Below are positions 1-64,000 of a stretch of DNA of 64,000 nucleotides, piece after piece. The stretch's first letter is position 1. Every line of letters begins with the position of its first letter. Under the pieces are notes generated by a model. It was given only the letters and a program-made list of their open reading frames with translations, ran no database searches and was not told the DNA's origin. A program made the position numbers and the translations under genes. Source of the DNA: Opitutaceae bacterium (GTDB lineage: Bacteria > Verrucomicrobiota > Verrucomicrobiia > Opitutales > Opitutaceae); contig JAUSID010000140.1 in NCBI GenBank assembly GCA_030648295.1, positions 1 to 64,000 of the forward strand, given 5' to 3'.

Positions 1-84
1 TTTCACCTTCTGCTCCGCTGCGGCCGCACAGTGTGTTCGCTGGTGCCGTGCGCCGGCGCGCGCTCCACGATTTCCCGGCTAAGG

Positions 85-108
85 GCATTCTGCTGGCCAG
101 CAGAATGC
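85..108. repeat. Perfect 24-bp palindrome
   Basis: The two 12-base arms (85-96 and 97-108) are exact reverse complements with no loop. It lies 164 bases beyond the stop codon of the minus-strand CheC-like gene in a 271-base stretch where I see no convincing gene. It could be a protein-binding site or part of a dispersed repeat. As a terminator it is unconvincing, because no T-run follows on either strand. Confidence 0.6.
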
Positions 109-271
109 ATTTAGCCCGCATGAACGCGGGGCGCTCGCCGGGAACATTGGGATGTTGGCGGTCAGTCACGGGTGAAGACCATTTCAAGGGTGAAAAATGC
201 GGGCTAGCGAGGCGCGACCTTGCGCCGCGGATTTGGGGCGCGTTCACCCTGGCTGGGCGGCGCGCGGCCCG

Positions 272-889
272 CTACTGGCCCAAGCCTTCCTGCCACCGGT
301 CAAGCTCGTGGAGCACACGTACGAGCGAAGTCAGTCCGAGAATGATCACGAGGTAACCGCTGACGTTTCTGGCCCGCAGGTGAAAATGCGTCTTCACCAT
401 CAATGCATGGCTCAACTGCTCATCCTCCACCTTGGTGGAGCGAAGCACACCGTCGATGCTGTCGAGCTGGAGCTCCGGAAGGGTGAATGAAACCTGGACC
501 TTGGGCAGGTTGCCGAACACCCCAAGGCAGGGGTTGAGCAGGATATTGCCGACCTCCATCACGGTTTCGCGATGTTCCGCGCTCGTGACCTCCCACTTCG
601 CGTCCACATCGTTGATCAACTGGCTGAGGATCAGCGCGGCGGGTTGCTCCAGCAGCAGCAAAGCGTTGCCGGCGATCGAGCCGGAGAACACCTGATTCAC
701 GCAAACGACCTCGCCCTCCATCATCCAACGCAGCCGCGGTGCGACCTCCTCGATGTCGAGCAGCGCCAGTTGCGGCACTTCCAGATGGATCCGGTAACCG
801 GTCATCTCCGACAACGCGGCGGCCGCGCGACCGTAGCCGATGTTGATTAACTCGGTCAGCGCGTCCTTTTGGGCGAGCGTCAGTTCCAC
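272..889 (-). CDS. CheC-family chemotaxis phosphatase-like protein
   Basis: This 205-residue protein resembles the CheC/CheX/FliY phosphatases that remove phosphate from CheY or from related receiver domains. CheC proteins carry two copies of a D/S-x3-E-x2-N active-site motif. Here the first is D9-x3-E13-x2-N16, followed by an IGYG turn, and the second is E108-x3-E112-x2-N115, so both Glu/Asn pairs are present while the outer residue of the second is Glu. The start is a GTG at 889, because no better in-frame ATG is visible nearby. The product should be cytoplasmic. No chemotaxis or flagellar gene is adjacent inside the window, so the partner receiver is unknown. The only receiver-domain gene here is about 37 kb away. 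Confidence 0.85.
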   Translation of the reverse strand: MELTLAQKDALTELINIGYGRAAAALSEMTGYRIHLEVPQLALLDIEEVAPRLRWMMEGEVVCVNQVFSGSIAGNALLLLEQPAALILSQLINDVDAKWEVTSAEHRETVMEVGNILLNPCLGVFGNLPKVQVSFTLPELQLDSIDGVLRSTKVEDEQLSHALMVKTHFHLRARNVSGYLVIILGLTSLVRVLHELDRWQEGLGQ

Positions 890-1116
890 ATTTTCGGGAA
901 ACTCCCGATGGCAGCGTCAGGGTCGGGCAGACGGTTCAGCCCGGTGGCATTGTCGGCGAATCGGCGTGGCGGTCGCGGAGCGGCGGAGAGCGATCCGGCA
1001 CCGAATTTCCGCCGGTTCTGAGCGCGGCCCATTTGCCGCGCAGTTGGCCGGGCTTGAAACCTCGCCGGCGGATTGCCATGGAGTGCGGCGCATCGCCACG
1101 TTCAAATCGCATCACC

Positions 1117-2523
1117 ATGCTCCTGCTCCGAATCATTTCCGCCGTTTCATCGCTGCTGGGCGGACTGCTCCTGATCCCCGGCGCAACCGCCGCCCGCGCG
1201 GCGTCCGCCCGGGTTTCGAGGCCGCCGAATGTCGTGATCATTTTTGCCGACGATCTCGGCTATGGCGACCTCGGCTGTTATGGGCACCCGAGCATCCGCA
1301 CGCCGAATCTCGATCGGATGGCGGCGCAAGGACTGCGCTTCACCGATTTTTATGCCGCGGCGGAGGTTTGCACGCCGAGCCGTGCCGCCCTGCTGACCGG
1401 CCGGTATCCAATCCGAAGCGGCATGGCGAACGACACCCGGCGGGTGCTGTTTCCAAATTCGAAAGGCGGGTTGCCGCCGGCCGAAATCACGCTGGCCGAG
1501 GCGCTGAAGACGAAGGGCTACGCGACCGCACACGTTGGCAAATGGCATCTTGGCATCCATGAGGGCAGCCGGCCCAACGACCAGGGATTCGATTTCAGCC
1601 TGGGGTTGCCGTATTCAAATGATATGGACGGCCGCCCCGACCTGCCGCGCGGCGCCTCCGGCTCGCCGACTCCGCCGAAGGACGGGTGGAACGTTGCGCT
1701 GCTCCAGAATGGCAAGGTGGTCGAGCAGCCCGCCGATCAAACGACGTTGACCCGGCGTTACACCGAGGCCGCGGTGAAGTTCGTGCGCGAGCACGCCGGC
1801 GCGCCGTTTTTCCTGTATTTCGCGCACACGTTTCCGCACGTGCCACTGTTCGCCTCGCCCGAGTTCAAGGGCCGCAGTCGCCGCGGAATCTACGGCGACA
1901 CCGTCGAGGAACTGGATTGGAGCGTGGGCCAGGTGCTGGAGTCATTGCGCACCGCGGGCATCGCGGAGAACACGCTCGTCGTGTTCACGAGTGACAACGG
2001 CCCGTGGCTCCCGCAGCGCGCGCAGGGCGGCAGCGCGGGTCTGTTGCGCGAAGGCAAGGGCAGCACCTGGGAAGGCGGCATGCGCGTACCCGGGATCGCG
2101 TGGTGGCCCGGCCGAATCCAGCCCGGGGTGAGTTCCGTGCCGGTGTCGACGATGGATCTTTTTCCCACGTGTCTCGCGCTCGCCGGCGTCCCGCTGCCGA
2201 CCGGACGGGTACTCGACGGGCAGGACATCGCCGGCGTCCTGTTCGGCGGCGCGACGCTGCCGGAGCGGCCGTTTTTTTATTATCGCGGCGAGCGGCTGTT
2301 CGCGTGCCGGCTCGGCGATTTCAAGGCGCACTTCTCCACCCAGGCTGGCTACGGGCAGCCGAAGGCGGAGAAACATGAGCCGCCGCTGCTCTTCAACCTC
2401 GCGATCGATCCATCGGAGAAGTTCGACCTCGCGCCGCAGCATCCCGACGTGCTTGAAGCGATCAATCGCGCCATCGCGGCGCATGAAGCCAGCCTCGAGC
2501 GCGCACCGACGCAGCTGAATTAA
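1117..2523 (+). CDS. Secreted formylglycine-dependent sulfatase (arylsulfatase A type)
   Basis: The product belongs to the sulfatase S1 family in the alkaline phosphatase superfamily and hydrolyses sulfate esters, probably on a carbohydrate. From the ATG at 1117 (468 residues) it opens with a signal peptide of about 27 residues ending near TAARA. The metal-binding [16 protein letters not shown] segment lies at about 41-56, the formylglycine signature C85-T-P-S-R next, and the HVGKWHLG motif follows. A SDNGPW segment supplies later metal ligands. An upstream in-frame ATG at 1033 would place 28 basic residues before the signal peptide and is less likely. The gene converges on the next sulfatase. 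The exact substrate cannot be read from sequence. Confidence 0.93.
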   Translation: MLLLRIISAVSSLLGGLLLIPGATAARAASARVSRPPNVVIIFADDLGYGDLGCYGHPSIRTPNLDRMAAQGLRFTDFYAAAEVCTPSRAALLTGRYPIRSGMANDTRRVLFPNSKGGLPPAEITLAEALKTKGYATAHVGKWHLGIHEGSRPNDQGFDFSLGLPYSNDMDGRPDLPRGASGSPTPPKDGWNVALLQNGKVVEQPADQTTLTRRYTEAAVKFVREHAGAPFFLYFAHTFPHVPLFASPEFKGRSRRGIYGDTVEELDWSVGQVLESLRTAGIAENTLVVFTSDNGPWLPQRAQGGSAGLLREGKGSTWEGGMRVPGIAWWPGRIQPGVSSVPVSTMDLFPTCLALAGVPLPTGRVLDGQDIAGVLFGGATLPERPFFYYRGERLFACRLGDFKAHFSTQAGYGQPKAEKHEPPLLFNLAIDPSEKFDLAPQHPDVLEAINRAIAAHEASLERAPTQLN

Positions 2524-2537
2524 CCGGGCAAAAGAGG

Positions 2538-2681
2538 AACCGCGAATGAACGCGAATGAACGCGAATCCAGATATGGCGGAGGCGATCGCCGGCATGATT
2601 GCAGCTCAGCGAGCAGCAGTCATCGGGGGCGATTGGCCCGTCTTGGTTCTCATTCGCGTCCATTCGCGTTCATTCGCGGTT
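2538..2681. repeat. Long inverted repeat between convergent sulfatase genes
   Basis: The left arm at 2538-2567 contains repeats of the unit CGCGAATGAA. The right arm at 2652-2681 is its reverse complement with one mismatch over 30 bases, leaving an 84-base spacer. The right arm overlaps the last codons and the stop of the minus-strand sulfatase, so its final Asn-Arg-Glu-stop is encoded by the repeat. It probably folds into a hairpin that could terminate both converging transcripts. Mobile-repeat origin is an inference. Confidence 0.85.
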
Positions 2682-4217
2682 AAGAACCGGCTTGGGAAAT
2701 TTTCGAATCGGGCTGTAACGCGGATAGGTCTCCCAAATATCGCCGCCGTCGAGGACGCGGCGGTCGCCGGTCTGCCGCAACGTGGTTTCGAGTTGCTGCG
2801 CGAGTTTGGCTTTCGCCGCGGCGTGCTTGGGGTCGGCGGCCAGGTTCTTCAGGCAGCCCGGGTCGGCCTTGATGTCGAACAGTTCCTCCACCGGCCGTTT
2901 TGCCACGGCAAGTTGCAGGAACCGGCCGAGTTTCGGATCGTCGGCCTTCGCGATCAGGAAATCCAGCGTCGGTCCGCCATCGATGTCCTTGTATCCGCTG
3001 TGCGGACTTTCCGGCGTGCCGTCATCCTTCAGCACCACCGGGTCGCCGGCGGGCCAGCGGTCCGGCCGGAAGTTGCGGATGTAGAGGTACTGTGATTTCC
3101 GCAGCGCGCGCTGAGGGTACGTCCAGTTGTCGAACCGCGCCGAGGAATGCCGCTCGCGCGAGGAGTAGGCGACACGGGTGGCATCGACCAGGCCCTGCTG
3201 CCGCGAGGTAAGGATATTCATGATACTGCGTCCGGACGGCGGCAGCGACGGATTCGGATGCTTCGTGCCGGTCGCCTCCAGGATGGTGGCGGTGAGATCG
3301 ACGAACCCGACAACATCCTCGATCTGCCGGCCGCCGGGTACCTTCGCGCCCCAGCGGATCGCGAGCGGGACGTGGATTCCATGCTCATACGCATTCGCCT
3401 TGGCGCGCGGGAATGGCATGCCGTTGTCGGCGGTGACGATGATGAGCGTGTTCTCCAGTTCACCCGCCTCCTCGAGCGCCTTGATCATCAAACCGAGGTG
3501 CCGATCGAACCATTCGATTTCCAGGCACGCATCGAGGATGTCGCTGCGCACTTCCGGCGAGTCGGGCAGGAATGGCGGAGGTACCGCGTCCTCCAGCTTT
3601 TTCCCCGACCTGAGTCCCGAACCCTTCTCGTAGCCGCGGTGCGGCTCGTGCCCGCCGTACCAGAAATAGAACGGCTGGTCCTTCGCGCGCCTGGCCAGGA
3701 AGCCCTTGAAATTGGCCGCGTAATCCTTGTTCGAGATCCCGCGCGCGGGCGGCGTGAGGGTGTGACCGTCGGCCTCGTTGCCGGCGGGATTGCGCGGCCG
3801 TTCGCTGATTTTCCAGTTGCCCGGGCCCCAGCCCTTGCCGGACAGGCCGACGCGATAACCGGCCTGCTCGAGGATGTCGGGAAAGACGATGTAGCGTTTC
3901 GGAAACGAGCTGGCGTGCGTGCCGGCCTCCTCGATTTGCCAGTCGTGCCGTCCGGTCAGCAGCGCGGCGCGCGAGGGGCTGCACCCAGGCGAGCCGGCGA
4001 ATCCGTTCTTGAAATAAACGCCTTCGCGCGCCACCCGATCGAAGGCGGGCGTATTCACCGCCTTGTATCCGGCAAATGAGGTCAGCGGGAACGACTGGTC
4101 GTCGGCGATGGCGAGCAGGACGTTGGGCCGGCGGCTCCCGGCCGCGGCGGCGGCACTCACGGACAGCAATGCCAGCAGGGTGGTGAACAAGGCGGAGCAG
4201 AAGAGGTGCGGTTTCAT
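2670..4217 (-). CDS. Secreted sulfatase, N-sulfoglucosamine sulfohydrolase-like
   Basis: A 515-residue S1-family sulfatase with a signal peptide (about residues 1-26, rich in Leu and Ala). The metal motif reads LLAIADDQS at about 34-42 and the formylglycine site is C79-S-P-S-R, followed by ALLTGRHDWQIEE. The segment after it, with GLSGKGWGPGNW, looks more like heparan N-sulfatase relatives than like arylsulfatase A, so N-sulfated or O-sulfated aminosugars are possible substrates. This is family-level inference only. Its last three residues and stop lie in a dispersed repeat. It is divergent from the symporter gene starting at 4387, with 169 bases between them that must hold both promoters. 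Confidence 0.92.
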   Translation of the reverse strand: MKPHLFCSALFTTLLALLSVSAAAAAGSRRPNVLLAIADDQSFPLTSFAGYKAVNTPAFDRVAREGVYFKNGFAGSPGCSPSRAALLTGRHDWQIEEAGTHASSFPKRYIVFPDILEQAGYRVGLSGKGWGPGNWKISERPRNPAGNEADGHTLTPPARGISNKDYAANFKGFLARRAKDQPFYFWYGGHEPHRGYEKGSGLRSGKKLEDAVPPPFLPDSPEVRSDILDACLEIEWFDRHLGLMIKALEEAGELENTLIIVTADNGMPFPRAKANAYEHGIHVPLAIRWGAKVPGGRQIEDVVGFVDLTATILEATGTKHPNPSLPPSGRSIMNILTSRQQGLVDATRVAYSSRERHSSARFDNWTYPQRALRKSQYLYIRNFRPDRWPAGDPVVLKDDGTPESPHSGYKDIDGGPTLDFLIAKADDPKLGRFLQLAVAKRPVEELFDIKADPGCLKNLAADPKHAAAKAKLAQQLETTLRQTGDRRVLDGGDIWETYPRYSPIRKFPKPVLNRE

Positions 4218-4386
4218 GCCGGTGATGTGGATGCGCCCGGCTGGTCGGGGCGGGCAATCCCAAACTTCGGTCGGCCGGGCGCTGCGGACCCGCGCCCGGG
4301 GCGATGGAATTCATCCGAAAATCCGCTTCCCCTCGCTGCGGCACGTCGCCAGCGTTCGGCGTGCGTTCCAGCACGTTTGTGACCCC

Positions 4387-5892
4387 ATGAAACTCGCCCT
4401 GATCGACTGGCTGATCATCCTCGTGTACCTGATCGGTTGCCTCGGGGCGGGATTATGGATGCGGAAGTTCGTGCGCGGGGTGGAGGACTTCGCCGTCGCC
4501 GGTCGCGAGATGGACGTGAATCTGGGCATCGCGTCGCTCGCGGCGACCGAGCTCGGGCTTGTCACCATCATGTACACGGCGCAGCTCGGCTATGAAAAAG
4601 GCTTCGCCGGCGCGACCATTGGCGTGCTGGCGGCGGGCGCGATCTGGCTCGTCGGCCGGACCGGTTTCGTGATTGGCCCGCTCCGCGCCGCGGGCGTGAT
4701 GACGATCCCCGAACTCTTTCAGAAGAGGTTTGGGTCGCGGGTGCGCTGGCTGGCGGGAGTGTTCGTCGCCGCGGGCGGGCTGCTCAACATGGGGATTTTC
4801 CTGCGGCTGGGCGGCGAGTTCCTCGTCTATGCCACGGGCCTTCCGCCGCAGTGGCTCGAATGGGTGATGACCGCGCTGCTGGGTCTCGTGCTGCTCTACA
4901 CGGCGCTCGGCGGCATGCTTTCCGTACTCATCACGGATTTTCTCCAGTTCCTCGTCATGGGGGTCGGAATCGTGGCGACATCGCTGCTCGTGCTTTGGAC
5001 CATCGGCTGGTCGAACCTGGTCGCCGGGCTCACGGCGGCGTGGGACGGGACCGGCCCGGGAAAAATGGCCGCGCATCCGTTCAATCCGTTTCATGGTTCG
5101 AGCTTCGGCTGGACGTATCTGCTCTGGATGTTCGTGTTTCAAATCGCCGCCGCCACCACGTGGCAGACGCAGATCAGCCGGGTGCTGGCGTCGAAGGATG
5201 TGACGACGGCCAGACGAATGTACCAGCGCACATCGTTTTATTTTGTCGGCCGGTTCCTGCTGCCCGGGTTGTGGGGCGCGGCGGCGTTCGTCTGGTACGC
5301 GCAGCACGGCGGGCTGCCGGCCGAACTGAATTCGCTGACCGCCATGCCGCACTTCCTGAGTACGCTCCTGCCGGTCGGAATCATCGGGCTCGTCGTGGCG
5401 GCGATGCTGGCGGCGGAGATGTCGACGGACAGTGGATACATGCTCACGTGGGCGACGGTGATCTACAACGACATCATTACGCCGTGCCTGAAGCGGCCAC
5501 TGGCACCAAAGCACCAGCTGCTCCTCACCCGCGGGCTCGTGCTCGCCATCGCGGTCTTCCTGCTTTTCTACGGGCTTTGGTATGAACTGCCCGGCAATGC
5601 CTGGGACTACCTGGCGGTTACGGGCAACATCTACCTCGCGAGCGTGTTCACGCTGCTGGTCGCCGGCCTTTATTGGCCGCGGGCGAATACCATGGGCGCG
5701 GCCGCGGCTCTCATCCTCGGCGCGCTCGGCCCGATCGCATTCCTGATTCTGGGAAAAAAATACGCCATCGCGCCGGAAATCGCCGGTGCCTCCTCCTTCG
5801 CCCTCGCCGCGATCGGCATGATTGCCGGCTCGCTGCTCGGCTCGCCCCCCGCCCGCACGATTGACGCCGCTCCGTCGGCCTCCACTTCATGA
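4387..5892 (+). CDS. Sodium:solute symporter (SSS family)
   Basis: The 501-residue polytopic membrane protein starts MKLALIDWLIILVYLIGC, a typical first helix of SSS carriers, and continues through about 13 hydrophobic segments. The second helix region reads FAVAGREM and later loops contain SADS-like residues (AEMSTDSGYM), both seen in sodium/sugar and sodium/sialic-acid symporters. It likely imports a sugar or sugar acid with Na+. The reading frame extends upstream to 4063, but the ATG at 4387 begins the first membrane helix directly. Its stop overlaps the start of a 46-residue membrane protein gene. Neighbouring sulfatases and a GH127 enzyme suggest a plant- or algal-polysaccharide sugar as substrate. 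Confidence 0.92.
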   Translation: MKLALIDWLIILVYLIGCLGAGLWMRKFVRGVEDFAVAGREMDVNLGIASLAATELGLVTIMYTAQLGYEKGFAGATIGVLAAGAIWLVGRTGFVIGPLRAAGVMTIPELFQKRFGSRVRWLAGVFVAAGGLLNMGIFLRLGGEFLVYATGLPPQWLEWVMTALLGLVLLYTALGGMLSVLITDFLQFLVMGVGIVATSLLVLWTIGWSNLVAGLTAAWDGTGPGKMAAHPFNPFHGSSFGWTYLLWMFVFQIAAATTWQTQISRVLASKDVTTARRMYQRTSFYFVGRFLLPGLWGAAAFVWYAQHGGLPAELNSLTAMPHFLSTLLPVGIIGLVVAAMLAAEMSTDSGYMLTWATVIYNDIITPCLKRPLAPKHQLLLTRGLVLAIAVFLLFYGLWYELPGNAWDYLAVTGNIYLASVFTLLVAGLYWPRANTMGAAAALILGALGPIAFLILGKKYAIAPEIAGASSFALAAIGMIAGSLLGSPPARTIDAAPSASTS

Positions 5893-6029
5893 ATACGGTT
5901 TTCATCCTCGGCTGGGGTGTCCTCATCGCCGCCTCGATCGCGTGGTATGCGTTCCTGGTTTTTTACGTCGGCATCAAGGCGGGTCGCGAAATCCGCGAGA
6001 TGACCGACCGGCTCGCCCGGAAGGAATAA
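5889..6029 (+). CDS. 46-residue single-span membrane protein coupled to the symporter
   Basis: This small gene starts at the ATG inside ATGA, overlapping the symporter stop codon, and ends with TAA at 6027-6029. The protein starts MNTVFILGWGVLIAAS, has one hydrophobic span at about residues 3-29, then a charged helix with repeated basic and acidic residues ending RLARKE. Codon usage is GC-rich like its neighbours. The overlap implies translational coupling, and the layout resembles small accessory subunits seen beside some SSS transporters. I know no family that matches it, so an accessory or stabilising role for the symporter is inference. Confidence 0.75.
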   Translation: MNTVFILGWGVLIAASIAWYAFLVFYVGIKAGREIREMTDRLARKE

Positions 6030-6154
6030 TTGCGAGTCCTCTTCGGCCCGAGGCTGGCGCTTCGAAGGCGGTCGCGGTCCCCGACGGGGCGCCGTTCGGG
6101 CAAATGTTTTTGCGTCGCAAGCCCGGGAAGCGTGGGCAAGCCTCTGCCTTCACT

Positions 6155-8614
6155 ATGGGAAAAGCGGCCAGTCTCGGGGAGGTCGCCCGTCGCGCGGCGG
6201 TGTCGGTTTTCACGGTTTCCCGCCCGATTGGATTGATCGCCGCGGTTTGGTCTGCTGGCGCCGCATCAGCCCGGGAGCAGACCCTCCCTCTCGTTGGGGA
6301 AAAAATAACGCCTGCCATTGCCGATCGCCAGGACGCCCAGATTCCCGACCGCCTCAAATTGACCGGCTGGATCGGATCGAGGATTCACGTCAACGACGTG
6401 AACCGGCTCGCGAAGCTCGACACGGATCGGCTGCTCGAGGGCTATCGCAAGCGTCCGGGCCGGCAGACCTGGGACGGCGAACATGTCGGCAAGTGGCTGC
6501 ACGCCGCCACGCTCGCATGGGCCCACCGCGGCAATCCGGAATTGCGCCGGAAGCTCGATCACGTTGTCACCGAGCTCGCCAAGTGCCAGCTCGCCGATGG
6601 CTATCTCGGCACCTACGTCGAAGCCGCGCGCTGGACCGCCTGGGATGTGTGGGCGCACAAATATAATCTGCTCGGGCTGATCACCTACATGCGCCACACC
6701 GGGAATCTGGCGCCGATGTCGACCTGCCGCCGCATGGCCGACCTGCTCTGCCAGACTTTCGGCGACGAGCCGGGCCAGCGTGACATCCTGGTTGCCGGCC
6801 ACCACGCCGGCATGGCCCCGACCAGCGTGCTCGAGCCGATGGCGCTGCTTTACCGCCTCACGGGCGAACCGCGTTACCTGGAATTCTGCCGCTATATCCT
6901 GCGCTCGTGGGAAAAACCGACGGGGCCGAGGATTGTCTCCACCCTGCTGCGATCCAAACGCGTGGATCTGGTCGGCAACGCGAAAGCCTATGAGATGCTT
7001 TCCTGTCTCAACGGCGCGCTGGAATATCACCGCACCGTCACCGACAAGCGGATACTCGAGGCCGCGCTCAACGCCTGGCACGACATCGTGGAAAAGCGTT
7101 TATACCTGACCGGCACCGCGAGTTATCAGGAGTTTTTTCATGCCGACTTCGACTTGCCCAACGTCAACCACGTCGGCGAAACCTGCGTGACGGTGACGTG
7201 GCTCCAGTTCAACGCGCAGTTGCTGCGGCTGACGGGTGAAGCGCGTTTCGCCGAGCAGATTGAGCGGACGGTGCTGAATCAATTGTTCGGCGCGCAATGC
7301 CCGGATGGCTCGGGGTGGGGCTACTACGTCGAGATGCAGGGCAAAAAACCATACACGAGCGTACTGGACGGACAGTGCTGCCTCTCCAGCGGTCCTCGCG
7401 GCGTCTCACTCATCCCGACCTTCGCCGTCAGCACCGACGCGGACGGGGTGGTGGTGAATCTCTACGATGCAGGCGCGGCGAAACTCCGGCTGCGCGACGG
7501 CACCGCCGTGACGGCCACGATCGAAACTCATTATCCAAGCGAAGGGCGAATTCGGATCGCGGTTGCCCCGGCTGAAACCGGGAAGTTCGCCGTGAAGCTG
7601 CGCATCCCCGAGTGGTGCCAGGAGCCCGTCGTACAAATCAATGGCCAGGCGGTGCCGGTGAAAATCGGGACGGATGGATATGCGGCGATTCGGCGGGAAT
7701 GGAAAAGCGGCGACGGGATTGAACTTAATCTCGAATTGAAGCCGCGGGTGATCGTCGGTGACTTCAAGAACGAAGGGAAACTGGCGGTGCTATATGGTCC
7801 GTTGGTTCTCGCCGCGGATGAAGCGCTGGTTGGGCGCGCCGGTCTGACGCTCGATGCGGTCGGTGTCGCCGGTGCCGATCTCGCGGTCCTCGGCGTGAAG
7901 CCGCGACCGGTTCCCGATGGGCTGAAAACGTGGCCGGTCGCGCCGACCTTCCAGCTCAATGCCGTCGTCCGAAAGCCGGCGGCTTCGTTGCCCGCCGGCG
8001 CTCCGCTCCGGATCGGATTGGTGCCATTCGCCGACGCCGGGGCGAAGGGTAGTTCATACCGGGTGTGGCTCCCATATGGGACGGTCCGCCCCAGCCGGAA
8101 TCTGCTGTTCGGCGGCGTCGAAACCCGGTCACGCCGACCGCAGGTGCGGGTCCGAAGCGAAGACCCGGTATTGGCGAATCGCCCGGCCGGATCCGTCGTC
8201 GATGAGTTTCAAACGGTGGCGCACACCTTCGACCGCAAGCGGGCCAGGGAGGACTGGTATGCGGTCGCATTGGAGGAACCCGCGACCGTCGCCGAGGTCG
8301 TGTTTTTCCACGGCGAAGCCGCGCCGGATGGCGGCTGGTTCGACGCCAGCGCCGGCAAGCCGCGCGTCGAGATAAAATCCAGGCCAAACGGCGAGTGGGA
8401 ACCGGCCGGCGAACTCGAGGATTATCCGGCCACCACCGCCAGCGATCCCGCCCGGCTCGTGGGCGGCGACCGATTCGCGTGCCGGTTCAGGCAGCCGATG
8501 GAATTGGTCGCCGTCCGCGTCGTCGGCCGGCCGGCGTCCGGGAATAACCCGAAGCAAGCCTGGTCATCCTGCCTCGAATTGCAGGCCTTCGGCGTCCGGC
8601 GACTGACGTATTGA
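6155..8614 (+). CDS. GH127-type (DUF1680) beta-L-arabinofuranosidase with LacI-like N-terminus
   Basis: The ATG at 6155 gives 819 residues. GH127 enzymes remove beta-L-arabinofuranose using a cysteine nucleophile in a zinc-thiolate site. The expected residues are visible: HVGE342-T-C344 and the pair C408-C409, equivalent to the Glu/Cys and Cys-Cys ligands of the family. An (alpha/alpha)6 barrel covers roughly residues 55-420 and beta-sandwich domains follow. The C-terminus (about 690-819) resembles an F5/8-type discoidin module. Unusually, residues 5-23 (SLGEVARRAAVSVFTVSR) look exactly like the first helix-turn-helix of a LacI repressor and run straight into a hydrophobic signal-like stretch ending AGAASA. 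The true export start may therefore lie downstream. The next gene is an ABC sugar-binding protein. Confidence 0.88.
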   Translation: MGKAASLGEVARRAAVSVFTVSRPIGLIAAVWSAGAASAREQTLPLVGEKITPAIADRQDAQIPDRLKLTGWIGSRIHVNDVNRLAKLDTDRLLEGYRKRPGRQTWDGEHVGKWLHAATLAWAHRGNPELRRKLDHVVTELAKCQLADGYLGTYVEAARWTAWDVWAHKYNLLGLITYMRHTGNLAPMSTCRRMADLLCQTFGDEPGQRDILVAGHHAGMAPTSVLEPMALLYRLTGEPRYLEFCRYILRSWEKPTGPRIVSTLLRSKRVDLVGNAKAYEMLSCLNGALEYHRTVTDKRILEAALNAWHDIVEKRLYLTGTASYQEFFHADFDLPNVNHVGETCVTVTWLQFNAQLLRLTGEARFAEQIERTVLNQLFGAQCPDGSGWGYYVEMQGKKPYTSVLDGQCCLSSGPRGVSLIPTFAVSTDADGVVVNLYDAGAAKLRLRDGTAVTATIETHYPSEGRIRIAVAPAETGKFAVKLRIPEWCQEPVVQINGQAVPVKIGTDGYAAIRREWKSGDGIELNLELKPRVIVGDFKNEGKLAVLYGPLVLAADEALVGRAGLTLDAVGVAGADLAVLGVKPRPVPDGLKTWPVAPTFQLNAVVRKPAASLPAGAPLRIGLVPFADAGAKGSSYRVWLPYGTVRPSRNLLFGGVETRSRRPQVRVRSEDPVLANRPAGSVVDEFQTVAHTFDRKRAREDWYAVALEEPATVAEVVFFHGEAAPDGGWFDASAGKPRVEIKSRPNGEWEPAGELEDYPATTASDPARLVGGDRFACRFRQPMELVAVRVVGRPASGNNPKQAWSSCLELQAFGVRRLTY

Positions 8615-8696
8615 AATAACCACCACACCATCGCGGGCGAAGGCGCCGCGCCGCGTCGTCCTCAATTCCGTCCAGTTTGGACCCTCCCATTTCACC

Positions 8697-9656
8697 ATGA
8701 AGTATTCCGCGAACTCCCTTTCCCGCGCCGGCTGGATTTCAGCCCTGGCGGCCGCCGCTCTGCTCCTGGCTGCCTGCGGCAAATCCGAAAAATCAACGCC
8801 GGCCACGCCGGCGAAGCCCCGGGTGGCGCTGGTGATGAAATCGCTGGCCAACGAATTCTTCGGCACGATGGCCGACGGGGCCAAGGCGCATCACGCGAAG
8901 AATGCCGCAACGTACGATCTCGTCGTGAACGGCATCAAGAACGAGACCGATCTCGGCGAGCAGGTGTCACTCGTCGAGCAGATGATCGCGATGCGCGTGA
9001 ACGCCATCGTGATCGCGCCGGCGGACTCGAAGGCCCTCGTGCCGGTGCTGAAACGAGCGATGGCCGCCGGCATCGCGGTGGTGAATATCGACAACCGGCT
9101 CGATGCCGCCGCACTGAAGGATGCAGGACTGACCGTTCCGTTCGTGGGCCCGGACAACCGCGTCGGCGCCGCGGCGGTGGGACGAGTCCTGGCGGCCAGG
9201 CTGGCGAAGGGCGATCCCGTGGCGATCATCGAGGGGATTCCGACCGCCGATAATGGCCGGCAGCGGCGGATGGGTTTTGAGGACGCGATCAAGGAGGCGG
9301 GGTTGAACCTCGTCGCCGTGCAGAGCGGCCAGTGGGAGATGGAGCGCGCCAACACCGTCGCCGGGGCGATGCTCAACGCGCATCCGAACCTGAAGGCGAT
9401 TTTTTGTGGCAACGACAACATGGCGCTGGGCGCGGTGGCCGCGATCAAGGCGAACGGACGCGACGGCAAGGTGCTCGTGGCCGGCTTCGACAACATCAAG
9501 GCGATCAAACCGCTGCTCGCTTCGGGCGCGGTTGTCGCCACGGCGGACCAGCACGCCGACCAGCTGGCGGTGTTCGGGATCGAGGCCGCGCTCGAGATCC
9601 TGAAAACCAAGAAGACCGCCGATCGCGCCACTCCGGTCGACGTCGTGAGGAAATGA
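8697..9656 (+). CDS. rbsB: Ribose-type ABC transporter substrate-binding lipoprotein
   Basis: A 319-residue periplasmic-binding protein of the RbsB/Peripla_BP_4 family. It starts with a lipoprotein signal, with the lipobox LAAC and the lipidated cysteine at C27. The mature part opens PRVALVMKSLANEFFG, the usual first strand of ribose and galactose binding proteins. Later segments include GNDNMALGA and VAGFDN, typical of the hinge and ligand cleft. It leads an rbsB-rbsA-rbsC order and should deliver a pentose or related sugar to the permease. A nucleoside hydrolase and ribokinase follow, which makes ribose the best guess. Other monosaccharides cannot be excluded. Confidence 0.93.
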   Translation: MKYSANSLSRAGWISALAAAALLLAACGKSEKSTPATPAKPRVALVMKSLANEFFGTMADGAKAHHAKNAATYDLVVNGIKNETDLGEQVSLVEQMIAMRVNAIVIAPADSKALVPVLKRAMAAGIAVVNIDNRLDAAALKDAGLTVPFVGPDNRVGAAAVGRVLAARLAKGDPVAIIEGIPTADNGRQRRMGFEDAIKEAGLNLVAVQSGQWEMERANTVAGAMLNAHPNLKAIFCGNDNMALGAVAAIKANGRDGKVLVAGFDNIKAIKPLLASGAVVATADQHADQLAVFGIEAALEILKTKKTADRATPVDVVRK

Positions 9657-9666
9657 CGAATCCGCC

Positions 9667-11184
9667 GTGACCGCTCCGCGACTCGCCATCCACGGGCTGA
9701 AAAAATCATTTGGCACCAACGTGGTGCTGCGCGGGCTCGATCTCGAGCTCGAGCCGGGCGAGGTTCACGCATTGATTGGCGGCAACGGCGCGGGCAAGTC
9801 CACGCTGTCGAAGATCATCGCCGGGCTGGAATCGGCTGACGCAGGCGAGATGCGGCTCGGTGATAACCGGTACCGGCCGCGAGATCGCCGCGGCGCCCAA
9901 GCCGCCGGAATCGTGATGGTCCTTCAGGAACTCACGGTGCTGCCGACGCTCTCGGTGGCGGAGAATCTCTTCCTGGCGGCGTTGCCCGCGCGCGCGGGGG
10001 TGCTCGATCGGCGGCGGCTGCGCGAAACCGCACGCGCCGCGCTCGAGCGCGTCGGACTTCGTTCGCTTGATCCCGATCTGCCGGCCGTGTCGCTCGGCGT
10101 CGGACATCAGCAACTGGTCGAGATTGCCGCCGGACTCGCGCGTCGCGGACACATCCTGATCCTGGACGAGCCCACGGCCGCGCTCACCGGCGCCGAGATC
10201 GAAACGTTGTTTGCGCTGCTGCGCGACCTGCGCTCCGGCGGTACGTCGATTCTCTATATCAGTCACCGGCTCGATGAAATTGCCCTCATCGCGGACCGCG
10301 TGAGCATCCTGCGCGACGGGCAGCTCGTCGCCACGCTGCCGGTGCGCGAAACGACGCGCGACCGATTGATTGAGTTGATGGCCGGCGCGCCGGCGCTCGC
10401 TCCTACCTCCGCCGCGCGGGCTGGGCGCGGCGAATTGGCGCTGCGATTGAGCGACGTGCGTTCCGGTGGCGTCGTTCGTGGCATCTCGCTCGACTTGCAC
10501 CGCGGTGAAATCGTGGGGCTGGGCGGATTGATTGGGGCGGGGCGGAGCGAATTGCTGCGCGCGATCTTCGGGGCGGCGCCGATTGACGGTGGAACGATGA
10601 TGCTTGGCCGTGAACAGGAGCCGTTTGCCCCGGCCTCGACGCGTGAAGCCGTGGCCCGTGGATTCGCCTTTGTACCCGAGGATCGCAAGCACCACGGGCT
10701 GTTCGCGCCATTGAGCGTCCGGACCAACGCCAGCATCGCCCGGCTACCGATCGCCCGGTTTCTTCCGGGCGTTGTCGATCACACGACCGAAGCCGCCGAG
10801 GTGACGGCGCTGCTCCGACAGTTGCAGGTGCGCTACGCCGATGACTCGCAGCCGATCGCCGAGTTGAGCGGCGGCAACCAGCAGAAGGTCGTGATCGGCC
10901 GGTGGCTCGGCCGCGACGTCCAGATCTGGCTGCTCGACGAGCCCACGCGCGGCGTCGACGTGGCCGCGCGACGGAGCATCTACGCGCTCCTGCGCGAGCG
11001 CGCCGCCGCGGGCCAGTCGATCCTGATCGCTTCGAGCGATTACGACGAACTGGCGACGTTGTGTGATCGTGTCATCGTGCTTTCGAACGGAGTCGTCACG
11101 GGAGAATTCTCGCCGCCAACACTCACGCCCGAGGCATTCATGGCCGCGGCGTTCCGCGGATTCGAGAAGGGAGCGGCATCGTGA
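9667..11184 (+). CDS. rbsA: Sugar ABC transporter ATP-binding protein (two-domain RbsA type)
   Basis: The GTG at 9667 lies 11 bases after the binding-protein stop. The 505-residue protein contains two ABC domains, as in RbsA/MglA. The first has a Walker A of GGNGAGKST, a signature region SLGVGHQQ and a Walker B of ILILDEPTAA. The second half has the degenerate GLIGAGRSEL in place of Walker A, as usual in this family, plus a strong LSGGNQQK signature and WLLDEPTRGVD. It drives sugar import with the permease that follows. Its stop codon overlaps the permease start, so the two are probably translated in a coupled way. Confidence 0.95.
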   Translation: MTAPRLAIHGLKKSFGTNVVLRGLDLELEPGEVHALIGGNGAGKSTLSKIIAGLESADAGEMRLGDNRYRPRDRRGAQAAGIVMVLQELTVLPTLSVAENLFLAALPARAGVLDRRRLRETARAALERVGLRSLDPDLPAVSLGVGHQQLVEIAAGLARRGHILILDEPTAALTGAEIETLFALLRDLRSGGTSILYISHRLDEIALIADRVSILRDGQLVATLPVRETTRDRLIELMAGAPALAPTSAARAGRGELALRLSDVRSGGVVRGISLDLHRGEIVGLGGLIGAGRSELLRAIFGAAPIDGGTMMLGREQEPFAPASTREAVARGFAFVPEDRKHHGLFAPLSVRTNASIARLPIARFLPGVVDHTTEAAEVTALLRQLQVRYADDSQPIAELSGGNQQKVVIGRWLGRDVQIWLLDEPTRGVDVAARRSIYALLRERAAAGQSILIASSDYDELATLCDRVIVLSNGVVTGEFSPPTLTPEAFMAAAFRGFEKGAAS

Positions 11185-12146
11185 ATCCGCGTTTCCGGTC
11201 GTATTCCGAGTTCCTGTTTCTTGCGCTTCTGCTCGCACTGCTCGTCGCGTTCTTCGGGATTCTGAGCGAGCACTTCTGGTCGGTCGCCACGCTGCAAACG
11301 ATCACCAACCGGATTCCATCGCTGGCGCTCACGGCGCTCGGCATGACCTTCGTCCTCGTGGCGGGCGGCATCGATCTGTCGGTCGGCTCCGTCTCGGCCG
11401 TCGCGGGTGCGGTATTTGGCTGGGCCGTGGCGGATCACGGATTGGGCGTCGGCGTCGCGGCAATGCTCGCGGTGGGCGCCGGTCTCGGCTGCGGGCTGCT
11501 GAACGGTGCCCTCGTAAATACGTTTCGGATGCCATCGTTCATCGTCACGCTCGGACTGCTGGAGGGGGCGCGGGGCCTCGCTTACCTCGTGACGAATTCA
11601 CAGACCAAATACCTGGGCGAGCGGCTCGGCGCGTTGCAGGCGACGGTGCCGGTTCTGGGCGTATCCGCCGCGTTCGTACTCGCCCTCGTGCTGACTGCCT
11701 TCGCCCATTTTGTCCTCACCAGCACGGTTTTTGGCCGGCACACGGTGGCCGTGGGTACCAACGAGGAGGCGGCGCGGCTGGTCGGCATCTCACCCGCCCG
11801 CGTGCGGATGATCGTGTTTGCCGCGTCTGGGATGCTCGCGGGGCTGGCCGGGCTTTGTCACGTGGCGCGGCTGGGCGCGGCGGATCCCAATGCGGGTTCC
11901 GGCCTCGAGCTTTCCGCCATCGCGGCGGCGGTGATTGGCGGCACGAGCCTGATGGGCGGCCGCGGCTCGATGCTCGCGACATTCGTCGGCGTGCTAATCA
12001 TCGCGACGCTGGAGGCGGGGCTGGCCCATCTCGGCGTGACCGAACCAATGAAGCGCGTGGTCACCGGCGCGGTGATTATCGGCGCGGTGGGCGCCGAGGC
12101 GGTGCGCGCGCGGATTGCCAGCCGGCGGCTGCGCCTGGGCGCGTGA
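11181..12146 (+). CDS. rbsC: Sugar ABC transporter permease (RbsC type)
   Basis: This 321-residue inner-membrane permease has 8-10 hydrophobic helices and the diagnostic GGIDLSVGSV segment after the third helix. A later segment with VIGGTSLMGGRGS is typical of the BPD_transp_2 family. The GTG start overlaps the TGA of the ATPase gene (GTGA), and the RbsA/RbsC pairing is standard. It forms the channel for the substrate carried by the binding protein at 8697. The short C-terminus is arginine-rich, and a gap of only 14 bases leads to the nucleoside hydrolase. Confidence 0.94.
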   Translation: MNPRFRSYSEFLFLALLLALLVAFFGILSEHFWSVATLQTITNRIPSLALTALGMTFVLVAGGIDLSVGSVSAVAGAVFGWAVADHGLGVGVAAMLAVGAGLGCGLLNGALVNTFRMPSFIVTLGLLEGARGLAYLVTNSQTKYLGERLGALQATVPVLGVSAAFVLALVLTAFAHFVLTSTVFGRHTVAVGTNEEAARLVGISPARVRMIVFAASGMLAGLAGLCHVARLGAADPNAGSGLELSAIAAAVIGGTSLMGGRGSMLATFVGVLIIATLEAGLAHLGVTEPMKRVVTGAVIIGAVGAEAVRARIASRRLRLGA

Positions 12147-12160
12147 TCCATTTTTTGTCC

Positions 12161-13195
12161 ATGAAAACATTCCGGGTGCTCCTGCTTCTCGCCACGTTTG
12201 GGCCGTTTGCCGTCTTCGCCGCCGGGCCACCGCCGCCGGTGAATCTCGTTTTCGACACGGACATCGGCAACGACGTCGACGATGCGCTCGCGCTCGGGCT
12301 CATCCACGCGCTGGAGACGCGCGGCGCCTGCCGGCTGCTCGCCGTCACGCTCACGCATCCGGATCCACTCGCGGTGCGTTACGTCGATGCGGTGAACACG
12401 TTTTATGGGCGCGGCGACATTCCGATTGGCGTGAACCCCGACGCGCCGAAAACCGGCACGAGCCGGTTCCTCAAACTGGCCGACGCGCGCGATGCGGGCG
12501 GCAAGCTGGTTTTCCCGCATGACGTGGATCCGGCGAAGGCCCCGCGGGCGCTGGCGTTGCTGCGCCGCACCCTCGCCGCCGCGGCCGATGGGAGCGTGGT
12601 CATCGCCCAGGTGGGATTTTTCACCAATCTCGCGGCGCTGCTGGACGCCCCCGCGGACGACATCACCCCGCTGGCCGGCCGCGAACTCGTGCAGCGGAAG
12701 GTGAAGCTGCTCTCGATCATGGCGGGCGTGTTCCAGACCGTGAACGGCGACAACCACAAGCTGGAATACAATGTTCGGATTGCGATTCCGGCCGCGCAGC
12801 ACCTGGCGGAGAACTGGCCGACCCCGGTGGTGTGGAGCGGTTGGGAAATCGGTAATGCGATCCGGTTTCCGGCCCAGGCGATTGAGCGCGATTTCGGATA
12901 TGTCGCGCGGCATCCGGTACCCGAAGCCTACCAGCTTTATCAACCCACGCCGCACGAGCGGCCCTGCTATGATCCAACGAGCGTCTTGTACGCCGTATAT
13001 CCGGATCGTGGTTACTTCGCGCTTTCGCCGCCCGGCCGGGTGAAGGTCGAGTCGGACTCGTTCACCCGTTTTTCACCGAAGAAAGAGGGCCGCGACCGGT
13101 TTCTCATCGTCGATCGCGAGCAGGCGGCGCGAGGGCGTGAGTTGTTGGCCGCGCTGGTGGCTCAGCCGCCGCAAGGCGCGATCGCGAAGCCATGA
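12161..13195 (+). CDS. Exported nucleoside hydrolase-like protein
   Basis: The 344-residue protein starts at the ATG at 12161 with a signal peptide (about residues 1-21) and then shows the calcium-binding D32-T-D34-x3-D38-x-D40-D41 motif of inosine/uridine-preferring nucleoside hydrolases (IunH family). These cleave the N-glycosidic bond of nucleosides to ribose and base. The central region has a conserved NLAALL segment and a later IMAGVF. Family members are usually cytoplasmic in proteobacteria, but an exported form fits here: released ribose would feed the ABC importer encoded just upstream and the ribokinase just downstream. The stop overlaps the ribokinase start in an ATGA. Confidence 0.88.
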   Translation: MKTFRVLLLLATFGPFAVFAAGPPPPVNLVFDTDIGNDVDDALALGLIHALETRGACRLLAVTLTHPDPLAVRYVDAVNTFYGRGDIPIGVNPDAPKTGTSRFLKLADARDAGGKLVFPHDVDPAKAPRALALLRRTLAAAADGSVVIAQVGFFTNLAALLDAPADDITPLAGRELVQRKVKLLSIMAGVFQTVNGDNHKLEYNVRIAIPAAQHLAENWPTPVVWSGWEIGNAIRFPAQAIERDFGYVARHPVPEAYQLYQPTPHERPCYDPTSVLYAVYPDRGYFALSPPGRVKVESDSFTRFSPKKEGRDRFLIVDREQAARGRELLAALVAQPPQGAIAKP

Positions 13196-14187
13196 GCCGA
13201 CGCGGACAACCAGCGGGCGCCGGCGGAGTGGTCGTGGTCGGCACGCTGAACATCGACCATGTATGGCGTGTCCCGGCGCTGCCCAAGCCAGGCGAGACGG
13301 TGCTCGCGCTGGACGCGATCCGGCAGTGGGGCGGCAAGGGCGCGAACCAGGCGGTCGCGGCGGCGCGGCAGGGTGCACGCGTCACGATTGTCGGCGCGGT
13401 GGGCGATGACGCGGACGGCAAACTCTATTGCGACCATCTCGCGGGCGAGCAGATCGCCACGACATTGATTCAAGTGGTCGCCGGCGTGGCCACCGGCACG
13501 GCGCACGTGTACGTCGACGGACGTGGAGAAAACCAGATTGTCGTGCACGGGGGCGCCAACGGCCGGCTCGATGCCGCGCATGTTTCGTCGGCGCTCGGCG
13601 GATTGTGGGCGAGCACGGACATCGTGGCGGTCGGGCTCGAGTGTCCGCTCGAGCCCGCGACTGTCGCGCTGCGTTGCGCCGCGGCGCGGGGCGTGCGCAC
13701 GATCCTGAACGCGTCGCCGGTGAACGAGAAGTTTCCCTGGGGCGAATTCGAAATTGAAACCGTGATCGTGAACGAGCACGAGTGCGTTGCGGTGTTCGGA
13801 TCGGCGCCGGACGATTGGGAGAATCTCACGACGGACCAGCGCCGCCAGCTGCTGCGCGCGAAATCCGTGCGCCACATCATCGTCACCCAGGGCAGCGCAC
13901 CGACGCTCCACCTCTCGGCCGAAGAGGTGCGCAGCGTGCCGACGTTTCCGGTCCAACCCGTGGATACAGTCGGCGCCGGCGACACCTTTGCCGGCACGCT
14001 GGCAGCCCGGCTCGCGGCCGGCGCCGTTTGGAATGACGCGATCCGCCACGCGAATGTCGCGGCGGCGTTGTCGACCCTGACGCCGGGCGCGCAAGCCGGG
14101 ATTCCGCGCTTGGCGGCGGTCGAGGCCGCGGTGGCGGACGCTCCTGGGAGCGCGGGCGCCCCGCCCGCAGAACGGCACCCGGCTTGA
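13192..14187 (+). CDS. rbsK: Ribokinase-like PfkB carbohydrate kinase
   Basis: A 331-residue PfkB-family kinase that phosphorylates ribose at O5. The N-terminal signature is GTLNIDHVWRVP, the substrate loop has GGKGANQAVAAAR, and the C-terminal signature GAGDTFAGTL holds the catalytic base D264. It is the last gene of the ribose-type operon and would convert imported ribose to ribose 5-phosphate. The final dozen residues (ending APPAERHPA) come from a dispersed GC-rich repeat also seen at 37772-37800, so the gene's 3' end seems to have run into a repeat. There is no recognisable terminator right after it. Confidence 0.92.
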   Translation: MSRRGQPAGAGGVVVVGTLNIDHVWRVPALPKPGETVLALDAIRQWGGKGANQAVAAARQGARVTIVGAVGDDADGKLYCDHLAGEQIATTLIQVVAGVATGTAHVYVDGRGENQIVVHGGANGRLDAAHVSSALGGLWASTDIVAVGLECPLEPATVALRCAAARGVRTILNASPVNEKFPWGEFEIETVIVNEHECVAVFGSAPDDWENLTTDQRRQLLRAKSVRHIIVTQGSAPTLHLSAEEVRSVPTFPVQPVDTVGAGDTFAGTLAARLAAGAVWNDAIRHANVAAALSTLTPGAQAGIPRLAAVEAAVADAPGSAGAPPAERHPA

Positions 14188-14392
14188 TAAGAGCGACTGT
14201 TGATAGGCCGAAGCGCCTGGATTGAATCGCCGGTTGGGTCCCGTCGGACGGTGCCGGCATTGCCGGAAGTTTCAACCGGGGCGAGATTTCGCGCCGGACG
14301 TGTGCCTGATGCGTAATATTTCACCGTGCCCGGGGTTAACCTTGTTGGTGAACCATGTTCTCGGCATCACAGCGCTCGAGTTCTTGTGGCGC

Positions 14393-14974
14393 ATGGGTGT
14401 CCTTTCCGACCCCGCGGCCGGGGCGCTGCCCGCCGAGGAAGAGACGAAGTGGCTGGCGCGCGGCGCCGGAGGCGACGAACAGGCCTGGCAGGAACTGTTC
14501 GAGAAATGGAAGAAGCCGCTGCTCGCGTTTTTCTACCGCTCCATCGGCTCGCTGGCGGCGGCGGAGGACCTCACGCTGGAGGTTTTCATCCGGCTGCACC
14601 GCGCCGCGCCAACCTATCAGCCGCGCGCTCCGTTTGCCGGTTTCGTGTTTCATATCGCGCGCAACCTGCTGCGCAACGAGGTCCGGCGCCAGCGGCGCAA
14701 GCCGGCCGACTTGCTCCCGCCTGAGGCGTTCGATTATGTCTCCGCCCCCGACGACGGGGAGGAGCGCCGGCGGGCGGCGGAGTTGGAGGAGATGCTCCAG
14801 CTGGCCCTGGCCCAGCTGCCCGAGGCCCAGCGAACCCTGGTGCTGCTGGTGTATCAACAGAACTTGGACCATACGACCGCGGCGGAAATGCTGGGAATCA
14901 CCGGGAACGCCCTGCGCGTCCAGCTTCACCGCGCGCGTCAAAAATTGAAGGAACTGATGCAAAGCCAGCCGTGA
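14393..14974 (+). CDS. ECF-type RNA polymerase sigma factor
   Basis: From the ATG at 14393 the protein has 193 residues. Region 2 spans about residues 20-85, with WQELFEKWKKPLLAFFYR, AEDLTLEVFIRLHR and FHIARNLLRNEVRR. Region 4 follows at about 120-190, with LPEAQRTLVLLVYQ and the helix-turn-helix TAAEMLGITGNALRVQLHRAR. It directs transcription of an unknown regulon. An in-frame ATG at 14310 is also possible, but the chosen start is near the first conserved block. The next gene encodes a one-span membrane protein likely to act as its anti-sigma factor. The 205 bases upstream carry no other gene that I can support. Confidence 0.93.
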   Translation: MGVLSDPAAGALPAEEETKWLARGAGGDEQAWQELFEKWKKPLLAFFYRSIGSLAAAEDLTLEVFIRLHRAAPTYQPRAPFAGFVFHIARNLLRNEVRRQRRKPADLLPPEAFDYVSAPDDGEERRRAAELEEMLQLALAQLPEAQRTLVLLVYQQNLDHTTAAEMLGITGNALRVQLHRARQKLKELMQSQP

Positions 14975-14990
14975 TCAACCCACGCCAACC

Positions 14991-15347
14991 ATGAAAGACC
15001 CACGTGCGCCCTCCGACTCTGAGATCAATGAATTGCTGGCCGGCAGGTTGCGCCGCACCTCGCCGGATTTCGAGCTGCGCTGGCGGGAGCTGCGGGCCGA
15101 ACTCGCCGGGACGAAGCCGCGCCGCGCGCCATGGGCAAAATGGCTGGTGTGGCCCGGCCTCGCCACGGTTGGACTCGCCGTCGTGGTGGTTGCCTTGTGG
15201 ATCAAATCGCCGGTGCCGCCAGCGGCCGGGAGCGTCACCTTTGAAGAACTGATTGCATTGAACGACGCGCTGCAGCCCGCCTCGGCGCTGCTCGATCCGG
15301 AAACCCGTGAAGCGCTGCTGAACCTGCCCCCAACCTCGTCCCTCTGA
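14991..15347 (+). CDS. Small membrane protein, candidate anti-sigma factor
   Basis: A 118-residue protein with a cytoplasmic N-terminus of about 45 residues, one membrane helix at about 50-70 (WLVWPGLATVGLAVVVVALW) and a periplasmic tail of 48 residues. This order and the position 16 bases after an ECF sigma gene match anti-sigma factors. It lacks the HxxxCxxC zinc motif of ZAS anti-sigma factors, so assignment rests on topology and context. It could also simply be a co-regulated envelope protein. The following gene is separated by only four bases. Confidence 0.6.
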   Translation: MKDPRAPSDSEINELLAGRLRRTSPDFELRWRELRAELAGTKPRRAPWAKWLVWPGLATVGLAVVVVALWIKSPVPPAAGSVTFEELIALNDALQPASALLDPETREALLNLPPTSSL

Positions 15348-15351
15348 CCGC

Positions 15352-15819
15352 ATGAAACCGCCCGTCTTTTGGATCCTCGTTCTGATCGTGATGAACATCG
15401 GTGCGCAGCCGGCCACCGCACCGGGCTCGCCACCACAGGCTCCGGTGCCGGCTGCCCCGGCCGCGAGCGAACTCGCCGCGCTCGAGCAATTCCTGGGTTT
15501 GTCTGATGCGGAGCTGGTGCAAATGGAACAGGTGATTGCGCGGATTCGCGCGATGACCCCGGCGCAGCGCGCCGCGATGCGGGATCAGATTGCCGCATTT
15601 CGGCGGCTGCCGGAGCCGCAGCGGGAGCAAATTCGGATGGGCTGGGGCTGGATGCCGCCGGAAATCCAGGCGGGCTGGCGGGAGATGATGCAAACGGCGA
15701 CCCCGGAGCGGCACGCTGAAATCCAGGCGAAGATGCAATCGCTCGGTCCGGAGGAGAAAATGCGTTATCGGCGCGAGCTCGTGGAAGCATATCTCAAGGC
15801 AAAGGCGGCGAAGAAGTAG
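15352..15819 (+). CDS. Exported Spy/CpxP-like helical protein
   Basis: The 155-residue product has an N-terminal signal peptide (about residues 1-18, IVMNIGA) and then a Pro/Ala linker and several charged amphipathic helices. Segments such as MTPAQRAAMRDQIAAF and PEERHA-type repeats resemble periplasmic LTXXQ/Spy-family chaperones that respond to envelope stress or metals. The match is compositional, not to an exact signature. It is the third gene in the sigma-factor unit and thus a plausible stress target. Confidence 0.55.
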   Translation: MKPPVFWILVLIVMNIGAQPATAPGSPPQAPVPAAPAASELAALEQFLGLSDAELVQMEQVIARIRAMTPAQRAAMRDQIAAFRRLPEPQREQIRMGWGWMPPEIQAGWREMMQTATPERHAEIQAKMQSLGPEEKMRYRRELVEAYLKAKAAKK

Positions 15820-15877
15820 GCCGAAGCACGCGGCTCCAGATTGCACGCTGGGCGCAGTGTTCGTTGCGGCTGGCATC

Positions 15878-16115
15878 GTAGCAGCTGAGGTGACGAAGCT
15901 GTCGGGCGATGATCGTGACGCGGCCGGCCAGCCTCCTCACGTCGGCTGCTACGCAGAACGGTTTTGGTAGCAGCCGAGGTCACGAGGCTGGGATTGGTGT
16001 GGCATGGGCGTCTCCCTCGACAGGCTCGGGACCCTGAGCTTGTCGAACGGGTCGCCCATGAAGTCGGGCCGGCGTGCGTCTTTTTCCGGAGAAATCACGG
16101 GCGGGACGCCCGTGC
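15878..16115. repeat. Cluster of dispersed palindromic repeats
   Basis: The 365 bases between the Spy-like gene and the next gene hold no gene but several repeats. A unit beginning GTAGCAGCYGAGGT occurs at 15878-15903 and 15967-15992 in the plus direction and inverted at 15928-15952, so neighbours can pair into hairpins. A stem-loop follows at 16017-16046, where TCGACAGGCTCGGG pairs with CCCTGAGCTTGTCGA. A shorter hairpin of 7-base arms, CACGGGC with GCCCGTG, lies at 16096-16114. A copy of the first unit sits inside the coding sequence at 27931-27956. These look like REP-type elements. Confidence 0.8.
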
Positions 16116-16128
16116 CACGCAGAAAGCC

Positions 16129-16162
16129 AAAAAAAAAGGCGGAGCCGGTTGGGGGCTCCGCC
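16129..16162 (-). terminator. Rho-independent terminator of the minus-strand Cys-Pro repeat gene
   Basis: On the minus strand a 9-bp stem of GGCGGAGCC (16138-16146) pairing with GGCTCCGCC (16154-16162) with a 7-base loop is followed by nine T residues (A run at 16129-16137 on the plus strand). It lies 23 bases beyond the stop of the gene at 16185-16541. This is the clearest intrinsic terminator in the window. Confidence 0.9.
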
Positions 16163-16184
16163 TTCCTCAGCACGGGTTCGGTAG

Positions 16185-16541
16185 TCAGCCGCGTGGCGCA
16201 CGACCGCTGCCATCCTGCGGGCAATCCGGATTCGCCGGCTTGTTCGGTCCGCCGCTGCCGTCGCGCTTCGGGGCGCGATCCGGATTTTGCTGCGGGCCGG
16301 GGCAATCCGGATTCGGCACGCAATCGGGGTTCTGCTGCGGGCCGGGGCAGTCGGGATTCTGCTGTGGGCCGGGGCAGTCCGGATTCGGCGCGCGGTCAGG
16401 ATTGTTCTGGCCACCGCGCTGGGTCTGGCCGGACTGGCCGCGACCGTTGCCATTGCCGCTGCCGCGACCGGCGGCGGCGGAAGCGCTGGCCACGAGGCCG
16501 GCGCTGATGAGAACACTGAGGAGGACAATTTTCATTTTCAT
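16185..16541 (-). CDS. Secreted low-complexity protein with Asn-Pro-Asp-Cys repeats
   Basis: The ATG at 16541 gives 118 residues starting with a signal peptide MKMKIVLLSVLISAGLVASAS. The mature protein is rich in Gly, Asn, Gln and Pro and contains several near-copies of NPDCPGPQQ, in which the cysteine and proline positions are kept and neighbouring residues vary (for example NPDRAP). The regular cysteines suggest metal or disulfide roles, which is an inference. The gene is divergent from a DUF2202 gene that also has a Gln-Asn-Cys-Pro segment, with a shared 120-base promoter region, and it ends in a strong terminator. I do not recognise a family. Confidence 0.75.
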   Translation of the reverse strand: MKMKIVLLSVLISAGLVASASAAAGRGSGNGNGRGQSGQTQRGGQNNPDRAPNPDCPGPQQNPDCPGPQQNPDCVPNPDCPGPQQNPDRAPKRDGSGGPNKPANPDCPQDGSGRAPRG

Positions 16542-16661
16542 GGGTGAATGCGATTCAGGCAGAGACACCCCGCGTTCGGCCTGACATTACAGAAAAAAGA
16601 AATTCCCGGTGGTAATGGCGGCGCCGTCCCGGGGTTTGTTTTTCATGAACCAGTCACACCC

Positions 16662-17312
16662 ATGAAAACGACCCTCACGCTTGCATTGCTTCTCGTCCCA
16701 CTAGTCGGCTTTCCCGCCCAGAATCGTTTCGGCCGGACGGGGCAGGGCATGTCCGGCCGCGGCCCGCAGAACTGCCCGAACCAGGCGGAGTGCCCGCTGA
16801 ACCTCGCCGCGATCACGAGCCCGACCACGCTGCCCGCGGCTGAAATTGTCGCGGCATTCGAGGCGGAGCGCGTGGCGCACGATCTCTACACCGCCGCGGT
16901 GGAAAAATGGGGCTCGCGTGTGTTCACGCACATCGCGGCGGCGGAGCTGAACCATGCCGCGGTCTTGGCGCGGCTCGCGGCGGCTTCGGCCATCGCCCTG
17001 CCGGCCGCCAGCCGGGGCGCGTATTCAACGAATGAACACCAGCGGCTCTACGACCAGCTGCTCGCCGTGATAAACGGGTCCGAAACCGGCGCCTTGCGGG
17101 CCGGCGCGCTGGTGGAGGAAACGGATATCGCTGACCTGCGGCGCTTGATGGGCATGGCCACCGACCCGGGAACCCGCGCGGTATTGTCGAACCTGGAACG
17201 CGCATCCGTGAATCACCTGAGCGCGTTTGTCCACAACCTCCAGATGCGGGGCATCACCTACGAGCCGCGGGTGTTGACGGCGGAAGAGTACCTCGCGTTG
17301 TCGTGGCGCTGA
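16662..17312 (+). CDS. DUF2202 ferritin-like exported protein
   Basis: A 216-residue protein with a signal peptide (about residues 1-19) and then a DUF2202 domain, a ferritin-like four-helix bundle. Diagnostic text is FEAERVAHDLYTAAVEKWGSRVF followed by HIAAAELNHAAVLARL, whose Glu and His spacing suits a metal site. The N-terminal mature segment contains two cysteines, C38 and C44, in a GPQNCPNQAECP arrangement similar to the repeats of the divergent gene. The ORF is open further upstream to 16548, but the ATG at 16662 starts the signal peptide. Function is unknown; metal or oxidant handling is plausible. Confidence 0.85.
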   Translation: MKTTLTLALLLVPLVGFPAQNRFGRTGQGMSGRGPQNCPNQAECPLNLAAITSPTTLPAAEIVAAFEAERVAHDLYTAAVEKWGSRVFTHIAAAELNHAAVLARLAAASAIALPAASRGAYSTNEHQRLYDQLLAVINGSETGALRAGALVEETDIADLRRLMGMATDPGTRAVLSNLERASVNHLSAFVHNLQMRGITYEPRVLTAEEYLALSWR

Positions 17313-17389
17313 ACCGAACTGCTCGAAATTATCCGGGCGCGGTGAACATCGGGGGCAAGCCGCGTCGCAGCGGAAGGCATTTCACCGAC

Positions 17390-18346
17390 TCACCACAGCG
17401 CGTTGAAGAGCCAGCCGATGATCGTCGTGCCGACGAGCACGACGGCGGAGAAGAGGACCAGCAGACGCGTTGTCATCACGCCCTTCAGCAGCGTGAGCTC
17501 GGGGAGTGACACGCCGACGGCGGAAAGAATGAAGGCGAGGGCCGTGCCCAGCGGCACGCCTTTCGCCACGAAGGCCTCGAGCAGCGGCACGGTGGCGTTC
17601 GCGCTGACATACAGTGGGAGGCCGATGGCCGATGCGAGCGGCACGGTCCACGCGCCGGTCCCGGCAAACCAGCGTTCGAAGAACCCATGGGGCACGAAAC
17701 CGTGCAGGAAGGCACCCATCGCCAGCGCGACCAGCAGCCACGGGGCGATCTTGCGGTAGATATAGAGGCTGGTGTCCGCAGCATCATATAGGCGCGCGCG
17801 CCAGCCGTTCGGTGTTGGTTCGTCCTCTTCGCCCGCCGGCGCGACCGCATCAGGCGCGAGCCATCGTTCAGCCCGCAGTTTCGTCATGACGGCACCGCCG
17901 GCGACGCCCAGCGCGACGCCGGCCACGGCGTAGGCCACGGCAAGTTTCCAGCCGAACGCGACGCCCATCAGCACGAATGCAATCTCGTTCACCAGTGGCG
18001 ACGTGATCAAGAAGGCGAACGCGACGCCAATGGGAAACCGTGCCTGCACGAAACCGAGAAAGATCGGCACGGAGGAACACGAGCAAAATGGCGTCAGCGC
18101 GCCGAAGGCCGCCGCCGCCGGGTACCCGAGCGCGCGACCATGCCGCCCTTCCAGCCACACCCGCAATTTCGCCATCGGCAGCGCCTGCCGGACGAGTTTC
18201 ATCACGAATGCGATGGCGAGAATCAGCACCGTGATCTTCAGCAGATCGTAGATGAAGAAGTGCACGGCGGCGCCGAGGCCGGCGTCGCGTGACGAACCGG
18301 TCCATCCGACGATCGTGTCGGCAATCCATTCAGCCCAGGTCCACAA
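17390..18346 (-). CDS. YraQ/ArsP-type permease (DUF318)
   Basis: The 318-residue integral membrane protein has about eight hydrophobic segments and the family motif TPFCSCSSVPIF near residue 86, with cysteines C88 and C90, and a second copy of the fold starting near residue 215. ArsP members export trivalent organoarsenicals, while other members are of unknown function and often lie beside rhodanese, ArsR and sulfur genes. The motif cysteines bind thiophilic ligands in ArsP. Here it sits 1.6 kb from a rhodanese gene and on the same strand as the sulfur-linked efflux operon, but is not joined to it. Substrate unknown. Confidence 0.85.
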   Translation of the reverse strand: MWTWAEWIADTIVGWTGSSRDAGLGAAVHFFIYDLLKITVLILAIAFVMKLVRQALPMAKLRVWLEGRHGRALGYPAAAAFGALTPFCSCSSVPIFLGFVQARFPIGVAFAFLITSPLVNEIAFVLMGVAFGWKLAVAYAVAGVALGVAGGAVMTKLRAERWLAPDAVAPAGEEDEPTPNGWRARLYDAADTSLYIYRKIAPWLLVALAMGAFLHGFVPHGFFERWFAGTGAWTVPLASAIGLPLYVSANATVPLLEAFVAKGVPLGTALAFILSAVGVSLPELTLLKGVMTTRLLVLFSAVVLVGTTIIGWLFNALW

Positions 18347-18504
18347 GGAGGTGCGGCGAAACTGTAGTCATGGTCGTTCGCCGAAGCCATGCAGATGCTG
18401 GCAAATCCGGTGCGGCAATTGCGGCGCAGGCGGGGGCGCAGGGGTCTCGCCGCATCGGCTCGTCAAAGGCGCGAATAAGATCAAGTGTCCAAGCCGGTCC
18501 CGAT

Positions 18505-19122
18505 ATGAGTTCCGACGGCCTGATTCCGCAGCACGGCGGCTACCGGCACCTGAAGAGCTTTCAGGTAGCGCAGCTCGCGTACGACGTGACCATTCGTTTT
18601 TGCGCGCGCTACGTGGATAAACGAAGTCGCACCCACGATCAAATGACCCAAGCCGCCCGAAGCGGCGTACAAAACATCGCCGAAGGCAGCAAGGTCAGCG
18701 GCACCTCGAAGAAAATGGAGTTGAAGCTCACAAACGTGGCTCGCGCCAGCCTCGAGGAACTCCGACTCGACTATGAAGATTTCCTGCGCCACCGGGAGTT
18801 GCCGCTCTGGCTCAAGGAAGACCCGCGCCGGGCCGACCTAATCGCGCGACGGTGTACCACAGCGGAGGCTGTCGCTCAGTGGGTGCGGGAGCAGCATGGA
18901 CAAAATGGACCTGGTGGACTCAAACGAACCAATAACGCTCATGCCGTTCGGCCAACGTATCCTGAGATCGCCGCGAATGCGGCGCTCACTTTGATCGCGG
19001 TCGCGTGCAGTCTGCTGGACCGGCAGATTGCTGCCCAGGCCGCCGCATTCGAAAAAGACGGTGGCTTCACAGAGCGGCTGTACCGGATCCGTTCGAACCG
19101 CCGCACCGAACCCGATTCTTAG
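18505..19122 (+). CDS. Four-helix-bundle protein (23S-IVS/avd-like)
   Basis: A 205-residue protein beginning MSSDGLIPQHGGYRHLKSF, with the typical LKSFQVAQLAYDVTIRFC first helix and the DQMTQAARSGVQNIAEGS second helix of the four-helix-bundle family first described in 23S rRNA intervening sequences, to which the Avd proteins of diversity-generating retroelements also belong. A suffix of about 90 residues extends the core. No rRNA gene or reverse transcriptase is nearby, so it is a stand-alone member. Its function is not established. The N-terminal start at 18505 is chosen because the ORF upstream lacks conserved sequence. Confidence 0.85.
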   Translation: MSSDGLIPQHGGYRHLKSFQVAQLAYDVTIRFCARYVDKRSRTHDQMTQAARSGVQNIAEGSKVSGTSKKMELKLTNVARASLEELRLDYEDFLRHRELPLWLKEDPRRADLIARRCTTAEAVAQWVREQHGQNGPGGLKRTNNAHAVRPTYPEIAANAALTLIAVACSLLDRQIAAQAAAFEKDGGFTERLYRIRSNRRTEPDS

Positions 19123-19246
19123 CTCTGTCCATCACGTCCACTTTGTCCATCCTCGGTCCATTCCGCCGTACGGTGTTTGCCGGCCGAAGCCGAAGTGGCT
19201 CGTGAGGAACTGCACTATCGGCTACGCCGGCGGAAACTCTGGTCTA

Positions 19247-19858
19247 TCACTCCGCGCACCCCGCCGGGTCGGGCCGGCGAGCCAGTACTTGGACGACGGC
19301 GCCCCGGCCGGTGTGCCCCGTGCCCTCGATCACATCGCGCTCGCATTCACGTCCGATGAGAAACTCCAGTCCGGCGAGTTCATCCCGGAGATCCTCGAGT
19401 CGGACGCACAGCGCGGGATCCTTGGGGCCGCCAGTGCCGAAGGCGATTTGTGCCGGCGTGTACGCTTCGAGGATGAACACGCCGCCGGGTCGGAGCCCGC
19501 GCACGATTTCCGAGTGAACGCGGCGGCGGAGCGGTTGCGGCAGGTGCATGAAGGTCGCGACGATGCCGGACCAGGTGCCGGCGACGATGTCATAGTCGGC
19601 GAGGTCGCCGACCTGCGTCGTAATCGTCACTCCCCGCGCCATGGCGAGCGCGCTCGCCTTCAGCAAACCATTGCAGGACGCGTCGACCGCGGTCACGCGA
19701 TGGCCGAGTCGCGCGAGATGCACGGCGTTCCGGCCTTCGCCTTCCGCGAGACATAGCACTGGTCCGGGCGGTATCCGATCCGCCACGGCGGCGACGAACG
19801 CATTCGGCTCCGTGCCGTAAACGTAGTCAGGCGTGGCGTACCGGTCATTCCAGTTCAT
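19247..19858 (-). CDS. Class I SAM-dependent methyltransferase (TehB/TPMT-like)
   Basis: The 203-residue protein starts MNWNDRYATPDYVYGTEPN, an opening common in TehB-like and thiopurine-type methyltransferases. The SAM-binding motif is VLCLAEGEGRNAVHLARLGH, with the acidic D of AVDAS closing motif II. It is cytoplasmic and could methylate tellurite, selenite or another small thiophilic molecule, as in TehB. The exact substrate is unknown. It is downstream of the rhodanese at the far end of the efflux operon on the same strand, with an 86-base gap, so it may belong to the same stress cluster. Confidence 0.85.
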   Translation of the reverse strand: MNWNDRYATPDYVYGTEPNAFVAAVADRIPPGPVLCLAEGEGRNAVHLARLGHRVTAVDASCNGLLKASALAMARGVTITTQVGDLADYDIVAGTWSGIVATFMHLPQPLRRRVHSEIVRGLRPGGVFILEAYTPAQIAFGTGGPKDPALCVRLEDLRDELAGLEFLIGRECERDVIEGTGHTGRGAVVQVLARRPDPAGCAE

Positions 19859-19944
19859 CGCGGCAGGGGAGCTGTCTTAACGAAATACAGAGACGGCCAG
19901 GGGGCCGAATTCGGAAGGGCGTGCGCGGCTCATGGGACGGGCAC

Positions 19945-20346
19945 TCACGCCTTTTCGCTTGCCGCCGACGTCTTGTCGTCCGCGGCGGGCGGAACGACCG
20001 GCCAGCCCGCTGTTTTCCAATCGCGGATTGAACCGGCGTCTGCGGCCTTGAAGCCTTCGCTCACGAGAATCTTGGCGGCGATCGCCGATCGTCCGCCCGC
20101 AGCGCAATACATCAGGAGTTCGCGCTTGTCGGCGCTGGCGAGGAATGGCTTCCAGCGGGCGCGGGCGCCCATGAGATCGGTCAGCGGGAGCAGAACGGCG
20201 GATTCGGCGACGCCGCTGCGCCACTCGCCGGTTTCCCGTACATCGATCAGAATCGCCTGGCCGGCGCGGACGCGGCCGGCCGCGTCTGCCGGCATGACGC
20301 GCGGTGCGGAGGTGAAGAGGGATTTCACGGCTTTGAGAAAATTCAT
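19945..20346 (-). CDS. Rhodanese-like sulfurtransferase
   Basis: A 133-residue single-domain rhodanese. The active-site loop reads YC81AAGGRSA with C81 as the sulfur-carrying cysteine, and the N-terminal part has ILIDVRETGEW, the usual rhodanese start. No signal peptide is evident, so it should be cytoplasmic. Its ATG overlaps the stop of the ABC ATPase gene (ATGA), making it the last gene of the nine-gene efflux unit. It probably moves sulfane sulfur between thiols, matching the SQR/DsrE genes across the divergent promoter. Confidence 0.9.
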   Translation of the reverse strand: MNFLKAVKSLFTSAPRVMPADAAGRVRAGQAILIDVRETGEWRSGVAESAVLLPLTDLMGARARWKPFLASADKRELLMYCAAGGRSAIAAKILVSEGFKAADAGSIRDWKTAGWPVVPPAADDKTSAASEKA

Positions 20347-21086
20347 GGTGGATTCTGACCCGGAACGGAGCTGGATGTCGCGCGCACCGGCTCGTGGAGC
20401 CGGCCGTCCTCCATCTCCAGGGTGCGGTCGAAAAGATCGAGCGAGCGATGATCGTGCGTGACGACGAGCACGCCGGCGCCGCGCTCATGCGCGACCTTGC
20501 GAAACAGCTCCATCACCTGGCGGCCGCGATGGCTGTCGAGCGCGGCGGTCGGCTCGTCCGCGAGGATGAGGCTTGGCTGATTGGCCAGCGCCCGGGCGAC
20601 CGCGACGCGTTGCTGCTGGCCGCCGGAGAGTTCGTCCGGCAGGTGGTCGGCGCGGTCGGCCACGCCGAGATAGTCGAGCAGTTCCAGCGCTCGCTGCCGA
20701 GCCGCGCGCGCGGGAACGTCGTTGATCTCGAGCGCGATTTGGACGTTTCGCCGGGCGCTGAGGAAGGGGATCAGGTTTGCCTTTTGAAAAACAAAGCCGA
20801 GATGCCGGCGGCGGAATGCGCGCAAATCGACGAGTGGACGCGGGCCGTTCAGCACCGCGACGCCGCCGATGGCGATGCGGCCCGTGGTGGGTGGGTTGAT
20901 CAGCCCAATCGCCGTCAGCAGCGTCGACTTGCCGGCGCCGCTGGGGCCGAGCAGGGCGACCACCTCCCCGCGTGCGACCCGCACGGATACGCCGCGGAGC
21001 GCCACGACCTCCGTGTTGTCGCGCCCGTAAATCTTCGTGAGTTCGTGCGCCTCGATGGCGGGAGGGTCGTCGAGGTTTGATTTCAT
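20343..21086 (-). CDS. ABC transporter ATP-binding protein (MacB/DevA class)
   Basis: The ATG at 21086 gives 247 residues. The Walker A is GPSGAGKST, the signature LSGGQQQR and the Walker B LILADEPTAA. The FQKANLIPFLSARRNV segment in the Q-loop region is typical of LolD/MacB/DevA ATPases that energise tripartite efflux. The frame upstream of MKSNL is a read-through of another frame and is not used. It overlaps the permease stop (TGATG) and the rhodanese start. Confidence 0.93.
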   Translation of the reverse strand: MKSNLDDPPAIEAHELTKIYGRDNTEVVALRGVSVRVARGEVVALLGPSGAGKSTLLTAIGLINPPTTGRIAIGGVAVLNGPRPLVDLRAFRRRHLGFVFQKANLIPFLSARRNVQIALEINDVPARAARQRALELLDYLGVADRADHLPDELSGGQQQRVAVARALANQPSLILADEPTAALDSHRGRQVMELFRKVAHERGAGVLVVTHDHRSLDLFDRTLEMEDGRLHEPVRATSSSVPGQNPP

Positions 21087-22297
21087 CAGGACAGGACCTT
21101 GTTGGGCTCGACGCGCATCGCCTTCCAGATGCCGAGCAGGCTGGCCACGCAGGAAATTGCGACCACGACGCCGGCGAGCGCCCACAGGTCCGCCGGGGCG
21201 ATCAGCACCCGCCGCGGGAACCGCGGGAACACCCAGCCGCCGAGCGCATACGCGATGACGTAACCAATCGCACCGAGCAGCAGGGCCTGCTGCAGAATCA
21301 GGCCCGCGATCATCCCGTTGCGCGCGCCCATCAACTTGAGCAGCGCGATGTCGTGCACCTTGTCGAGGGTCAGCGTGTAGATGATCAGCGCCATGATGAT
21401 GGTGGAGATGACGACCAGCAGCGCGCGAAACAGGCCGAGCTGCCGGCGCGCCTTGTCGATCATGCCGCGCAGCAGCAGGTCGCGCTGGCCGGCCGCGGTG
21501 TGCAGGGAGACATCCGGCCAGTTCGCGATGCTCGCGGCCACCCGGGCGATGTCGTGACCCGGCGCGACCTTCACCAGCACGGCGCTGATCATGGCCGGGC
21601 CGATTGCCGGGATGCCGGCGGCAGATTGCGCGGCGCGGTCCAACAGCAGCGGCGAAAGCCGGCCGAGTTCCGAGTCGCCGCTCCGCGCCCTTCGCGCGGC
21701 GCGCTCGAGCCGGATCGCCTCGCCCGGCAGGTCGAACTGGACCGCCTGCGCGTCGCGCACGGTGAAGAACGCGAGCCCATCGCCGCCGGAGGACACCATG
21801 CCCTTCGTCGTTCCCACCACGGTGTAGCGATCCTTTCCCAGCGGCACGACCTCGCCCACGGTGAGTCCAAGCGACTCGTCGGCGATGATTTCAAAATGGG
21901 CCTGGGCGAGCGGTCGGCCCGCGGCGAGCGGAAGCCATTCGCCCTTGTCGTCGGGCCAGGCGAGGCCCTGCACCGTGATGCGTTGCGGCTCACCGCGATG
22001 CTCGCGCTGGATCGAGTGGGAGACGAAGCTTCGTGCGCCCGCCACACCCGGCACGGCGCGAACGCGCTCCTCCAGGTTCATCGGTACGCGCGAAATTTCC
22101 GCGAACGGTCCGCGGGTGTCGCGTTGCACGACCCACAAGTCTGCGCCGATGCCGTCGACGACCACGAGCGCGTCATCGATCATGCCGCGGTAAATGCCGC
22201 TCATTCCCAGCACGATCATGAGCAGCAGGCCGATGCCGACAGCCGTCAGCGCGAAGCGGCCGAGGTTGTGGCGAATGTCATGGGCCGCGAGCGTCAT
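21086..22297 (-). CDS. FtsX-like ABC permease (MacB/DevC type)
   Basis: A 403-residue permease with an N-terminal membrane helix (about 15-35), a periplasmic MacB-like domain of about 200 residues, then three more helices in the C-terminal third (YTLTLDKVHDIALLKLMGA and following). This fits FtsX/DevC proteins that work with a membrane-fusion protein, whose gene is just upstream, and an ATPase, whose gene is just downstream. Together they form an efflux or lipid-export complex. The overlap with the ATPase suggests a balanced subunit ratio. Confidence 0.9.
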   Translation of the reverse strand: MTLAAHDIRHNLGRFALTAVGIGLLLMIVLGMSGIYRGMIDDALVVVDGIGADLWVVQRDTRGPFAEISRVPMNLEERVRAVPGVAGARSFVSHSIQREHRGEPQRITVQGLAWPDDKGEWLPLAAGRPLAQAHFEIIADESLGLTVGEVVPLGKDRYTVVGTTKGMVSSGGDGLAFFTVRDAQAVQFDLPGEAIRLERAARRARSGDSELGRLSPLLLDRAAQSAAGIPAIGPAMISAVLVKVAPGHDIARVAASIANWPDVSLHTAAGQRDLLLRGMIDKARRQLGLFRALLVVISTIIMALIIYTLTLDKVHDIALLKLMGARNGMIAGLILQQALLLGAIGYVIAYALGGWVFPRFPRRVLIAPADLWALAGVVVAISCVASLLGIWKAMRVEPNKVLS

Positions 22298-22301
22298 CGA
22301 A

Positions 22302-23459
22302 TCATCGTGCCGCGATCCGGATTCCGTCGGTCAGCGCACGCTTGGGATCGCGCGGCACGGCGATGCGATTACCGGGGGTGAGCCCACGCGCCACCTCCAC
22401 GCGATCGCGACCGCGGGCACCCAGCGTGACGGGACGCCAGCGGGCGCGACCGCCTTCCGCCACGAATACACCGGGCTGTCCCTGCCGGTAATGCAGGGCC
22501 CGAAGCTCTACGGCGGTTGCCACCGCTTTTTCGCTGGTCGTGACATGGACATCGGCTCGCTGGCCGATGGCCCAGTTGGCGGGCAGTTCCTTCACCTGCA
22601 CGTCGACGAGAAACTCGCGCGTTTCCGGATCCACCTGGCGGCCGAGCCGGACCACTTCCCCGACGTAACTTTTCTCGGGTTCGGACCGGAAGATCACCCG
22701 GGCCGGCTGACCGGCCGCGAGCGCACTCATCGCCGTCTCATCCACCCACGCCGAAATCCACAGCTCGCGCGTGGAGATGACCTGCAAGACCGCGCCGCCG
22801 GGAACCACGACGTCCCCCGGGTCACGTTCGCGTTTGATCACGAGTCCGTCGAGCGGGCTGACCAGCCGCGTATCGGCCAGCCGTTCCTGCTGGAAAAGGA
22901 GCGTCTTTTCCGCCGTGAGGACCTGTTGCTCTGCCTCGGCAATCGCCAATTCCGCCCGCTGCAGCTCGGCGCCGGCAACGCGCAGCCCCTGCACGGACCG
23001 GTCATGGTCCGCCTGCGAGGCGGCATGGGTCGACAGCAACTCGGAGCTGCGCCGGTGCTCCAACTCGCTCAACCGGGAAACGGCTTCCGCCCGCGTCTGG
23101 TCCGAGCGTATCCGTGCCACGGTTGCGCGGGCCGATGCGAGCGCGGCCCGTGAAATCTCGACCTGCTGGTGCAGTTCGCCATCGTCGAGCGTGGCGAGCA
23201 ACTGGCCGGCGCTCACCCGGTCATTCTGGTCCACCAGCACCTGCTTCAGCCGGCCCTGGATTTTCGGGCTGATGATGGCGGCAAAATGGGCTTCGAGCGT
23301 GCCCGTGCCCATGACCTCGACGCGCACGGAACCGCGCGTCACCTCGTGCAGCTCCACCGATACTGGTTTCAACAAGACGTATCCGACCGCCGTCGCGGCG
23401 ATACCGAGAGGCACCAGGATTTTGACGGCGCGAAGGAGGCGGGCGTTCGTCCTTTTCAT
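22302..23459 (-). CDS. Efflux membrane-fusion protein (HlyD/DevB-like)
   Basis: From the ATG at 23459 (MKRTNARLL) the protein has 385 residues: one N-terminal membrane helix at about 10-30, a barrel-sandwich hybrid segment (IISPKIQGRLKQVLVDQNDRVSAGQ), an alpha-helical hairpin and beta-barrel domains. It would bridge the FtsX permease to an outer-membrane TolC protein. The gap to the permease gene is only four bases. The extra upstream residues of the longer ORF are read from the RND gene region and are not supported. Confidence 0.9.
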   Translation of the reverse strand: MKRTNARLLRAVKILVPLGIAATAVGYVLLKPVSVELHEVTRGSVRVEVMGTGTLEAHFAAIISPKIQGRLKQVLVDQNDRVSAGQLLATLDDGELHQQVEISRAALASARATVARIRSDQTRAEAVSRLSELEHRRSSELLSTHAASQADHDRSVQGLRVAGAELQRAELAIAEAEQQVLTAEKTLLFQQERLADTRLVSPLDGLVIKRERDPGDVVVPGGAVLQVISTRELWISAWVDETAMSALAAGQPARVIFRSEPEKSYVGEVVRLGRQVDPETREFLVDVQVKELPANWAIGQRADVHVTTSEKAVATAVELRALHYRQGQPGVFVAEGGRARWRPVTLGARGRDRVEVARGLTPGNRIAVPRDPKRALTDGIRIAAR

Positions 23460-23502
23460 TGGGGCAGGAAGTGGAGGCGAACCGGAAAAGAGCAGCGGGG
23501 TT

Positions 23503-26882
<3,380 letters not shown>

Positions 26883-26886
<4 letters not shown>

Positions 26887-28004
26887 GGGCGGATGTCGAG
26901 AGGCTGGCCTTCGCGCAGCCCGGGGACGGGCGCGATGACAACGCGTTCGCCATCGTCGAGCCCGGACAGGATCTCGACGCGTTCGTCGCGGCGGGCCGCG
27001 GTTTTCACGAGCCGGAGCACGGCGCGATTGTCGGCGCCGGCCACGAAAACGCGCTCGAGCTGGCCGACCTCCGTCACGGCGCTTGCCGGCGCGAGGAGCG
27101 CGCGGACCGGCACCCCGGGGACCTGCACGCGGGCGAACTGGCCCGACTGAACGCGGGTGCCGGCGGGGACGGTGATTTTTGCCGGCACCGTCCGCGCGGC
27201 AGGATCGGCCGCGGAAGAGATCTCCGCCAGCGTGCCCGGAAAGGTGAGCGCGGCGGCGGGTACATTCACCGCCAGTTGGGAGCCAACGGCGAGCCCGGCC
27301 GCGACGGAATCGGGCAACCCCACTTCGATTTGAAAACCGGATACGCCTTCAATCTCGAGCAGCGGCGTGCCGGGTGCCGCGAGGTCGCCGGCCTGCGCCA
27401 GCTTTCGCGCCACGATGCCGTCGAACGGAGCGCGAAGCGTGACATAGCCGAGCATGACCTCCGCCTCGCGCACCATGGCTTGCGCCGCGGCAAACCGATC
27501 CTCAAGCCCCTTGACCATGTCGGCGGTGCTGGCGCCTTTTTCAAGCAGCGCCCGCTCGCGCTCAAAATCGCGGCGTGCGGCGTTGAGCTGCGACTGCGCC
27601 TGCGCCAGCCGCGCGGAAATTTCCGCGGCCGATATCTTCACCAGGAGATCGCCGGCGCCCACGCGCTGGCCGAGCGTCACCGGAAGTTCCTCGATCACGC
27701 CCATCACCTTGGCGGCGATGGTGGCCCGCTGAACGGGTCGGACCGTGCCGGTGATCTCCGTCACACTTGGAATCTGCTCCGCCCGGACGGTCACAACCTG
27801 GGCCTTCACGGATGGAAGCGGCGGCGCTGAGGCGCTGGCGTCGTGCGCGGGCGCGGGTTTGCCGCAACCAGTCAAGACGAGCGCCGCCAGCAACGCGAGA
27901 GGGCGAACTAGCGGCCGGCTTTTCGAGTTACCCAGCCTCGTTACCTCGGCTGCTACTACGCCGGGCGGTCGAATCTGGCTCGAAAAAATGGAGGTCTGAT
28001 TCAT
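26883..28004 (-). CDS. RND efflux lipoprotein MFP with a repeat inserted in its leader
   Basis: The 373-residue protein carries a lipoprotein signal with lipobox LTGC and the usual MFP core: [25 protein letters not shown] and a helical hairpin. It should pair with the RND pump encoded next and with the TolC encoded before. The N-terminus is odd: residues 1-30 precede the hydrophobic signal and about ten of them ([11 protein letters not shown]) are encoded by a dispersed repeat at 27931-27956. Either translation starts at 28004 through the repeat or a rarer downstream codon is used. No good ATG lies inside the leader. Confidence 0.88.
27931..27956 (-). repeat. Dispersed repeat copy inside the MFP coding sequence
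   Basis: This 26-base segment is 25/26 identical to the copy at 15967-15992 (reverse orientation) and is read through as part of the MFP leader peptide. Its neighbours in the 5' end of the gene are not repeated. Confidence 0.85.
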
Positions 28005-28017
28005 GCGGACAATGGGT

Positions 28018-29346
28018 TCAAGGGTTCGGCGATTCGATCGGGCTCAGCCCGAGAGCGCGGCGCAATTCGATGACGGCGATGCGTTCGTCGGCCGCGGCGA
28101 CCGTGCGCCGCAGCCGCGCTTCGAGCAGCCGGCTCTCGGCTCCGATCAGATCGGCGGTCAAAAGCGCCTCGCGTTCGAACCGCGCGCGGCTGAGCGAGGC
28201 GCTTTCCTCGGCCTGCTCCACGGCGCTTGCGGTGACGGCGAGTTGCTCCACTGCGTTCGCATGGGCGAGCCTGGCCTGCTCGACCTCGAGACCGATGCCG
28301 AGGTTCACCTTACGGAGCTGCTCCTTGACCTGCGTGAACTCGGCGGCGGCCTGGCGGATCTTCCCGGTCGTTTGTCCGCCATCGAAAATGTTCAGGTCAA
28401 CCGACACGCCGGCGAGCCAGCTGTCCGCGCCGCGGTCGAGCTTCCAACCGTGGTCGTATTGGTAACTGGCAAACGCGTTCACGCTCGGGCGCCGGCCGCT
28501 GCGGGCGGCGGTTACCATCGCTTCCGCCGCGTGTGCCCGTTCCTCCAGCCCGCGCAATTCGGGGCGGCCGGAAAAGTCGCCAGTGGCGGGCGGCGTGAGT
28601 TGTGCAATCGCGGGGTCATCGAAGGCGAACTCGACTGATTCGTCGGCGGGCTCGAGGCCGAGCGTATAGCGAAACGCGCGTTCGGCGAGCGCGGCCCCAT
28701 GGCGCGCCGCCGAGAGCGACGCGCGGGTCTGCGCGAGCTGGACCTCCAGGCTCAACCGGTCGGCCTTGAGCAACTGGCCGGCGTCGAACCGCGCGCGGGC
28801 GGCGTTCACCGCACTGTCGTAAGCCTTGACGCCGGATTCGAGCGCCGCCGCGGCCTCGCGGGCCTTGTGGAGGTTTAGCGCGGCCTTGACGACCTCGGCG
28901 GCAAGCTGGTGGCGCGCGGCTTGGAAATCGTGATCGGCGGCAATGGCTCCGGCTCTCGCGGCGGTCCGTCCGGCCGTGGCGCGCCCGCCACTGTAAAGGT
29001 TGTACGCGACCGTGCCGGTGGCGTTCAGGTTGTCGATCGTGCCCGGGTGATTGAAGTCGAGACCGAAGTGGAAGGCGCGCTGGTTGAGAATCGAGCCGAA
29101 CGCCATCATCGGGCTGTCAGTGCCGGCATAGCTGCCCCGAACCGAAAGTTGCGGACGCCAGGCGGCCTGCGCCTGGTCGGCCACGGCGCGCGCGGCGTCA
29201 ATCCTCGCGCGGGCGATCCGCGCATCGGGACTGTGTTCGAGTGCGGTCGCCACCGCGCGCTCGAGTGTCCACCGTTCGGCGCGAACGGACGCGGGCAGCG
29301 CGACTGCGGCCAGGCCGGCCAAAAGCAAAATGAGTTGGGGATGCAT
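28018..29346 (-). CDS. Outer-membrane efflux protein (TolC family)
   Basis: From the ATG at 29346 the 442-residue protein has a signal peptide (about 1-23, ending SVRA) and the OEP fold: long helices with RIARARIDAARAVADQAQAAWRP, then membrane strands such as TVAYNLYSGG, repeated in the second half (LAGVSVDLNIFDGGQ). It forms the outer-membrane tunnel for the RND and probably also the ABC assembly. An upstream in-frame extension of 69 residues is rejected because it is arginine-rich and lacks a signal. It precedes the MFP by 13 bases. Confidence 0.92.
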   Translation of the reverse strand: MHPQLILLLAGLAAVALPASVRAERWTLERAVATALEHSPDARIARARIDAARAVADQAQAAWRPQLSVRGSYAGTDSPMMAFGSILNQRAFHFGLDFNHPGTIDNLNATGTVAYNLYSGGRATAGRTAARAGAIAADHDFQAARHQLAAEVVKAALNLHKAREAAAALESGVKAYDSAVNAARARFDAGQLLKADRLSLEVQLAQTRASLSAARHGAALAERAFRYTLGLEPADESVEFAFDDPAIAQLTPPATGDFSGRPELRGLEERAHAAEAMVTAARSGRRPSVNAFASYQYDHGWKLDRGADSWLAGVSVDLNIFDGGQTTGKIRQAAAEFTQVKEQLRKVNLGIGLEVEQARLAHANAVEQLAVTASAVEQAEESASLSRARFEREALLTADLIGAESRLLEARLRRTVAAADERIAVIELRRALGLSPIESPNP

Positions 29347-29450
29347 GCGAGGTGAGCGACAAGTGACACTGTAATCCTTGGTAATGTTGTCGGCCGGCGT
29401 GCGAATCGCTGCTCGTTCGACCATCAGCTGGTTAATACGTGACATTAGCG

Positions 29451-29630
29451 TCAGGTGGAGCGGCCGCCGAACGCGACGAGCCCGGCGACGACGGCGCCGT
29501 AAAGCGCGCCGCGCCACCACGTGGAGGTGAGCGGGCAGGCACCCGACGTGCACTGGCCGAAATAACCGACCAGCGCGCCCGCGCCGGCGCCGAGCAGAAT
29601 GATGAGAATGACACGAAGGGAAGGGGACAT
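29451..29630 (-). CDS. DUF6132-like small membrane protein
   Basis: The ATG at 29630 gives 59 residues with two hydrophobic spans and the central segment QCTSGACPLTSTWWRG, matching the CxxGxCPxT pattern of DUF6132 proteins. These occur beside sulfur and redox genes, and the two cysteines suggest sulfur or thiol chemistry, but no function is known. A 105-base gap separates it from the TolC start. The in-frame extension upstream of MSPSLRV comes from a tandem repeat, so I chose the shorter start. Confidence 0.75.
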   Translation of the reverse strand: MSPSLRVILIILLGAGAGALVGYFGQCTSGACPLTSTWWRGALYGAVVAGLVAFGGRST

Positions 29631-29631
29631 C

Positions 29632-29745
29632 GGTGAAACGGTGAAACGGTTAATCGGTGAATCGGTGAAGCGGTGAAGCGGTGAGGCGGTGAGGCGGTGA
29701 AGTTCTTCGAGTTTCATCCACCGCTTCACGGTTTCACGGTTTCAC
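29632..29745. repeat. Tandem/inverted repeat of the unit CGGTGAAG
   Basis: About 70 bases at 29632-29701 repeat a CGGTGAA(A/G) unit with small variations, and the segment at 29715-29745 holds the reverse-complement form. The repeat separates the DUF6132 and DUF2892 genes and encodes the last residues of the latter (GETVKP). Confidence 0.8.
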
Positions 29746-29968
29746 CGTGGCCGCGTCCGCCCCAGTGGATCGTGCCGCCAGCATCGACCCAGCCGAGCCA
29801 GTTGAGGATCAGGATGGGGGGGCAGAAGCCGGTGAAGGCGGACTGGATGAGGTTGGCGGCGGCGAACGTCGGCAGGAGGAGCCACCATGGGCTGACGAGC
29901 CAGGACAACAGCACACCGGTGAGGACGACGGTGCCGGCGAGGATACGGACGAAGGATTCGGTTTTCAT
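29726..29968 (-). CDS. DUF2892/YgaP-type membrane protein
   Basis: An 80-residue protein with two hydrophobic spans (LAGTVVLTGVLLSW and LLLPTFAAANLIQS) followed by the FTGFCP segment characteristic of the DUF2892 inner-membrane domain found in YgaP and near rhodaneses. It is the first gene of the long minus-strand efflux operon and starts next to the ArsR promoter region. Likely role: membrane part of sulfur handling, by family association only. Confidence 0.85.
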   Translation of the reverse strand: MKTESFVRILAGTVVLTGVLLSWLVSPWWLLLPTFAAANLIQSAFTGFCPPILILNWLGWVDAGGTIHWGGRGHGETVKP

Positions 29969-29969
29969 G

Positions 29970-30027
29970 ATGAGCTTGACACTATATGCGTATACATGGA
30001 TACACTGGATTCCGATGTCAAGCTCAT
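29970..30027. promoter_or_regulatory. Divergent promoter/operator between DUF2892 and ArsR-1
   Basis: A perfect 12-base inverted repeat (29970-29981 and 30016-30027) contains TTGACA on each strand: plus strand 29976-29981, minus strand 30021-30016, both resembling -35 boxes. Possible plus-strand -10 elements are GATACA (29999-30004) or TACACT (30001-30006). Between the arms lies ATATGCGTATAC (29984-29995), which includes TATGCGTATA, the box shared with the SQR and ArsR-2 promoters. An ArsR repressor bound here could block both directions. Confidence 0.65.
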
Positions 30028-30374
30028 GTTCCAGTTTCCGCCGTCACGGGTGTGGAGCTCCGCCCAGCGACCGCGCGCTGGAGCTGGTGGCCCGGCGGTT
30101 CGCCGTGCTGGCGGAACCGCTGCGGCTGAAACTAATCCGGGCGTTGCTCGCGGGCGAAAAACACGTCAACGCCCTGGTCAAGGCAACCGGCGGCTCGCAG
30201 ACCAACGTGTCGCGCCACCTGCAGACTCTGGCGCAAGCCCAGATCCTCGGGCGACGGAAGGCCGGCCTTCAGGTATTTTATTTCATCACTGATCCGTCGG
30301 TCCTGAGTATTTGCGAGCGCGCCTGCGGGAGCCTCCAGCAACAGCTATCCAAGCAGACCGGGATTTTCGGTTGA
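30015..30374 (+). CDS. ArsR-family repressor 1
   Basis: A 119-residue winged-helix regulator. The DNA-recognition helix reads TNVSRHLQTLAQAQIL and the C-terminal helix holds the pair C100-x3-C104, with further cysteines C5 and C13 near the N-terminus. ArsR proteins with such thiols sense metals or reactive sulfur. The start at 30015 leaves almost no leader after a promoter in the intergenic region, so it may be leaderless; no alternative ATG is in frame. It likely controls the divergent efflux operon and itself. Confidence 0.88.
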   Translation: MSSSCSSFRRHGCGAPPSDRALELVARRFAVLAEPLRLKLIRALLAGEKHVNALVKATGGSQTNVSRHLQTLAQAQILGRRKAGLQVFYFITDPSVLSICERACGSLQQQLSKQTGIFG

Positions 30375-30672
30375 ACACGCTCGCGCATCCCGGCTCACCG
30401 GGCGCACCCGGTTATGACGGCACGAATACGGCGCCACGCCGCCCGCGCCCGGCGTGATGTCAGCGCCGGGACGCGCCCAAGTCTGGCTGCCGCGCCTCGT
30501 TCTCGCGAACGGCCGTGCGTTCCCCCGCCCCCGTGCCGCCGCGGGCAACGTCGATAGGATGATTACATGCCAATATGCGCATATAAATTGGCCACGGATG
30601 CACAGACATGGGCGGAAATATCCGGCAGGCTGCGTCCATCGGGCTTTCCGCCCGCGCCGAAGCTGCTCCTCC
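30375..30672. other. Gene-poor region holding an ArsR-type operator
   Basis: No convincing gene lies between ArsR-1 and the small ORF at 30674. The stretch is GC-rich except near its end, where the ArsR-type operator (30573-30584) and a TATAAA box are seen. Confidence 0.7.
30573..30587 (+). promoter_or_regulatory. Predicted ArsR operator with overlapping -10 box of the SQR operon
   Basis: ATATGCGCATAT (30573-30584) is a perfect 12-base palindrome containing TATGCGCATA, nearly the same as the boxes before ArsR-1 and ArsR-2. TATAAA at 30582-30587 overlaps it and may be the -10 element; a clear -35 box is not seen. The SQR gene begins 318 bases downstream. Confidence 0.55.
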
Positions 30673-30673
30673 C

Positions 30674-30871
30674 ATGTTTCATCTCCCTGTCTCCCGGTCC
30701 TGGTGCGTTGCCGCAACCGTGTCCGCCTTCGCGGCGGGCACATTGAACGAGCGGTCCTCGATCGATGCGTCTGCGACCCACGGGTTCAAGGTCACGCGTA
30801 CGAATGGCTACGGGGTCGCGGTGAGTCATTCGCAGACGAACACCCAGCTCATGTACGCGTTCTGGTTTTGA
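30674..30871 (+). CDS. Hypothetical 65-residue exported protein
   Basis: An ATG at 30674 yields a short protein with a possible signal peptide and a C-terminus ending QLMYAFWF, a pattern like the last strand of outer-membrane barrels. It lies between the operator and SQR. It could be a remnant of a larger outer-membrane protein or a real small gene. Weak support. Confidence 0.3.
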   Translation: MFHLPVSRSWCVAATVSAFAAGTLNERSSIDASATHGFKVTRTNGYGVAVSHSQTNTQLMYAFWF

Positions 30872-30904
30872 TTTTCCCATCCATCGAATGCCCCCGATTT
30901 CGCC

Positions 30905-32134
30905 ATGAAAAAGATCCTGATCCTCGGCGCCGGCACGGCCGGCACAATCATGGCCAACAAACTCGCCGGCGCCCTCCCGCGCGACGAGTGGCAGATCACG
31001 ATTGTCGATCGCGACGAGACGCACCATTACCAGCCGGGCTATCTGTTCATCCCGTTCGGTATCTACACGCCCGGTGACATCGTGAAGCCGCGGCGCGATT
31101 ATCTGCCGCGCGGGATCGATGTTGTCATCTCCGGCCTCGAAATCATCGAGCCCGACCAAAACCGGGTCCGGCTGCAAAACGGCCGTGTGCTCGGCTATGA
31201 TTTTCTCATCATCGCGACCGGCGCGCATCCGGTGCCGGGACAAACCGAGGGGCTGCTCGGCGACGAGTGGCAGCGGAGCATTTTTGATTTCTACACGCTG
31301 GAGGGCGCCGCCGCGCTCGCGCGCCGGTTGAAACACTGGGAAGGCGGCCGGCTGGTGATCAACATCGTGGAGATGCCCATCAAGTGCCCGGTGGCGCCGC
31401 TCGAGTTCGCGTTTCTCGCCGATTGGTTCTTCACCGAACAGGGTATCCGCAAGAACGTGGAGATCGAATACGTGACGCCGCTCCCGGGTGCGTTCACGAA
31501 ACCGAAAGCCTCGGCGCTGCTCGGCGATTTCCTCGATCGCAAGAACATCAAGCTGGCCGCCGATTTTTCAGTCGGTCAGGTCGACCAGGGGGGAAGGAAG
31601 ATCGTTTCCTGGGACAACCGCGAGATCGGGTACGACCTCCTCATCACGATTCCGACCAACATGGGCGATGAAGCGATTGCCCGTTCCGGTTTCGGCGACG
31701 AATTGAACTTTGTGCCCACGGACAAGCATACGCTGCGCTCCAAGGTGAAGGAGAATATCTTCGTGATTGGTGACGCCACGGATCTGCCGGCGTCGAAGGC
31801 GGGCTCGGTGGCGCATTTCGAGGCCGACATCCTGTTCGAGAACCTGCTCGACGTGATCGACGGCCGCGAGCCGCGGGCAAAGTTCGACGGCCACGCCAAC
31901 TGTTTCATCGAGTCCGGCTTCAACAAGGGCCTGCTGATCGATTTCAATTATGAGACGGAGCCGCTGCCGGGGAAATTCCCGCTGCCCGGCGTGGGACCCT
32001 TCTCGCTCCTCGAGGAGACGAAGATGAACCACTACGGGAAAATGATGTTCCGCTGGGTGTATTGGAACCTGCTGCTGCGCGGGGCCAAGCTTCCGATCGA
32101 GGCGGAGATGACGATGGCGGGCAAACGCCGCTGA
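30905..32134 (+). CDS. sqr: Sulfide:quinone oxidoreductase-like flavoprotein
   Basis: A 409-residue FAD enzyme. The N-terminal FAD loop is LILGAGTAGTIMANKL and the later NAD-like motif includes FVIGDATDLP. Two cysteines match the redox pair of SQR proteins: C161 in the MPIKCPVAPLEFAF segment and C333 in ANCFIESGFNKG. SQR oxidises sulfide and passes electrons to quinone, making persulfide or polysulfide. The following genes (DUF1641, DsrC, DsrE2) fit a persulfide relay. The C-terminal MFRWVYWNLLLRG helix probably anchors it to the membrane. Confidence 0.88.
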   Translation: MKKILILGAGTAGTIMANKLAGALPRDEWQITIVDRDETHHYQPGYLFIPFGIYTPGDIVKPRRDYLPRGIDVVISGLEIIEPDQNRVRLQNGRVLGYDFLIIATGAHPVPGQTEGLLGDEWQRSIFDFYTLEGAAALARRLKHWEGGRLVINIVEMPIKCPVAPLEFAFLADWFFTEQGIRKNVEIEYVTPLPGAFTKPKASALLGDFLDRKNIKLAADFSVGQVDQGGRKIVSWDNREIGYDLLITIPTNMGDEAIARSGFGDELNFVPTDKHTLRSKVKENIFVIGDATDLPASKAGSVAHFEADILFENLLDVIDGREPRAKFDGHANCFIESGFNKGLLIDFNYETEPLPGKFPLPGVGPFSLLEETKMNHYGKMMFRWVYWNLLLRGAKLPIEAEMTMAGKRR

Positions 32135-32137
32135 CCC

Positions 32138-32866
32138 ATGAACGCGACCGAACCAATCTCCGTGGCCGACCGGCTCGACGCGCTGGACCGGAAGCTCGAT
32201 CTCGTGCTCGCGGAAATCGAGGAGGTGCGTCGGATCCGCCGCGAATTCGAGGAGCTGAAGGACGACCTCGCGCGCGTCGGCAAGGATTTGTTCCAGACCG
32301 CGGTCACCGAGCTGGAAGGCACGGCGCCGTTCGTTAACACCGGCGACTTCGCCGCGCTGGCAAAGCGGCTGATCCGAAATGTGAATACGATGAACGAACT
32401 GCTCGTGCAGCTCGAAGGCGCCCGCGAGTTCCTCGTCGATGCCGCGCCGCTCGGCCGGCAGCTGTTCAGCGACGGGCTCGCGAAAATGGACGAACTCGAC
32501 CGCAAGGGCTATTTCGCCATGGCCCGCGAACTCCAGCGTGCCCTCGACAACGTCGTCGCCAACTTCACGGTTGAAGACGTCCGGCTGCTGGCGGACAACC
32601 TGGGCGCCATCCTCCAAACCGTGAAAAACCTGACCCAGTCGCAGATGTTGCACGCGATCAACAACGCGGTGGAGGTTTATCAAAAAACCGATTTCGAAAC
32701 GATGGAGGAATACTCGCTGTGGCGCGCGTTTCGCGAAGCGAACAAGCCGGAAATGCGCCGCGGACTCGGCTTCCTGATCGTCTTCCTCCGCAACCTGAGC
32801 GCGCACACCCCGGCGGCGCGAAAGCCGGCCGCCCAGCCGGCGGCGCAACCGGGCGCCGGTGACTGA
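32138..32866 (+). CDS. DUF1641 domain protein
   Basis: A 242-residue protein with an N-terminal coiled-coil region (about residues 12-50) and a DUF1641 segment near the C-terminus (RRGLGFLIVFLRNLS). DUF1641 genes commonly sit next to SQR or formate dehydrogenase genes and may help assembly or regulation. It starts four bases after SQR. The last 20 residues are Ala/Pro-rich. No enzymatic motif is seen. Confidence 0.85.
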   Translation: MNATEPISVADRLDALDRKLDLVLAEIEEVRRIRREFEELKDDLARVGKDLFQTAVTELEGTAPFVNTGDFAALAKRLIRNVNTMNELLVQLEGAREFLVDAAPLGRQLFSDGLAKMDELDRKGYFAMARELQRALDNVVANFTVEDVRLLADNLGAILQTVKNLTQSQMLHAINNAVEVYQKTDFETMEEYSLWRAFREANKPEMRRGLGFLIVFLRNLSAHTPAARKPAAQPAAQPGAGD

Positions 32867-32905
32867 GCTCGCGTTTTCCCCCAAACCATCCACCCCGCAT
32901 CCGCC

Positions 32906-33223
32906 ATGGCCATTCGCACTATCGCCAATAAAGCCCTCGATTTCGACGCCGAGGGATTCATGACCAACTTCAAGGACTGGGACGTCGAGATCGCGAAGAC
33001 CCTCGCGGCCGAGGAGGGCATCGCGACGCTGACCGACCGGCACCTCACGGTGCTGAATTTCATGCGTCGCGAATTCGAGACCAAAGGTGATGGACCGTCC
33101 ATCCGCCGGCTGACGAAGGAAAGCGGCGTCCCGACGAAGGAACTCTACGAACTGTTTCCCGGCGGCCCGGCCAAGAAAGCCGCGCGCATCGCCGGGATCA
33201 AGAAGCCCCACGGCTGCATTTGA
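32906..33223 (+). CDS. DsrC/TusE-family sulfur carrier with a single C-terminal cysteine
   Basis: A 105-residue DsrC/TusE-like protein with the family sequence FDAEGFMTNFKDWDVEIAK and the C-terminal arm ending KKPHGCI. The penultimate C104 is the sulfur-carrying cysteine. In true DsrC a second cysteine lies about 11 residues before it; here that position (about 93) is Ala. The protein therefore resembles TusE or the single-cysteine DsrC-like members that cannot form the DsrC intramolecular trisulfide. It probably accepts sulfur from the DsrE2 protein encoded next. Confidence 0.9.
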   Translation: MAIRTIANKALDFDAEGFMTNFKDWDVEIAKTLAAEEGIATLTDRHLTVLNFMRREFETKGDGPSIRRLTKESGVPTKELYELFPGGPAKKAARIAGIKKPHGCI

Positions 33224-33247
33224 ATCATCCCCAATGCAAGGACGCAC

Positions 33248-33784
33248 ATGAACACCGCCAGTCTCGAATCGCCTGCCCCCAAGCCCGCCAGAGAAAAGGA
33301 GCGGATCAAGAAAGTTTCGATCGTCGTCTCGAAGGGTTCACTGGATGGCGTGTATCCCGGGCTGATCATGGCCAATGGCGCCCGGATGGATGGAATCGAG
33401 GCGAATCTGTTCTTCACGTTCTTCGGGCTCTACGCCGTGATGAACGGCTACCAGGACAAGATTCAGATCTCGACGGTGGGCAACGCGGCGATGCGCGTGC
33501 CCGGCGCGAAGGGTTTTCGGCTGCCCACCTTGCTCGGGCTGTTGCCCGGGATGTCGGCGTTCGCGACCTCCATGATGAAAAAAGAGATGGAGCGGCTGGA
33601 TATTCCGCCGGTGAGCGAATTCGTCCAGATGATCAGCGATGCGGGCGGCCACCTTTATGCCTGCAAGGCGACGGTCGACATGTTTCACCTCGCGCCGGGC
33701 GACTTCGTCCCCGCGATGGAACGCGTGCTCACGGTGGGCGATTTCTACGAACTCGCCGCCGGGGGCGAGATCATCTTCACCTGA
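33248..33784 (+). CDS. DsrE2-type sulfur-transfer protein
   Basis: A 178-residue DsrE/F-like protein with the core KKVSIVVSKGSLDG, a middle hydrophobic segment (TLLGLLPGMSAFATS) and a candidate active cysteine C139 in GGHLYACKATVDMF. DsrE2 proteins carry sulfur between sulfide-oxidising or rhodanese proteins and DsrC/TusE. The charged N-terminus has no signal peptide. It is the last gene of the SQR unit and is followed by the operator of ArsR-2. Confidence 0.9.
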   Translation: MNTASLESPAPKPAREKERIKKVSIVVSKGSLDGVYPGLIMANGARMDGIEANLFFTFFGLYAVMNGYQDKIQISTVGNAAMRVPGAKGFRLPTLLGLLPGMSAFATSMMKKEMERLDIPPVSEFVQMISDAGGHLYACKATVDMFHLAPGDFVPAMERVLTVGDFYELAAGGEIIFT

Positions 33785-33869
33785 AATCTCACGCGAGACA
33801 ACAGACGGCCGTGAGCGGGTCGAACGGCGCGGGACGCCGAGTGAACGGGCGGCGGTTGGCTCCATGCAC

Positions 33870-33881
33870 ATATACGCATAC
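33870..33881 (+). promoter_or_regulatory. Predicted operator of ArsR-2
   Basis: The sequence ATATACGCATAC contains TATACGCATA, the reverse complement of the core at 29985-29994 and one base from the core of the palindrome at 30573-30584. It lies 39 bases before the ArsR-2 start. Confidence 0.6.
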
Positions 33882-33919
33882 TTGCAGTAAGGCGGAAGCT
33901 CGGTTCACTGCCGGCTTGT

Positions 33920-34249
33920 ATGGCGAATAAATTACCCCTTTCGGACGAGGCGCTGGACCTGGTTGCCCGGCGGTTCGCCGTCCTGGCCGAACCCATGCGG
34001 CTGCGACTCATCCATGCGCTCTTTGCCGGCGAAAAGAACGTGAACTCGCTGGTCGAGGAATTGGAAGGCACCCAGGCCAATGTTTCGCGCCACCTGCAGA
34101 CGCTGACCCAGGCGCACATCCTCGCGCGCCGCAAGCAGGGGCTGCAGGTCTTCTATTCAATCGCCGACCCGTCGATACTAAAACTGTGTGAACTCGTGTG
34201 TGGCAGCCTGGAGAAACAGCTGACGAAACAGGCCGGGGTGTTTCGCTAG
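33920..34249 (+). CDS. ArsR-family repressor 2
   Basis: A 109-residue winged-helix repressor closely related to ArsR-1. Its recognition helix (ANVSRHLQTLTQAHIL) differs at only a few positions from ArsR-1, and it has the same C-x3-C pair at C90 and C94. The N-terminus is shorter and lacks the two extra cysteines of ArsR-1. It probably regulates the SQR operon and shares the operator sequence. The two paralogues may respond to different oxidation states of sulfur. Confidence 0.9.
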   Translation: MANKLPLSDEALDLVARRFAVLAEPMRLRLIHALFAGEKNVNSLVEELEGTQANVSRHLQTLTQAHILARRKQGLQVFYSIADPSILKLCELVCGSLEKQLTKQAGVFR

Positions 34250-34302
34250 GAATTTGTCGGGCGTAGGGCGAACGCGCGCGGGAAATCGAGGATCATTCGG
34301 GC

Positions 34303-34447
34303 GTGTCTCACTTTCTTGCACGGGCGGCGTTCTCCTCGCGCCATGGATGGGCGGCTGGAAAGCCGCCCTTCCGTCGGAGCGGCGGCTTTCCAGCCGCCGA
34401 GGCTTGGCCCCGATGCCGGGTGGTGATTCTGCAGAAAGTGACTCGCC
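34303..34447. repeat. MITE-like element with internal hairpin
   Basis: The ends at 34303-34320 (GTGTCTCACTTTCTTGCA) and 34430-34447 are imperfect inverted repeats. Inside, an 18-base perfect inverted repeat (34350-34367 and 34381-34398) forms a strong hairpin. No gene is present. Such structure is typical of non-autonomous mobile elements or large palindromic repeats. Confidence 0.65.
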
Positions 34448-34517
34448 CCCGACCGGCGGCTGCTGCTCTTAAAAGGCTTCCCGGCGCGGCCGGCATTTGC
34501 TTCGATGCGTTTCCCCC

Positions 34518-35471
34518 ATGAACAACCTCACTCGTCGCGACTTCGTCAAACTTTCCGCGGCGGCCGGTCTCACCGCTGCCGCCACTCCCGCATGGTCCAT
34601 CGCGGCGGGCAGCAAGGCGACCGCGGGCGGCGGAGCGTTTCGGCGCTCGGGCAAACCGCGGCTGCTGCTGAGCCTGGCGGCATACTCGTTTCGCGAGACG
34701 TTTCCGATGATGCGCGGCAAGCCCAACACGAAGATGCCGGCGGGCAAGCGCAGCGATCTTTTCAAGTTCGTCGACTTCTGCGCCGCCAACGGCTGTGACG
34801 GCACGGAGTTGACGAGCTACTTCTTCGACGAGGAGAGCGACGCGTACCTGCTCAAGCTGCGGCGCCACTGCTACCTTGCCGGGATGCCGATCAGCGGCAC
34901 GGCGATTGGAAACAACTTCTCGCACCCGAAGGGCCCAAAGCGGGACGCGGAGATTGAATACACCAAGAAGTGGATCGACCACGCGGCGCTGCTGGGCGCC
35001 CCGCACATCCGCGTTTTCGCGGGGACAACGAAGGAACTCGACCGCAAGGAGGCCGACAAGCTGGTCATCACCGCCCTCGAGGAATGCGGGGCTTATGCCG
35101 CGAAGCGCGGAATTTTTCTTGGGCTCGAGAACCACGATTCGATCGGCAGCGCCGACACGCTGCTGCCGATGGTGAAGGCGGTGAACAACCCGTGGGTTGG
35201 GGTGAATCTCGATTCAGGAAATTTCAAGACCCAGGACCCGTACAAGGACTTCGCTGAGTGCGTGCCGTTCACGCTCAATGTGCAGTTCAAGTCCGAGATC
35301 AGCGACGGCTCCGGCACGGGCAGGAAGCCGGCGGATTTCAAGCGGCTCGCCAAAATCCTGCGGGATGGCGGCTACCAGGGCTGGGTGGCTCTCGAGTATG
35401 AGGGCAAGGAAGACTCTGTGGTCGCGGTGCCGCGCCTGCTGCGGGAAATGAAGGAAATCTTCGCGGGCTGA
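34518..35471 (+). CDS. Tat-exported sugar phosphate isomerase/epimerase-like TIM barrel
   Basis: A 317-residue protein with a twin-arginine signal (NLTRRDFVKLSAAAGL) and then the AP-endonuclease-2-like TIM-barrel fold of xylose isomerase-type enzymes. Metal-binding residues are visible in GLENHDS and VGVNLDSGN. The upstream ATG context supports the start at 34518. It likely acts on a sugar or inositol derivative outside the cytoplasm. No transporter is adjacent. Confidence 0.9.
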   Translation: MNNLTRRDFVKLSAAAGLTAAATPAWSIAAGSKATAGGGAFRRSGKPRLLLSLAAYSFRETFPMMRGKPNTKMPAGKRSDLFKFVDFCAANGCDGTELTSYFFDEESDAYLLKLRRHCYLAGMPISGTAIGNNFSHPKGPKRDAEIEYTKKWIDHAALLGAPHIRVFAGTTKELDRKEADKLVITALEECGAYAAKRGIFLGLENHDSIGSADTLLPMVKAVNNPWVGVNLDSGNFKTQDPYKDFAECVPFTLNVQFKSEISDGSGTGRKPADFKRLAKILRDGGYQGWVALEYEGKEDSVVAVPRLLREMKEIFAG

Positions 35472-35560
35472 GCGCGAGCCAGGCAGACGCCCGCGACGGT
35501 CACTTCGCCTGCTATATCCGAACATCCCGTCCTCCTGCGTGCATTTTCAAGCCACCTAAC

Positions 35561-35637
35561 TTGAACAGAAGGCAACAAAGGGAACGAAGAGGCATTCGTC
35601 TCCCCGCCCTCCGTTTCCTCCGTTACCTTCTGTTCAA
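35561..35637. repeat. Imperfect stem-loop repeat
   Basis: A left arm at 35561-35589 (starting TTGAACAGAAGG) is complementary to a right arm ending TTCTGTTCAA at 35637, with several mismatches. It sits between two plus-strand genes and may terminate transcription or be a dispersed repeat. Confidence 0.65.
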
Positions 35638-35733
35638 AGGATTGGAGTTTACCCGCCTACGGCGGCGCCGAAGGCGACCAGGGTTGGAGTTTGGTTGCAG
35701 CCTGCGCCGCGCTGGTTCCTTCGCGTTAACTTT

Positions 35734-36894
35734 ATGAACGTCCTTGCCACCCGTGCGCTACTTATCGCGGCGATGTCGGCCGCCGTTGGGTCGGTGCGCG
35801 CCGCGGATGAGATTCCCGCCGCGCTCCGTCCTTTCTTCACCCCGCCGGCGGAGTTCGCCGGAAACTTCGGTGGGTATGCGTCGCCACTGAAATTTAATGA
35901 CGGGCGGCCAGTCTCGGCCCTCTCGCAGTGGCCCGGGCGTCGCGTCGAGATCCTGAAATACTGGCACGAGCAAATGGGGCCGTGGCCGGAGATGCTGGCG
36001 CGGCCGAAAGTCGAGGTCGTCGAGACGCACCGGCGGGGCGACATCACGCAGCACGAGGTGAACATCGAGGTTGCGCCGGGCGTGATGCAGCACGCGTTCC
36101 TCCTGATTCCAGATCGGCGCGGCTCGCGGCCCGCCGTGCTCGTGCCGTTCTACGCCCCGGAAGTCAGCGTGGCCTACGACGGGCCCAAGCCGCTCACCGG
36201 CCAGGCGAAAAAAATGATGACCACCGGGGAGCGCGGGAAGGGACGGGACTTCGCGCTGGCACTCGCGCGCCGCGGATTCGTGACGCTGTCGATCGGCACG
36301 CCCGGTGACGACGCCTACAAACCGGCCTTGGGCGCCGTGCGGTGCCAGCCGTTGAGTTACATGGCTTATATCGCCGCGAACTGCCACACCGCGCTGGCGC
36401 AGCGGCCGGAGGTCGACCCTGCGCGCATCGGCGTGATCGGTCATTCGTACGGCGGCAAATGGTCGATGTTCGCTTCGTGCCTGTGGGACAAGTTCGCCTG
36501 CGCCGTCTGGTCCGATGGCGGCGTCGTCTTCGACGAAAAGCGCTCGGCCGTGAACTATTGGGAGCCGTGGTATCTGGGGCTCGACCCACAGGTGACGCGC
36601 AAACCCGGTGTGGTCACCGCGACCAATGGCCGCACCGGCCCCTACAAGAAAGTCTTCGAGAGCGGGCATGATCTCCACGAGTTGCACGCGCTGATGGCAC
36701 CGCGACCATTCCTGGTGTCCGGGGGCTCCGAGGATGGACCCGCCCGCTGGATCGCGCTTAATCACGCCGCGGCCGTGAACCGGTTTCTCGGTTACGAGCA
36801 TCGCGTCGCCATGACGAACCGGGAGAAGCATCCGCCGACCGACGAGTCGAACGAACAGGCGTATTCGTTTTTGGAACACTTTCTGCGCCCGTGA
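35734..36894 (+). CDS. Exported alpha/beta hydrolase, acetyl-xylan esterase-like
   Basis: A 386-residue protein with a signal peptide (about 1-23) and a nucleophile elbow G-H-S-Y-G-G in the segment IGVIGHSYGGKWSMFA. Family relatives include dienelactone hydrolases and large carbohydrate esterases. The catalytic Asp and His lie in the C-terminal third (SGGSEDGPA and NREKHPP). It may remove acetyl or other ester groups from polysaccharides. The stop overlaps the GTG start of the cytochrome gene. Confidence 0.85.
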   Translation: MNVLATRALLIAAMSAAVGSVRAADEIPAALRPFFTPPAEFAGNFGGYASPLKFNDGRPVSALSQWPGRRVEILKYWHEQMGPWPEMLARPKVEVVETHRRGDITQHEVNIEVAPGVMQHAFLLIPDRRGSRPAVLVPFYAPEVSVAYDGPKPLTGQAKKMMTTGERGKGRDFALALARRGFVTLSIGTPGDDAYKPALGAVRCQPLSYMAYIAANCHTALAQRPEVDPARIGVIGHSYGGKWSMFASCLWDKFACAVWSDGGVVFDEKRSAVNYWEPWYLGLDPQVTRKPGVVTATNGRTGPYKKVFESGHDLHELHALMAPRPFLVSGGSEDGPARWIALNHAAAVNRFLGYEHRVAMTNREKHPPTDESNEQAYSFLEHFLRP

Positions 36895-37766
36895 ACTCGT
36901 GGCAGCCGGCGGTTTGGTTTGCGTTCGCTTCTGCCTGCCTCCTGCCGGCTGTCTTCGCCCAGATCGGCGACCGGCAGGACGCGCTGTTCAGCGGGATCGG
37001 CGGGCGTGAATTCACGCTGCTGCAACGGCTGCTGGCGGATCCGGCGTGGCGCGCGGATGACGCCGACGCGAACAAAATCCTGAGCGGGCTCGCGCGCGGC
37101 GTGTTCGCGTCGCGAAACACCGCCCACATCGGGCAGGTGATCGACGCGATCGCGGCGCAAACGCCCGCGGAATCGAAGCGAGCGCTGGCGCTGATGGACG
37201 GTATGTATTTGGCTGCTGGTGACACACGCCGGCCGCTCCAATTCCCACGGGAACCCGCGGGCTGGAGCACGGTGGCGAAGCAGCCTGCATTCAAGAGCCG
37301 GGTCGCACGAATCGACGCGCTGCTGCGCTGGCCGGGCAAAACCGGCGCGGTTGCTGCCGCCGTGACACCACTCACGACCGAGGAGCAGGCGCGATTCGAC
37401 ACGGGGAAGACGCTCTTCGGCGCGATCTGCGCGGCGTGCCACCAGGGCACGGGCCGCGGTGCCGAGGGGCTGGCTCCGCCGCTCGTCGATTCCGAATGGG
37501 TGCTCGGCCCGGCGGAACGTCTCACCCGCATCGTACTGCACGGCGTGCGCGGCCCGATCCGCGTGGCCGGTCGCACGCACACCGGCGACATGCCGGCGTT
37601 CGGCGGACTCGATGACAACCAACTGGCATCCATCCTCACCTATGTGCGGCGCGAGTGGGGCCATGGGGCGGCGCCGATCGCGCCGGCACAAGTCAAGGCG
37701 ACGCGCGCGGCCACGGCGGGACACCGCGATGCGTGGAGCCCCGAGGAATTGATGCAGGTGAAGTAG
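36891..37766 (+). CDS. Exported c-type cytochrome
   Basis: A 291-residue protein with a signal peptide (about 1-23) and an N-terminal helical region, then a single heme c domain at about 165-270. The heme-binding motif is C180-A-A-C183-H184 and the distal ligand methionine is in GDMPAFGGL. It resembles the heme module of PVC-type dehydrogenases. The gene overlaps the esterase gene, hinting at co-expression. A redox partner is not present nearby. Confidence 0.88.
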   Translation: MNSWQPAVWFAFASACLLPAVFAQIGDRQDALFSGIGGREFTLLQRLLADPAWRADDADANKILSGLARGVFASRNTAHIGQVIDAIAAQTPAESKRALALMDGMYLAAGDTRRPLQFPREPAGWSTVAKQPAFKSRVARIDALLRWPGKTGAVAAAVTPLTTEEQARFDTGKTLFGAICAACHQGTGRGAEGLAPPLVDSEWVLGPAERLTRIVLHGVRGPIRVAGRTHTGDMPAFGGLDDNQLASILTYVRREWGHGAAPIAPAQVKATRAATAGHRDAWSPEELMQVK

Positions 37767-37830
37767 GTGGTCCTTGGGAGCGCGGGCCTCCGACCCGCAT
37801 CTGCTGAACCGGGGCCCCAAGCGTCGTCTT

Positions 37831-37888
37831 CGTAGCGGAACGCGTGAGCGTTTCGTGTTTCGGCGAAAAGCTCACGCTTTCCGCTACG
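37831..37888. repeat. Hairpin repeat with CGTAGCGGAA arms
   Basis: The arms 37831-37852 and 37867-37888 are inverted with one or two mismatches and a 14-base loop. It lies downstream of the cytochrome gene and near a repeat of the form GGGAGCGCGGGCCTCC. It is probably a dispersed element that may terminate the plus-strand operon. Confidence 0.65.
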
Positions 37889-37894
37889 CAGAGG

Positions 37895-37960
37895 GTCTTC
37901 CCCGTCTCCCCGTCTCCCCGTCTCCCCGTCTCCCGCGTCTTACCCGTCTTCCAAGTCTTC
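37895..37960. repeat. Tandem repeat of CCCGTCTCC units
   Basis: Several copies of CCCGTCTCC and then of CGTCTTCC follow each other. The last units form the 3' end of the receiver gene and encode its acidic C-terminus (TEDAEDLEDG). The repeat is probably variable between strains. Confidence 0.8.
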
Positions 37961-38332
37961 CGCGTCTTCCGTCAGCACTTCCCGCAGGTACGCCGGAAAA
38001 TCGAGGGATCCAGGCACGAACACACGGGTCGCGCCGGCGGCGTAGGCTTGGGCACGCACCGCGGGATCGCTGCTGGCGGTGACCATCACGATCGGACAGG
38101 TGTGACCCTGACGGCGCAAATCCGCGATGAAGGCCGCGCCATTGTCGCCGCGTAGTTGATGATCGGTGACAACGGCGTCGGGCTTCGTGATGCTGCAGCG
38201 CTGGAGCGCGTCGCTGGCGGTTTCGCACTCGATGACCTCGCAACCAGCGAACGCGCGCTCGAGCGCGTGGCGGTTCAGGAACCGGATGTCGGGGTCGTCA
38301 TCGAGGACGAGGAATAGAAAGGGTGGGGGCAC
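37940..38332 (-). CDS. Receiver-only response regulator
   Basis: A 130-residue receiver domain without an output domain. The acidic pocket D11-D13 and the phosphoacceptor D57 (AVVTDHQL) and T85 are present. The conserved Lys normally found before Pro near position 106 is replaced by Val (RVFVPGS), so phosphorylation signalling may be altered. The acidic tail is encoded by the tandem repeat. No histidine kinase is nearby. Confidence 0.88.
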   Translation of the reverse strand: MPPPFLFLVLDDDPDIRFLNRHALERAFAGCEVIECETASDALQRCSITKPDAVVTDHQLRGDNGAAFIADLRRQGHTCPIVMVTASSDPAVRAQAYAAGATRVFVPGSLDFPAYLREVLTEDAEDLEDG

Positions 38333-38480
38333 GCGAAGGAGAGTGCCGGTTGGACCGCGATTGGCGTCGACCGTGCCGTGCCGCCGCGTAACCCGTTCGC
38401 CGTCGGCGCGGTCGTCGCGGACTTCATGTCGCGTTTACCGGGCGCCGTTGTTTTCCCGATGCGCCGGACGGGGATCGGCG

Positions 38481-39788
38481 TCAGCCAAACAGCTGGCGGC
38501 CAAGCCGGCGGGCAAGCGCGTGCTGCGCCGCCGGCAGCGCGGTTGGAAACGGCCACCGCAGGCTGTTGCCCAGGGTGGCGATCAGCGGCTGCACCGCCGT
38601 GAGCAGCCGGCGTAGTTCCTCCGCGGAGACGTGCAGCAAATTGTCGTGCACGCTATGATGCTGCCAGCGGCCGCCGGAGGAATTGGTCCGCATGAACCAC
38701 AACGAAGGCACCCCGGCACGGTTGAAGGCGAAGTGGTCCGAGAACGGCGTGATCTCCGGCTGGACCACGGCATCGAGCCCGCGCGCGGCAAGCCGGGCGA
38801 CGGTGAACCGCTGGAGCTTCGGGGAACCGGCGACGGATATCATCCAGTGCCCAAGTGGCGAGGAGACACTGTCGAAATTGATCACGAGCCCGGCGGTGGC
38901 GGGGGTGACGCGATGCCGGCGCACGTAAGCGGCCGAGCCAACGGAAAGCTGCTCCTCCGCACCGAATGAAATCAACCGCACCGTGCGCTCGAGCCGCCGT
39001 TTCGAGAGCGCACGCGCCAGCGCCAGCAGCGCGACCACGCCCGACGCGTTGTCGTCGGCGCCCACATTGCCGCACTGGGTGTCGTGGTGCGCGGTGAGCA
39101 CGATGGCGGGAGCTGCGGGCTGCCGGCCGCGCCACTCGGCGATGACATTCCGCGACTCGCCGGCCGGTTGATCGAGTGCCACCCGGACGCGCAGTTCGCG
39201 GACGCCATCGCGCCGCCACCGCCACGCGTCGGTATAGGGGACGGTGACCGTCGGCGGCATGCCGTACCGGCGGACCCAATACGGGTACACGCCGTCGTTT
39301 TTCGTCCAGCCAAAGGGCAGCCGCTCGTCGACATGGACCACGGCGAGCGGTTGGGCGGCGACCAGCCGCCGGTGCAATGCGACCTCGGTTGGCAGCGAAC
39401 CGAAAACCGCCACGATGCAATCGCGCCACGCGCCCGGTTTGATTCGCCGCCCCGCCTCGGGCAGCTCGACCCAGACCAGCTTGCCGGTGACCGCGCGGCC
39501 GCCGGGCGTGGCGGGCGCGCCGACGAGTGATGTGGCCTCCAGCGCATGCCAGCCGTTGGCCGTGCGTTCGTGCACCTCGGTCGTAGCCGAGCGGCGATGG
39601 GCGCATGGAAACGGCTCGATCGACACGTCGAGCCCGGCCGACTCGAACTGGCCGGCGATGAAGGCCGCGGCCCGATGTTCAGCCGCGGTTCCCGCCCGTC
39701 GTTCGCCGATTGTCTCACAGAGCATTCGCCAGTCGGGCCAGAGGTTCTCCGGGGCAAAGGCGTTTTCGGGCGTGCGCGCAGCAATCAT
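38481..39788 (-). CDS. M28-family metallopeptidase
   Basis: A 435-residue M28 peptidase, starting at the ATG at 39788. Zinc-binding residues are visible: H235 and D245 in TAHHDTQCGNVGADDNASG, E278/E279 in GAEE and the later H in QHHSVHD. A region of about 110 residues between positions 90 and 200 probably holds a PA-like insert. It likely removes N-terminal amino acids from peptides. A conventional signal peptide is not seen, so its location is uncertain. Confidence 0.9.
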   Translation of the reverse strand: MIAARTPENAFAPENLWPDWRMLCETIGERRAGTAAEHRAAAFIAGQFESAGLDVSIEPFPCAHRRSATTEVHERTANGWHALEATSLVGAPATPGGRAVTGKLVWVELPEAGRRIKPGAWRDCIVAVFGSLPTEVALHRRLVAAQPLAVVHVDERLPFGWTKNDGVYPYWVRRYGMPPTVTVPYTDAWRWRRDGVRELRVRVALDQPAGESRNVIAEWRGRQPAAPAIVLTAHHDTQCGNVGADDNASGVVALLALARALSKRRLERTVRLISFGAEEQLSVGSAAYVRRHRVTPATAGLVINFDSVSSPLGHWMISVAGSPKLQRFTVARLAARGLDAVVQPEITPFSDHFAFNRAGVPSLWFMRTNSSGGRWQHHSVHDNLLHVSAEELRRLLTAVQPLIATLGNSLRWPFPTALPAAQHALARRLGRQLFG

Positions 39789-39870
39789 GCTGTCACCGCA
39801 TGTGCCCGTCGGCGCCGGCCGGCGCAATACGGAAAGTGCAGAAGCAATCGAACGCTACGGCTGATTTCTT

Positions 39871-40332
39871 CTAATTGGGAAGCCATGCGGTGGGGTTGGT
39901 CGCGGTGACCAGCGCGAAGGCGCATGCCGCGCCGTGCGCGGTGATGTGATCCTGAAAATCGCGCGTGCTCTTGCGACAATGTTCTTTGTTGCCCTTCGCC
40001 TGACGAAGCCACTCGCACGCCAAGCTGACCGCGAGCCGCCGACACATGCCCAGGATGTGAGCTGCGCGCTTCGACCTCGGCCTGTACCGCCCCTCTTTTT
40101 CTTCCAGCAGGAGGCGCACCCAGGCCGCATCCCGATTTGATCCCGGCGGAAATGGCACGCGAGCGTTCACCGGATCCGCGCCGCGGCGAACGCCGGTCGT
40201 TTTCGCAACGAACAGATTCACGGAACTGCGAACCTCTCTCTCCCGCTGTTCGGCGCCAACAAGCGCGAACGCCTCGGGATTGTCCGTGGGAGCGACGCGG
40301 TCACGATGTGGAGCGGCACAGCGGTCAGGCAA
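39871..40332 (-). pseudogene. Possible transposase remnant
   Basis: The ORF (153 codons) contains segments that look like C-terminal pieces of ISAs1-type transposases (CRRLAVSLACEWLRQAK and KSTRDFQDHITAHG), while the N-terminal half matches no family that I can name. No inverted terminal repeats are visible. It is best read as a degraded insertion sequence next to the polysaccharide locus, with low confidence. Confidence 0.35.
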
Positions 40333-40380
40333 CCGACCTCGCTGTTCGAGTCCATCATTGGAGGGAGGAGGACGGTTCGA

Positions 40381-42309
40381 TCATTCTCGCGGCAACGGCC
40401 GCGGGCCGTACATCGGAACCCGCGCGCCCAGTTCGTAGGCCCCCAAGTCGGGCGCCGCACCGGTGAAATCATCGTTGAGGCCGGGCAGGCGTTGCCCCCG
40501 ATCAACGGCGACCGCGCCGGCGCGCAGCCGCAGGTCGGGAACGGGCCAGGCGGGAAACTCCGGCGCGGGAATCTTCACGGCGGCGGCAAACACGTCCAAG
40601 CCCACGGACAGCGAATGTTTCTCAGTGGTCGCCGCGCGAAAGGCATCGAAACCTTCGATCAACTGCTCGCCGACCTTGCACGCGAAGGGGCCGCCGATCC
40701 AGCCGATGCCGTTGTAGTCGGAGACGGTCCCGGCCCGGTCAACGCGAAAAGATCCCGCGACGGGTTCGCGTCGACCGACGCCGACCGCCGCGCCGATCAG
40801 CAGGTTGTTGCGGAAATCGCCGTGGGAACTGGCGTACGACCAACGCAGGGCGGCGCCGGACTTGACCGCGGTGTTGTGCAGCATCACGGCGCCCGAGGCG
40901 GCGCGGTTGGAGCCGAGGGGGTTTTGATCCACCGTGTTGTAGATTACATTGCGCAGGACATAGAGCGGGCCGCCGAAACCGGGTCCCGCGGAGATGCCGC
41001 GAAAACAGTTGGTGATGCGGTTGCGCAGCGCCCGGCAGTTGCTCCCATAGTAGTCGAACTCGATGCCGTCATCGAGACCCGCCTCGATGTCGTTGTTGTA
41101 AATGTCGATGCAGTGCTGGTCGATCGCGAAGCTGTCTTCCATCGTCGAAATGCAGTCACGGAAACCGGCGACGCGGTTGTGGCAAATCACATTGCCCGGG
41201 CCGGTGATCTCGATCCCTTCGCCCATGTTGCGACCGACCACGCCCATCGCCGGGCTCGCCCACGGCGTGATGCCGACGACGATGTTGTCGGCGATGACGC
41301 AGTTCACGCACTTCGGCCGCGGCAGCGTGCCGGCATTGCTCCGCGAGGGATACGGCGAAAGCCGCGCGGCGGCGGTTGGCTGCCACGTGGCGAACGCGGT
41401 ATCGGCTGAAACCGTGATGCCCCAGAGTCCGTAGACGCGGCAGCGCTGGATCGCGCAGTCCGCCGCGTTCCACAGCGTCACCGGGCCGAGCGAGACGAGG
41501 CCGGTCAATTGCACGTGCCGGCGGTCTTGCAGGGAAATACCCTCGAAGATCGCTTCGCCTTCGCGCGATCGTTTGGTGTCGGAGGCCCAGTTGAAGCCGG
41601 GCGCCGCCGGTTCGTTCCCGGCATGGTGGATGGCGTCGCCGTAGGCGTTGCGAATGACGATCGGTTTGCCGGGCGCACCGTCGCAGGGCACCGCGAGGAA
41701 CCCGTAGTTGCCGGGACGCAGCTCGACGATGTCGCCCGGTCGCGCACCAGCGAGAACCTCTCGGAACGTCTTCGGGTCGGCGGTCTTCACCGGCGCGCCC
41801 GGCATCGGGCGCGTTTCCGGGCGCGTCGTGGCACGCACGGTGCGCTCGGCTTCGCCGCCGTCGGGATCGCGCAGGTGCAGCTTGATCTCGTAGGCCGTGC
41901 CGGGCGTGAGGTCGAAGAGAGTGCCGGCGTGCTTGTTCGTCCAGGACCAGCTTGGGTGAGTGCGGCCTGGCTGCTCGAAGTGCCAGGATTGACCTGGCAC
42001 GCGGCGCAACGGCGGGCCGTCGCGCCAGGCTGGCTCGCCCGCCGAGCGGAACTGCACCGTCACCACGCCGTCGAGGTTGTCGTCGCCTTCGATTGCCCAT
42101 TCGACGGCAAGGTGCAGGAGAGTCGGATATGGCGTCGAGACGGCGCCCGGCATGGTGTCGTTGCGGCCGGAGAGCTGGCGAATGGAATACTGGTATTGGT
42201 CGCCACTGCGATGTTCAACTCTTTCGCCGGGCCGGGCGGCTTCGCTTCGCAGCGAAAACGCCGCGACGAGCGCGAGGCTCCCAACCGCCCAGTGCAGTTT
42301 CGTTTTCAT
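40381..42309 (-). CDS. Secreted right-handed beta-helix protein 1 (chondroitinase B-like)
   Basis: The ATG at 42309 gives 642 residues with a signal peptide. After a leader (ARPGERVEHRSGD...) and an Fn3-like region (about 60-165), a parallel beta-helix follows, starting KTFREVLAGARPGDIVELRPGNYG and then many turns of the IADNIVVG and IDIYNNDIE type. This fold is used by chondroitinase B and other lyases. No catalytic residues are certain. The start codon overlaps the stop of the chimeric ORF just upstream. The leader is shared with the GH28 gene. Confidence 0.85.
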   Translation of the reverse strand: MKTKLHWAVGSLALVAAFSLRSEAARPGERVEHRSGDQYQYSIRQLSGRNDTMPGAVSTPYPTLLHLAVEWAIEGDDNLDGVVTVQFRSAGEPAWRDGPPLRRVPGQSWHFEQPGRTHPSWSWTNKHAGTLFDLTPGTAYEIKLHLRDPDGGEAERTVRATTRPETRPMPGAPVKTADPKTFREVLAGARPGDIVELRPGNYGFLAVPCDGAPGKPIVIRNAYGDAIHHAGNEPAAPGFNWASDTKRSREGEAIFEGISLQDRRHVQLTGLVSLGPVTLWNAADCAIQRCRVYGLWGITVSADTAFATWQPTAAARLSPYPSRSNAGTLPRPKCVNCVIADNIVVGITPWASPAMGVVGRNMGEGIEITGPGNVICHNRVAGFRDCISTMEDSFAIDQHCIDIYNNDIEAGLDDGIEFDYYGSNCRALRNRITNCFRGISAGPGFGGPLYVLRNVIYNTVDQNPLGSNRAASGAVMLHNTAVKSGAALRWSYASSHGDFRNNLLIGAAVGVGRREPVAGSFRVDRAGTVSDYNGIGWIGGPFACKVGEQLIEGFDAFRAATTEKHSLSVGLDVFAAAVKIPAPEFPAWPVPDLRLRAGAVAVDRGQRLPGLNDDFTGAAPDLGAYELGARVPMYGPRPLPRE

Positions 42310-42797
42310 AGGCTTTCGGCCGCCCGTTTGCGGAGCCACCACTCGATGCCGGGCGGAATGTCACCGGCCGCGGCGTACGGGCCGGCGACGGCCGGCTGGT
42401 CCGGGCGGCTGCGGAAATCATAGGTAGCCGGATTGCGAAAAACGGGCGCGGTGGTGATTGCGTTCGTGCCGGCGGGGGCGTCGCCATTGGCGAAGAGATT
42501 GTATTCGTACGTCTGGCCGCCGCGATCGGAGCGTCCGCCCGACCAAAGCTTCACCAGGCTGCTGGCCGAATCGGCGGCCCCTTCGATGGCCCCAAGTTGC
42601 AGCCTGCTGCCGCCCAACACGGAGATCAGGAACCTCGGCAACAGCGGAAAGATCATCTCGCTGGCCACGTCGTTCAGCAGGCTGGCCCAGCCGAGCAGTT
42701 TTACGTTCGTCGGCAGGCGGCGTGACGTGGTGTGGTCGTTCACGGCAAAATGGCTGTTGCCCGCGCGTCGAGCAGAGGTTAGGTGCCGATCCGTCAC
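42306..42797 (-). pseudogene. Chimera: truncated MFS transporter start fused to beta-helix gene end
   Basis: The 163-codon ORF begins with an MFS-type start (KLLGWASLLNDVASEMIFPLLP, through LWSGGRSDR, 42797-42528) and then switches to the end of beta-helix protein 2 (YEYNLFAN and the segment TNAITTAPVFRNPATYD, to AAESL). That second part is a near copy of about 200 bases at 44388-44600, with an internal deletion. The MFS gene is cut off after about two membrane helices. The junction with the following gene makes a TGA within ATGA. It is probably non-functional. Confidence 0.85.
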
Positions 42798-44302
42798 TGC
42801 CGCTTGGCCGCAGTGACTTGCACGTCGTCCAGGGTGATTCCCTTGACGTGCTGGATTTCGGGCCCTTGCTCACTACTGATTTGAATGTTCTTCAAAATGA
42901 CGTTTTCGATCGGACGTTCGGGAAGTCCCCGAATCTCAATCGACTTGGTACTGCCCTCGCACACCACGTTCTCGAAGCGGATATTTCTGAATGTAGGAGG
43001 CGTGGTGGTCAGGGACTCGACTTCGGGCCACGGTTTCCCCAGGCCGAAGGCGGTGGTTATGCTGATCACCGGAACGCTTCTGATGGACTTCGCCTTCAGG
43101 TTCTTAATCCAGACGTCCTCGATGACGCCGCCGCGCCCCGGTTTCGACTTGATATTGATCACCCCGCTCGAACGATCGAACTGGCAATCGTGGATGTATA
43201 CGTTCCTGACGCCTCCCGACATCTCGCTGCCGATGGCGATGCGTCCGCAGCCGCCAGCGGAGCCGGAAAACCGGCAATGCCGGACAACGATGTTTTCACT
43301 CGGTTTGTTCACCCGCCAACCGTCTTCATCCTGCCCGGACTTGATCGCAATCGCGTCGTCATGGGTTGAAAATCGACAGTGCTCGATCAACACGTTCCGA
43401 GATGAATTGGGATTGATTCCGTCGGCGTTGGGACCATCGCCGTAGGTCAAGACATCAAGGTCTCGTGCAATGAACGAGTCCGCATACACAACGTTGACGG
43501 TCCATGACGGTGGCCGATCGAGCGTGAATCCTTCCAGTAGAACGTTGCGGCAGTGAACCAGCTCTATGATCGACGGCCGAATAGCGGATTCTTCGGTATC
43601 GAGGATGCGTTTTTCGACGGGCATATTCTCACCGGCCGCCTTCCTCAGGAAGTCGTAACCGTTTTGTTCCACTGCGCTGCCCTTTGTCCAATGCCAGGTC
43701 ATGAATTTCGCCCCCTGGCCATTAAGCAGCCCCTTTCCCGTCACGGCGATATTGCTGCACTCTAGCGCATAAATTTGCGATGAATGGCCGTAGAACTCGA
43801 TCCCTCTCCGCCGGAGCACCGGCGGGAGGTAGTCGGCTACGTCCTGGCTGAACCTGATTTCCGCGCCGTTGGCCAGGTGCAGATTGACGTTGCTTTTCAA
43901 CCGGATGGGGCCCGTCAGCCAGGTGCCGGCGGGAACGATCACCCGACCGCCGCCGGCTGCTGCACAGGCGTCGATAGCCGCCGCAAAGGCGGCGGTGTTT
44001 TTCACAGTGGGATCGGCTGACGCCCCATAGTCGAGAAGATTGAAATCCCTCTCGGGAAAGGATGGCCGCTGCAATTGGGGCATCGGAAAAGGCGCGTGTA
44101 TCGGCTCTATCGGCGGCAGTCCGCTGTCACCACTGGCGCCCGGCACAGTGTCGTTTCGGCCGGAGAGCTGGCGAACGGAATACTGGTAATGGTCGCCGCT
44201 GCGATGTTCGACTTTTTCGCCGGGCCGGGCGGGTTCGCCGCGCAGCGCGACTGCCGCGACGAGCGCGAGGCTCCCGGTCGCCCGTTGAATTATCGTTTTC
44301 AT
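42794..44302 (-). CDS. GH28-like polygalacturonase with altered signature motifs
   Basis: A 502-residue GH28 protein from the ATG at 44302, with a signal peptide and the same leader as beta-helix protein 1 (about 55 residues). The catalytic region has N292-A-D294-G and the D315-D316 pair, as expected in pectin hydrolases. The G-H-G motif is replaced by G351-C352-G353 and the R-I-K motif by N383-I384-K385, so two of the four family signatures differ. A changed substrate, perhaps a sulfated or modified uronan, is possible. Its stop overlaps the chimera start. Confidence 0.85.
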   Translation of the reverse strand: MKTIIQRATGSLALVAAVALRGEPARPGEKVEHRSGDHYQYSVRQLSGRNDTVPGASGDSGLPPIEPIHAPFPMPQLQRPSFPERDFNLLDYGASADPTVKNTAAFAAAIDACAAAGGGRVIVPAGTWLTGPIRLKSNVNLHLANGAEIRFSQDVADYLPPVLRRRGIEFYGHSSQIYALECSNIAVTGKGLLNGQGAKFMTWHWTKGSAVEQNGYDFLRKAAGENMPVEKRILDTEESAIRPSIIELVHCRNVLLEGFTLDRPPSWTVNVVYADSFIARDLDVLTYGDGPNADGINPNSSRNVLIEHCRFSTHDDAIAIKSGQDEDGWRVNKPSENIVVRHCRFSGSAGGCGRIAIGSEMSGGVRNVYIHDCQFDRSSGVINIKSKPGRGGVIEDVWIKNLKAKSIRSVPVISITTAFGLGKPWPEVESLTTTPPTFRNIRFENVVCEGSTKSIEIRGLPERPIENVILKNIQISSEQGPEIQHVKGITLDDVQVTAAKRQ

Positions 44303-44387
44303 CGTGTGCGATGGGTGTGTCATTGGCTCATTCGTTCGGTCATTAACCGGAAACTGGATCTTCAGCGGGGGGATGAGCGGCTTCGGT

Positions 44388-46304
44388 TCATCTCGATAGG
44401 CTTTCGGCCGCCCGTTTGCGGAGCCACCACTCGATACCGGGCGGAATGTCGCCGGACGCGACGTACGGGCCGGCGACGGCAGGCTGGTCCGGGCGGCTGC
44501 GGAAATCATAGGTAGCCGGATTGCGAAAAACGGGCGCGGTGGTGATTGCGTTTGTTCCGGCGGGGGCGTTGCCATTGGCGAAGAACTGGTTTTGGTCGAT
44601 GACAAACATGCCGGCGCGCGCAAAGGCCTCCAAAGAAGGTGTCAGCGTCGTACCGTTTTCGACAAAGATGTTGTGGCGGATGTATCCCGTGCTGGGGCGG
44701 TCGGCGAAACTTCCTTCGGGCGAGTTCTTCAACTCGTCGAAGGCGGTTTTCAGCTTGTAGAAGAGGTTGTGCTCGATCCGCACATTGGCCAAGGGCGAGC
44801 CGAAGCGGATGGCCGGTCCCTGCCGGTGGCCGGCAAAGATGTTGCCGCGGATCGTGATGTTCGTCAGCCGGCAGGCGCCCTTGCCGAGGTAAATCGCCGC
44901 GCCCGACGTGAGGTTGGCGAAGAGGTTGTACTCGTATGCCTGGCCGCCGCAACGACAGTCGCCGCTCGCGTCGGCTTGGTCGCGGCCCACTTCGAGCATG
45001 AAGACCGACCCGGCATGCCAGCGGTTGTCCCCCTGGCCCTCGATATAATTGAAACGCACCTTGATGTTGGCGCTGTTCCGCGCGTTGAGCACCGAGACGA
45101 TCGCGGCCGGTCCGGCCCACGGTCCGCCGTGGTGGAGGATGTCGTTGTGTTCGAAGACATGATTGTCGCCGTGTACCTGAAACACCTCGCGCGCGGGCCG
45201 GAGAAAGAGGTTGTTGCGCACGAGCCAGTCGGAACGATCCGAATAGCGCGGCGTCACCTGGCCGTTCTCGCGATCGAAGATTTGGGTGCCGTCGAGGAGG
45301 ATATGCATCCAGCCGTCGCGGCAGAAGTTGTCCTCGAAAGTCACATGGCGCTGCACGACGCGCTCCGCTTCGCGGTCGTACTTGCGCCGATGCGATTCGA
45401 AGATCTTGGTGAACATCCGGAACTCGCACCCGCGGAGCGCGGCGTAATGCAGGTCGCCGTCGAACAGTCCGCGGCCCTCACCGTCGAGGAGCAGGAGCTC
45501 GCCGTTCGGTTCCGGCCCGCCATACCACGACTCGAAGACGCAGGTGTTGGGGTCCTGGTCGCCGCGCGGCCGCACAAACAGCGTTTCGGTTTCCTGGTTG
45601 TAGGTGCGGTGCCCGGGCTCGGTGAGTGCATCGAGAGTGTCGGCCCAGAGAAGCGGCTGGTCGTCTTGCAGGAGCATGTAGGGGGCGACGGTGAAGAGAG
45701 TCGTCAGGGGAGTGGCGTCGTCGGGCGTTCGCGGCACATCCTTGACGCTCCACGGCCAGAGGTTGGCGTGCGTCCATTCGAGGCGTACGAAGCCCGGTTT
45801 GGTCTGCCAGATCCCCGGACGGCCGGTCACGCGCGTCCAAGGTGTCGCGATCCGCTGCGCGTCGTCGAAGACCACGCGTTCGTACCACGCGCCGCTCTTG
45901 CGTTGCACCGCTCCGGGCGCATGGGGTTCGGCCGGCATGGCTGAGAGCAGCGCGAAATCCTCGGGAGTGCCGCGCAGATTCAGCCGCCATTTCGTGACCG
46001 GCAGCTCATTGCGGTAGACACCGGCGCGCAAGTAGATCTTGTCGGAACGCAGGCCCTGTCTGACGCGGCCATCGACGACGGCGAGCGCGGGCGACAGGGT
46101 GCGGAACGGCGTGGCGAGCGCGCCGTCGTTGTGGTCGTTGCCCCTCGCGGGATCGACGTAAAAGGCGCGCGAACCATGCGGAGGCGGGCCGGCACTGTCG
46201 GTTGGCAGGGTAGTCGCCGCCGGAACGGAAAGCCCTGCGGCGATCAGTGCCAAGCCGGTGGAAAACACCCGAGGCGAGTGGAAGCTGGATGGGTGGCCGT
46301 TCAT
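44388..46304 (-). CDS. Secreted beta-helix protein 2 (DUF1565-like)
   Basis: A 638-residue secreted protein starting MNGHPSSFHSPRV, with a signal peptide and then SRAFYVDPARGNDHNDGALATPFRTLSPALAVV, an opening seen in DUF1565/parallel beta-helix proteins. The middle contains many beta-helix turns (NNLFLRPAREVFQVHGDN). The last about 70 residues are duplicated in the chimera at 42306. The start codon overlaps a decayed glycosidase end, in the same way that the sulfatase gene at 47817 overlaps an intact one. Confidence 0.85.
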   Translation of the reverse strand: MNGHPSSFHSPRVFSTGLALIAAGLSVPAATTLPTDSAGPPPHGSRAFYVDPARGNDHNDGALATPFRTLSPALAVVDGRVRQGLRSDKIYLRAGVYRNELPVTKWRLNLRGTPEDFALLSAMPAEPHAPGAVQRKSGAWYERVVFDDAQRIATPWTRVTGRPGIWQTKPGFVRLEWTHANLWPWSVKDVPRTPDDATPLTTLFTVAPYMLLQDDQPLLWADTLDALTEPGHRTYNQETETLFVRPRGDQDPNTCVFESWYGGPEPNGELLLLDGEGRGLFDGDLHYAALRGCEFRMFTKIFESHRRKYDREAERVVQRHVTFEDNFCRDGWMHILLDGTQIFDRENGQVTPRYSDRSDWLVRNNLFLRPAREVFQVHGDNHVFEHNDILHHGGPWAGPAAIVSVLNARNSANIKVRFNYIEGQGDNRWHAGSVFMLEVGRDQADASGDCRCGGQAYEYNLFANLTSGAAIYLGKGACRLTNITIRGNIFAGHRQGPAIRFGSPLANVRIEHNLFYKLKTAFDELKNSPEGSFADRPSTGYIRHNIFVENGTTLTPSLEAFARAGMFVIDQNQFFANGNAPAGTNAITTAPVFRNPATYDFRSRPDQPAVAGPYVASGDIPPGIEWWLRKRAAESLSR

Positions 46305-46400
46305 CTTTCGAGATGCAGCACTCAATCGTCTGCCTCGGGCGCGTTGAAACTCACGCGCTGTCCGCCCGTGGCGTCGGTCGCTGACCAACTCCCAGTGATC
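46305..46400 (-). pseudogene. Remnant of DUF5060/DUF4038 glycosidase 3' end
   Basis: In one minus-strand frame the sequence reads ATGGQRVSFNAPEADD-stop-VLHLER-stop. It is similar to the last 20 residues of the glycosidase at 47814-49607, except that the Trp codon has become TGA. The remnant's final stop overlaps the start codon of the beta-helix 2 gene in an ATGA, as in the intact gene pair. Confidence 0.8.
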
Positions 46401-46413
46401 AGGACGGCGCAGT

Positions 46414-47817
46414 TCACGGCAGTTTCGCGTAGCCGCTTCCGGGCGTCGCGGTTTGCTTCACGGGGTACGCGGGGTTGTCCGTGCGCTCATATTGCATCAA
46501 CGCGGCGGCGCGTTGTGTTTCCTCGGGATGGGTGACGGACACGTCTTTCGTTTCTCCAACGTCAGTCTTCAAATCGTAGAGTTCGATGGCTTCCATCGGG
46601 CCGCGACGGATGGCTTTCCAATCGCCGTGGCGCACGGCTTGTGCGAATCCGCCCTCGTGGAATTCCCAGTAGAGATGCGGGTGCGCGCGCTGTTTACCGG
46701 CGTCGATCAGCGTGGGTAGAAACGAAATGCCGTCGGTGTCGGCGGGCGCCTTTTGCGCGGTGAGTTCGGCGAGCGTCGGCAGCAGATCCCAGAAGGCACA
46801 GACGTGGTCGCTGACGCCGGGCTTCACCTTGCCTGGCCAGCGCGCGATGAACGGCGCGCGAATGCCGCCTTCGTAGAGGTCGCGCTTGTAGCCGCGCAGC
46901 GCGCCGTGACTATTCAGCAGGCGGATGTAATCAGGCACGAGGTCGGTGCCGGCGTGGCCTTTCTTGAAGTAATACACCTCCGCGCCGTTGTCGCTGGTGA
47001 AGAACACGAGCGTGTTTTCATCGAGCGACAATTCCTTGAGCAGCGCGAGCAGCCGGCCCACGTCGCGGTCGAGCAAAGCGACCATCGCGGCGTAGTTCTG
47101 CACCGGCCGCGGCCACGGTTTGCCGGAGAAGGCGGAGGCATCGGGCACCTGGAGTTCGCCGTGCGGCAAGGTGACGGGCACATACGCGAAGAAGGGACGG
47201 GGGCGCTGTTCGCGGATGAATTTCAGCGCCTCGTCGAAGATGACGGTGTGCGAGTAGGTCTTGCCATTGAGCGGCGCCACCTCGGCGTTGCGACGCAGCA
47301 TCGTGGGATAGTAGTTGTGGGCGAGATTCTGGCAGAGGTAGCCGAAGAAAGTGTCGATGCCCTGCCGCGCCGGCTCGCCGCTGCTGCCCGGTCCGCCGAG
47401 CGACCATTTGCCAAAGGCGCCGGTCGCGTAACCCGCCTGCTTCAACATCGCGCCGAGTGTGAACGTGCCCGCTGGCAACGGCATCTGGCCCTCGGGTTGC
47501 GTGAACGTGTTCGCTCGCACGATGCCATGCCCGGTGTGCTTGCCCGTCATCAATGCGCACCGCGACGGCGCGCAAACCGTGCTACCCGAGTAGGCTTGGG
47601 TGAAGCGCAACCCCTCCGCCGCCATGCGGTCCAGGTTCGGCGTCGGAATCACTTTCCCGCCGTAGCAACCCAAGTCGCCGGTGCCGAGGTCATCCGCGAG
47701 GATGAAAACGATGTTGGGCGCGGCGGCGCGGCCGGCGGGGAGCGCGCCGAGAACCGCAAGAAGGAGGGCGAGGCGCAGATTCATCGGACGCGAAGGTCTA
47801 AATGGGTGGCCGTTCAT
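46414..47817 (-). CDS. Secreted sulfatase
   Basis: A 467-residue S1-family sulfatase. From the ATG at 47817 the signature is C82-A-P-S-R, following FILADDLGTGDLGCYG. The FGKWSLGG motif and TSDNGAE segment provide further metal and substrate residues. An alternative ATG at 47784 would give a cleaner signal peptide (MNLRLALLLAVLG). The first start overlaps the glycosidase stop and is used here. It probably removes sulfate from the polysaccharide that the adjacent glycosidases attack. Confidence 0.92.
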   Translation of the reverse strand: MNGHPFRPSRPMNLRLALLLAVLGALPAGRAAAPNIVFILADDLGTGDLGCYGGKVIPTPNLDRMAAEGLRFTQAYSGSTVCAPSRCALMTGKHTGHGIVRANTFTQPEGQMPLPAGTFTLGAMLKQAGYATGAFGKWSLGGPGSSGEPARQGIDTFFGYLCQNLAHNYYPTMLRRNAEVAPLNGKTYSHTVIFDEALKFIREQRPRPFFAYVPVTLPHGELQVPDASAFSGKPWPRPVQNYAAMVALLDRDVGRLLALLKELSLDENTLVFFTSDNGAEVYYFKKGHAGTDLVPDYIRLLNSHGALRGYKRDLYEGGIRAPFIARWPGKVKPGVSDHVCAFWDLLPTLAELTAQKAPADTDGISFLPTLIDAGKQRAHPHLYWEFHEGGFAQAVRHGDWKAIRRGPMEAIELYDLKTDVGETKDVSVTHPEETQRAAALMQYERTDNPAYPVKQTATPGSGYAKLP

Positions 47818-49607
47818 CTTGTCAGATGCAGCACCCAATCTTCCGTGTCGGGTGCGTTGAAACTCACGCGCCGTCCGCCATTGGTGGCGGACGAGCCGTG
47901 GTAGCTACCGAGCCGCGGATTGAGCCATTCCACTCGAAACGTCCCGGGCGCCGCCGACAGATCCAGTTCCACCTTTCCTCCGGCGGGAGCGTAGACGACA
48001 TATTCCTGGCCCGGATTGGCCAGGCAGACGTTGCCGGTATTCACGAGGGACTGCGCGGGCGCCATCTCCGCAAAACGGGTTTTCTTCGTGATGAACTCGT
48101 AGCGGTGCTTGAGTTGCGCGGCCAGGCCTTTGTCTTCGAGGAAGAACGCCGAGCGGCCGGGAGTTCCAGCGAGTTTGAGCGCCCAGATCGTGCCCTCGAA
48201 GCCAGCGGCGTGGGCCGCCCCTCCCCCCATGAACACCCGCCAGGCTTGGCGACGGGCCAAGTCAGTGGCGGCCCATCCTCCGTAGTTGGAACCATCGTAG
48301 TATTCGTAGCTGCTTTCGGTGTTGATCACGGGCTTGCTGCTGGTGCGATCCAAACGCACCACCCGGTCCACGCCTTCGCCGCTTCCGATGTAGAATGGCC
48401 GGGCGGGATCGGGCGCGGGGGCGCGTTGCAGCCCCGGACCATGCCAGATATTCTGCTTTCGATCGATCAACCGGGCATCGCCATAAAACTGCTGGGTCAA
48501 CACATCGATGTTGGGGCTGGCCCCGAATCGCGGCGCCATCAGCTTACCCCGGTCCATCAGGGGCTGTTCCCAAGGGTGGACGGTGGTGGGATGCTGGTGC
48601 GGGTCGGTGGCGTGCAGCAAACCTCCGACGTGTTCGGCCCAGGCGTTGTCCTCGGGCGTGGGGTCGCCATATTTGTTGTTCGGATAGACCTCATACTCAT
48701 TGCAGACGGTCCAGAGAAAAACGTGGGTGTAGGCGGCCAGGCGGGAGACGATGTAACGCACATAACGGTCCTCGCGGGCGGGGGTCCAGAGGTTGGGGTC
48801 GACGAAGGGCGACTCCCTGTAGCGGTAGAGAACGATGACCTCGGCGCGCATATTGTTCGCTTTCAAGTCCGCCAGCAGGCCATCGAGCGCCTGAAAGTGG
48901 GCGAGGTTGAACCGGTCAAAGTCATTGCCATTGGCGAAGGGCGATGTGGCGGGCTTGCCGCAAGCATGGAGCCGCACGAAGTTGAAGCCTTGGGCAGAGC
49001 GCGTCGCCAGATACCGGGCACGCTCCTCCAGCGACACGCCGTTGACGAGATAGTAGCAGGTGTCGCCGTTGCCCCAGAACGGCGAGCCGTCGTCGTAGGA
49101 AAACCAATACTTTCGCACGGGATCGACGCGGATGAACCCCTTGCTCGCCGACGGCACGCAGGTGAACGCCCCAGCCTGGTTGTTCAGGGCTGAATTCGAG
49201 GTGTCGCTGCAACTGCTGACATAGCTCCAGTCGCCGACTTCATCCGGCGCGAATCGCGCGCGCCACGTGTTGCCTCCGTCGTAGAAACCTTGGGCCGTAT
49301 GGCTGCGCCCTGATGGCGACGTGAAGGTGACCGCCACCGTCACGTCGGCGAACGGATTGGCATAGAGCGGGGTCGCGGTGCTTTTCAGCTCCGCCTCAAA
49401 CACGTCGTAGCGCGAAATCTTTGCCGGCGGCTCCGCCGCCATGCTCGGAATCCAAAACCCAAAACTCACCAGGCTGAAGACAATGAGGCTGACAGAGGAA
49501 TGGGGACAGGGGAATGAAAGCGGGGGCTTGATATTCCTTTGTCCCCATTCCCTTGTCCACCTGCCTTGGCTCGATGACGATGAGTGAAGATCCACGGGTG
49601 AATTCAT
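47814..49607 (-). CDS. Secreted DUF5060/DUF4038-type glycoside hydrolase
   Basis: A 597-residue protein with a hydrophobic N-terminal segment (about 39-58). DUF5060 lies at about 65-155 (beta-sandwich) and a (beta/alpha)8 domain at 160-590. Candidate catalytic residues are the acid/base E304 in VCNE304YE and the nucleophile E431 in NTE431SSYEY. It is the shorter relative of the glycosidase half of the M14 fusion gene at 52932. It may attack a pectic or sulfated backbone. Confidence 0.88.
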   Translation of the reverse strand: MNSPVDLHSSSSSQGRWTREWGQRNIKPPLSFPCPHSSVSLIVFSLVSFGFWIPSMAAEPPAKISRYDVFEAELKSTATPLYANPFADVTVAVTFTSPSGRSHTAQGFYDGGNTWRARFAPDEVGDWSYVSSCSDTSNSALNNQAGAFTCVPSASKGFIRVDPVRKYWFSYDDGSPFWGNGDTCYYLVNGVSLEERARYLATRSAQGFNFVRLHACGKPATSPFANGNDFDRFNLAHFQALDGLLADLKANNMRAEVIVLYRYRESPFVDPNLWTPAREDRYVRYIVSRLAAYTHVFLWTVCNEYEVYPNNKYGDPTPEDNAWAEHVGGLLHATDPHQHPTTVHPWEQPLMDRGKLMAPRFGASPNIDVLTQQFYGDARLIDRKQNIWHGPGLQRAPAPDPARPFYIGSGEGVDRVVRLDRTSSKPVINTESSYEYYDGSNYGGWAATDLARRQAWRVFMGGGAAHAAGFEGTIWALKLAGTPGRSAFFLEDKGLAAQLKHRYEFITKKTRFAEMAPAQSLVNTGNVCLANPGQEYVVYAPAGGKVELDLSAAPGTFRVEWLNPRLGSYHGSSATNGGRRVSFNAPDTEDWVLHLTR

Positions 49608-49632
49608 GATGCTCGTGTCCAAGCTGTGCAGA

Positions 49633-50895
49633 TCATCGCGAAGGCGGCACCGGAGGCAGGCCCGGCGACGGCGTGCCGCCCAACGCATTTTGCACCGCCT
49701 GGCGGAAAGCCGTCCGCAGCCGGTCGCCTTTCCTCTGGTCCTCCGGAAATTGGATAAACAGCATGCCAACGGTGCCGCTCTGGTGGTCGCCCCAGCCGGT
49801 CACGCCGCTCGAGCCGCCATGGATGAACAACCCGTCTTTCACCGTGAAACCGATCGCCGTGGATACCTCGGTGTTGTTGGTCGAGCCGCTGACAAAGCCG
49901 GGACGATGCGCCCGGTGCATTTCCGTCACGGAGGCGCGCGAGAGCACGGTGCCATTGTTGTCCAAAAACATTTGCTCGAACTTCGCCATGTCGCGGGTCG
50001 TGGAAAACACGCCGCCGTCCCCGGCGTCGTTTTGAATCTTCAGGTCGGGGTTGAAACGATAGATGAGCCGGCGGGCGCCGCGCTGCTCCTGATACACGGC
50101 CGCCATTCTGCCTGCGACCGAGGCCGGCGGCGCATAAGTGGAATCGCTCATGCCCAGCGGATCGAAGATGCGCTCTTTCACAAACGCCGGATAAGTTTTC
50201 CCCGAAACGGCCTGAATCAGCCGTCCCAAGACAAAGTAACCCGCACTCGAGTATTCCTGCCGCGTGCCTGGCTCGAACAGCAATTGGGCTTGGGCGATCC
50301 CTTCAATAATGTCGGTGAGCCGCTGCGTCAGCCAGACATCGGCGAGCGCGCCGCCGATCCGGTCGCCGCCTTTTCGGGTCGGTGGATTGTTCGGCAGCCC
50401 GGACGTGTAGAGCAGGAGTTGCCGGATCGTGAAAGGGTGATGGCGCCCTTTGAAATTCTCGCGACCGGCGAATTCCGGGAGATATTTTCCCACGGGATCG
50501 TCCATGCCCAGCTTGCCGTCCTGGATCAGCAGCATGGTCGCTGTCGCCGTGATGGCCTTGGTCATCGACGCGATCCAGCAGATCGTGTCGGTCTGAAACG
50601 GGAGATTGCGCTCGAGATCATGCTGCCCGTAGGCCGCCTCGCGGAGCACTTTCCCGTGGTGGGCGACGAGCGCCACCGCGCCGGGCACATCTCCATCGGC
50701 GACCGCCTGCTCGACGATTCGAAACGCCGCTGCCAGATCTGCGGCGCCGGGCTCGGCCGAGCGGACAGGCGCGGACAGAGCGATCAGGCAGCCGATGGCC
50801 GCGAGCAGGAACGTCCACGCGCGAAATCGATGCGGTGGCACGCTGGCCCGATCATTTCGTGCGGTGGCCTGTTGGGGAGGCGAATTGAAGTTCAT
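49633..50895 (-). CDS. Beta-lactamase class C-like serine hydrolase
   Basis: A 420-residue protein with an N-terminal membrane or signal segment (about 27-47) and the S110-M-T-K113 active-site motif. The Tyr motif reads Y-S-S-A in EYSSAGYFVLG rather than Y-x-N, and HGGSSGVTGWG stands where the third motif would be. Members of this family act as esterases, transacylases or penicillin-binding proteins. In this locus an esterase role on polysaccharide is plausible, but no evidence fixes the substrate. Confidence 0.88.
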   Translation of the reverse strand: MNFNSPPQQATARNDRASVPPHRFRAWTFLLAAIGCLIALSAPVRSAEPGAADLAAAFRIVEQAVADGDVPGAVALVAHHGKVLREAAYGQHDLERNLPFQTDTICWIASMTKAITATATMLLIQDGKLGMDDPVGKYLPEFAGRENFKGRHHPFTIRQLLLYTSGLPNNPPTRKGGDRIGGALADVWLTQRLTDIIEGIAQAQLLFEPGTRQEYSSAGYFVLGRLIQAVSGKTYPAFVKERIFDPLGMSDSTYAPPASVAGRMAAVYQEQRGARRLIYRFNPDLKIQNDAGDGGVFSTTRDMAKFEQMFLDNNGTVLSRASVTEMHRAHRPGFVSGSTNNTEVSTAIGFTVKDGLFIHGGSSGVTGWGDHQSGTVGMLFIQFPEDQRKGDRLRTAFRQAVQNALGGTPSPGLPPVPPSR

Positions 50896-51042
50896 TGATT
50901 GATTGATTCAAGTTTGGTCCGGCCCGCTCGAGTCCTTGAAGGCCCGAATTCTTTTCGCGCAAGTCACGTTTTCGAAAGTCCCGTTGTCCTGTAGTCCGTG
51001 GTCCCGTGGTCCCGTGGTCTGAGGCGAAGCCTCGCGAGAAAT

Positions 51043-52590
51043 CTACTTCTTCTTGGCCGGGGTGTTGGGCACCTCCCCGTCCAGCGCCCGGATTGGCCAG
51101 AGCTTCGAGGGCACGTGCTGCGCTTGCTGAATCGCCGCCAGTTGCGCGACAATCTCTGGATGTTCCGCCGCGACGTTGCGCGACTCGGCGGGATCGTTCT
51201 TCAAATTATAAAGTTCGATCGCGCCGGGCGTCTTGTTCTTCACGGCCGGGCGCGGATTCAGGTTGGTCCGAAGCGCCTTCCAATCGCCGACGCGCACGCT
51301 TTGCTGGCCGTCGTTGCCCGGCGACTCGCGATACAGAAACGGCCGCGGCGCCTGGGGGCGGCCGAGCAGCGTAGGCGCAAAGCTGATCCCGTCGAGGCCG
51401 GCGGGCGTGGCGTCCTGCGCGCCGATCAACTCCAACAATGTCGGCAGCCAGTCCTCGAAGCCGGTCACGCGATCGCACGTGGCGCCGGGCGCGATCCTGC
51501 CCGGCCAGCGCACGAGGCACGGCGCGTGGAAGCCGGCTTCATAGTAGTCGCCCTTGTGGCCGCGCAGGCCGCCGGCGCTGTTGAAAAAACCCGAGTCCGT
51601 GCCGCCGTACCGATCCCCCACTGGCCCGTTGTCGCTCGTGAAGACGACGATTGTGCTGTCGCGCAGCCCGAAGCCGTCGACCAGCGCGAGCAGGCGGCCG
51701 ATCTCGCGGTCGAGGCGCGTGATCATGGCGGCATACGCGGCGCGCGGCGTACGGTGCGGCAGGTAGCCTTTGCCGCCGAGGTACGGTTCTTCGGGAAACG
51801 CGTCCTGGTATTCCGCCAGCGAATCCGCGGGCACCTGCAGCGCCAGGTGCGGCACCGTGGTCGGGTAATAGAGAAAGAACGGCCGATCCTTGTTTGCACG
51901 CAGAAACCGCCGCGCCTCCTCGTTGATCACATCGGGCGCATATTCGTTGCCGGAAAACTGCGCGTAGCTCGCGGGATCGCGCGGATCCGCGCTGTCGGGG
52001 AGTTTTTGGTGCGCGCGAAACTCGCGATTGGCTAACGGCACGCGTTCGCGGTTGTTCCACAGGTAGGTTGGATAGTGGTTGTGCGCGACGGCCTGGTCGT
52101 TGTAGCCGAAGAACCGATCGAAACCCTGCGCGTTCGGTTCACCCGTGCCGCCGACGGCACCGAGGCCCCATTTGCCGAAACCACCGTTGGTGTAGCCGAG
52201 CTGTTTCAATAGGAGCGGTAGCTGCAACGTGCCCGCCGGCACCGGCTCCTGCCCTTCAGCCCCCGAGCCCGGCTGGCCGACCCCGCCCCGGTTCTCGCGA
52301 ATATAGGCGTGACCCGGATGCAGGCCACTCATCAGCACGCAACGCGAGGGCGCGCAGACATTGTGCCCCGAGTAATGCTGGGTGAGCCGCATGCCCTCCC
52401 GTGCGAGCCGATCGAGGTTCGGCGTGCGAATCTGTTTCTGCCCGTAAGCGCCGATTTCGGCGCGGCCGAGATCGTCGGCCAGGAGGAAAATGATGTTGGG
52501 GCGGCCAGGCGTGTCGGCGGCGGAACCAGCCGCCGCGAGTGCAAGCGCCGTGACGACGTAACGAAGCCCAGGATAGGAAATCGCATTCAT
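51043..52590 (-). CDS. Secreted sulfatase
   Basis: A 515-residue S1-family sulfatase with a signal peptide (about 1-25). The formylglycine site is C79-A-P-S-R and the metal segment IIFLLADDLGRAEIGAYG. FGKWGLG and TSDNGPV segments complete the active site. It is the second sulfatase of the polysaccharide locus and likely differs in position specificity from its neighbours, since the loops around the site are not conserved. Confidence 0.92.
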   Translation of the reverse strand: MNAISYPGLRYVVTALALAAAGSAADTPGRPNIIFLLADDLGRAEIGAYGQKQIRTPNLDRLAREGMRLTQHYSGHNVCAPSRCVLMSGLHPGHAYIRENRGGVGQPGSGAEGQEPVPAGTLQLPLLLKQLGYTNGGFGKWGLGAVGGTGEPNAQGFDRFFGYNDQAVAHNHYPTYLWNNRERVPLANREFRAHQKLPDSADPRDPASYAQFSGNEYAPDVINEEARRFLRANKDRPFFLYYPTTVPHLALQVPADSLAEYQDAFPEEPYLGGKGYLPHRTPRAAYAAMITRLDREIGRLLALVDGFGLRDSTIVVFTSDNGPVGDRYGGTDSGFFNSAGGLRGHKGDYYEAGFHAPCLVRWPGRIAPGATCDRVTGFEDWLPTLLELIGAQDATPAGLDGISFAPTLLGRPQAPRPFLYRESPGNDGQQSVRVGDWKALRTNLNPRPAVKNKTPGAIELYNLKNDPAESRNVAAEHPEIVAQLAAIQQAQHVPSKLWPIRALDGEVPNTPAKKK

Positions 52591-52618
52591 GGCTGGAGCG
52601 TGCTTGTCGGGGAGGGGG

Positions 52619-52837
52619 TCATTTCATGATGGTTGCATAGGAACGATAGGGCAGCGGCTTGGGGTTCAGCATCTCGGCCAGCGCCCGCAGCATCGCATTG
52701 GCATTTTTCGCCGCGGCCAGCTGGGCGGAGCTCTGCGCGCGCGCGAACGGCCGCGTTAAAATCAGGCCCAGCGCCGCGACTCCGCGGGCCGTGTGCGATA
52801 GGAATTTTCTGCGCAGGATCGCTGCTTTCATGTCCAT
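52619..52837 (-). CDS. Short Tat-leader protein, possibly a fragment
   Basis: A 72-residue protein with a twin-arginine-like segment (LRRKFLSHTARGVAALGL) and then only about 45 residues. It may be the 5' remnant of a Tat-exported enzyme or a small secreted protein. It sits 28 bases before the sulfatase start at 52590, so it could be co-transcribed. No family recognised. Confidence 0.4.
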   Translation of the reverse strand: MDMKAAILRRKFLSHTARGVAALGLILTRPFARAQSSAQLAAAKNANAMLRALAEMLNPKPLPYRSYATIMK

Positions 52838-52931
52838 GTCGATTACCGGTTTTGGGTTTCAGCCGCGAGCGGGTTTTCCGTCGTATTTCCACCGTGCCTC
52901 GCTCTCACCCATGGGTGGTCTGATTCGGAGT

Positions 52932-55865
52932 TCATGGCCGACGCGCCTTGAGGTGCAGCACGGCCTCCGGCCAGGGAGCGGAGAGGGAGAGTTGCTGGCC
53001 GCCCGGCACGGGCGCGGCATTGCGATACTCGCCTGATATCGGGTTCAGCCAGGTGACGGCAAAGTCGCCGGGCGCCGCAGTCAAATCCACGCTGACGGTC
53101 CCGCCGTGCGGAAGATAGATCGCGTAGACTTCCCCCGGCTCCGCCAGCGCCACCGCCTCGCCGGCAACGCCCGCGAAAGGCTGCATCCGCCAAAACGACA
53201 ACGCCGTGAAGAAGTCGTGCAGCAGGCCCAGTTGGGCGCCCGCCCCCTCGTCTTTCAGCGAAAACGTGTAGCGGTCCTCTCCCTTGGGATTGCCCCAAAA
53301 CTTCCGATTCCAGGAATCGCTCATGCCCAGGGTTCCGGCAAAGCCGGTAGCGAAATAGCCGCCGGCGCTGGCGATCCGCCAGGATGAACGCCGCACTTTG
53401 TCCGTGTGATGCACCTGCCGCCGGTAGCTCGGATAGTCGCGCAGATATTCGTAGCCATTCTCCGAATTGAGCACCGGCTTACGGTAGCAGCGGTCGGCGA
53501 GGAGGCTGGCCACGAGGGTTGGGGAATTTCCAGTGAAGCACTGGAGCTTCTCGTCCCACGCAACGGTCTCGCCCTCCTGCCCGGTCTGCTGCGAAATCAC
53601 ATCCATCGCGTCGCCGGGTCCGAAGAACTCGCCGATCCGCCAGGGAGCCTCAAAATCGGCCCCCGGTTTGCTGCCGCGCGCCGAGGCGGAGATGAGGGGA
53701 TGCACCGTCACCAGATGCCCGTAGGGATCGAACTTTTTGATGAACCGCGCCGCGTCCTTGGCCCAATCAGGGTCGCCTGGCCGGTCCAGGCGATACTGGC
53801 CGTCCGGGTGCGTCTCATACTCGTTCGCCAGCGTCCACAGGAAGACATTGTCGAGCGCGCCGTAGCGCGCCACCAGGTGACGCAGCCAGCGTTGCTCGCG
53901 TTCCTGCGTCCAAAGCCGGGGGTCGTTCATCGGCGCTTGGTAGAAATTTAAGGCGATCAGTTCGGCGTTCATGCCGAGCTTCCGCATTTCCTCCAACACG
54001 CCATCCAGGTGGCGGAAGTAGGCGGGATTGAAACGATCGAGGTCGGGCTCCTGCGGCGTCCCGCCGAAGGGCCAGAAGGCCGGGTCGGTTTGCGCGCGCC
54101 GCTGGCTCCAGGCCGCCTGCATGCGCACGAAGTTGAAACGCTGCGCGCGCCGGGTTTTCAGGTAGTGGGTCCGCAGCTCATCGGTGATGGAGCCGTCGCA
54201 CGCTAGGCCGTAGCAGGTGTCGCCCATGGGAAAGAACGGAGAGCCGTCCGCGTAGGCGAACGCATAGGGGTTCTGCGGATGGATGCCGATAAACCCGCGC
54301 CCGAGGGGCGCCGTGCAGCGCAATGCGCCGCGTTGAAAGAGCTCAACGCCCTCGCCGCGCAGCAAATAACGCCACTCGCCTTGCTCATCGGGCGCGAAGC
54401 GCAGGCGCCACATCTCGTCGCCGTTGAAAAAACCCTCGGCCTTGACGGTCTTGCCGGAAGGGGACGTGAACTCGCCCACCAGCGCGGCGTCGCGAAACGG
54501 ATTGGCGACATGGGAGCGTCCGCGCAGGACGAACTCGTGCATCTCCCAGCGCGGAACCTCGGGCACCGTGGCGACCGGGGGCGGCAGCTTCACGTCGTGG
54601 CGTAGATCGTCGAGAGTCGCGAAAAATGCGCCCGCGAACCCGGCGCCGGCGCGACGCGCGTCGTCGGTGGTGCGATTCCACCAGGGCATTTCCCAGCCCC
54701 AGACGCTCGTGCCGTACCGCTTCATCGCATATTGATGCACGTTCGCCTCGTTCAATGGGCGGCGACCGTGCCAGTTGAATTTTTCCGGTGGCACATCGTC
54801 CCGCCACCGATGGCCGGTGGCGCGCGGTGAAGGGAAACGTTGGGTGAACAGGTGCCAGGCCCTGGCCGTCACGGTGGGCCCGCCCTTCTCCCCGTCGGTG
54901 TAGAACACCACATCTTGATCGCGCGGGGCGATCCAGTTGTGCCAGGCCACGGCGAAATCCGGGCGCAGCCGATCCATCGCTGCAAAAGTCAGGCGACCCG
55001 TGGCGGTGCCATGCGGATCCGGAAAATCGTAGCCGCCGCGATACTCGTGGCCCTGCGCGACGCCATCGACGTTCGTCATCGGGTGCAGCGAGATGACGTA
55101 GCGCCGGCGAAATTCCGCCGCCGCATCGGCGAGGAGAAACTCGATGAGCCCCTCCATCGCAAACGACGAAAACGTCTCGTAGGCGTGCTCGCGCGCGTGC
55201 CAGAAGATTTTTTGTTTTTTCTCCAGCGCGATGGCCGGATCGGTGATCGTGAGTTCCCAGTGATCCCGGCCACCATCGCTCTTGCCGAGCGGGTGTTTGT
55301 CGAGGTGAGGATGGCTCGGCAGGGCGTTCACCCACCGCAACAAGTCAGCGTAGGAATACGACGGCCCCAGGCCAATCCTCGTCTCACCTGGTGCCGCCAC
55401 GAAACTCACGGTCGAGATCCAGCCTGCCGTCGTGCCGTTCACCTGTTGCCACGGTTTCCCCGGGGGCTGGATGAAAACGAAATCGCGCGTCGCCATTCCA
55501 CCGAAGGCCGTGGAGTCGAAGTCGGTCCGCTTGCCATCGCCGGACAAATCCAGATGCACCGTGACGGTGGCGGCCTGCTGGCTCTCGTTGCGGCAGATAA
55601 GATCGATCCGGGAAACCGCGTGTTTCAGCGGGCTGCGTCCTTCTTCGACGGAGGCCCGGATCCGGAACTCGGCCGCGCCGTCCGCCACGATGCGTGCGGG
55701 GTCGCGCGGCGTGCCGCCGTCCGCCGGCACCGACCACGAGATCGTCTGGGCCTGAAGGCAGGCGAGTCCCGACAGCAGGCTCACGACCGGGATGGCTGCG
55801 GTCGTCGCGAGGATGCTCCGGATGAATCTCGAAGCGGGCCAGAAGGACGGAATGTGGCGGTTCAT
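52932..55865 (-). CDS. M14 carboxypeptidase-like domain fused to DUF5060/DUF4038 glycosidase
   Basis: A 977-residue exported protein with two enzymes. Residues about 45-215 form a beta-rich N-domain, and 220-430 an M14 zinc-carboxypeptidase-like domain with H227-x2-E230 (AREHAYETF), a third ligand H309 (VAWHNW) and a catalytic-base candidate E392 (WGWEMPWW). From about 440 a DUF5060 domain starts, followed from about 522 by a (beta/alpha)8 glycosidase with acid/base E682 (LANEYE) and nucleophile E802 (NSENGYEY). Both halves keep their key residues. The pairing suggests action on a peptide- or amide-linked glycan, which is inference. Confidence 0.85.
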   Translation of the reverse strand: MNRHIPSFWPASRFIRSILATTAAIPVVSLLSGLACLQAQTISWSVPADGGTPRDPARIVADGAAEFRIRASVEEGRSPLKHAVSRIDLICRNESQQAATVTVHLDLSGDGKRTDFDSTAFGGMATRDFVFIQPPGKPWQQVNGTTAGWISTVSFVAAPGETRIGLGPSYSYADLLRWVNALPSHPHLDKHPLGKSDGGRDHWELTITDPAIALEKKQKIFWHAREHAYETFSSFAMEGLIEFLLADAAAEFRRRYVISLHPMTNVDGVAQGHEYRGGYDFPDPHGTATGRLTFAAMDRLRPDFAVAWHNWIAPRDQDVVFYTDGEKGGPTVTARAWHLFTQRFPSPRATGHRWRDDVPPEKFNWHGRRPLNEANVHQYAMKRYGTSVWGWEMPWWNRTTDDARRAGAGFAGAFFATLDDLRHDVKLPPPVATVPEVPRWEMHEFVLRGRSHVANPFRDAALVGEFTSPSGKTVKAEGFFNGDEMWRLRFAPDEQGEWRYLLRGEGVELFQRGALRCTAPLGRGFIGIHPQNPYAFAYADGSPFFPMGDTCYGLACDGSITDELRTHYLKTRRAQRFNFVRMQAAWSQRRAQTDPAFWPFGGTPQEPDLDRFNPAYFRHLDGVLEEMRKLGMNAELIALNFYQAPMNDPRLWTQEREQRWLRHLVARYGALDNVFLWTLANEYETHPDGQYRLDRPGDPDWAKDAARFIKKFDPYGHLVTVHPLISASARGSKPGADFEAPWRIGEFFGPGDAMDVISQQTGQEGETVAWDEKLQCFTGNSPTLVASLLADRCYRKPVLNSENGYEYLRDYPSYRRQVHHTDKVRRSSWRIASAGGYFATGFAGTLGMSDSWNRKFWGNPKGEDRYTFSLKDEGAGAQLGLLHDFFTALSFWRMQPFAGVAGEAVALAEPGEVYAIYLPHGGTVSVDLTAAPGDFAVTWLNPISGEYRNAAPVPGGQQLSLSAPWPEAVLHLKARRP

Positions 55866-55921
55866 TGCTTAATTTGGCGCGGCGCGGCATCGGGAGCGGT
55901 CAAGAGCATTACGAGGTAAAA

Positions 55922-57340
55922 TTAGTCGAGGATTGGCCAATGCTTGTTCTCGGTTCTGGCTGCCGCGAGGACGTCCTCCAGTTGCTTTACGATGGCGGGA
56001 TGTTGCGCCGCCAGGTTGCGGGTCTCTCCGATGTCTTGCTCGAGATTATATAGCTCTAGCGGCGCCTTCGTCCCATGCCGCACCGCTTTCCAGTTTTCCC
56101 TGCGCACGGCCTGTTTGAAACCGTTCTCATGAAACTCCCAATATAGATATTCGTGCCGTTCCTGCTCCTTCGGCCGGCCAAGCAGGGTGGGCACGAGGCT
56201 GATGCTGTCCGTGTTCGGCGCCGACCTCCCGCCTGCCAGCTCGGCCGCCGTGGCCATCAAGTCGCCGGAATAGCCCACATGGGCGCTGACGCCGGGCGCG
56301 ATCCGGCCGGGACACCACGCGAGAAACGGCACGCGAATGCCGCCTTCATAGAGATCGCGCTTGTGGCCTCGCAACGGTCCGCCGGACCGGAAAAATTCGG
56401 TCCGCTGGCCCCCTTCGACCTGCAATCCGTTGTCGGACGTGAAAAACACCAGCGTCCGGTCAGAGATTTTCAGCCTGGCCAGAAGCTCGAGCAACTGCCC
56501 CACATACGCGTCGATTTCGGCGATCTGCGCCGCGAACGCCTTGTCGGCATCGGGCCAGTCCTTTTCGGCGAACGCCCCGAAGTTGCGGCATTCCTGCCCG
56601 GCCCCGGTGGCGCCAGTCAGCTCGTTGTTCGCGTGCGGCTGAATGGGCGAATAGTAGAGGAAAAACGGCCGCTCCTTGCTGGCCTCGATCCATTTCAGCG
56701 CCTCGGCGTGCAGGAGGTCGGGAGCGTAATCGACCCTTTCGACGGGGAGGCCCGCGCCAAACCGCTCGTAGTCTTTGCCTTCTTTTTTCACCTTGTTGCG
56801 CAGTTGGATGCGGCCTTCGTTCCGGATCAGAAATTCCGGCCAGGCGTTGTGGGCATGGTGCTGATTGAGGTAGCCGAAAAAGAAATCGAATCCGTGCCGC
56901 GTCGGCATCGAATCCGTTCCTTCGACGCCAAGCCCCCATTTGCCGACCAGCCCCGTCGCGTAACCGGCCCGCTTCAAAACATCGGCGACGGTCACGTCCT
57001 CCGGCTGCAAATTCTGCGGGGTGTCGTCGGTCAGCCACGTCCGCGTGTTGCCGCGCACGCGCGTATGGCCGTGATGTTGCCCCGTCATCAACACGCTTCG
57101 CGAAGGCGCGCAAACCGTGGCCCCCGCGTAAAACTGGGTGAAGCGAAGCCCTTCCGCCGCCATTCGATCCAAATGCGGCGTGGGCACCCATCTCTGACCG
57201 TAGCAGCCGAGATCGCCGTATCCCATATCGTCCGCCATGATCCAGATGATGTTGGGGCGGCGAGACGTGTCGGCCGCGGAACAGGCCACCGCGAGCGCGA
57301 GGGCAACGACGATAGGTCGAAATATAAAATGAGGAATCAT
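55922..57340 (-). CDS. Secreted sulfatase
   Basis: A 472-residue S1-family sulfatase from the ATG at 57340, which overlaps the stop of the acetyltransferase gene (ATGA). A signal peptide (about 1-22) precedes [18 protein letters not shown] and the formylglycine site C77-A-P-S-R. VGKWGLG and TSDNGLQ are present. The coupling to a membrane acetyltransferase suggests that desulfation and acetyl transfer act on the same glycan, as with HGSNAT and lysosomal sulfatases in heparan breakdown. Confidence 0.93.
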
Positions 57341-58533
57341 ATTTTCAGAAATAGTTTTCGACGATACATCCAAAACAACATGAGCCAAAACACCGCCAGC
57401 ACAGCGGCACCGAGGAAAAACGGCTCGTAAGCCGCGCCCGCTGAACGGAAGAAATGTTTTCCCAGGTGCGTCTCCAGGCTCTTCACGACGAAGGGTTCGA
57501 ACAGGTGCGCGATCATATAGGCGGATATGGAATTCATGCCGATGACCATCAGCGGAAACGCCCAATTCTTCGTATTGCGCAGATCGAGCAGGGCATAAAA
57601 GCCGGCCATCAACAGGAGACACCCGCCTCCGCTGAAGAGAGTCCAGCTCGGCGTCCAAATCCGCTTCACCACGGGACAAATGCCCGACGCTCCAATCAGC
57701 CAGCCGGCGGCGATGCCGATCGTGCCGGCTGCAACCAGCCAGCGGACCTTGGCGGTGGGCGTGCGGTCACTGCGCAGCACACCGCCGGCAATCAGCCCGA
57801 GTATCATCGTGCCGAGTGTCGGGATGAAGCTCAACGTCGCGTAGCCGCCTTCGTTGAAGCGAAACGGCTGCTCGCGCGGGAAGAGGTTCAGGAACCACGT
57901 GTCGAAGGCCCAGGCAAGATTGCTATTATTCTGCCAGTGCGCCGCGAATCCACCCAGCCCGTGAGCCGCGAGCCACGCCGGTTTCACGCCCACCGCCGCA
58001 TAATTGAACTCCGGCCCCGGCGCGGGCCACAGCGCAAACGCCGTCCAATACCCGACGAGGATCGCGGCGAAGGCCAGCCACTGCGCGCGAACCGATCGAA
58101 AGCCGAGCAGAAACAAAAAGCCGTAGCCCAACCCGATCTGGGTCAGCGTGTCTTCGAGCGTCCAGTTCGTCTGCGCCGAGTGGGTCGAGCGCAGAAATAC
58201 ACCCAGCAGCGCAAGGAGCAGCGCCCGCCACCACGCGTGGAGAGCCATGCGATGGATCGGCTGCCCACGGGATGTCCGACTCGCGATCGAGAACGGCAGC
58301 GCGACTCCGACTAGAAACGAAAACGACGGCTGAATGAGATCATGCAGCGAGCAGCCCACCCATTCGACGTGGGTCTGGTGATAACTCAAAAACCGCCAGG
58401 AGCCCGAGCCGGGGAGCGCGTTCGCAACGGTGGATAGTTGCAGCACCTCGGCCATCATCAGAAACATCACCAAGCCGCGGAACGCATCCATCGATCGCAG
58501 TCGTGGATGAGCGGCTTGATGCGCGGCTATCAT
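57337..58533 (-). CDS. HGSNAT-like membrane acyltransferase (DUF5009)
   Basis: The product is a polytopic membrane protein with about ten helices, 398 residues from the ATG at 58533. The opening [20 protein letters not shown] and the segment [19 protein letters not shown] match heparan-alpha-glucosaminide N-acetyltransferase relatives (DUF5009/DUF1624). The HDL His may be the one acetylated in the human enzyme. A TTG start at 58596 would add 21 residues. It probably acylates an aminosugar across the membrane. Confidence 0.85.
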
Positions 58534-58758
58534 TGGCGGTTCCGACTGACGAAATCGCTGGGAGGATTCGAATCGTTGGGTTTCGGCTGTGCTCAAAGGA
58601 GTCGGGCTATATCAATCTCATGGTGCGGCTCCCGTTTTCGGCGCCAGCGGTTTGAAGTTGACGATCGCGTGTTTTCCTTCCGGCGAGATTTACGTTCCAA
58701 TTCTTGCCCATGTCATGAACGGTTTCGATATTGCGATAGACCCATCCGCTCGATTTCA

Positions 58759-58789
58759 CCCGCCTCCCACCTGCGCGATGGGAAGCGGG
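58759..58789 (-). terminator. Weak stem-loop after the large pectate-lyase-fold gene
   Basis: An 11-bp imperfect stem (58759-58769 with 58779-58789) and a 9-base loop lies 13 bases after the stop of the minus-strand gene at 58802. No T-run follows, so it may only slow transcription. Confidence 0.4.
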
Positions 58790-58801
58790 CGTTATGCCGT
58801 G

Positions 58802-61800
58802 CTATTTGACGTAGACGCTTTCAAACGTCCCCGTGCACAGATTCGTGGTGTTAATGATGGAACAGCTCACCAACCCCACAAACACGGTTCCTGTCATCGT
58901 TATCGTCTCGGCCGTGCCGAGCTGAGTCCAGGTGCCGCCATCGCTCGAATGAAAAGCACTGAAGCTGTTGCCCGACCGCACCAGTTTCAGCCACCGCGGA
59001 GGGGCGGTGACCGTGCCGGTGAACGTGTTGGCTGTCGTTCCATTGAGCGCGGTCCTTCGCAGGAACTCGATCCCGTTGGTGCCTGGCGTCAATACAATGG
59101 TCGCGTGGGCCGAACCGGCAGCGGTATCACTTTGACGAATCATGAGGCCGGCTTTCGCGTTGTTGTGGGTGTTTTCGACGCCCGTGATCTCGGCAATGAT
59201 GGTCGCGTCGTTGGCGGTCCACGTCAGGTAATTGAAGTGGAACGAGTCCGCCGTCGTATAGATGTTGGCACCGGAGCCATTGAGGGTGAACACGTCGGTG
59301 GTGTAGTTGACGCTCGTGTTGCCGGCGGCGCCGACGGTGCCGATGTCGGCCGCTGTCCATGCTGGGACATTCGTCACGCTCACGTTGTCGAACGTGGAGG
59401 TGCTCAGGGCCGCGGCGTTGTGGGAATTGGCGATGAGGCCGACCCGGGTGGCGGCGTTCACGGTGAATGACGGCGTCGCACCCGTGAGAAACCACGAGGT
59501 GCCATCTGGCGATTGCCAGCCGGTGAAGACGTTTCCGTGGCGTTCCAAGCGCAGCCAGTAGGGTGCACCGAAGCCGGTGGAGATTGCGTCGGATGTTGTG
59601 GTGCCACCGGTGGTAGCGCGGTGCGTCAGTTGAATTCCAGCGGTCGCGTTGACCACGAGATTCGCGTTTCTTGCCCCCGTCGTCGTATCCTCGCGAAACA
59701 TAACGCCGCCCTTCGCATTGGCGTGGGTGTTTTGCACGGTCAACACCTTGGCGACGATTCGTCCATCTCCCGTCCAGCTTTCGTGCACAAAGCGAAACTG
59801 ATCGGCCGTGCCCCAGATGTCGGTGCCGGCGCCGGTCACGGTATAGACCCCGGCGCTGAGGCTCGCCGACCCAGCCAGCGCGGGACTGCCGATGTCCTGG
59901 TTCGCCGTGAAGAGGCCAAGGTTGGTGGTCACGTTGAGGGCAGTGCTCTGCGCGGACCAGTTGGGCACGGCATCGCGCGCGCGCACGGTCATGGCATAGG
60001 TGATGCCACCGGTCAGGCCGGTGACGTTGAAGGTCGTGCCGCTGGGCGTGCCCACGGACACGCCGTCTTTGAAGACTTCGTAGCCGGTCACCCCCACGTC
60101 GTCAGTCGACGCCGTCCACGAGAGGGTGAACGATGTCTCCGTGATGCTGCTCGCCGCCAAGCCCGTCGGCACGCTCGGCGCAGTCGTGTCCCCACCGGTG
60201 ACATTCACGTTGGTAAAGGTCGAAGTGTTGAGAGTTCCCGCCACGTGTGAGCACACGACGAACCCCACAAACACGGGCCCGGTCATGGTGATGCTCTGGG
60301 CGGTGCCGAGCTGAGTCCACGCGCTGCCATCGCTCGAATGAAAAGCGCTGAAGCTGTTACCCGTCCGCACCAGCTTCAACCATCGCGGGGCGGAGACGCC
60401 CGGCGCAAAGTTGTTGGTCGAGGTGCCACCGGCGGTCGTGCGCCGGATGAACTCGACGCCGTTCGGACCCGTCGGCGGAGTGAGGTTGATCGTCGCGTGC
60501 GCGGAATCGGCCGCGAGGCTCTGGCGAATCATCAGACCGGCTTTCGCAAAGTTGTTGGTGTTCTGGAGTGTCTCCACTTTGACGATGGCCGTCGCATCGC
60601 CCGTCCAAGATTGGTGAACGTAACGAAACGCGTCAGCCGTTCCCCAGATATCCGCTCCGCTGCCGACCACGGTGAACGTGGCATTGCCGCTGTTGAAGCT
60701 GGCGCTGCCCGTGGCGCCCACCGCGCCGACGTCGGCCGTCACCCATGGACTCGGCAACCCACCACCGGTTGGAGCGATATACACCGCCGCCTCATCCAGC
60801 GTGCCGCGCTTATAGACGGAAAGCGCCTCGGGGTAGGCCAACCCCTGGCCGGTGATCGCCTCGAAGATCACCTTGGTTCCACTCGTGGGCGCATTTGCAA
60901 CAGATCGCATGCCAGCAGCCGCGACAAGGACGCCATTTGAAGTGCCCAGAATCTGGATATCTGCTCCCAGCGACGACGCGATTTGGCCGCGGTCCTCATG
61001 GCCGAACAATCCTATATTAGTCGAGTTTGTGATGATGGCGGTGGGCGACGTCCCTTCGCGTTTGAGGCCTATCAACCGGATGTTCGCCGCGCTGTTTTTT
61101 ATTTCGATGTTCGTTGCCGTAGCAGTTATCGGAGACGACTTCGACGCCTCGACGTTGCAGGTATAAAACCAAACGGGCTCCGTGCTCCCGTCGAACACCA
61201 AACAGCGGAAGCCGACCCCTCCCGTGTTTCTGCCTGGGCTCCCGAAGCCATAGTGGCGACCGCCACCACCTCCGGAAAAGGTCATCAACGTTCGCGGGTT
61301 CGAGTTCATGTCGGCCGTAGACTCCTGACTGACTCTGGACGCAATGGTCATAGATTGCCGGCCGGCTTTCCACAGCACGTGGCTGAAACGGTCATACAAG
61401 TCCGGGGTGCCGCCGCCGCCGCTGCGACGGATGTGGAGTTTTAACCAGCCCATAAACGTCGTGGCGGTCGCGTTATTATCGGTTTGCACCAGCACCGGAC
61501 TCCCAGTGGTCGGCCTCCAGCTATCATGCACGGCCAAAACGGAAACCGGAATCGATGCGCCAATCAGAATCGTATTCGCGTGCAGCGTCAGCCCCGGGGA
61601 ACTCAGATGAAACACTCCGCGTGGCACGACCACGCGACCGTGGCCAGCGCTTGATGCCGCATCGATCGCGGCTTGGAAGGCCGCCGTATCCGCCTGTCCT
61701 GTAATCAGCGTATGCGGGGCCTTGAAGACACTCAGCGCCAGCTCTGGCGTAGCACCGCCAGCATGTTGAGTATCCAGCGGGTTGGTATACTGGCCATCCT

Positions 61801-63142
61801 CGAATGACGGTAGGGACTGCCAAAGATGGCGGCTAATCAAGTCGGCCGGCACACTCCCGGCACTAATATTGGTTTGCTTGTCGTTCAACGGCTGAACCGA
61901 CGGGACCGTGCGGGATAGCGTGCCGTTGATGAGGTGATAAGTATTAACCCTCAGGTCATTCTGTTCATAGGGCGGATCGTCAGCGTCAGCACTCGCTTGA
62001 TCGGTATATGCGTATTCCACGATCCGATTCCACGTGCCTGTTCCCGTTACCGTCGCTTGACTGCCGCTCTTCACCAGGTTGGTCGAATTCTTGATATAGA
62101 CATTTCTTAGATTCGCCGTCTTGCCCGGTGTGTTGTCAATGGCGAGCACACCGCTGTTATTGGTCATGTCGATGATGCCGTCATAGAGCATGAACGAGCC
62201 CTGGATGGTTCGAGTTACCGTGCTTACCTGGACTGATTTGCCGCCGGCAGCCGGCCGGATTTCGAACCCGACAGCCTGCACCTGACCACTGGGGCAATCC
62301 GCAACAATGGCGGCCACTGTCTGGTTATATAACCGGAGGCCGGCGATGGTCGGCACATCACCGCCCATGCTGGGAGCTCCCGGCACATCTCCAAGCACAA
62401 CGCCATAGCTTCCGCCCTCGACCTCAAGATTGGCGACGCCCATCGTGCCGCCCAAGCCGATGAAACCGGCGTGAGCGCCCGTGGCGACAACCCGGACGTT
62501 CTGAATGGAGCAGTCTTGAGCGCCAGCAAAAGTCACGCCCACGGCGCCAGCCTGGCCGTTGCAATTAAAATCCAAGTTGCGGAGATTGTAGTTCATAAGC
62601 TGGGATGGCCTATCCATGAAATTCGCCGGAGTATCGAATGCGTTCGTCAAGGTGACTTCAGCGGTTCCGCTCGAGTTAATAGCTTCGAAGTTTCGGTAAG
62701 CGAGCATCGGTTTCGCCACGCTCGGGCTGCCGAAGCCGCTGGCCCCAGCGATCAATTTGATGACCGGACGGTTTGCACCCAATTTCGACCCGACGAGCGC
62801 GGGCGCGCGAAGGTCGGGAGTGTTAGGTCCAGGTGGGTTTAACGACGGATTCCATAATTGCCAATTGAAGCAGTGGAGCGTATCGCTGATAAGGTATGTC
62901 CCGGCCGGGAAAAAGACTGCGAGATAGTTGATCTTGGCATCGTCGATCGCCTGTTGGATACCCGCTCTCGAATCTGTCGTGCCGGTGGGATCAACGCCGG
63001 AATAATACGTCACGACGAGATAGCCGAGCGCATAACGCGGGTCGGCAATGGCAGCCGCTGGTATTGTCGCACGTGCAGGCGCAACAGACGTGAAGAGGGC
63101 GGTAATGATAAGCAGCAGACGCAGCAGTATGGGAGTATTCAT
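58802..63142 (-). CDS. Large secreted pectate-lyase-fold protein with three ConA-like modules
   Basis: A 1446-residue exported protein. After a signal peptide (1-25) there are two pectate-lyase-superfamily beta-helix regions: about 35-370, starting SGVDPTGTTDSRAGIQQAID, and 480-780, with TAAFQAAIDAASSAGHGRV. Three modules of about 190 residues follow at 797-980, 1081-1257 and 1261-1446, each with GTADxFRxxHxSWTGD or a similar segment, matching DUF1349-type ConA-like domains. An Fn3 domain lies at about 982-1070 between the first and second. It likely binds or cleaves a uronan, with the modules as adhesion or carbohydrate-binding units. No lyase catalytic residues could be fixed. Confidence 0.85.
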   Translation of the reverse strand: MNTPILLRLLLIITALFTSVAPARATIPAAAIADPRYALGYLVVTYYSGVDPTGTTDSRAGIQQAIDDAKINYLAVFFPAGTYLISDTLHCFNWQLWNPSLNPPGPNTPDLRAPALVGSKLGANRPVIKLIAGASGFGSPSVAKPMLAYRNFEAINSSGTAEVTLTNAFDTPANFMDRPSQLMNYNLRNLDFNCNGQAGAVGVTFAGAQDCSIQNVRVVATGAHAGFIGLGGTMGVANLEVEGGSYGVVLGDVPGAPSMGGDVPTIAGLRLYNQTVAAIVADCPSGQVQAVGFEIRPAAGGKSVQVSTVTRTIQGSFMLYDGIIDMTNNSGVLAIDNTPGKTANLRNVYIKNSTNLVKSGSQATVTGTGTWNRIVEYAYTDQASADADDPPYEQNDLRVNTYHLINGTLSRTVPSVQPLNDKQTNISAGSVPADLISRHLWQSLPSFEDGQYTNPLDTQHAGGATPELALSVFKAPHTLITGQADTAAFQAAIDAASSAGHGRVVVPRGVFHLSSPGLTLHANTILIGASIPVSVLAVHDSWRPTTGSPVLVQTDNNATATTFMGWLKLHIRRSGGGGTPDLYDRFSHVLWKAGRQSMTIASRVSQESTADMNSNPRTLMTFSGGGGGRHYGFGSPGRNTGGVGFRCLVFDGSTEPVWFYTCNVEASKSSPITATATNIEIKNSAANIRLIGLKREGTSPTAIITNSTNIGLFGHEDRGQIASSLGADIQILGTSNGVLVAAAGMRSVANAPTSGTKVIFEAITGQGLAYPEALSVYKRGTLDEAAVYIAPTGGGLPSPWVTADVGAVGATGSASFNSGNATFTVVGSGADIWGTADAFRYVHQSWTGDATAIVKVETLQNTNNFAKAGLMIRQSLAADSAHATINLTPPTGPNGVEFIRRTTAGGTSTNNFAPGVSAPRWLKLVRTGNSFSAFHSSDGSAWTQLGTAQSITMTGPVFVGFVVCSHVAGTLNTSTFTNVNVTGGDTTAPSVPTGLAASSITETSFTLSWTASTDDVGVTGYEVFKDGVSVGTPSGTTFNVTGLTGGITYAMTVRARDAVPNWSAQSTALNVTTNLGLFTANQDIGSPALAGSASLSAGVYTVTGAGTDIWGTADQFRFVHESWTGDGRIVAKVLTVQNTHANAKGGVMFREDTTTGARNANLVVNATAGIQLTHRATTGGTTTSDAISTGFGAPYWLRLERHGNVFTGWQSPDGTSWFLTGATPSFTVNAATRVGLIANSHNAAALSTSTFDNVSVTNVPAWTAADIGTVGAAGNTSVNYTTDVFTLNGSGANIYTTADSFHFNYLTWTANDATIIAEITGVENTHNNAKAGLMIRQSDTAAGSAHATIVLTPGTNGIEFLRRTALNGTTANTFTGTVTAPPRWLKLVRSGNSFSAFHSSDGGTWTQLGTAETITMTGTVFVGLVSCSIINTTNLCTGTFESVYVK

Positions 63143-63273
63143 TGGGTATATTATATCAACGGGTTGGGGAAAATGGGGTTCCGCTGGCTTGAGAGCGGAG
63201 GTGAATTGTTGCGCGGTATGCGGGCAGGCGGTGGCCCACGAAACCTGCGGCGGCAGAAAAAAATGTTTCGGGA

Positions 63274-64000
63274 TTAGTAGCTAAACGTGTTGGTCAGGAT
63301 GAACAGCCGGGGTTGCGGCAGATTAAACTGCCGCACACTGCCATCGGAAAAAACGTCGCGGATGAGGGGGTCGCGTTTGTCGAGCAGGTTCCGGACGTTC
63401 AATTGCCCGCGCCAGCCAATCTTGCCGCGAAGCAGCCTGCGGGAGTAGCCAGCGAAGGCGTCGATCGCCGTGAGCGGGTTGCCCTCGTAAGGCCGGGTGA
63501 TGTCCGATACCGAAATTGTGCCGCCGATGCCCAGATTGGGATAAGCATTCGAAACCACTGACTGGCGGTAGCCAACCACGTTGGCGCTGCTCCACAGGTA
63601 GCTGGCGCCGAGGAAAGCATTTTTCAGCCAGCCTTCCCGGAACGAGTAGCGGGTGGTCGCCCGCACCCGCCATTCGCGCGCACTTTCCACCTTGGTGCCG
63701 TCGCTCGCCTGCATCAGATTCAGGGCGTTGACGAGTGGCTGAAACTTGTCTTTCACCGCCAGCGATTCGTTATTCCAAACTGGAAGATTTCCATTCCGGG
63801 CCCACCGGAGGCTCTCCTCCTTCACGAGGGCGATCCAAGGCAGGCCGATATCGGATTCCTCAGCGGTCGCCTTGGCGACGCTGACCGCCAGCCGCCAGTT
63901 CGGCATGGGATTGCCCGCCAACTCCACCTCCAGGCCTTTGGAACTTAGATTGGACATCACGCGGTAAGCGAGATTGGCATTCTCCGCGAAGGGCTGAAAG
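63274..64000 (-). CDS. TonB-dependent receptor, C-terminal part (cut by window edge)
   Basis: The frame is open to the window edge and gives 241 codons of an outer-membrane barrel with strands such as WRVRATTRYSFREGW, FLGASYLWSSANVVGY and LNVRNLLDKRDPLI, ending LFILTNTFSY with the aromatic terminus typical of outer-membrane proteins. It would import oligosaccharides freed by the enzymes encoded downstream. A 131-base gap precedes the start of the large pectate-lyase-fold gene at 63142. The plug domain lies outside the window. Confidence 0.9.
   Translation of the reverse strand, partial: FQPFAENANLAYRVMSNLSSKGLEVELAGNPMPNWRLAVSVAKATAEESDIGLPWIALVKEESLRWARNGNLPVWNNESLAVKDKFQPLVNALNLMQASDGTKVESAREWRVRATTRYSFREGWLKNAFLGASYLWSSANVVGYRQSVVSNAYPNLGIGGTISVSDITRPYEGNPLTAIDAFAGYSRRLLRGKIGWRGQLNVRNLLDKRDPLIRDVFSDGSVRQFNLPQPRLFILTNTFSY

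Follow-up and report, generated by a model that had tools for sequence, protein, structure and literature searches.

What does a protein do in which a zinc-carboxypeptidase-like domain of the M14 family is followed, in one chain, by a glycosidase, and is such a protein real? The question is raised by one gene of the window, that is, the whole 64,000-nt stretch of an Opitutaceae contig (JAUSID010000140.1) analyzed here. An earlier note on this DNA had described the gene product as an M14–glycosidase fusion in which both domains keep their key residues, and had proposed either a substrate with both peptide or amide and glycosidic bonds, or a new role of the M14 domain on glycans. The features of the gene and of its surroundings are listed in Table 1.

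Table 1. Features of the fusion gene and of neighboring genes, in window coordinates (residue numbers refer to the 977-aa protein)
Feature	Coordinates	Strand	Evidence
Whole gene, M14-DUF5060-glycosidase fusion, 977 aa	52932-55865	-	one open reading frame
Signal peptide region, residues 1-37	55755..55865	-	read by eye
N-terminal beta-sandwich, residues 42-165, resembling the N-domain of CCP-type (M14D) enzymes	55371..55742	-	model strands and 4b6z structural match
M14 catalytic domain, residues 168-425	54591..55364	-	Pfam and fold matches to CCP-type M14
Zinc motif H227-A-Y-E230	55176..55187	-	invariant 8/8; aligned to HxxE of relatives
Shortened substrate loop, residues 273-287 (HEYRGGYDFPDPHGT), single Arg R276, without Asn-Arg motif	55005..55049	-	
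Zinc ligand H309	54939..54941	-	invariant 8/8
General base E392	54690..54692	-	invariant 8/8
DUF5060, residues 436-501	54363..54560	-	Pfam
DUF4038/Apiosidase-like TIM-barrel glycosidase, residues 533-892	53190..54269	-	Pfam; fold match 4n0r, ManDH5, GH140
Predicted acid/base E682 (N-E motif)	53820..53822	-	invariant 7/7 complete members; aligned to N-E of GH5 mannanases
Predicted nucleophile E802	53460..53462	-	invariant 7/7 complete members; weak alignment to 4n0r
C-terminal beta domain (Collagen_bind_2-like), residues 908-957	52995..53144	-	Pfam, slightly under curated cut-off
S12 serine hydrolase (Beta-lactamase family)	49633..50895	-	Pfam
Sulfatase	51043..52590	-	Pfam
Sulfatase; the listed TTG probably lies ahead of the true start	55922..57679	-	Pfam
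Glycosidase-half paralogue lacking M14 (DUF5060-Apiosidase)	47814..49769	-	Pfam; 40% identical
Sulfatase	46414..47838	-	Pfam
GH28 (polygalacturonase family)	42794..44623	-	Pfam
M28 peptidase	38481-39827		
GH127	5822-8614		
Two further sulfatases	1033-4217		

The domains are assigned by Pfam matches to Peptidase_M14 (residues 178–274, E 9.9e-10, above the cut-off), DUF5060 (E 1.4e-19) and DUF4038/Apiosidase (E 1.3e-29); the scores of PF13204 (DUF4038/Apiosidase) and DUF5060, 104.3 and 70.5 bits, both exceed their curated cut-offs of 26.5 and 27.2, and the C-terminal Collagen_bind_2 match (E 2e-4) scores 21.5 bits, just short of its cut-off of 22. NCBIfam has no family for the fusion protein or for the paralogue of its glycosidase half.

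The fusion itself is genuine, as claimed. At the junction in the window gene there is no stop, no signal peptide and no start site. The search for the same architecture in other genomes, suggested earlier, was made with the M14 half in 84,980 species genomes (19 pattern matches) and yielded seven relatives, 58–68% identical in the best M14-half segment. The junction is in frame in all seven, and six carry the whole glycosidase half in the same frame, which measures between 953 and 1261 residues from stop to stop; in the remaining one (L054) the contig ends inside DUF5060. Two relatives, L053 and L054, have in place of the window-type signal peptide an SRRxF start, which we take to be a twin-arginine motif. 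An assembly or annotation artefact, including an assembly error at the domain boundary, which had been named as a refuting possibility, is hence rejected as barely credible: the genome of the window is a draft in 294 contigs and all seven relatives are metagenome assemblies, but the identical junction recurs in seven independent records.

The records of the relatives are labeled as Verrucomicrobiota (four), Planctomycetota, Acidobacteria and Hydrogenedentota. Three of these phylum labels are safer than four, since that of the Hydrogenedentota relative (L054, a 3.4-kb contig) may be a binning error; upstream of the fusion, this relative and the one from Acidobacteria (L053) have outer-membrane genes of one kind. 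The fusion is rare. M14-half matches beyond the window's own were at most 39% identical in a same-order sample of 372 genomes, and the centre genome was the sole match at 1e-30 in a phylum sample (387 genomes), in samples from the phyla of the L050 and L053 genomes (294 and 297 genomes, respectively) and in one from the class of the L055 genome (286 genomes). Among 57 relatives, a full-length match came from the window's own genome only. As few first-look candidates were scored per genome in the samples, and the scan of 84,980 genomes requires exact short peptide patterns, some members may have been missed. The 19 pattern matches on viral contigs included no relative of the fusion protein; 98 plasmid records matched, none covering more than 80% of the query, and the matches listed (n = 15) involve the DUF5060-glycosidase half. 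The loci compared for M14 relatives lacking the glycosidase half contain no glycosidase-half match at 1e-20.

The M14 half has, according to its model, the fold of CCP-type (M14D) enzymes with the N-terminal beta-sandwich. In phmmer comparison with solved structures it matches CCP5 (E 8e-5) and 3l2n (E 0.004). AlphaFold2 modeling on the 8-row alignment gave pLDDT 68 for the whole protein and pLDDT 75 with pTM 0.79 for the M14 half alone; confidence is low in active-site loops of the models and, in that of the whole protein, around the glycosidase nucleophile. The best structural match of the M14-half model is 4b6z (Z 30.8, rmsd 3.3 over 343 residues, covering model residues 4–385), followed by 3k2k (Z 30.4), 3l2n (30.3) and the human-type CCP5 (24–26), while classical carboxypeptidases score about 18–19; Foldseek also retrieved CCP-type M14 structures. 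The set compared comprised BcCCP (4b6z), BmCCP (3k2k), SdCCP (3l2n), PaCCP (4a37) and AGBL5/CCP5 (8v3m). The fusion shares with them the beta-sandwich and M14 domain (Z 24–31), as well as the zinc ligands and the general base, and differs in having HAYE for HPGE, in its predicted export and in being joined to a glycosidase.

The statement of the earlier note that both domains keep their key residues stands in part. The zinc ligands H227, E230 and H309 and the general base E392 are invariant in all eight fused members, so that by sequence the zinc site with its base appears intact, and the Glu/Glu pair of the glycosidase is likewise present; the Asn-Arg anchor is not retained in any copy. M14 enzymes anchor the substrate via R127, N144 and R145 (carboxypeptidase A numbering), with the Asn-Arg pair holding the C-terminal carboxylate. 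In BcCCP their counterparts R226, N235 and R236 hold the substrate carboxylate (PMC3940198). The Asn-Arg motif with the following aromatic residue is found in none of the eight fused copies, compared to 23 of the 26 M14 relatives that lack a glycosidase half (L030, a copy of L025, was left out); the remaining three are L016, whose contig ends before the motif, one L041 copy with Gly-Arg, and L027, which was not evaluated. For example, the L026 loop holds LNRDW, with Asn-Arg present.

The stretch that runs from N265 to H309 has 44 residues in the fused family, compared to 52 in BcCCP. It reads N-V-D-G-V-A-x-G-x-E-Y-R-x-x-Y-D-[FY]-P-x-P, the first Asn being His in L055, and R276 is the sole arginine remaining in the substrate loop. 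Its register differs between methods. The hhalign alignment (probability 99.7%) places R276 on R145, that is, the Arg of Asn-Arg, with Y275 at the Asn position, and the count from H309 agrees (R276 is 33 residues before H309, and BcCCP R236 is 32 before H268). The MAFFT alignment puts R276 one column from R127, and counting from the N-x-D-G side also sets it next to R127 (N265 +11, compared to +10 from N216 in BcCCP). In either register the Asn and at least one of the two arginines are gone, so that, judging from the alignments, the anchor of R127 and N144-R145 is incomplete.

The glycosidase half is closest among solved structures to 4n0r, found by phmmer at E 9e-27. In the ranked comparison this structure scores 6e-41; next come 8t9w, a GH140 apiosidase (1e-18), and ManDH5, a GH5 mannanase (2e-11). 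Foldseek returned the same set with 4n0r on top. N681-E682 aligns to the N-E motif of mannanases, N681 is invariant in the seven complete members together with E682 and E802, and both glutamates are also found in the window paralogue. The sequence thus appears to have the features of clan GH-A, a TIM barrel, an N-E acid/base and a Glu nucleophile, with a complete Glu/Glu pair. GH-A glycosidases act by double displacement.

The relatives of this half do not supply a substrate. BVU_0362 (4n0r), a putative glycoside hydrolase, is the best solved relative of the DUF5060-glycosidase half, but it is uncharacterised and has no M14 domain. ManDH5, a GH5 beta-mannanase (9gmj, 9gpg), shares DUF5060, the TIM barrel and the acid/base aligned to E682; it comes from a hyperthermophile, lacks M14, and the sequence match is weak. 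GH140 apiosidases (BT_1012, 5msy/3kzs; 8t9w) agree in fold and Pfam match, but the catalytic pair of BT_1012, the GH140 founder, is Asp187/Glu284 (PMC4032388). A canonical GH140 apiosidase is therefore rejected, as all seven complete copies have Glu682/Glu802, and the Pfam label "Apiosidase" does not transfer a substrate. Membership in PF13204 still stands, since the same paper reports Asp at that site in 82% and Glu in 17% of its members (PMC4032388). An apiosidase-like gene next to one of the relatives (L050) has GGD at this site.

The surroundings were studied by Pfam scans of chosen large frames. Besides the genes of Table 1, the window encodes beta-helix proteins and a 1446-residue pectate-lyase-like/DUF1349 protein. 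The frame 57337-58596 (-) encodes a multi-spanning membrane protein that by eye resembles acyltransferases of the heparan-alpha-glucosaminide N-acetyltransferase type; it matched no Pfam family, at a threshold of either E 0.001 or E 0.01. The relatives are accompanied by GH127 and sulfatase genes (L049), by heparinase-like, PL2, GH95, apiosidase-like and M19 dipeptidase genes (L050), by a TonB plug protein, a sodium symporter and GH4 (L051), by a histidine kinase with a regulator propeller (L052), and by an outer-membrane barrel and a GntR/FCD regulator (L053). The single neighbor scanned for L055 is not a glycan gene and encodes a planctomycete-type cytochrome protein. Near L050 lies a 1896-residue frame (L066:4679-10366, -) whose DUF5060-DUF4038 glycosidase shares 45% identity with the window paralogue and is joined to esterase-like (GCE/AXE1) and GH123 domains, a further case in this glycosidase group of several enzymes fused in one chain.

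The two halves of the fusion are retained equally well: over the 21 pairs formed by the same seven proteins, identity averages 62.0% in the M14 half and 60.4% in the glycosidase half (correlation 0.68), and therefore both have evolved under similar constraint. Still, the genome of the window also has a glycosidase without M14 (L021:6182-8041, +), 60% identical to the glycosidase half of the fusion, so that the glycosidase does not need an M14 half. This 620-residue frame has its own signal peptide and adjoins a long TonB-receptor-like frame. In the glycosidase-half tree (16 rows) the seven fused rows do not fall on one side of a branch and require two changes, one change being seen in 0% of 200 bootstrap trees. 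The stand-alone L021 glycosidase groups with L052 and L055 at 83/85, under the starred level, and as it falls among the fused rows, M14 was likely lost in its lineage.

The explanation that we prefer, tentatively and at a little under an even chance, is a conserved, predicted-exported two-enzyme protein of glycan degradation, whose zinc half may remove an acyl or amide decoration. After export, the glycosidase half would cut, by double displacement as expected of GH-A, the backbone or a side chain of a polysaccharide that bears decorations and is often sulfated or rich in uronate. The M14 half, with a zinc-water activated by E392, would hydrolyze a decoration of that glycan, either acyl or amide, possibly an ester, and would not trim free protein C-termini; candidates are an amino acid joined to uronic acid through an amide bond, an N-acyl substituent, or an ester. 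Such an arrangement would parallel carbohydrate-esterase domains fused to glycosidases. It is favored by the recurrence of the junction across the phyla, by the equal retention of the two halves, by the invariance of the zinc ligands and base while Asn-Arg is absent from all eight copies, and by the glycan enzymes around the window gene, L049, L050 and L051. Loss of the standard carboxylate anchor disfavors ordinary protein C-termini as substrates, and the glycan neighborhood, together with the related glycosidase fused to an esterase-like domain, favors a decoration on glycan. Of the two substrate proposals made earlier, a new glycan role of M14 would fit better than a substrate with peptide or amide and glycosidic bonds. 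Peptidoglycan is ranked low, as only the S12 family (window, L050) hints at it and the other scanned neighbors are pectin-type or sulfated-glycan enzymes.

The preferred explanation is weakened by the possible equivalence of R276 and R145, which would leave part of the anchor, by peptidase genes near two loci (M19 by L050, M28 in the window), which fit an amino-acid or peptide substrate, by the L055 neighbor and by the existence of the L021 glycosidase. The same R276 register and the same peptidase genes, with the close M14D fold (Z 30.8 to 4b6z) and the spacing to H309, speak for a true carboxypeptidase or aminoacyl-uronate amidase, which would recognize a free carboxylate with R276 as R145 and release peptides or amino acids either from a glycoprotein or from a polysaccharide decorated with amino acids, before or after the action of the glycosidase. 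We consider this possible rather than probable: even in the hhalign register the Asn is lost to Y275 and R127 is then missing, the MAFFT alignment and the count from N265 set R276 near R127 instead, and the neighborhoods are mostly of glycan enzymes. A dead or nearly dead M14 half, kept as a glycan-binding or structural module, would agree with the occurrence of the L021 glycosidase on its own, and has precedents in vertebrate pseudopeptidases, e.g., CPXM1, which keeps the zinc ligands, R127 and E270, lacks R145 and is listed as inactive (PMC11266112). It is unlikely, however, as the zinc ligands and base, and many adjoining residues, are invariant in all eight members at only about 62% pairwise identity, and a pure binding module would not need them. 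In CPXM1, AEBP1 and Ecm14, R145 or other anchors are altered as in the fused family, but their domain partners differ, and AEBP1, CPXM2, CPD-III and Ecm14 lose a zinc ligand or the base as well (PMC11266112), while the fused family keeps both.

It is possible rather than probable that the zinc half forms a new lineage within the M14 fold, one that has abandoned C-terminal carboxylate recognition and become a carbohydrate deacylase. Such an enzyme might be an amidase that takes off amino acids or N-acyl substituents, or else an esterase, and would act on uronic-acid-rich or sulfated polysaccharides in cis with the DUF5060 glycosidase. The folds are known, but no characterised M14–glycosidase fusion, and no characterised case of this combination with the active-site change, was found in the literature searched, subscription papers and preprints lying outside its scope. 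If the zinc half acts on glycans, a carboxypeptidase fold would join the carbohydrate-active enzymes, which would point to polysaccharides with amide- or acyl-linked groups outside the reach of known esterases. The fusion may also serve as a handle, as the halves should share a substrate and that of each would predict that of the other. It supplies substrate context for bacterial CCP-type M14 enzymes, whose substrates are reported to be unknown (PMC3940198).

Two further observations concern the S12 gene and the M14 family. In one relative (L050:4011-7793, +) the fused frame is longer at its upstream end, where it encodes, without a frame change, the first half of an S12 serine hydrolase (positions 3–172 of 329 of the Pfam Beta-lactamase profile), 46% identical to the S12 gene of the window; the join reflects a triple fusion whose S12 part is truncated, a deletion, or an assembly chimera. 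Finally, a group of M14 relatives (L037, L038, L039, L041, L043–L046 and L048) carries H-N-R-D-Y in place of the usual Asn-Arg motif sequence, with residues of the Gly-Lys type at the expected R127. By its sequences this group appears to be a second variant of M14 in these bacteria, one whose oxyanion arginine is altered.
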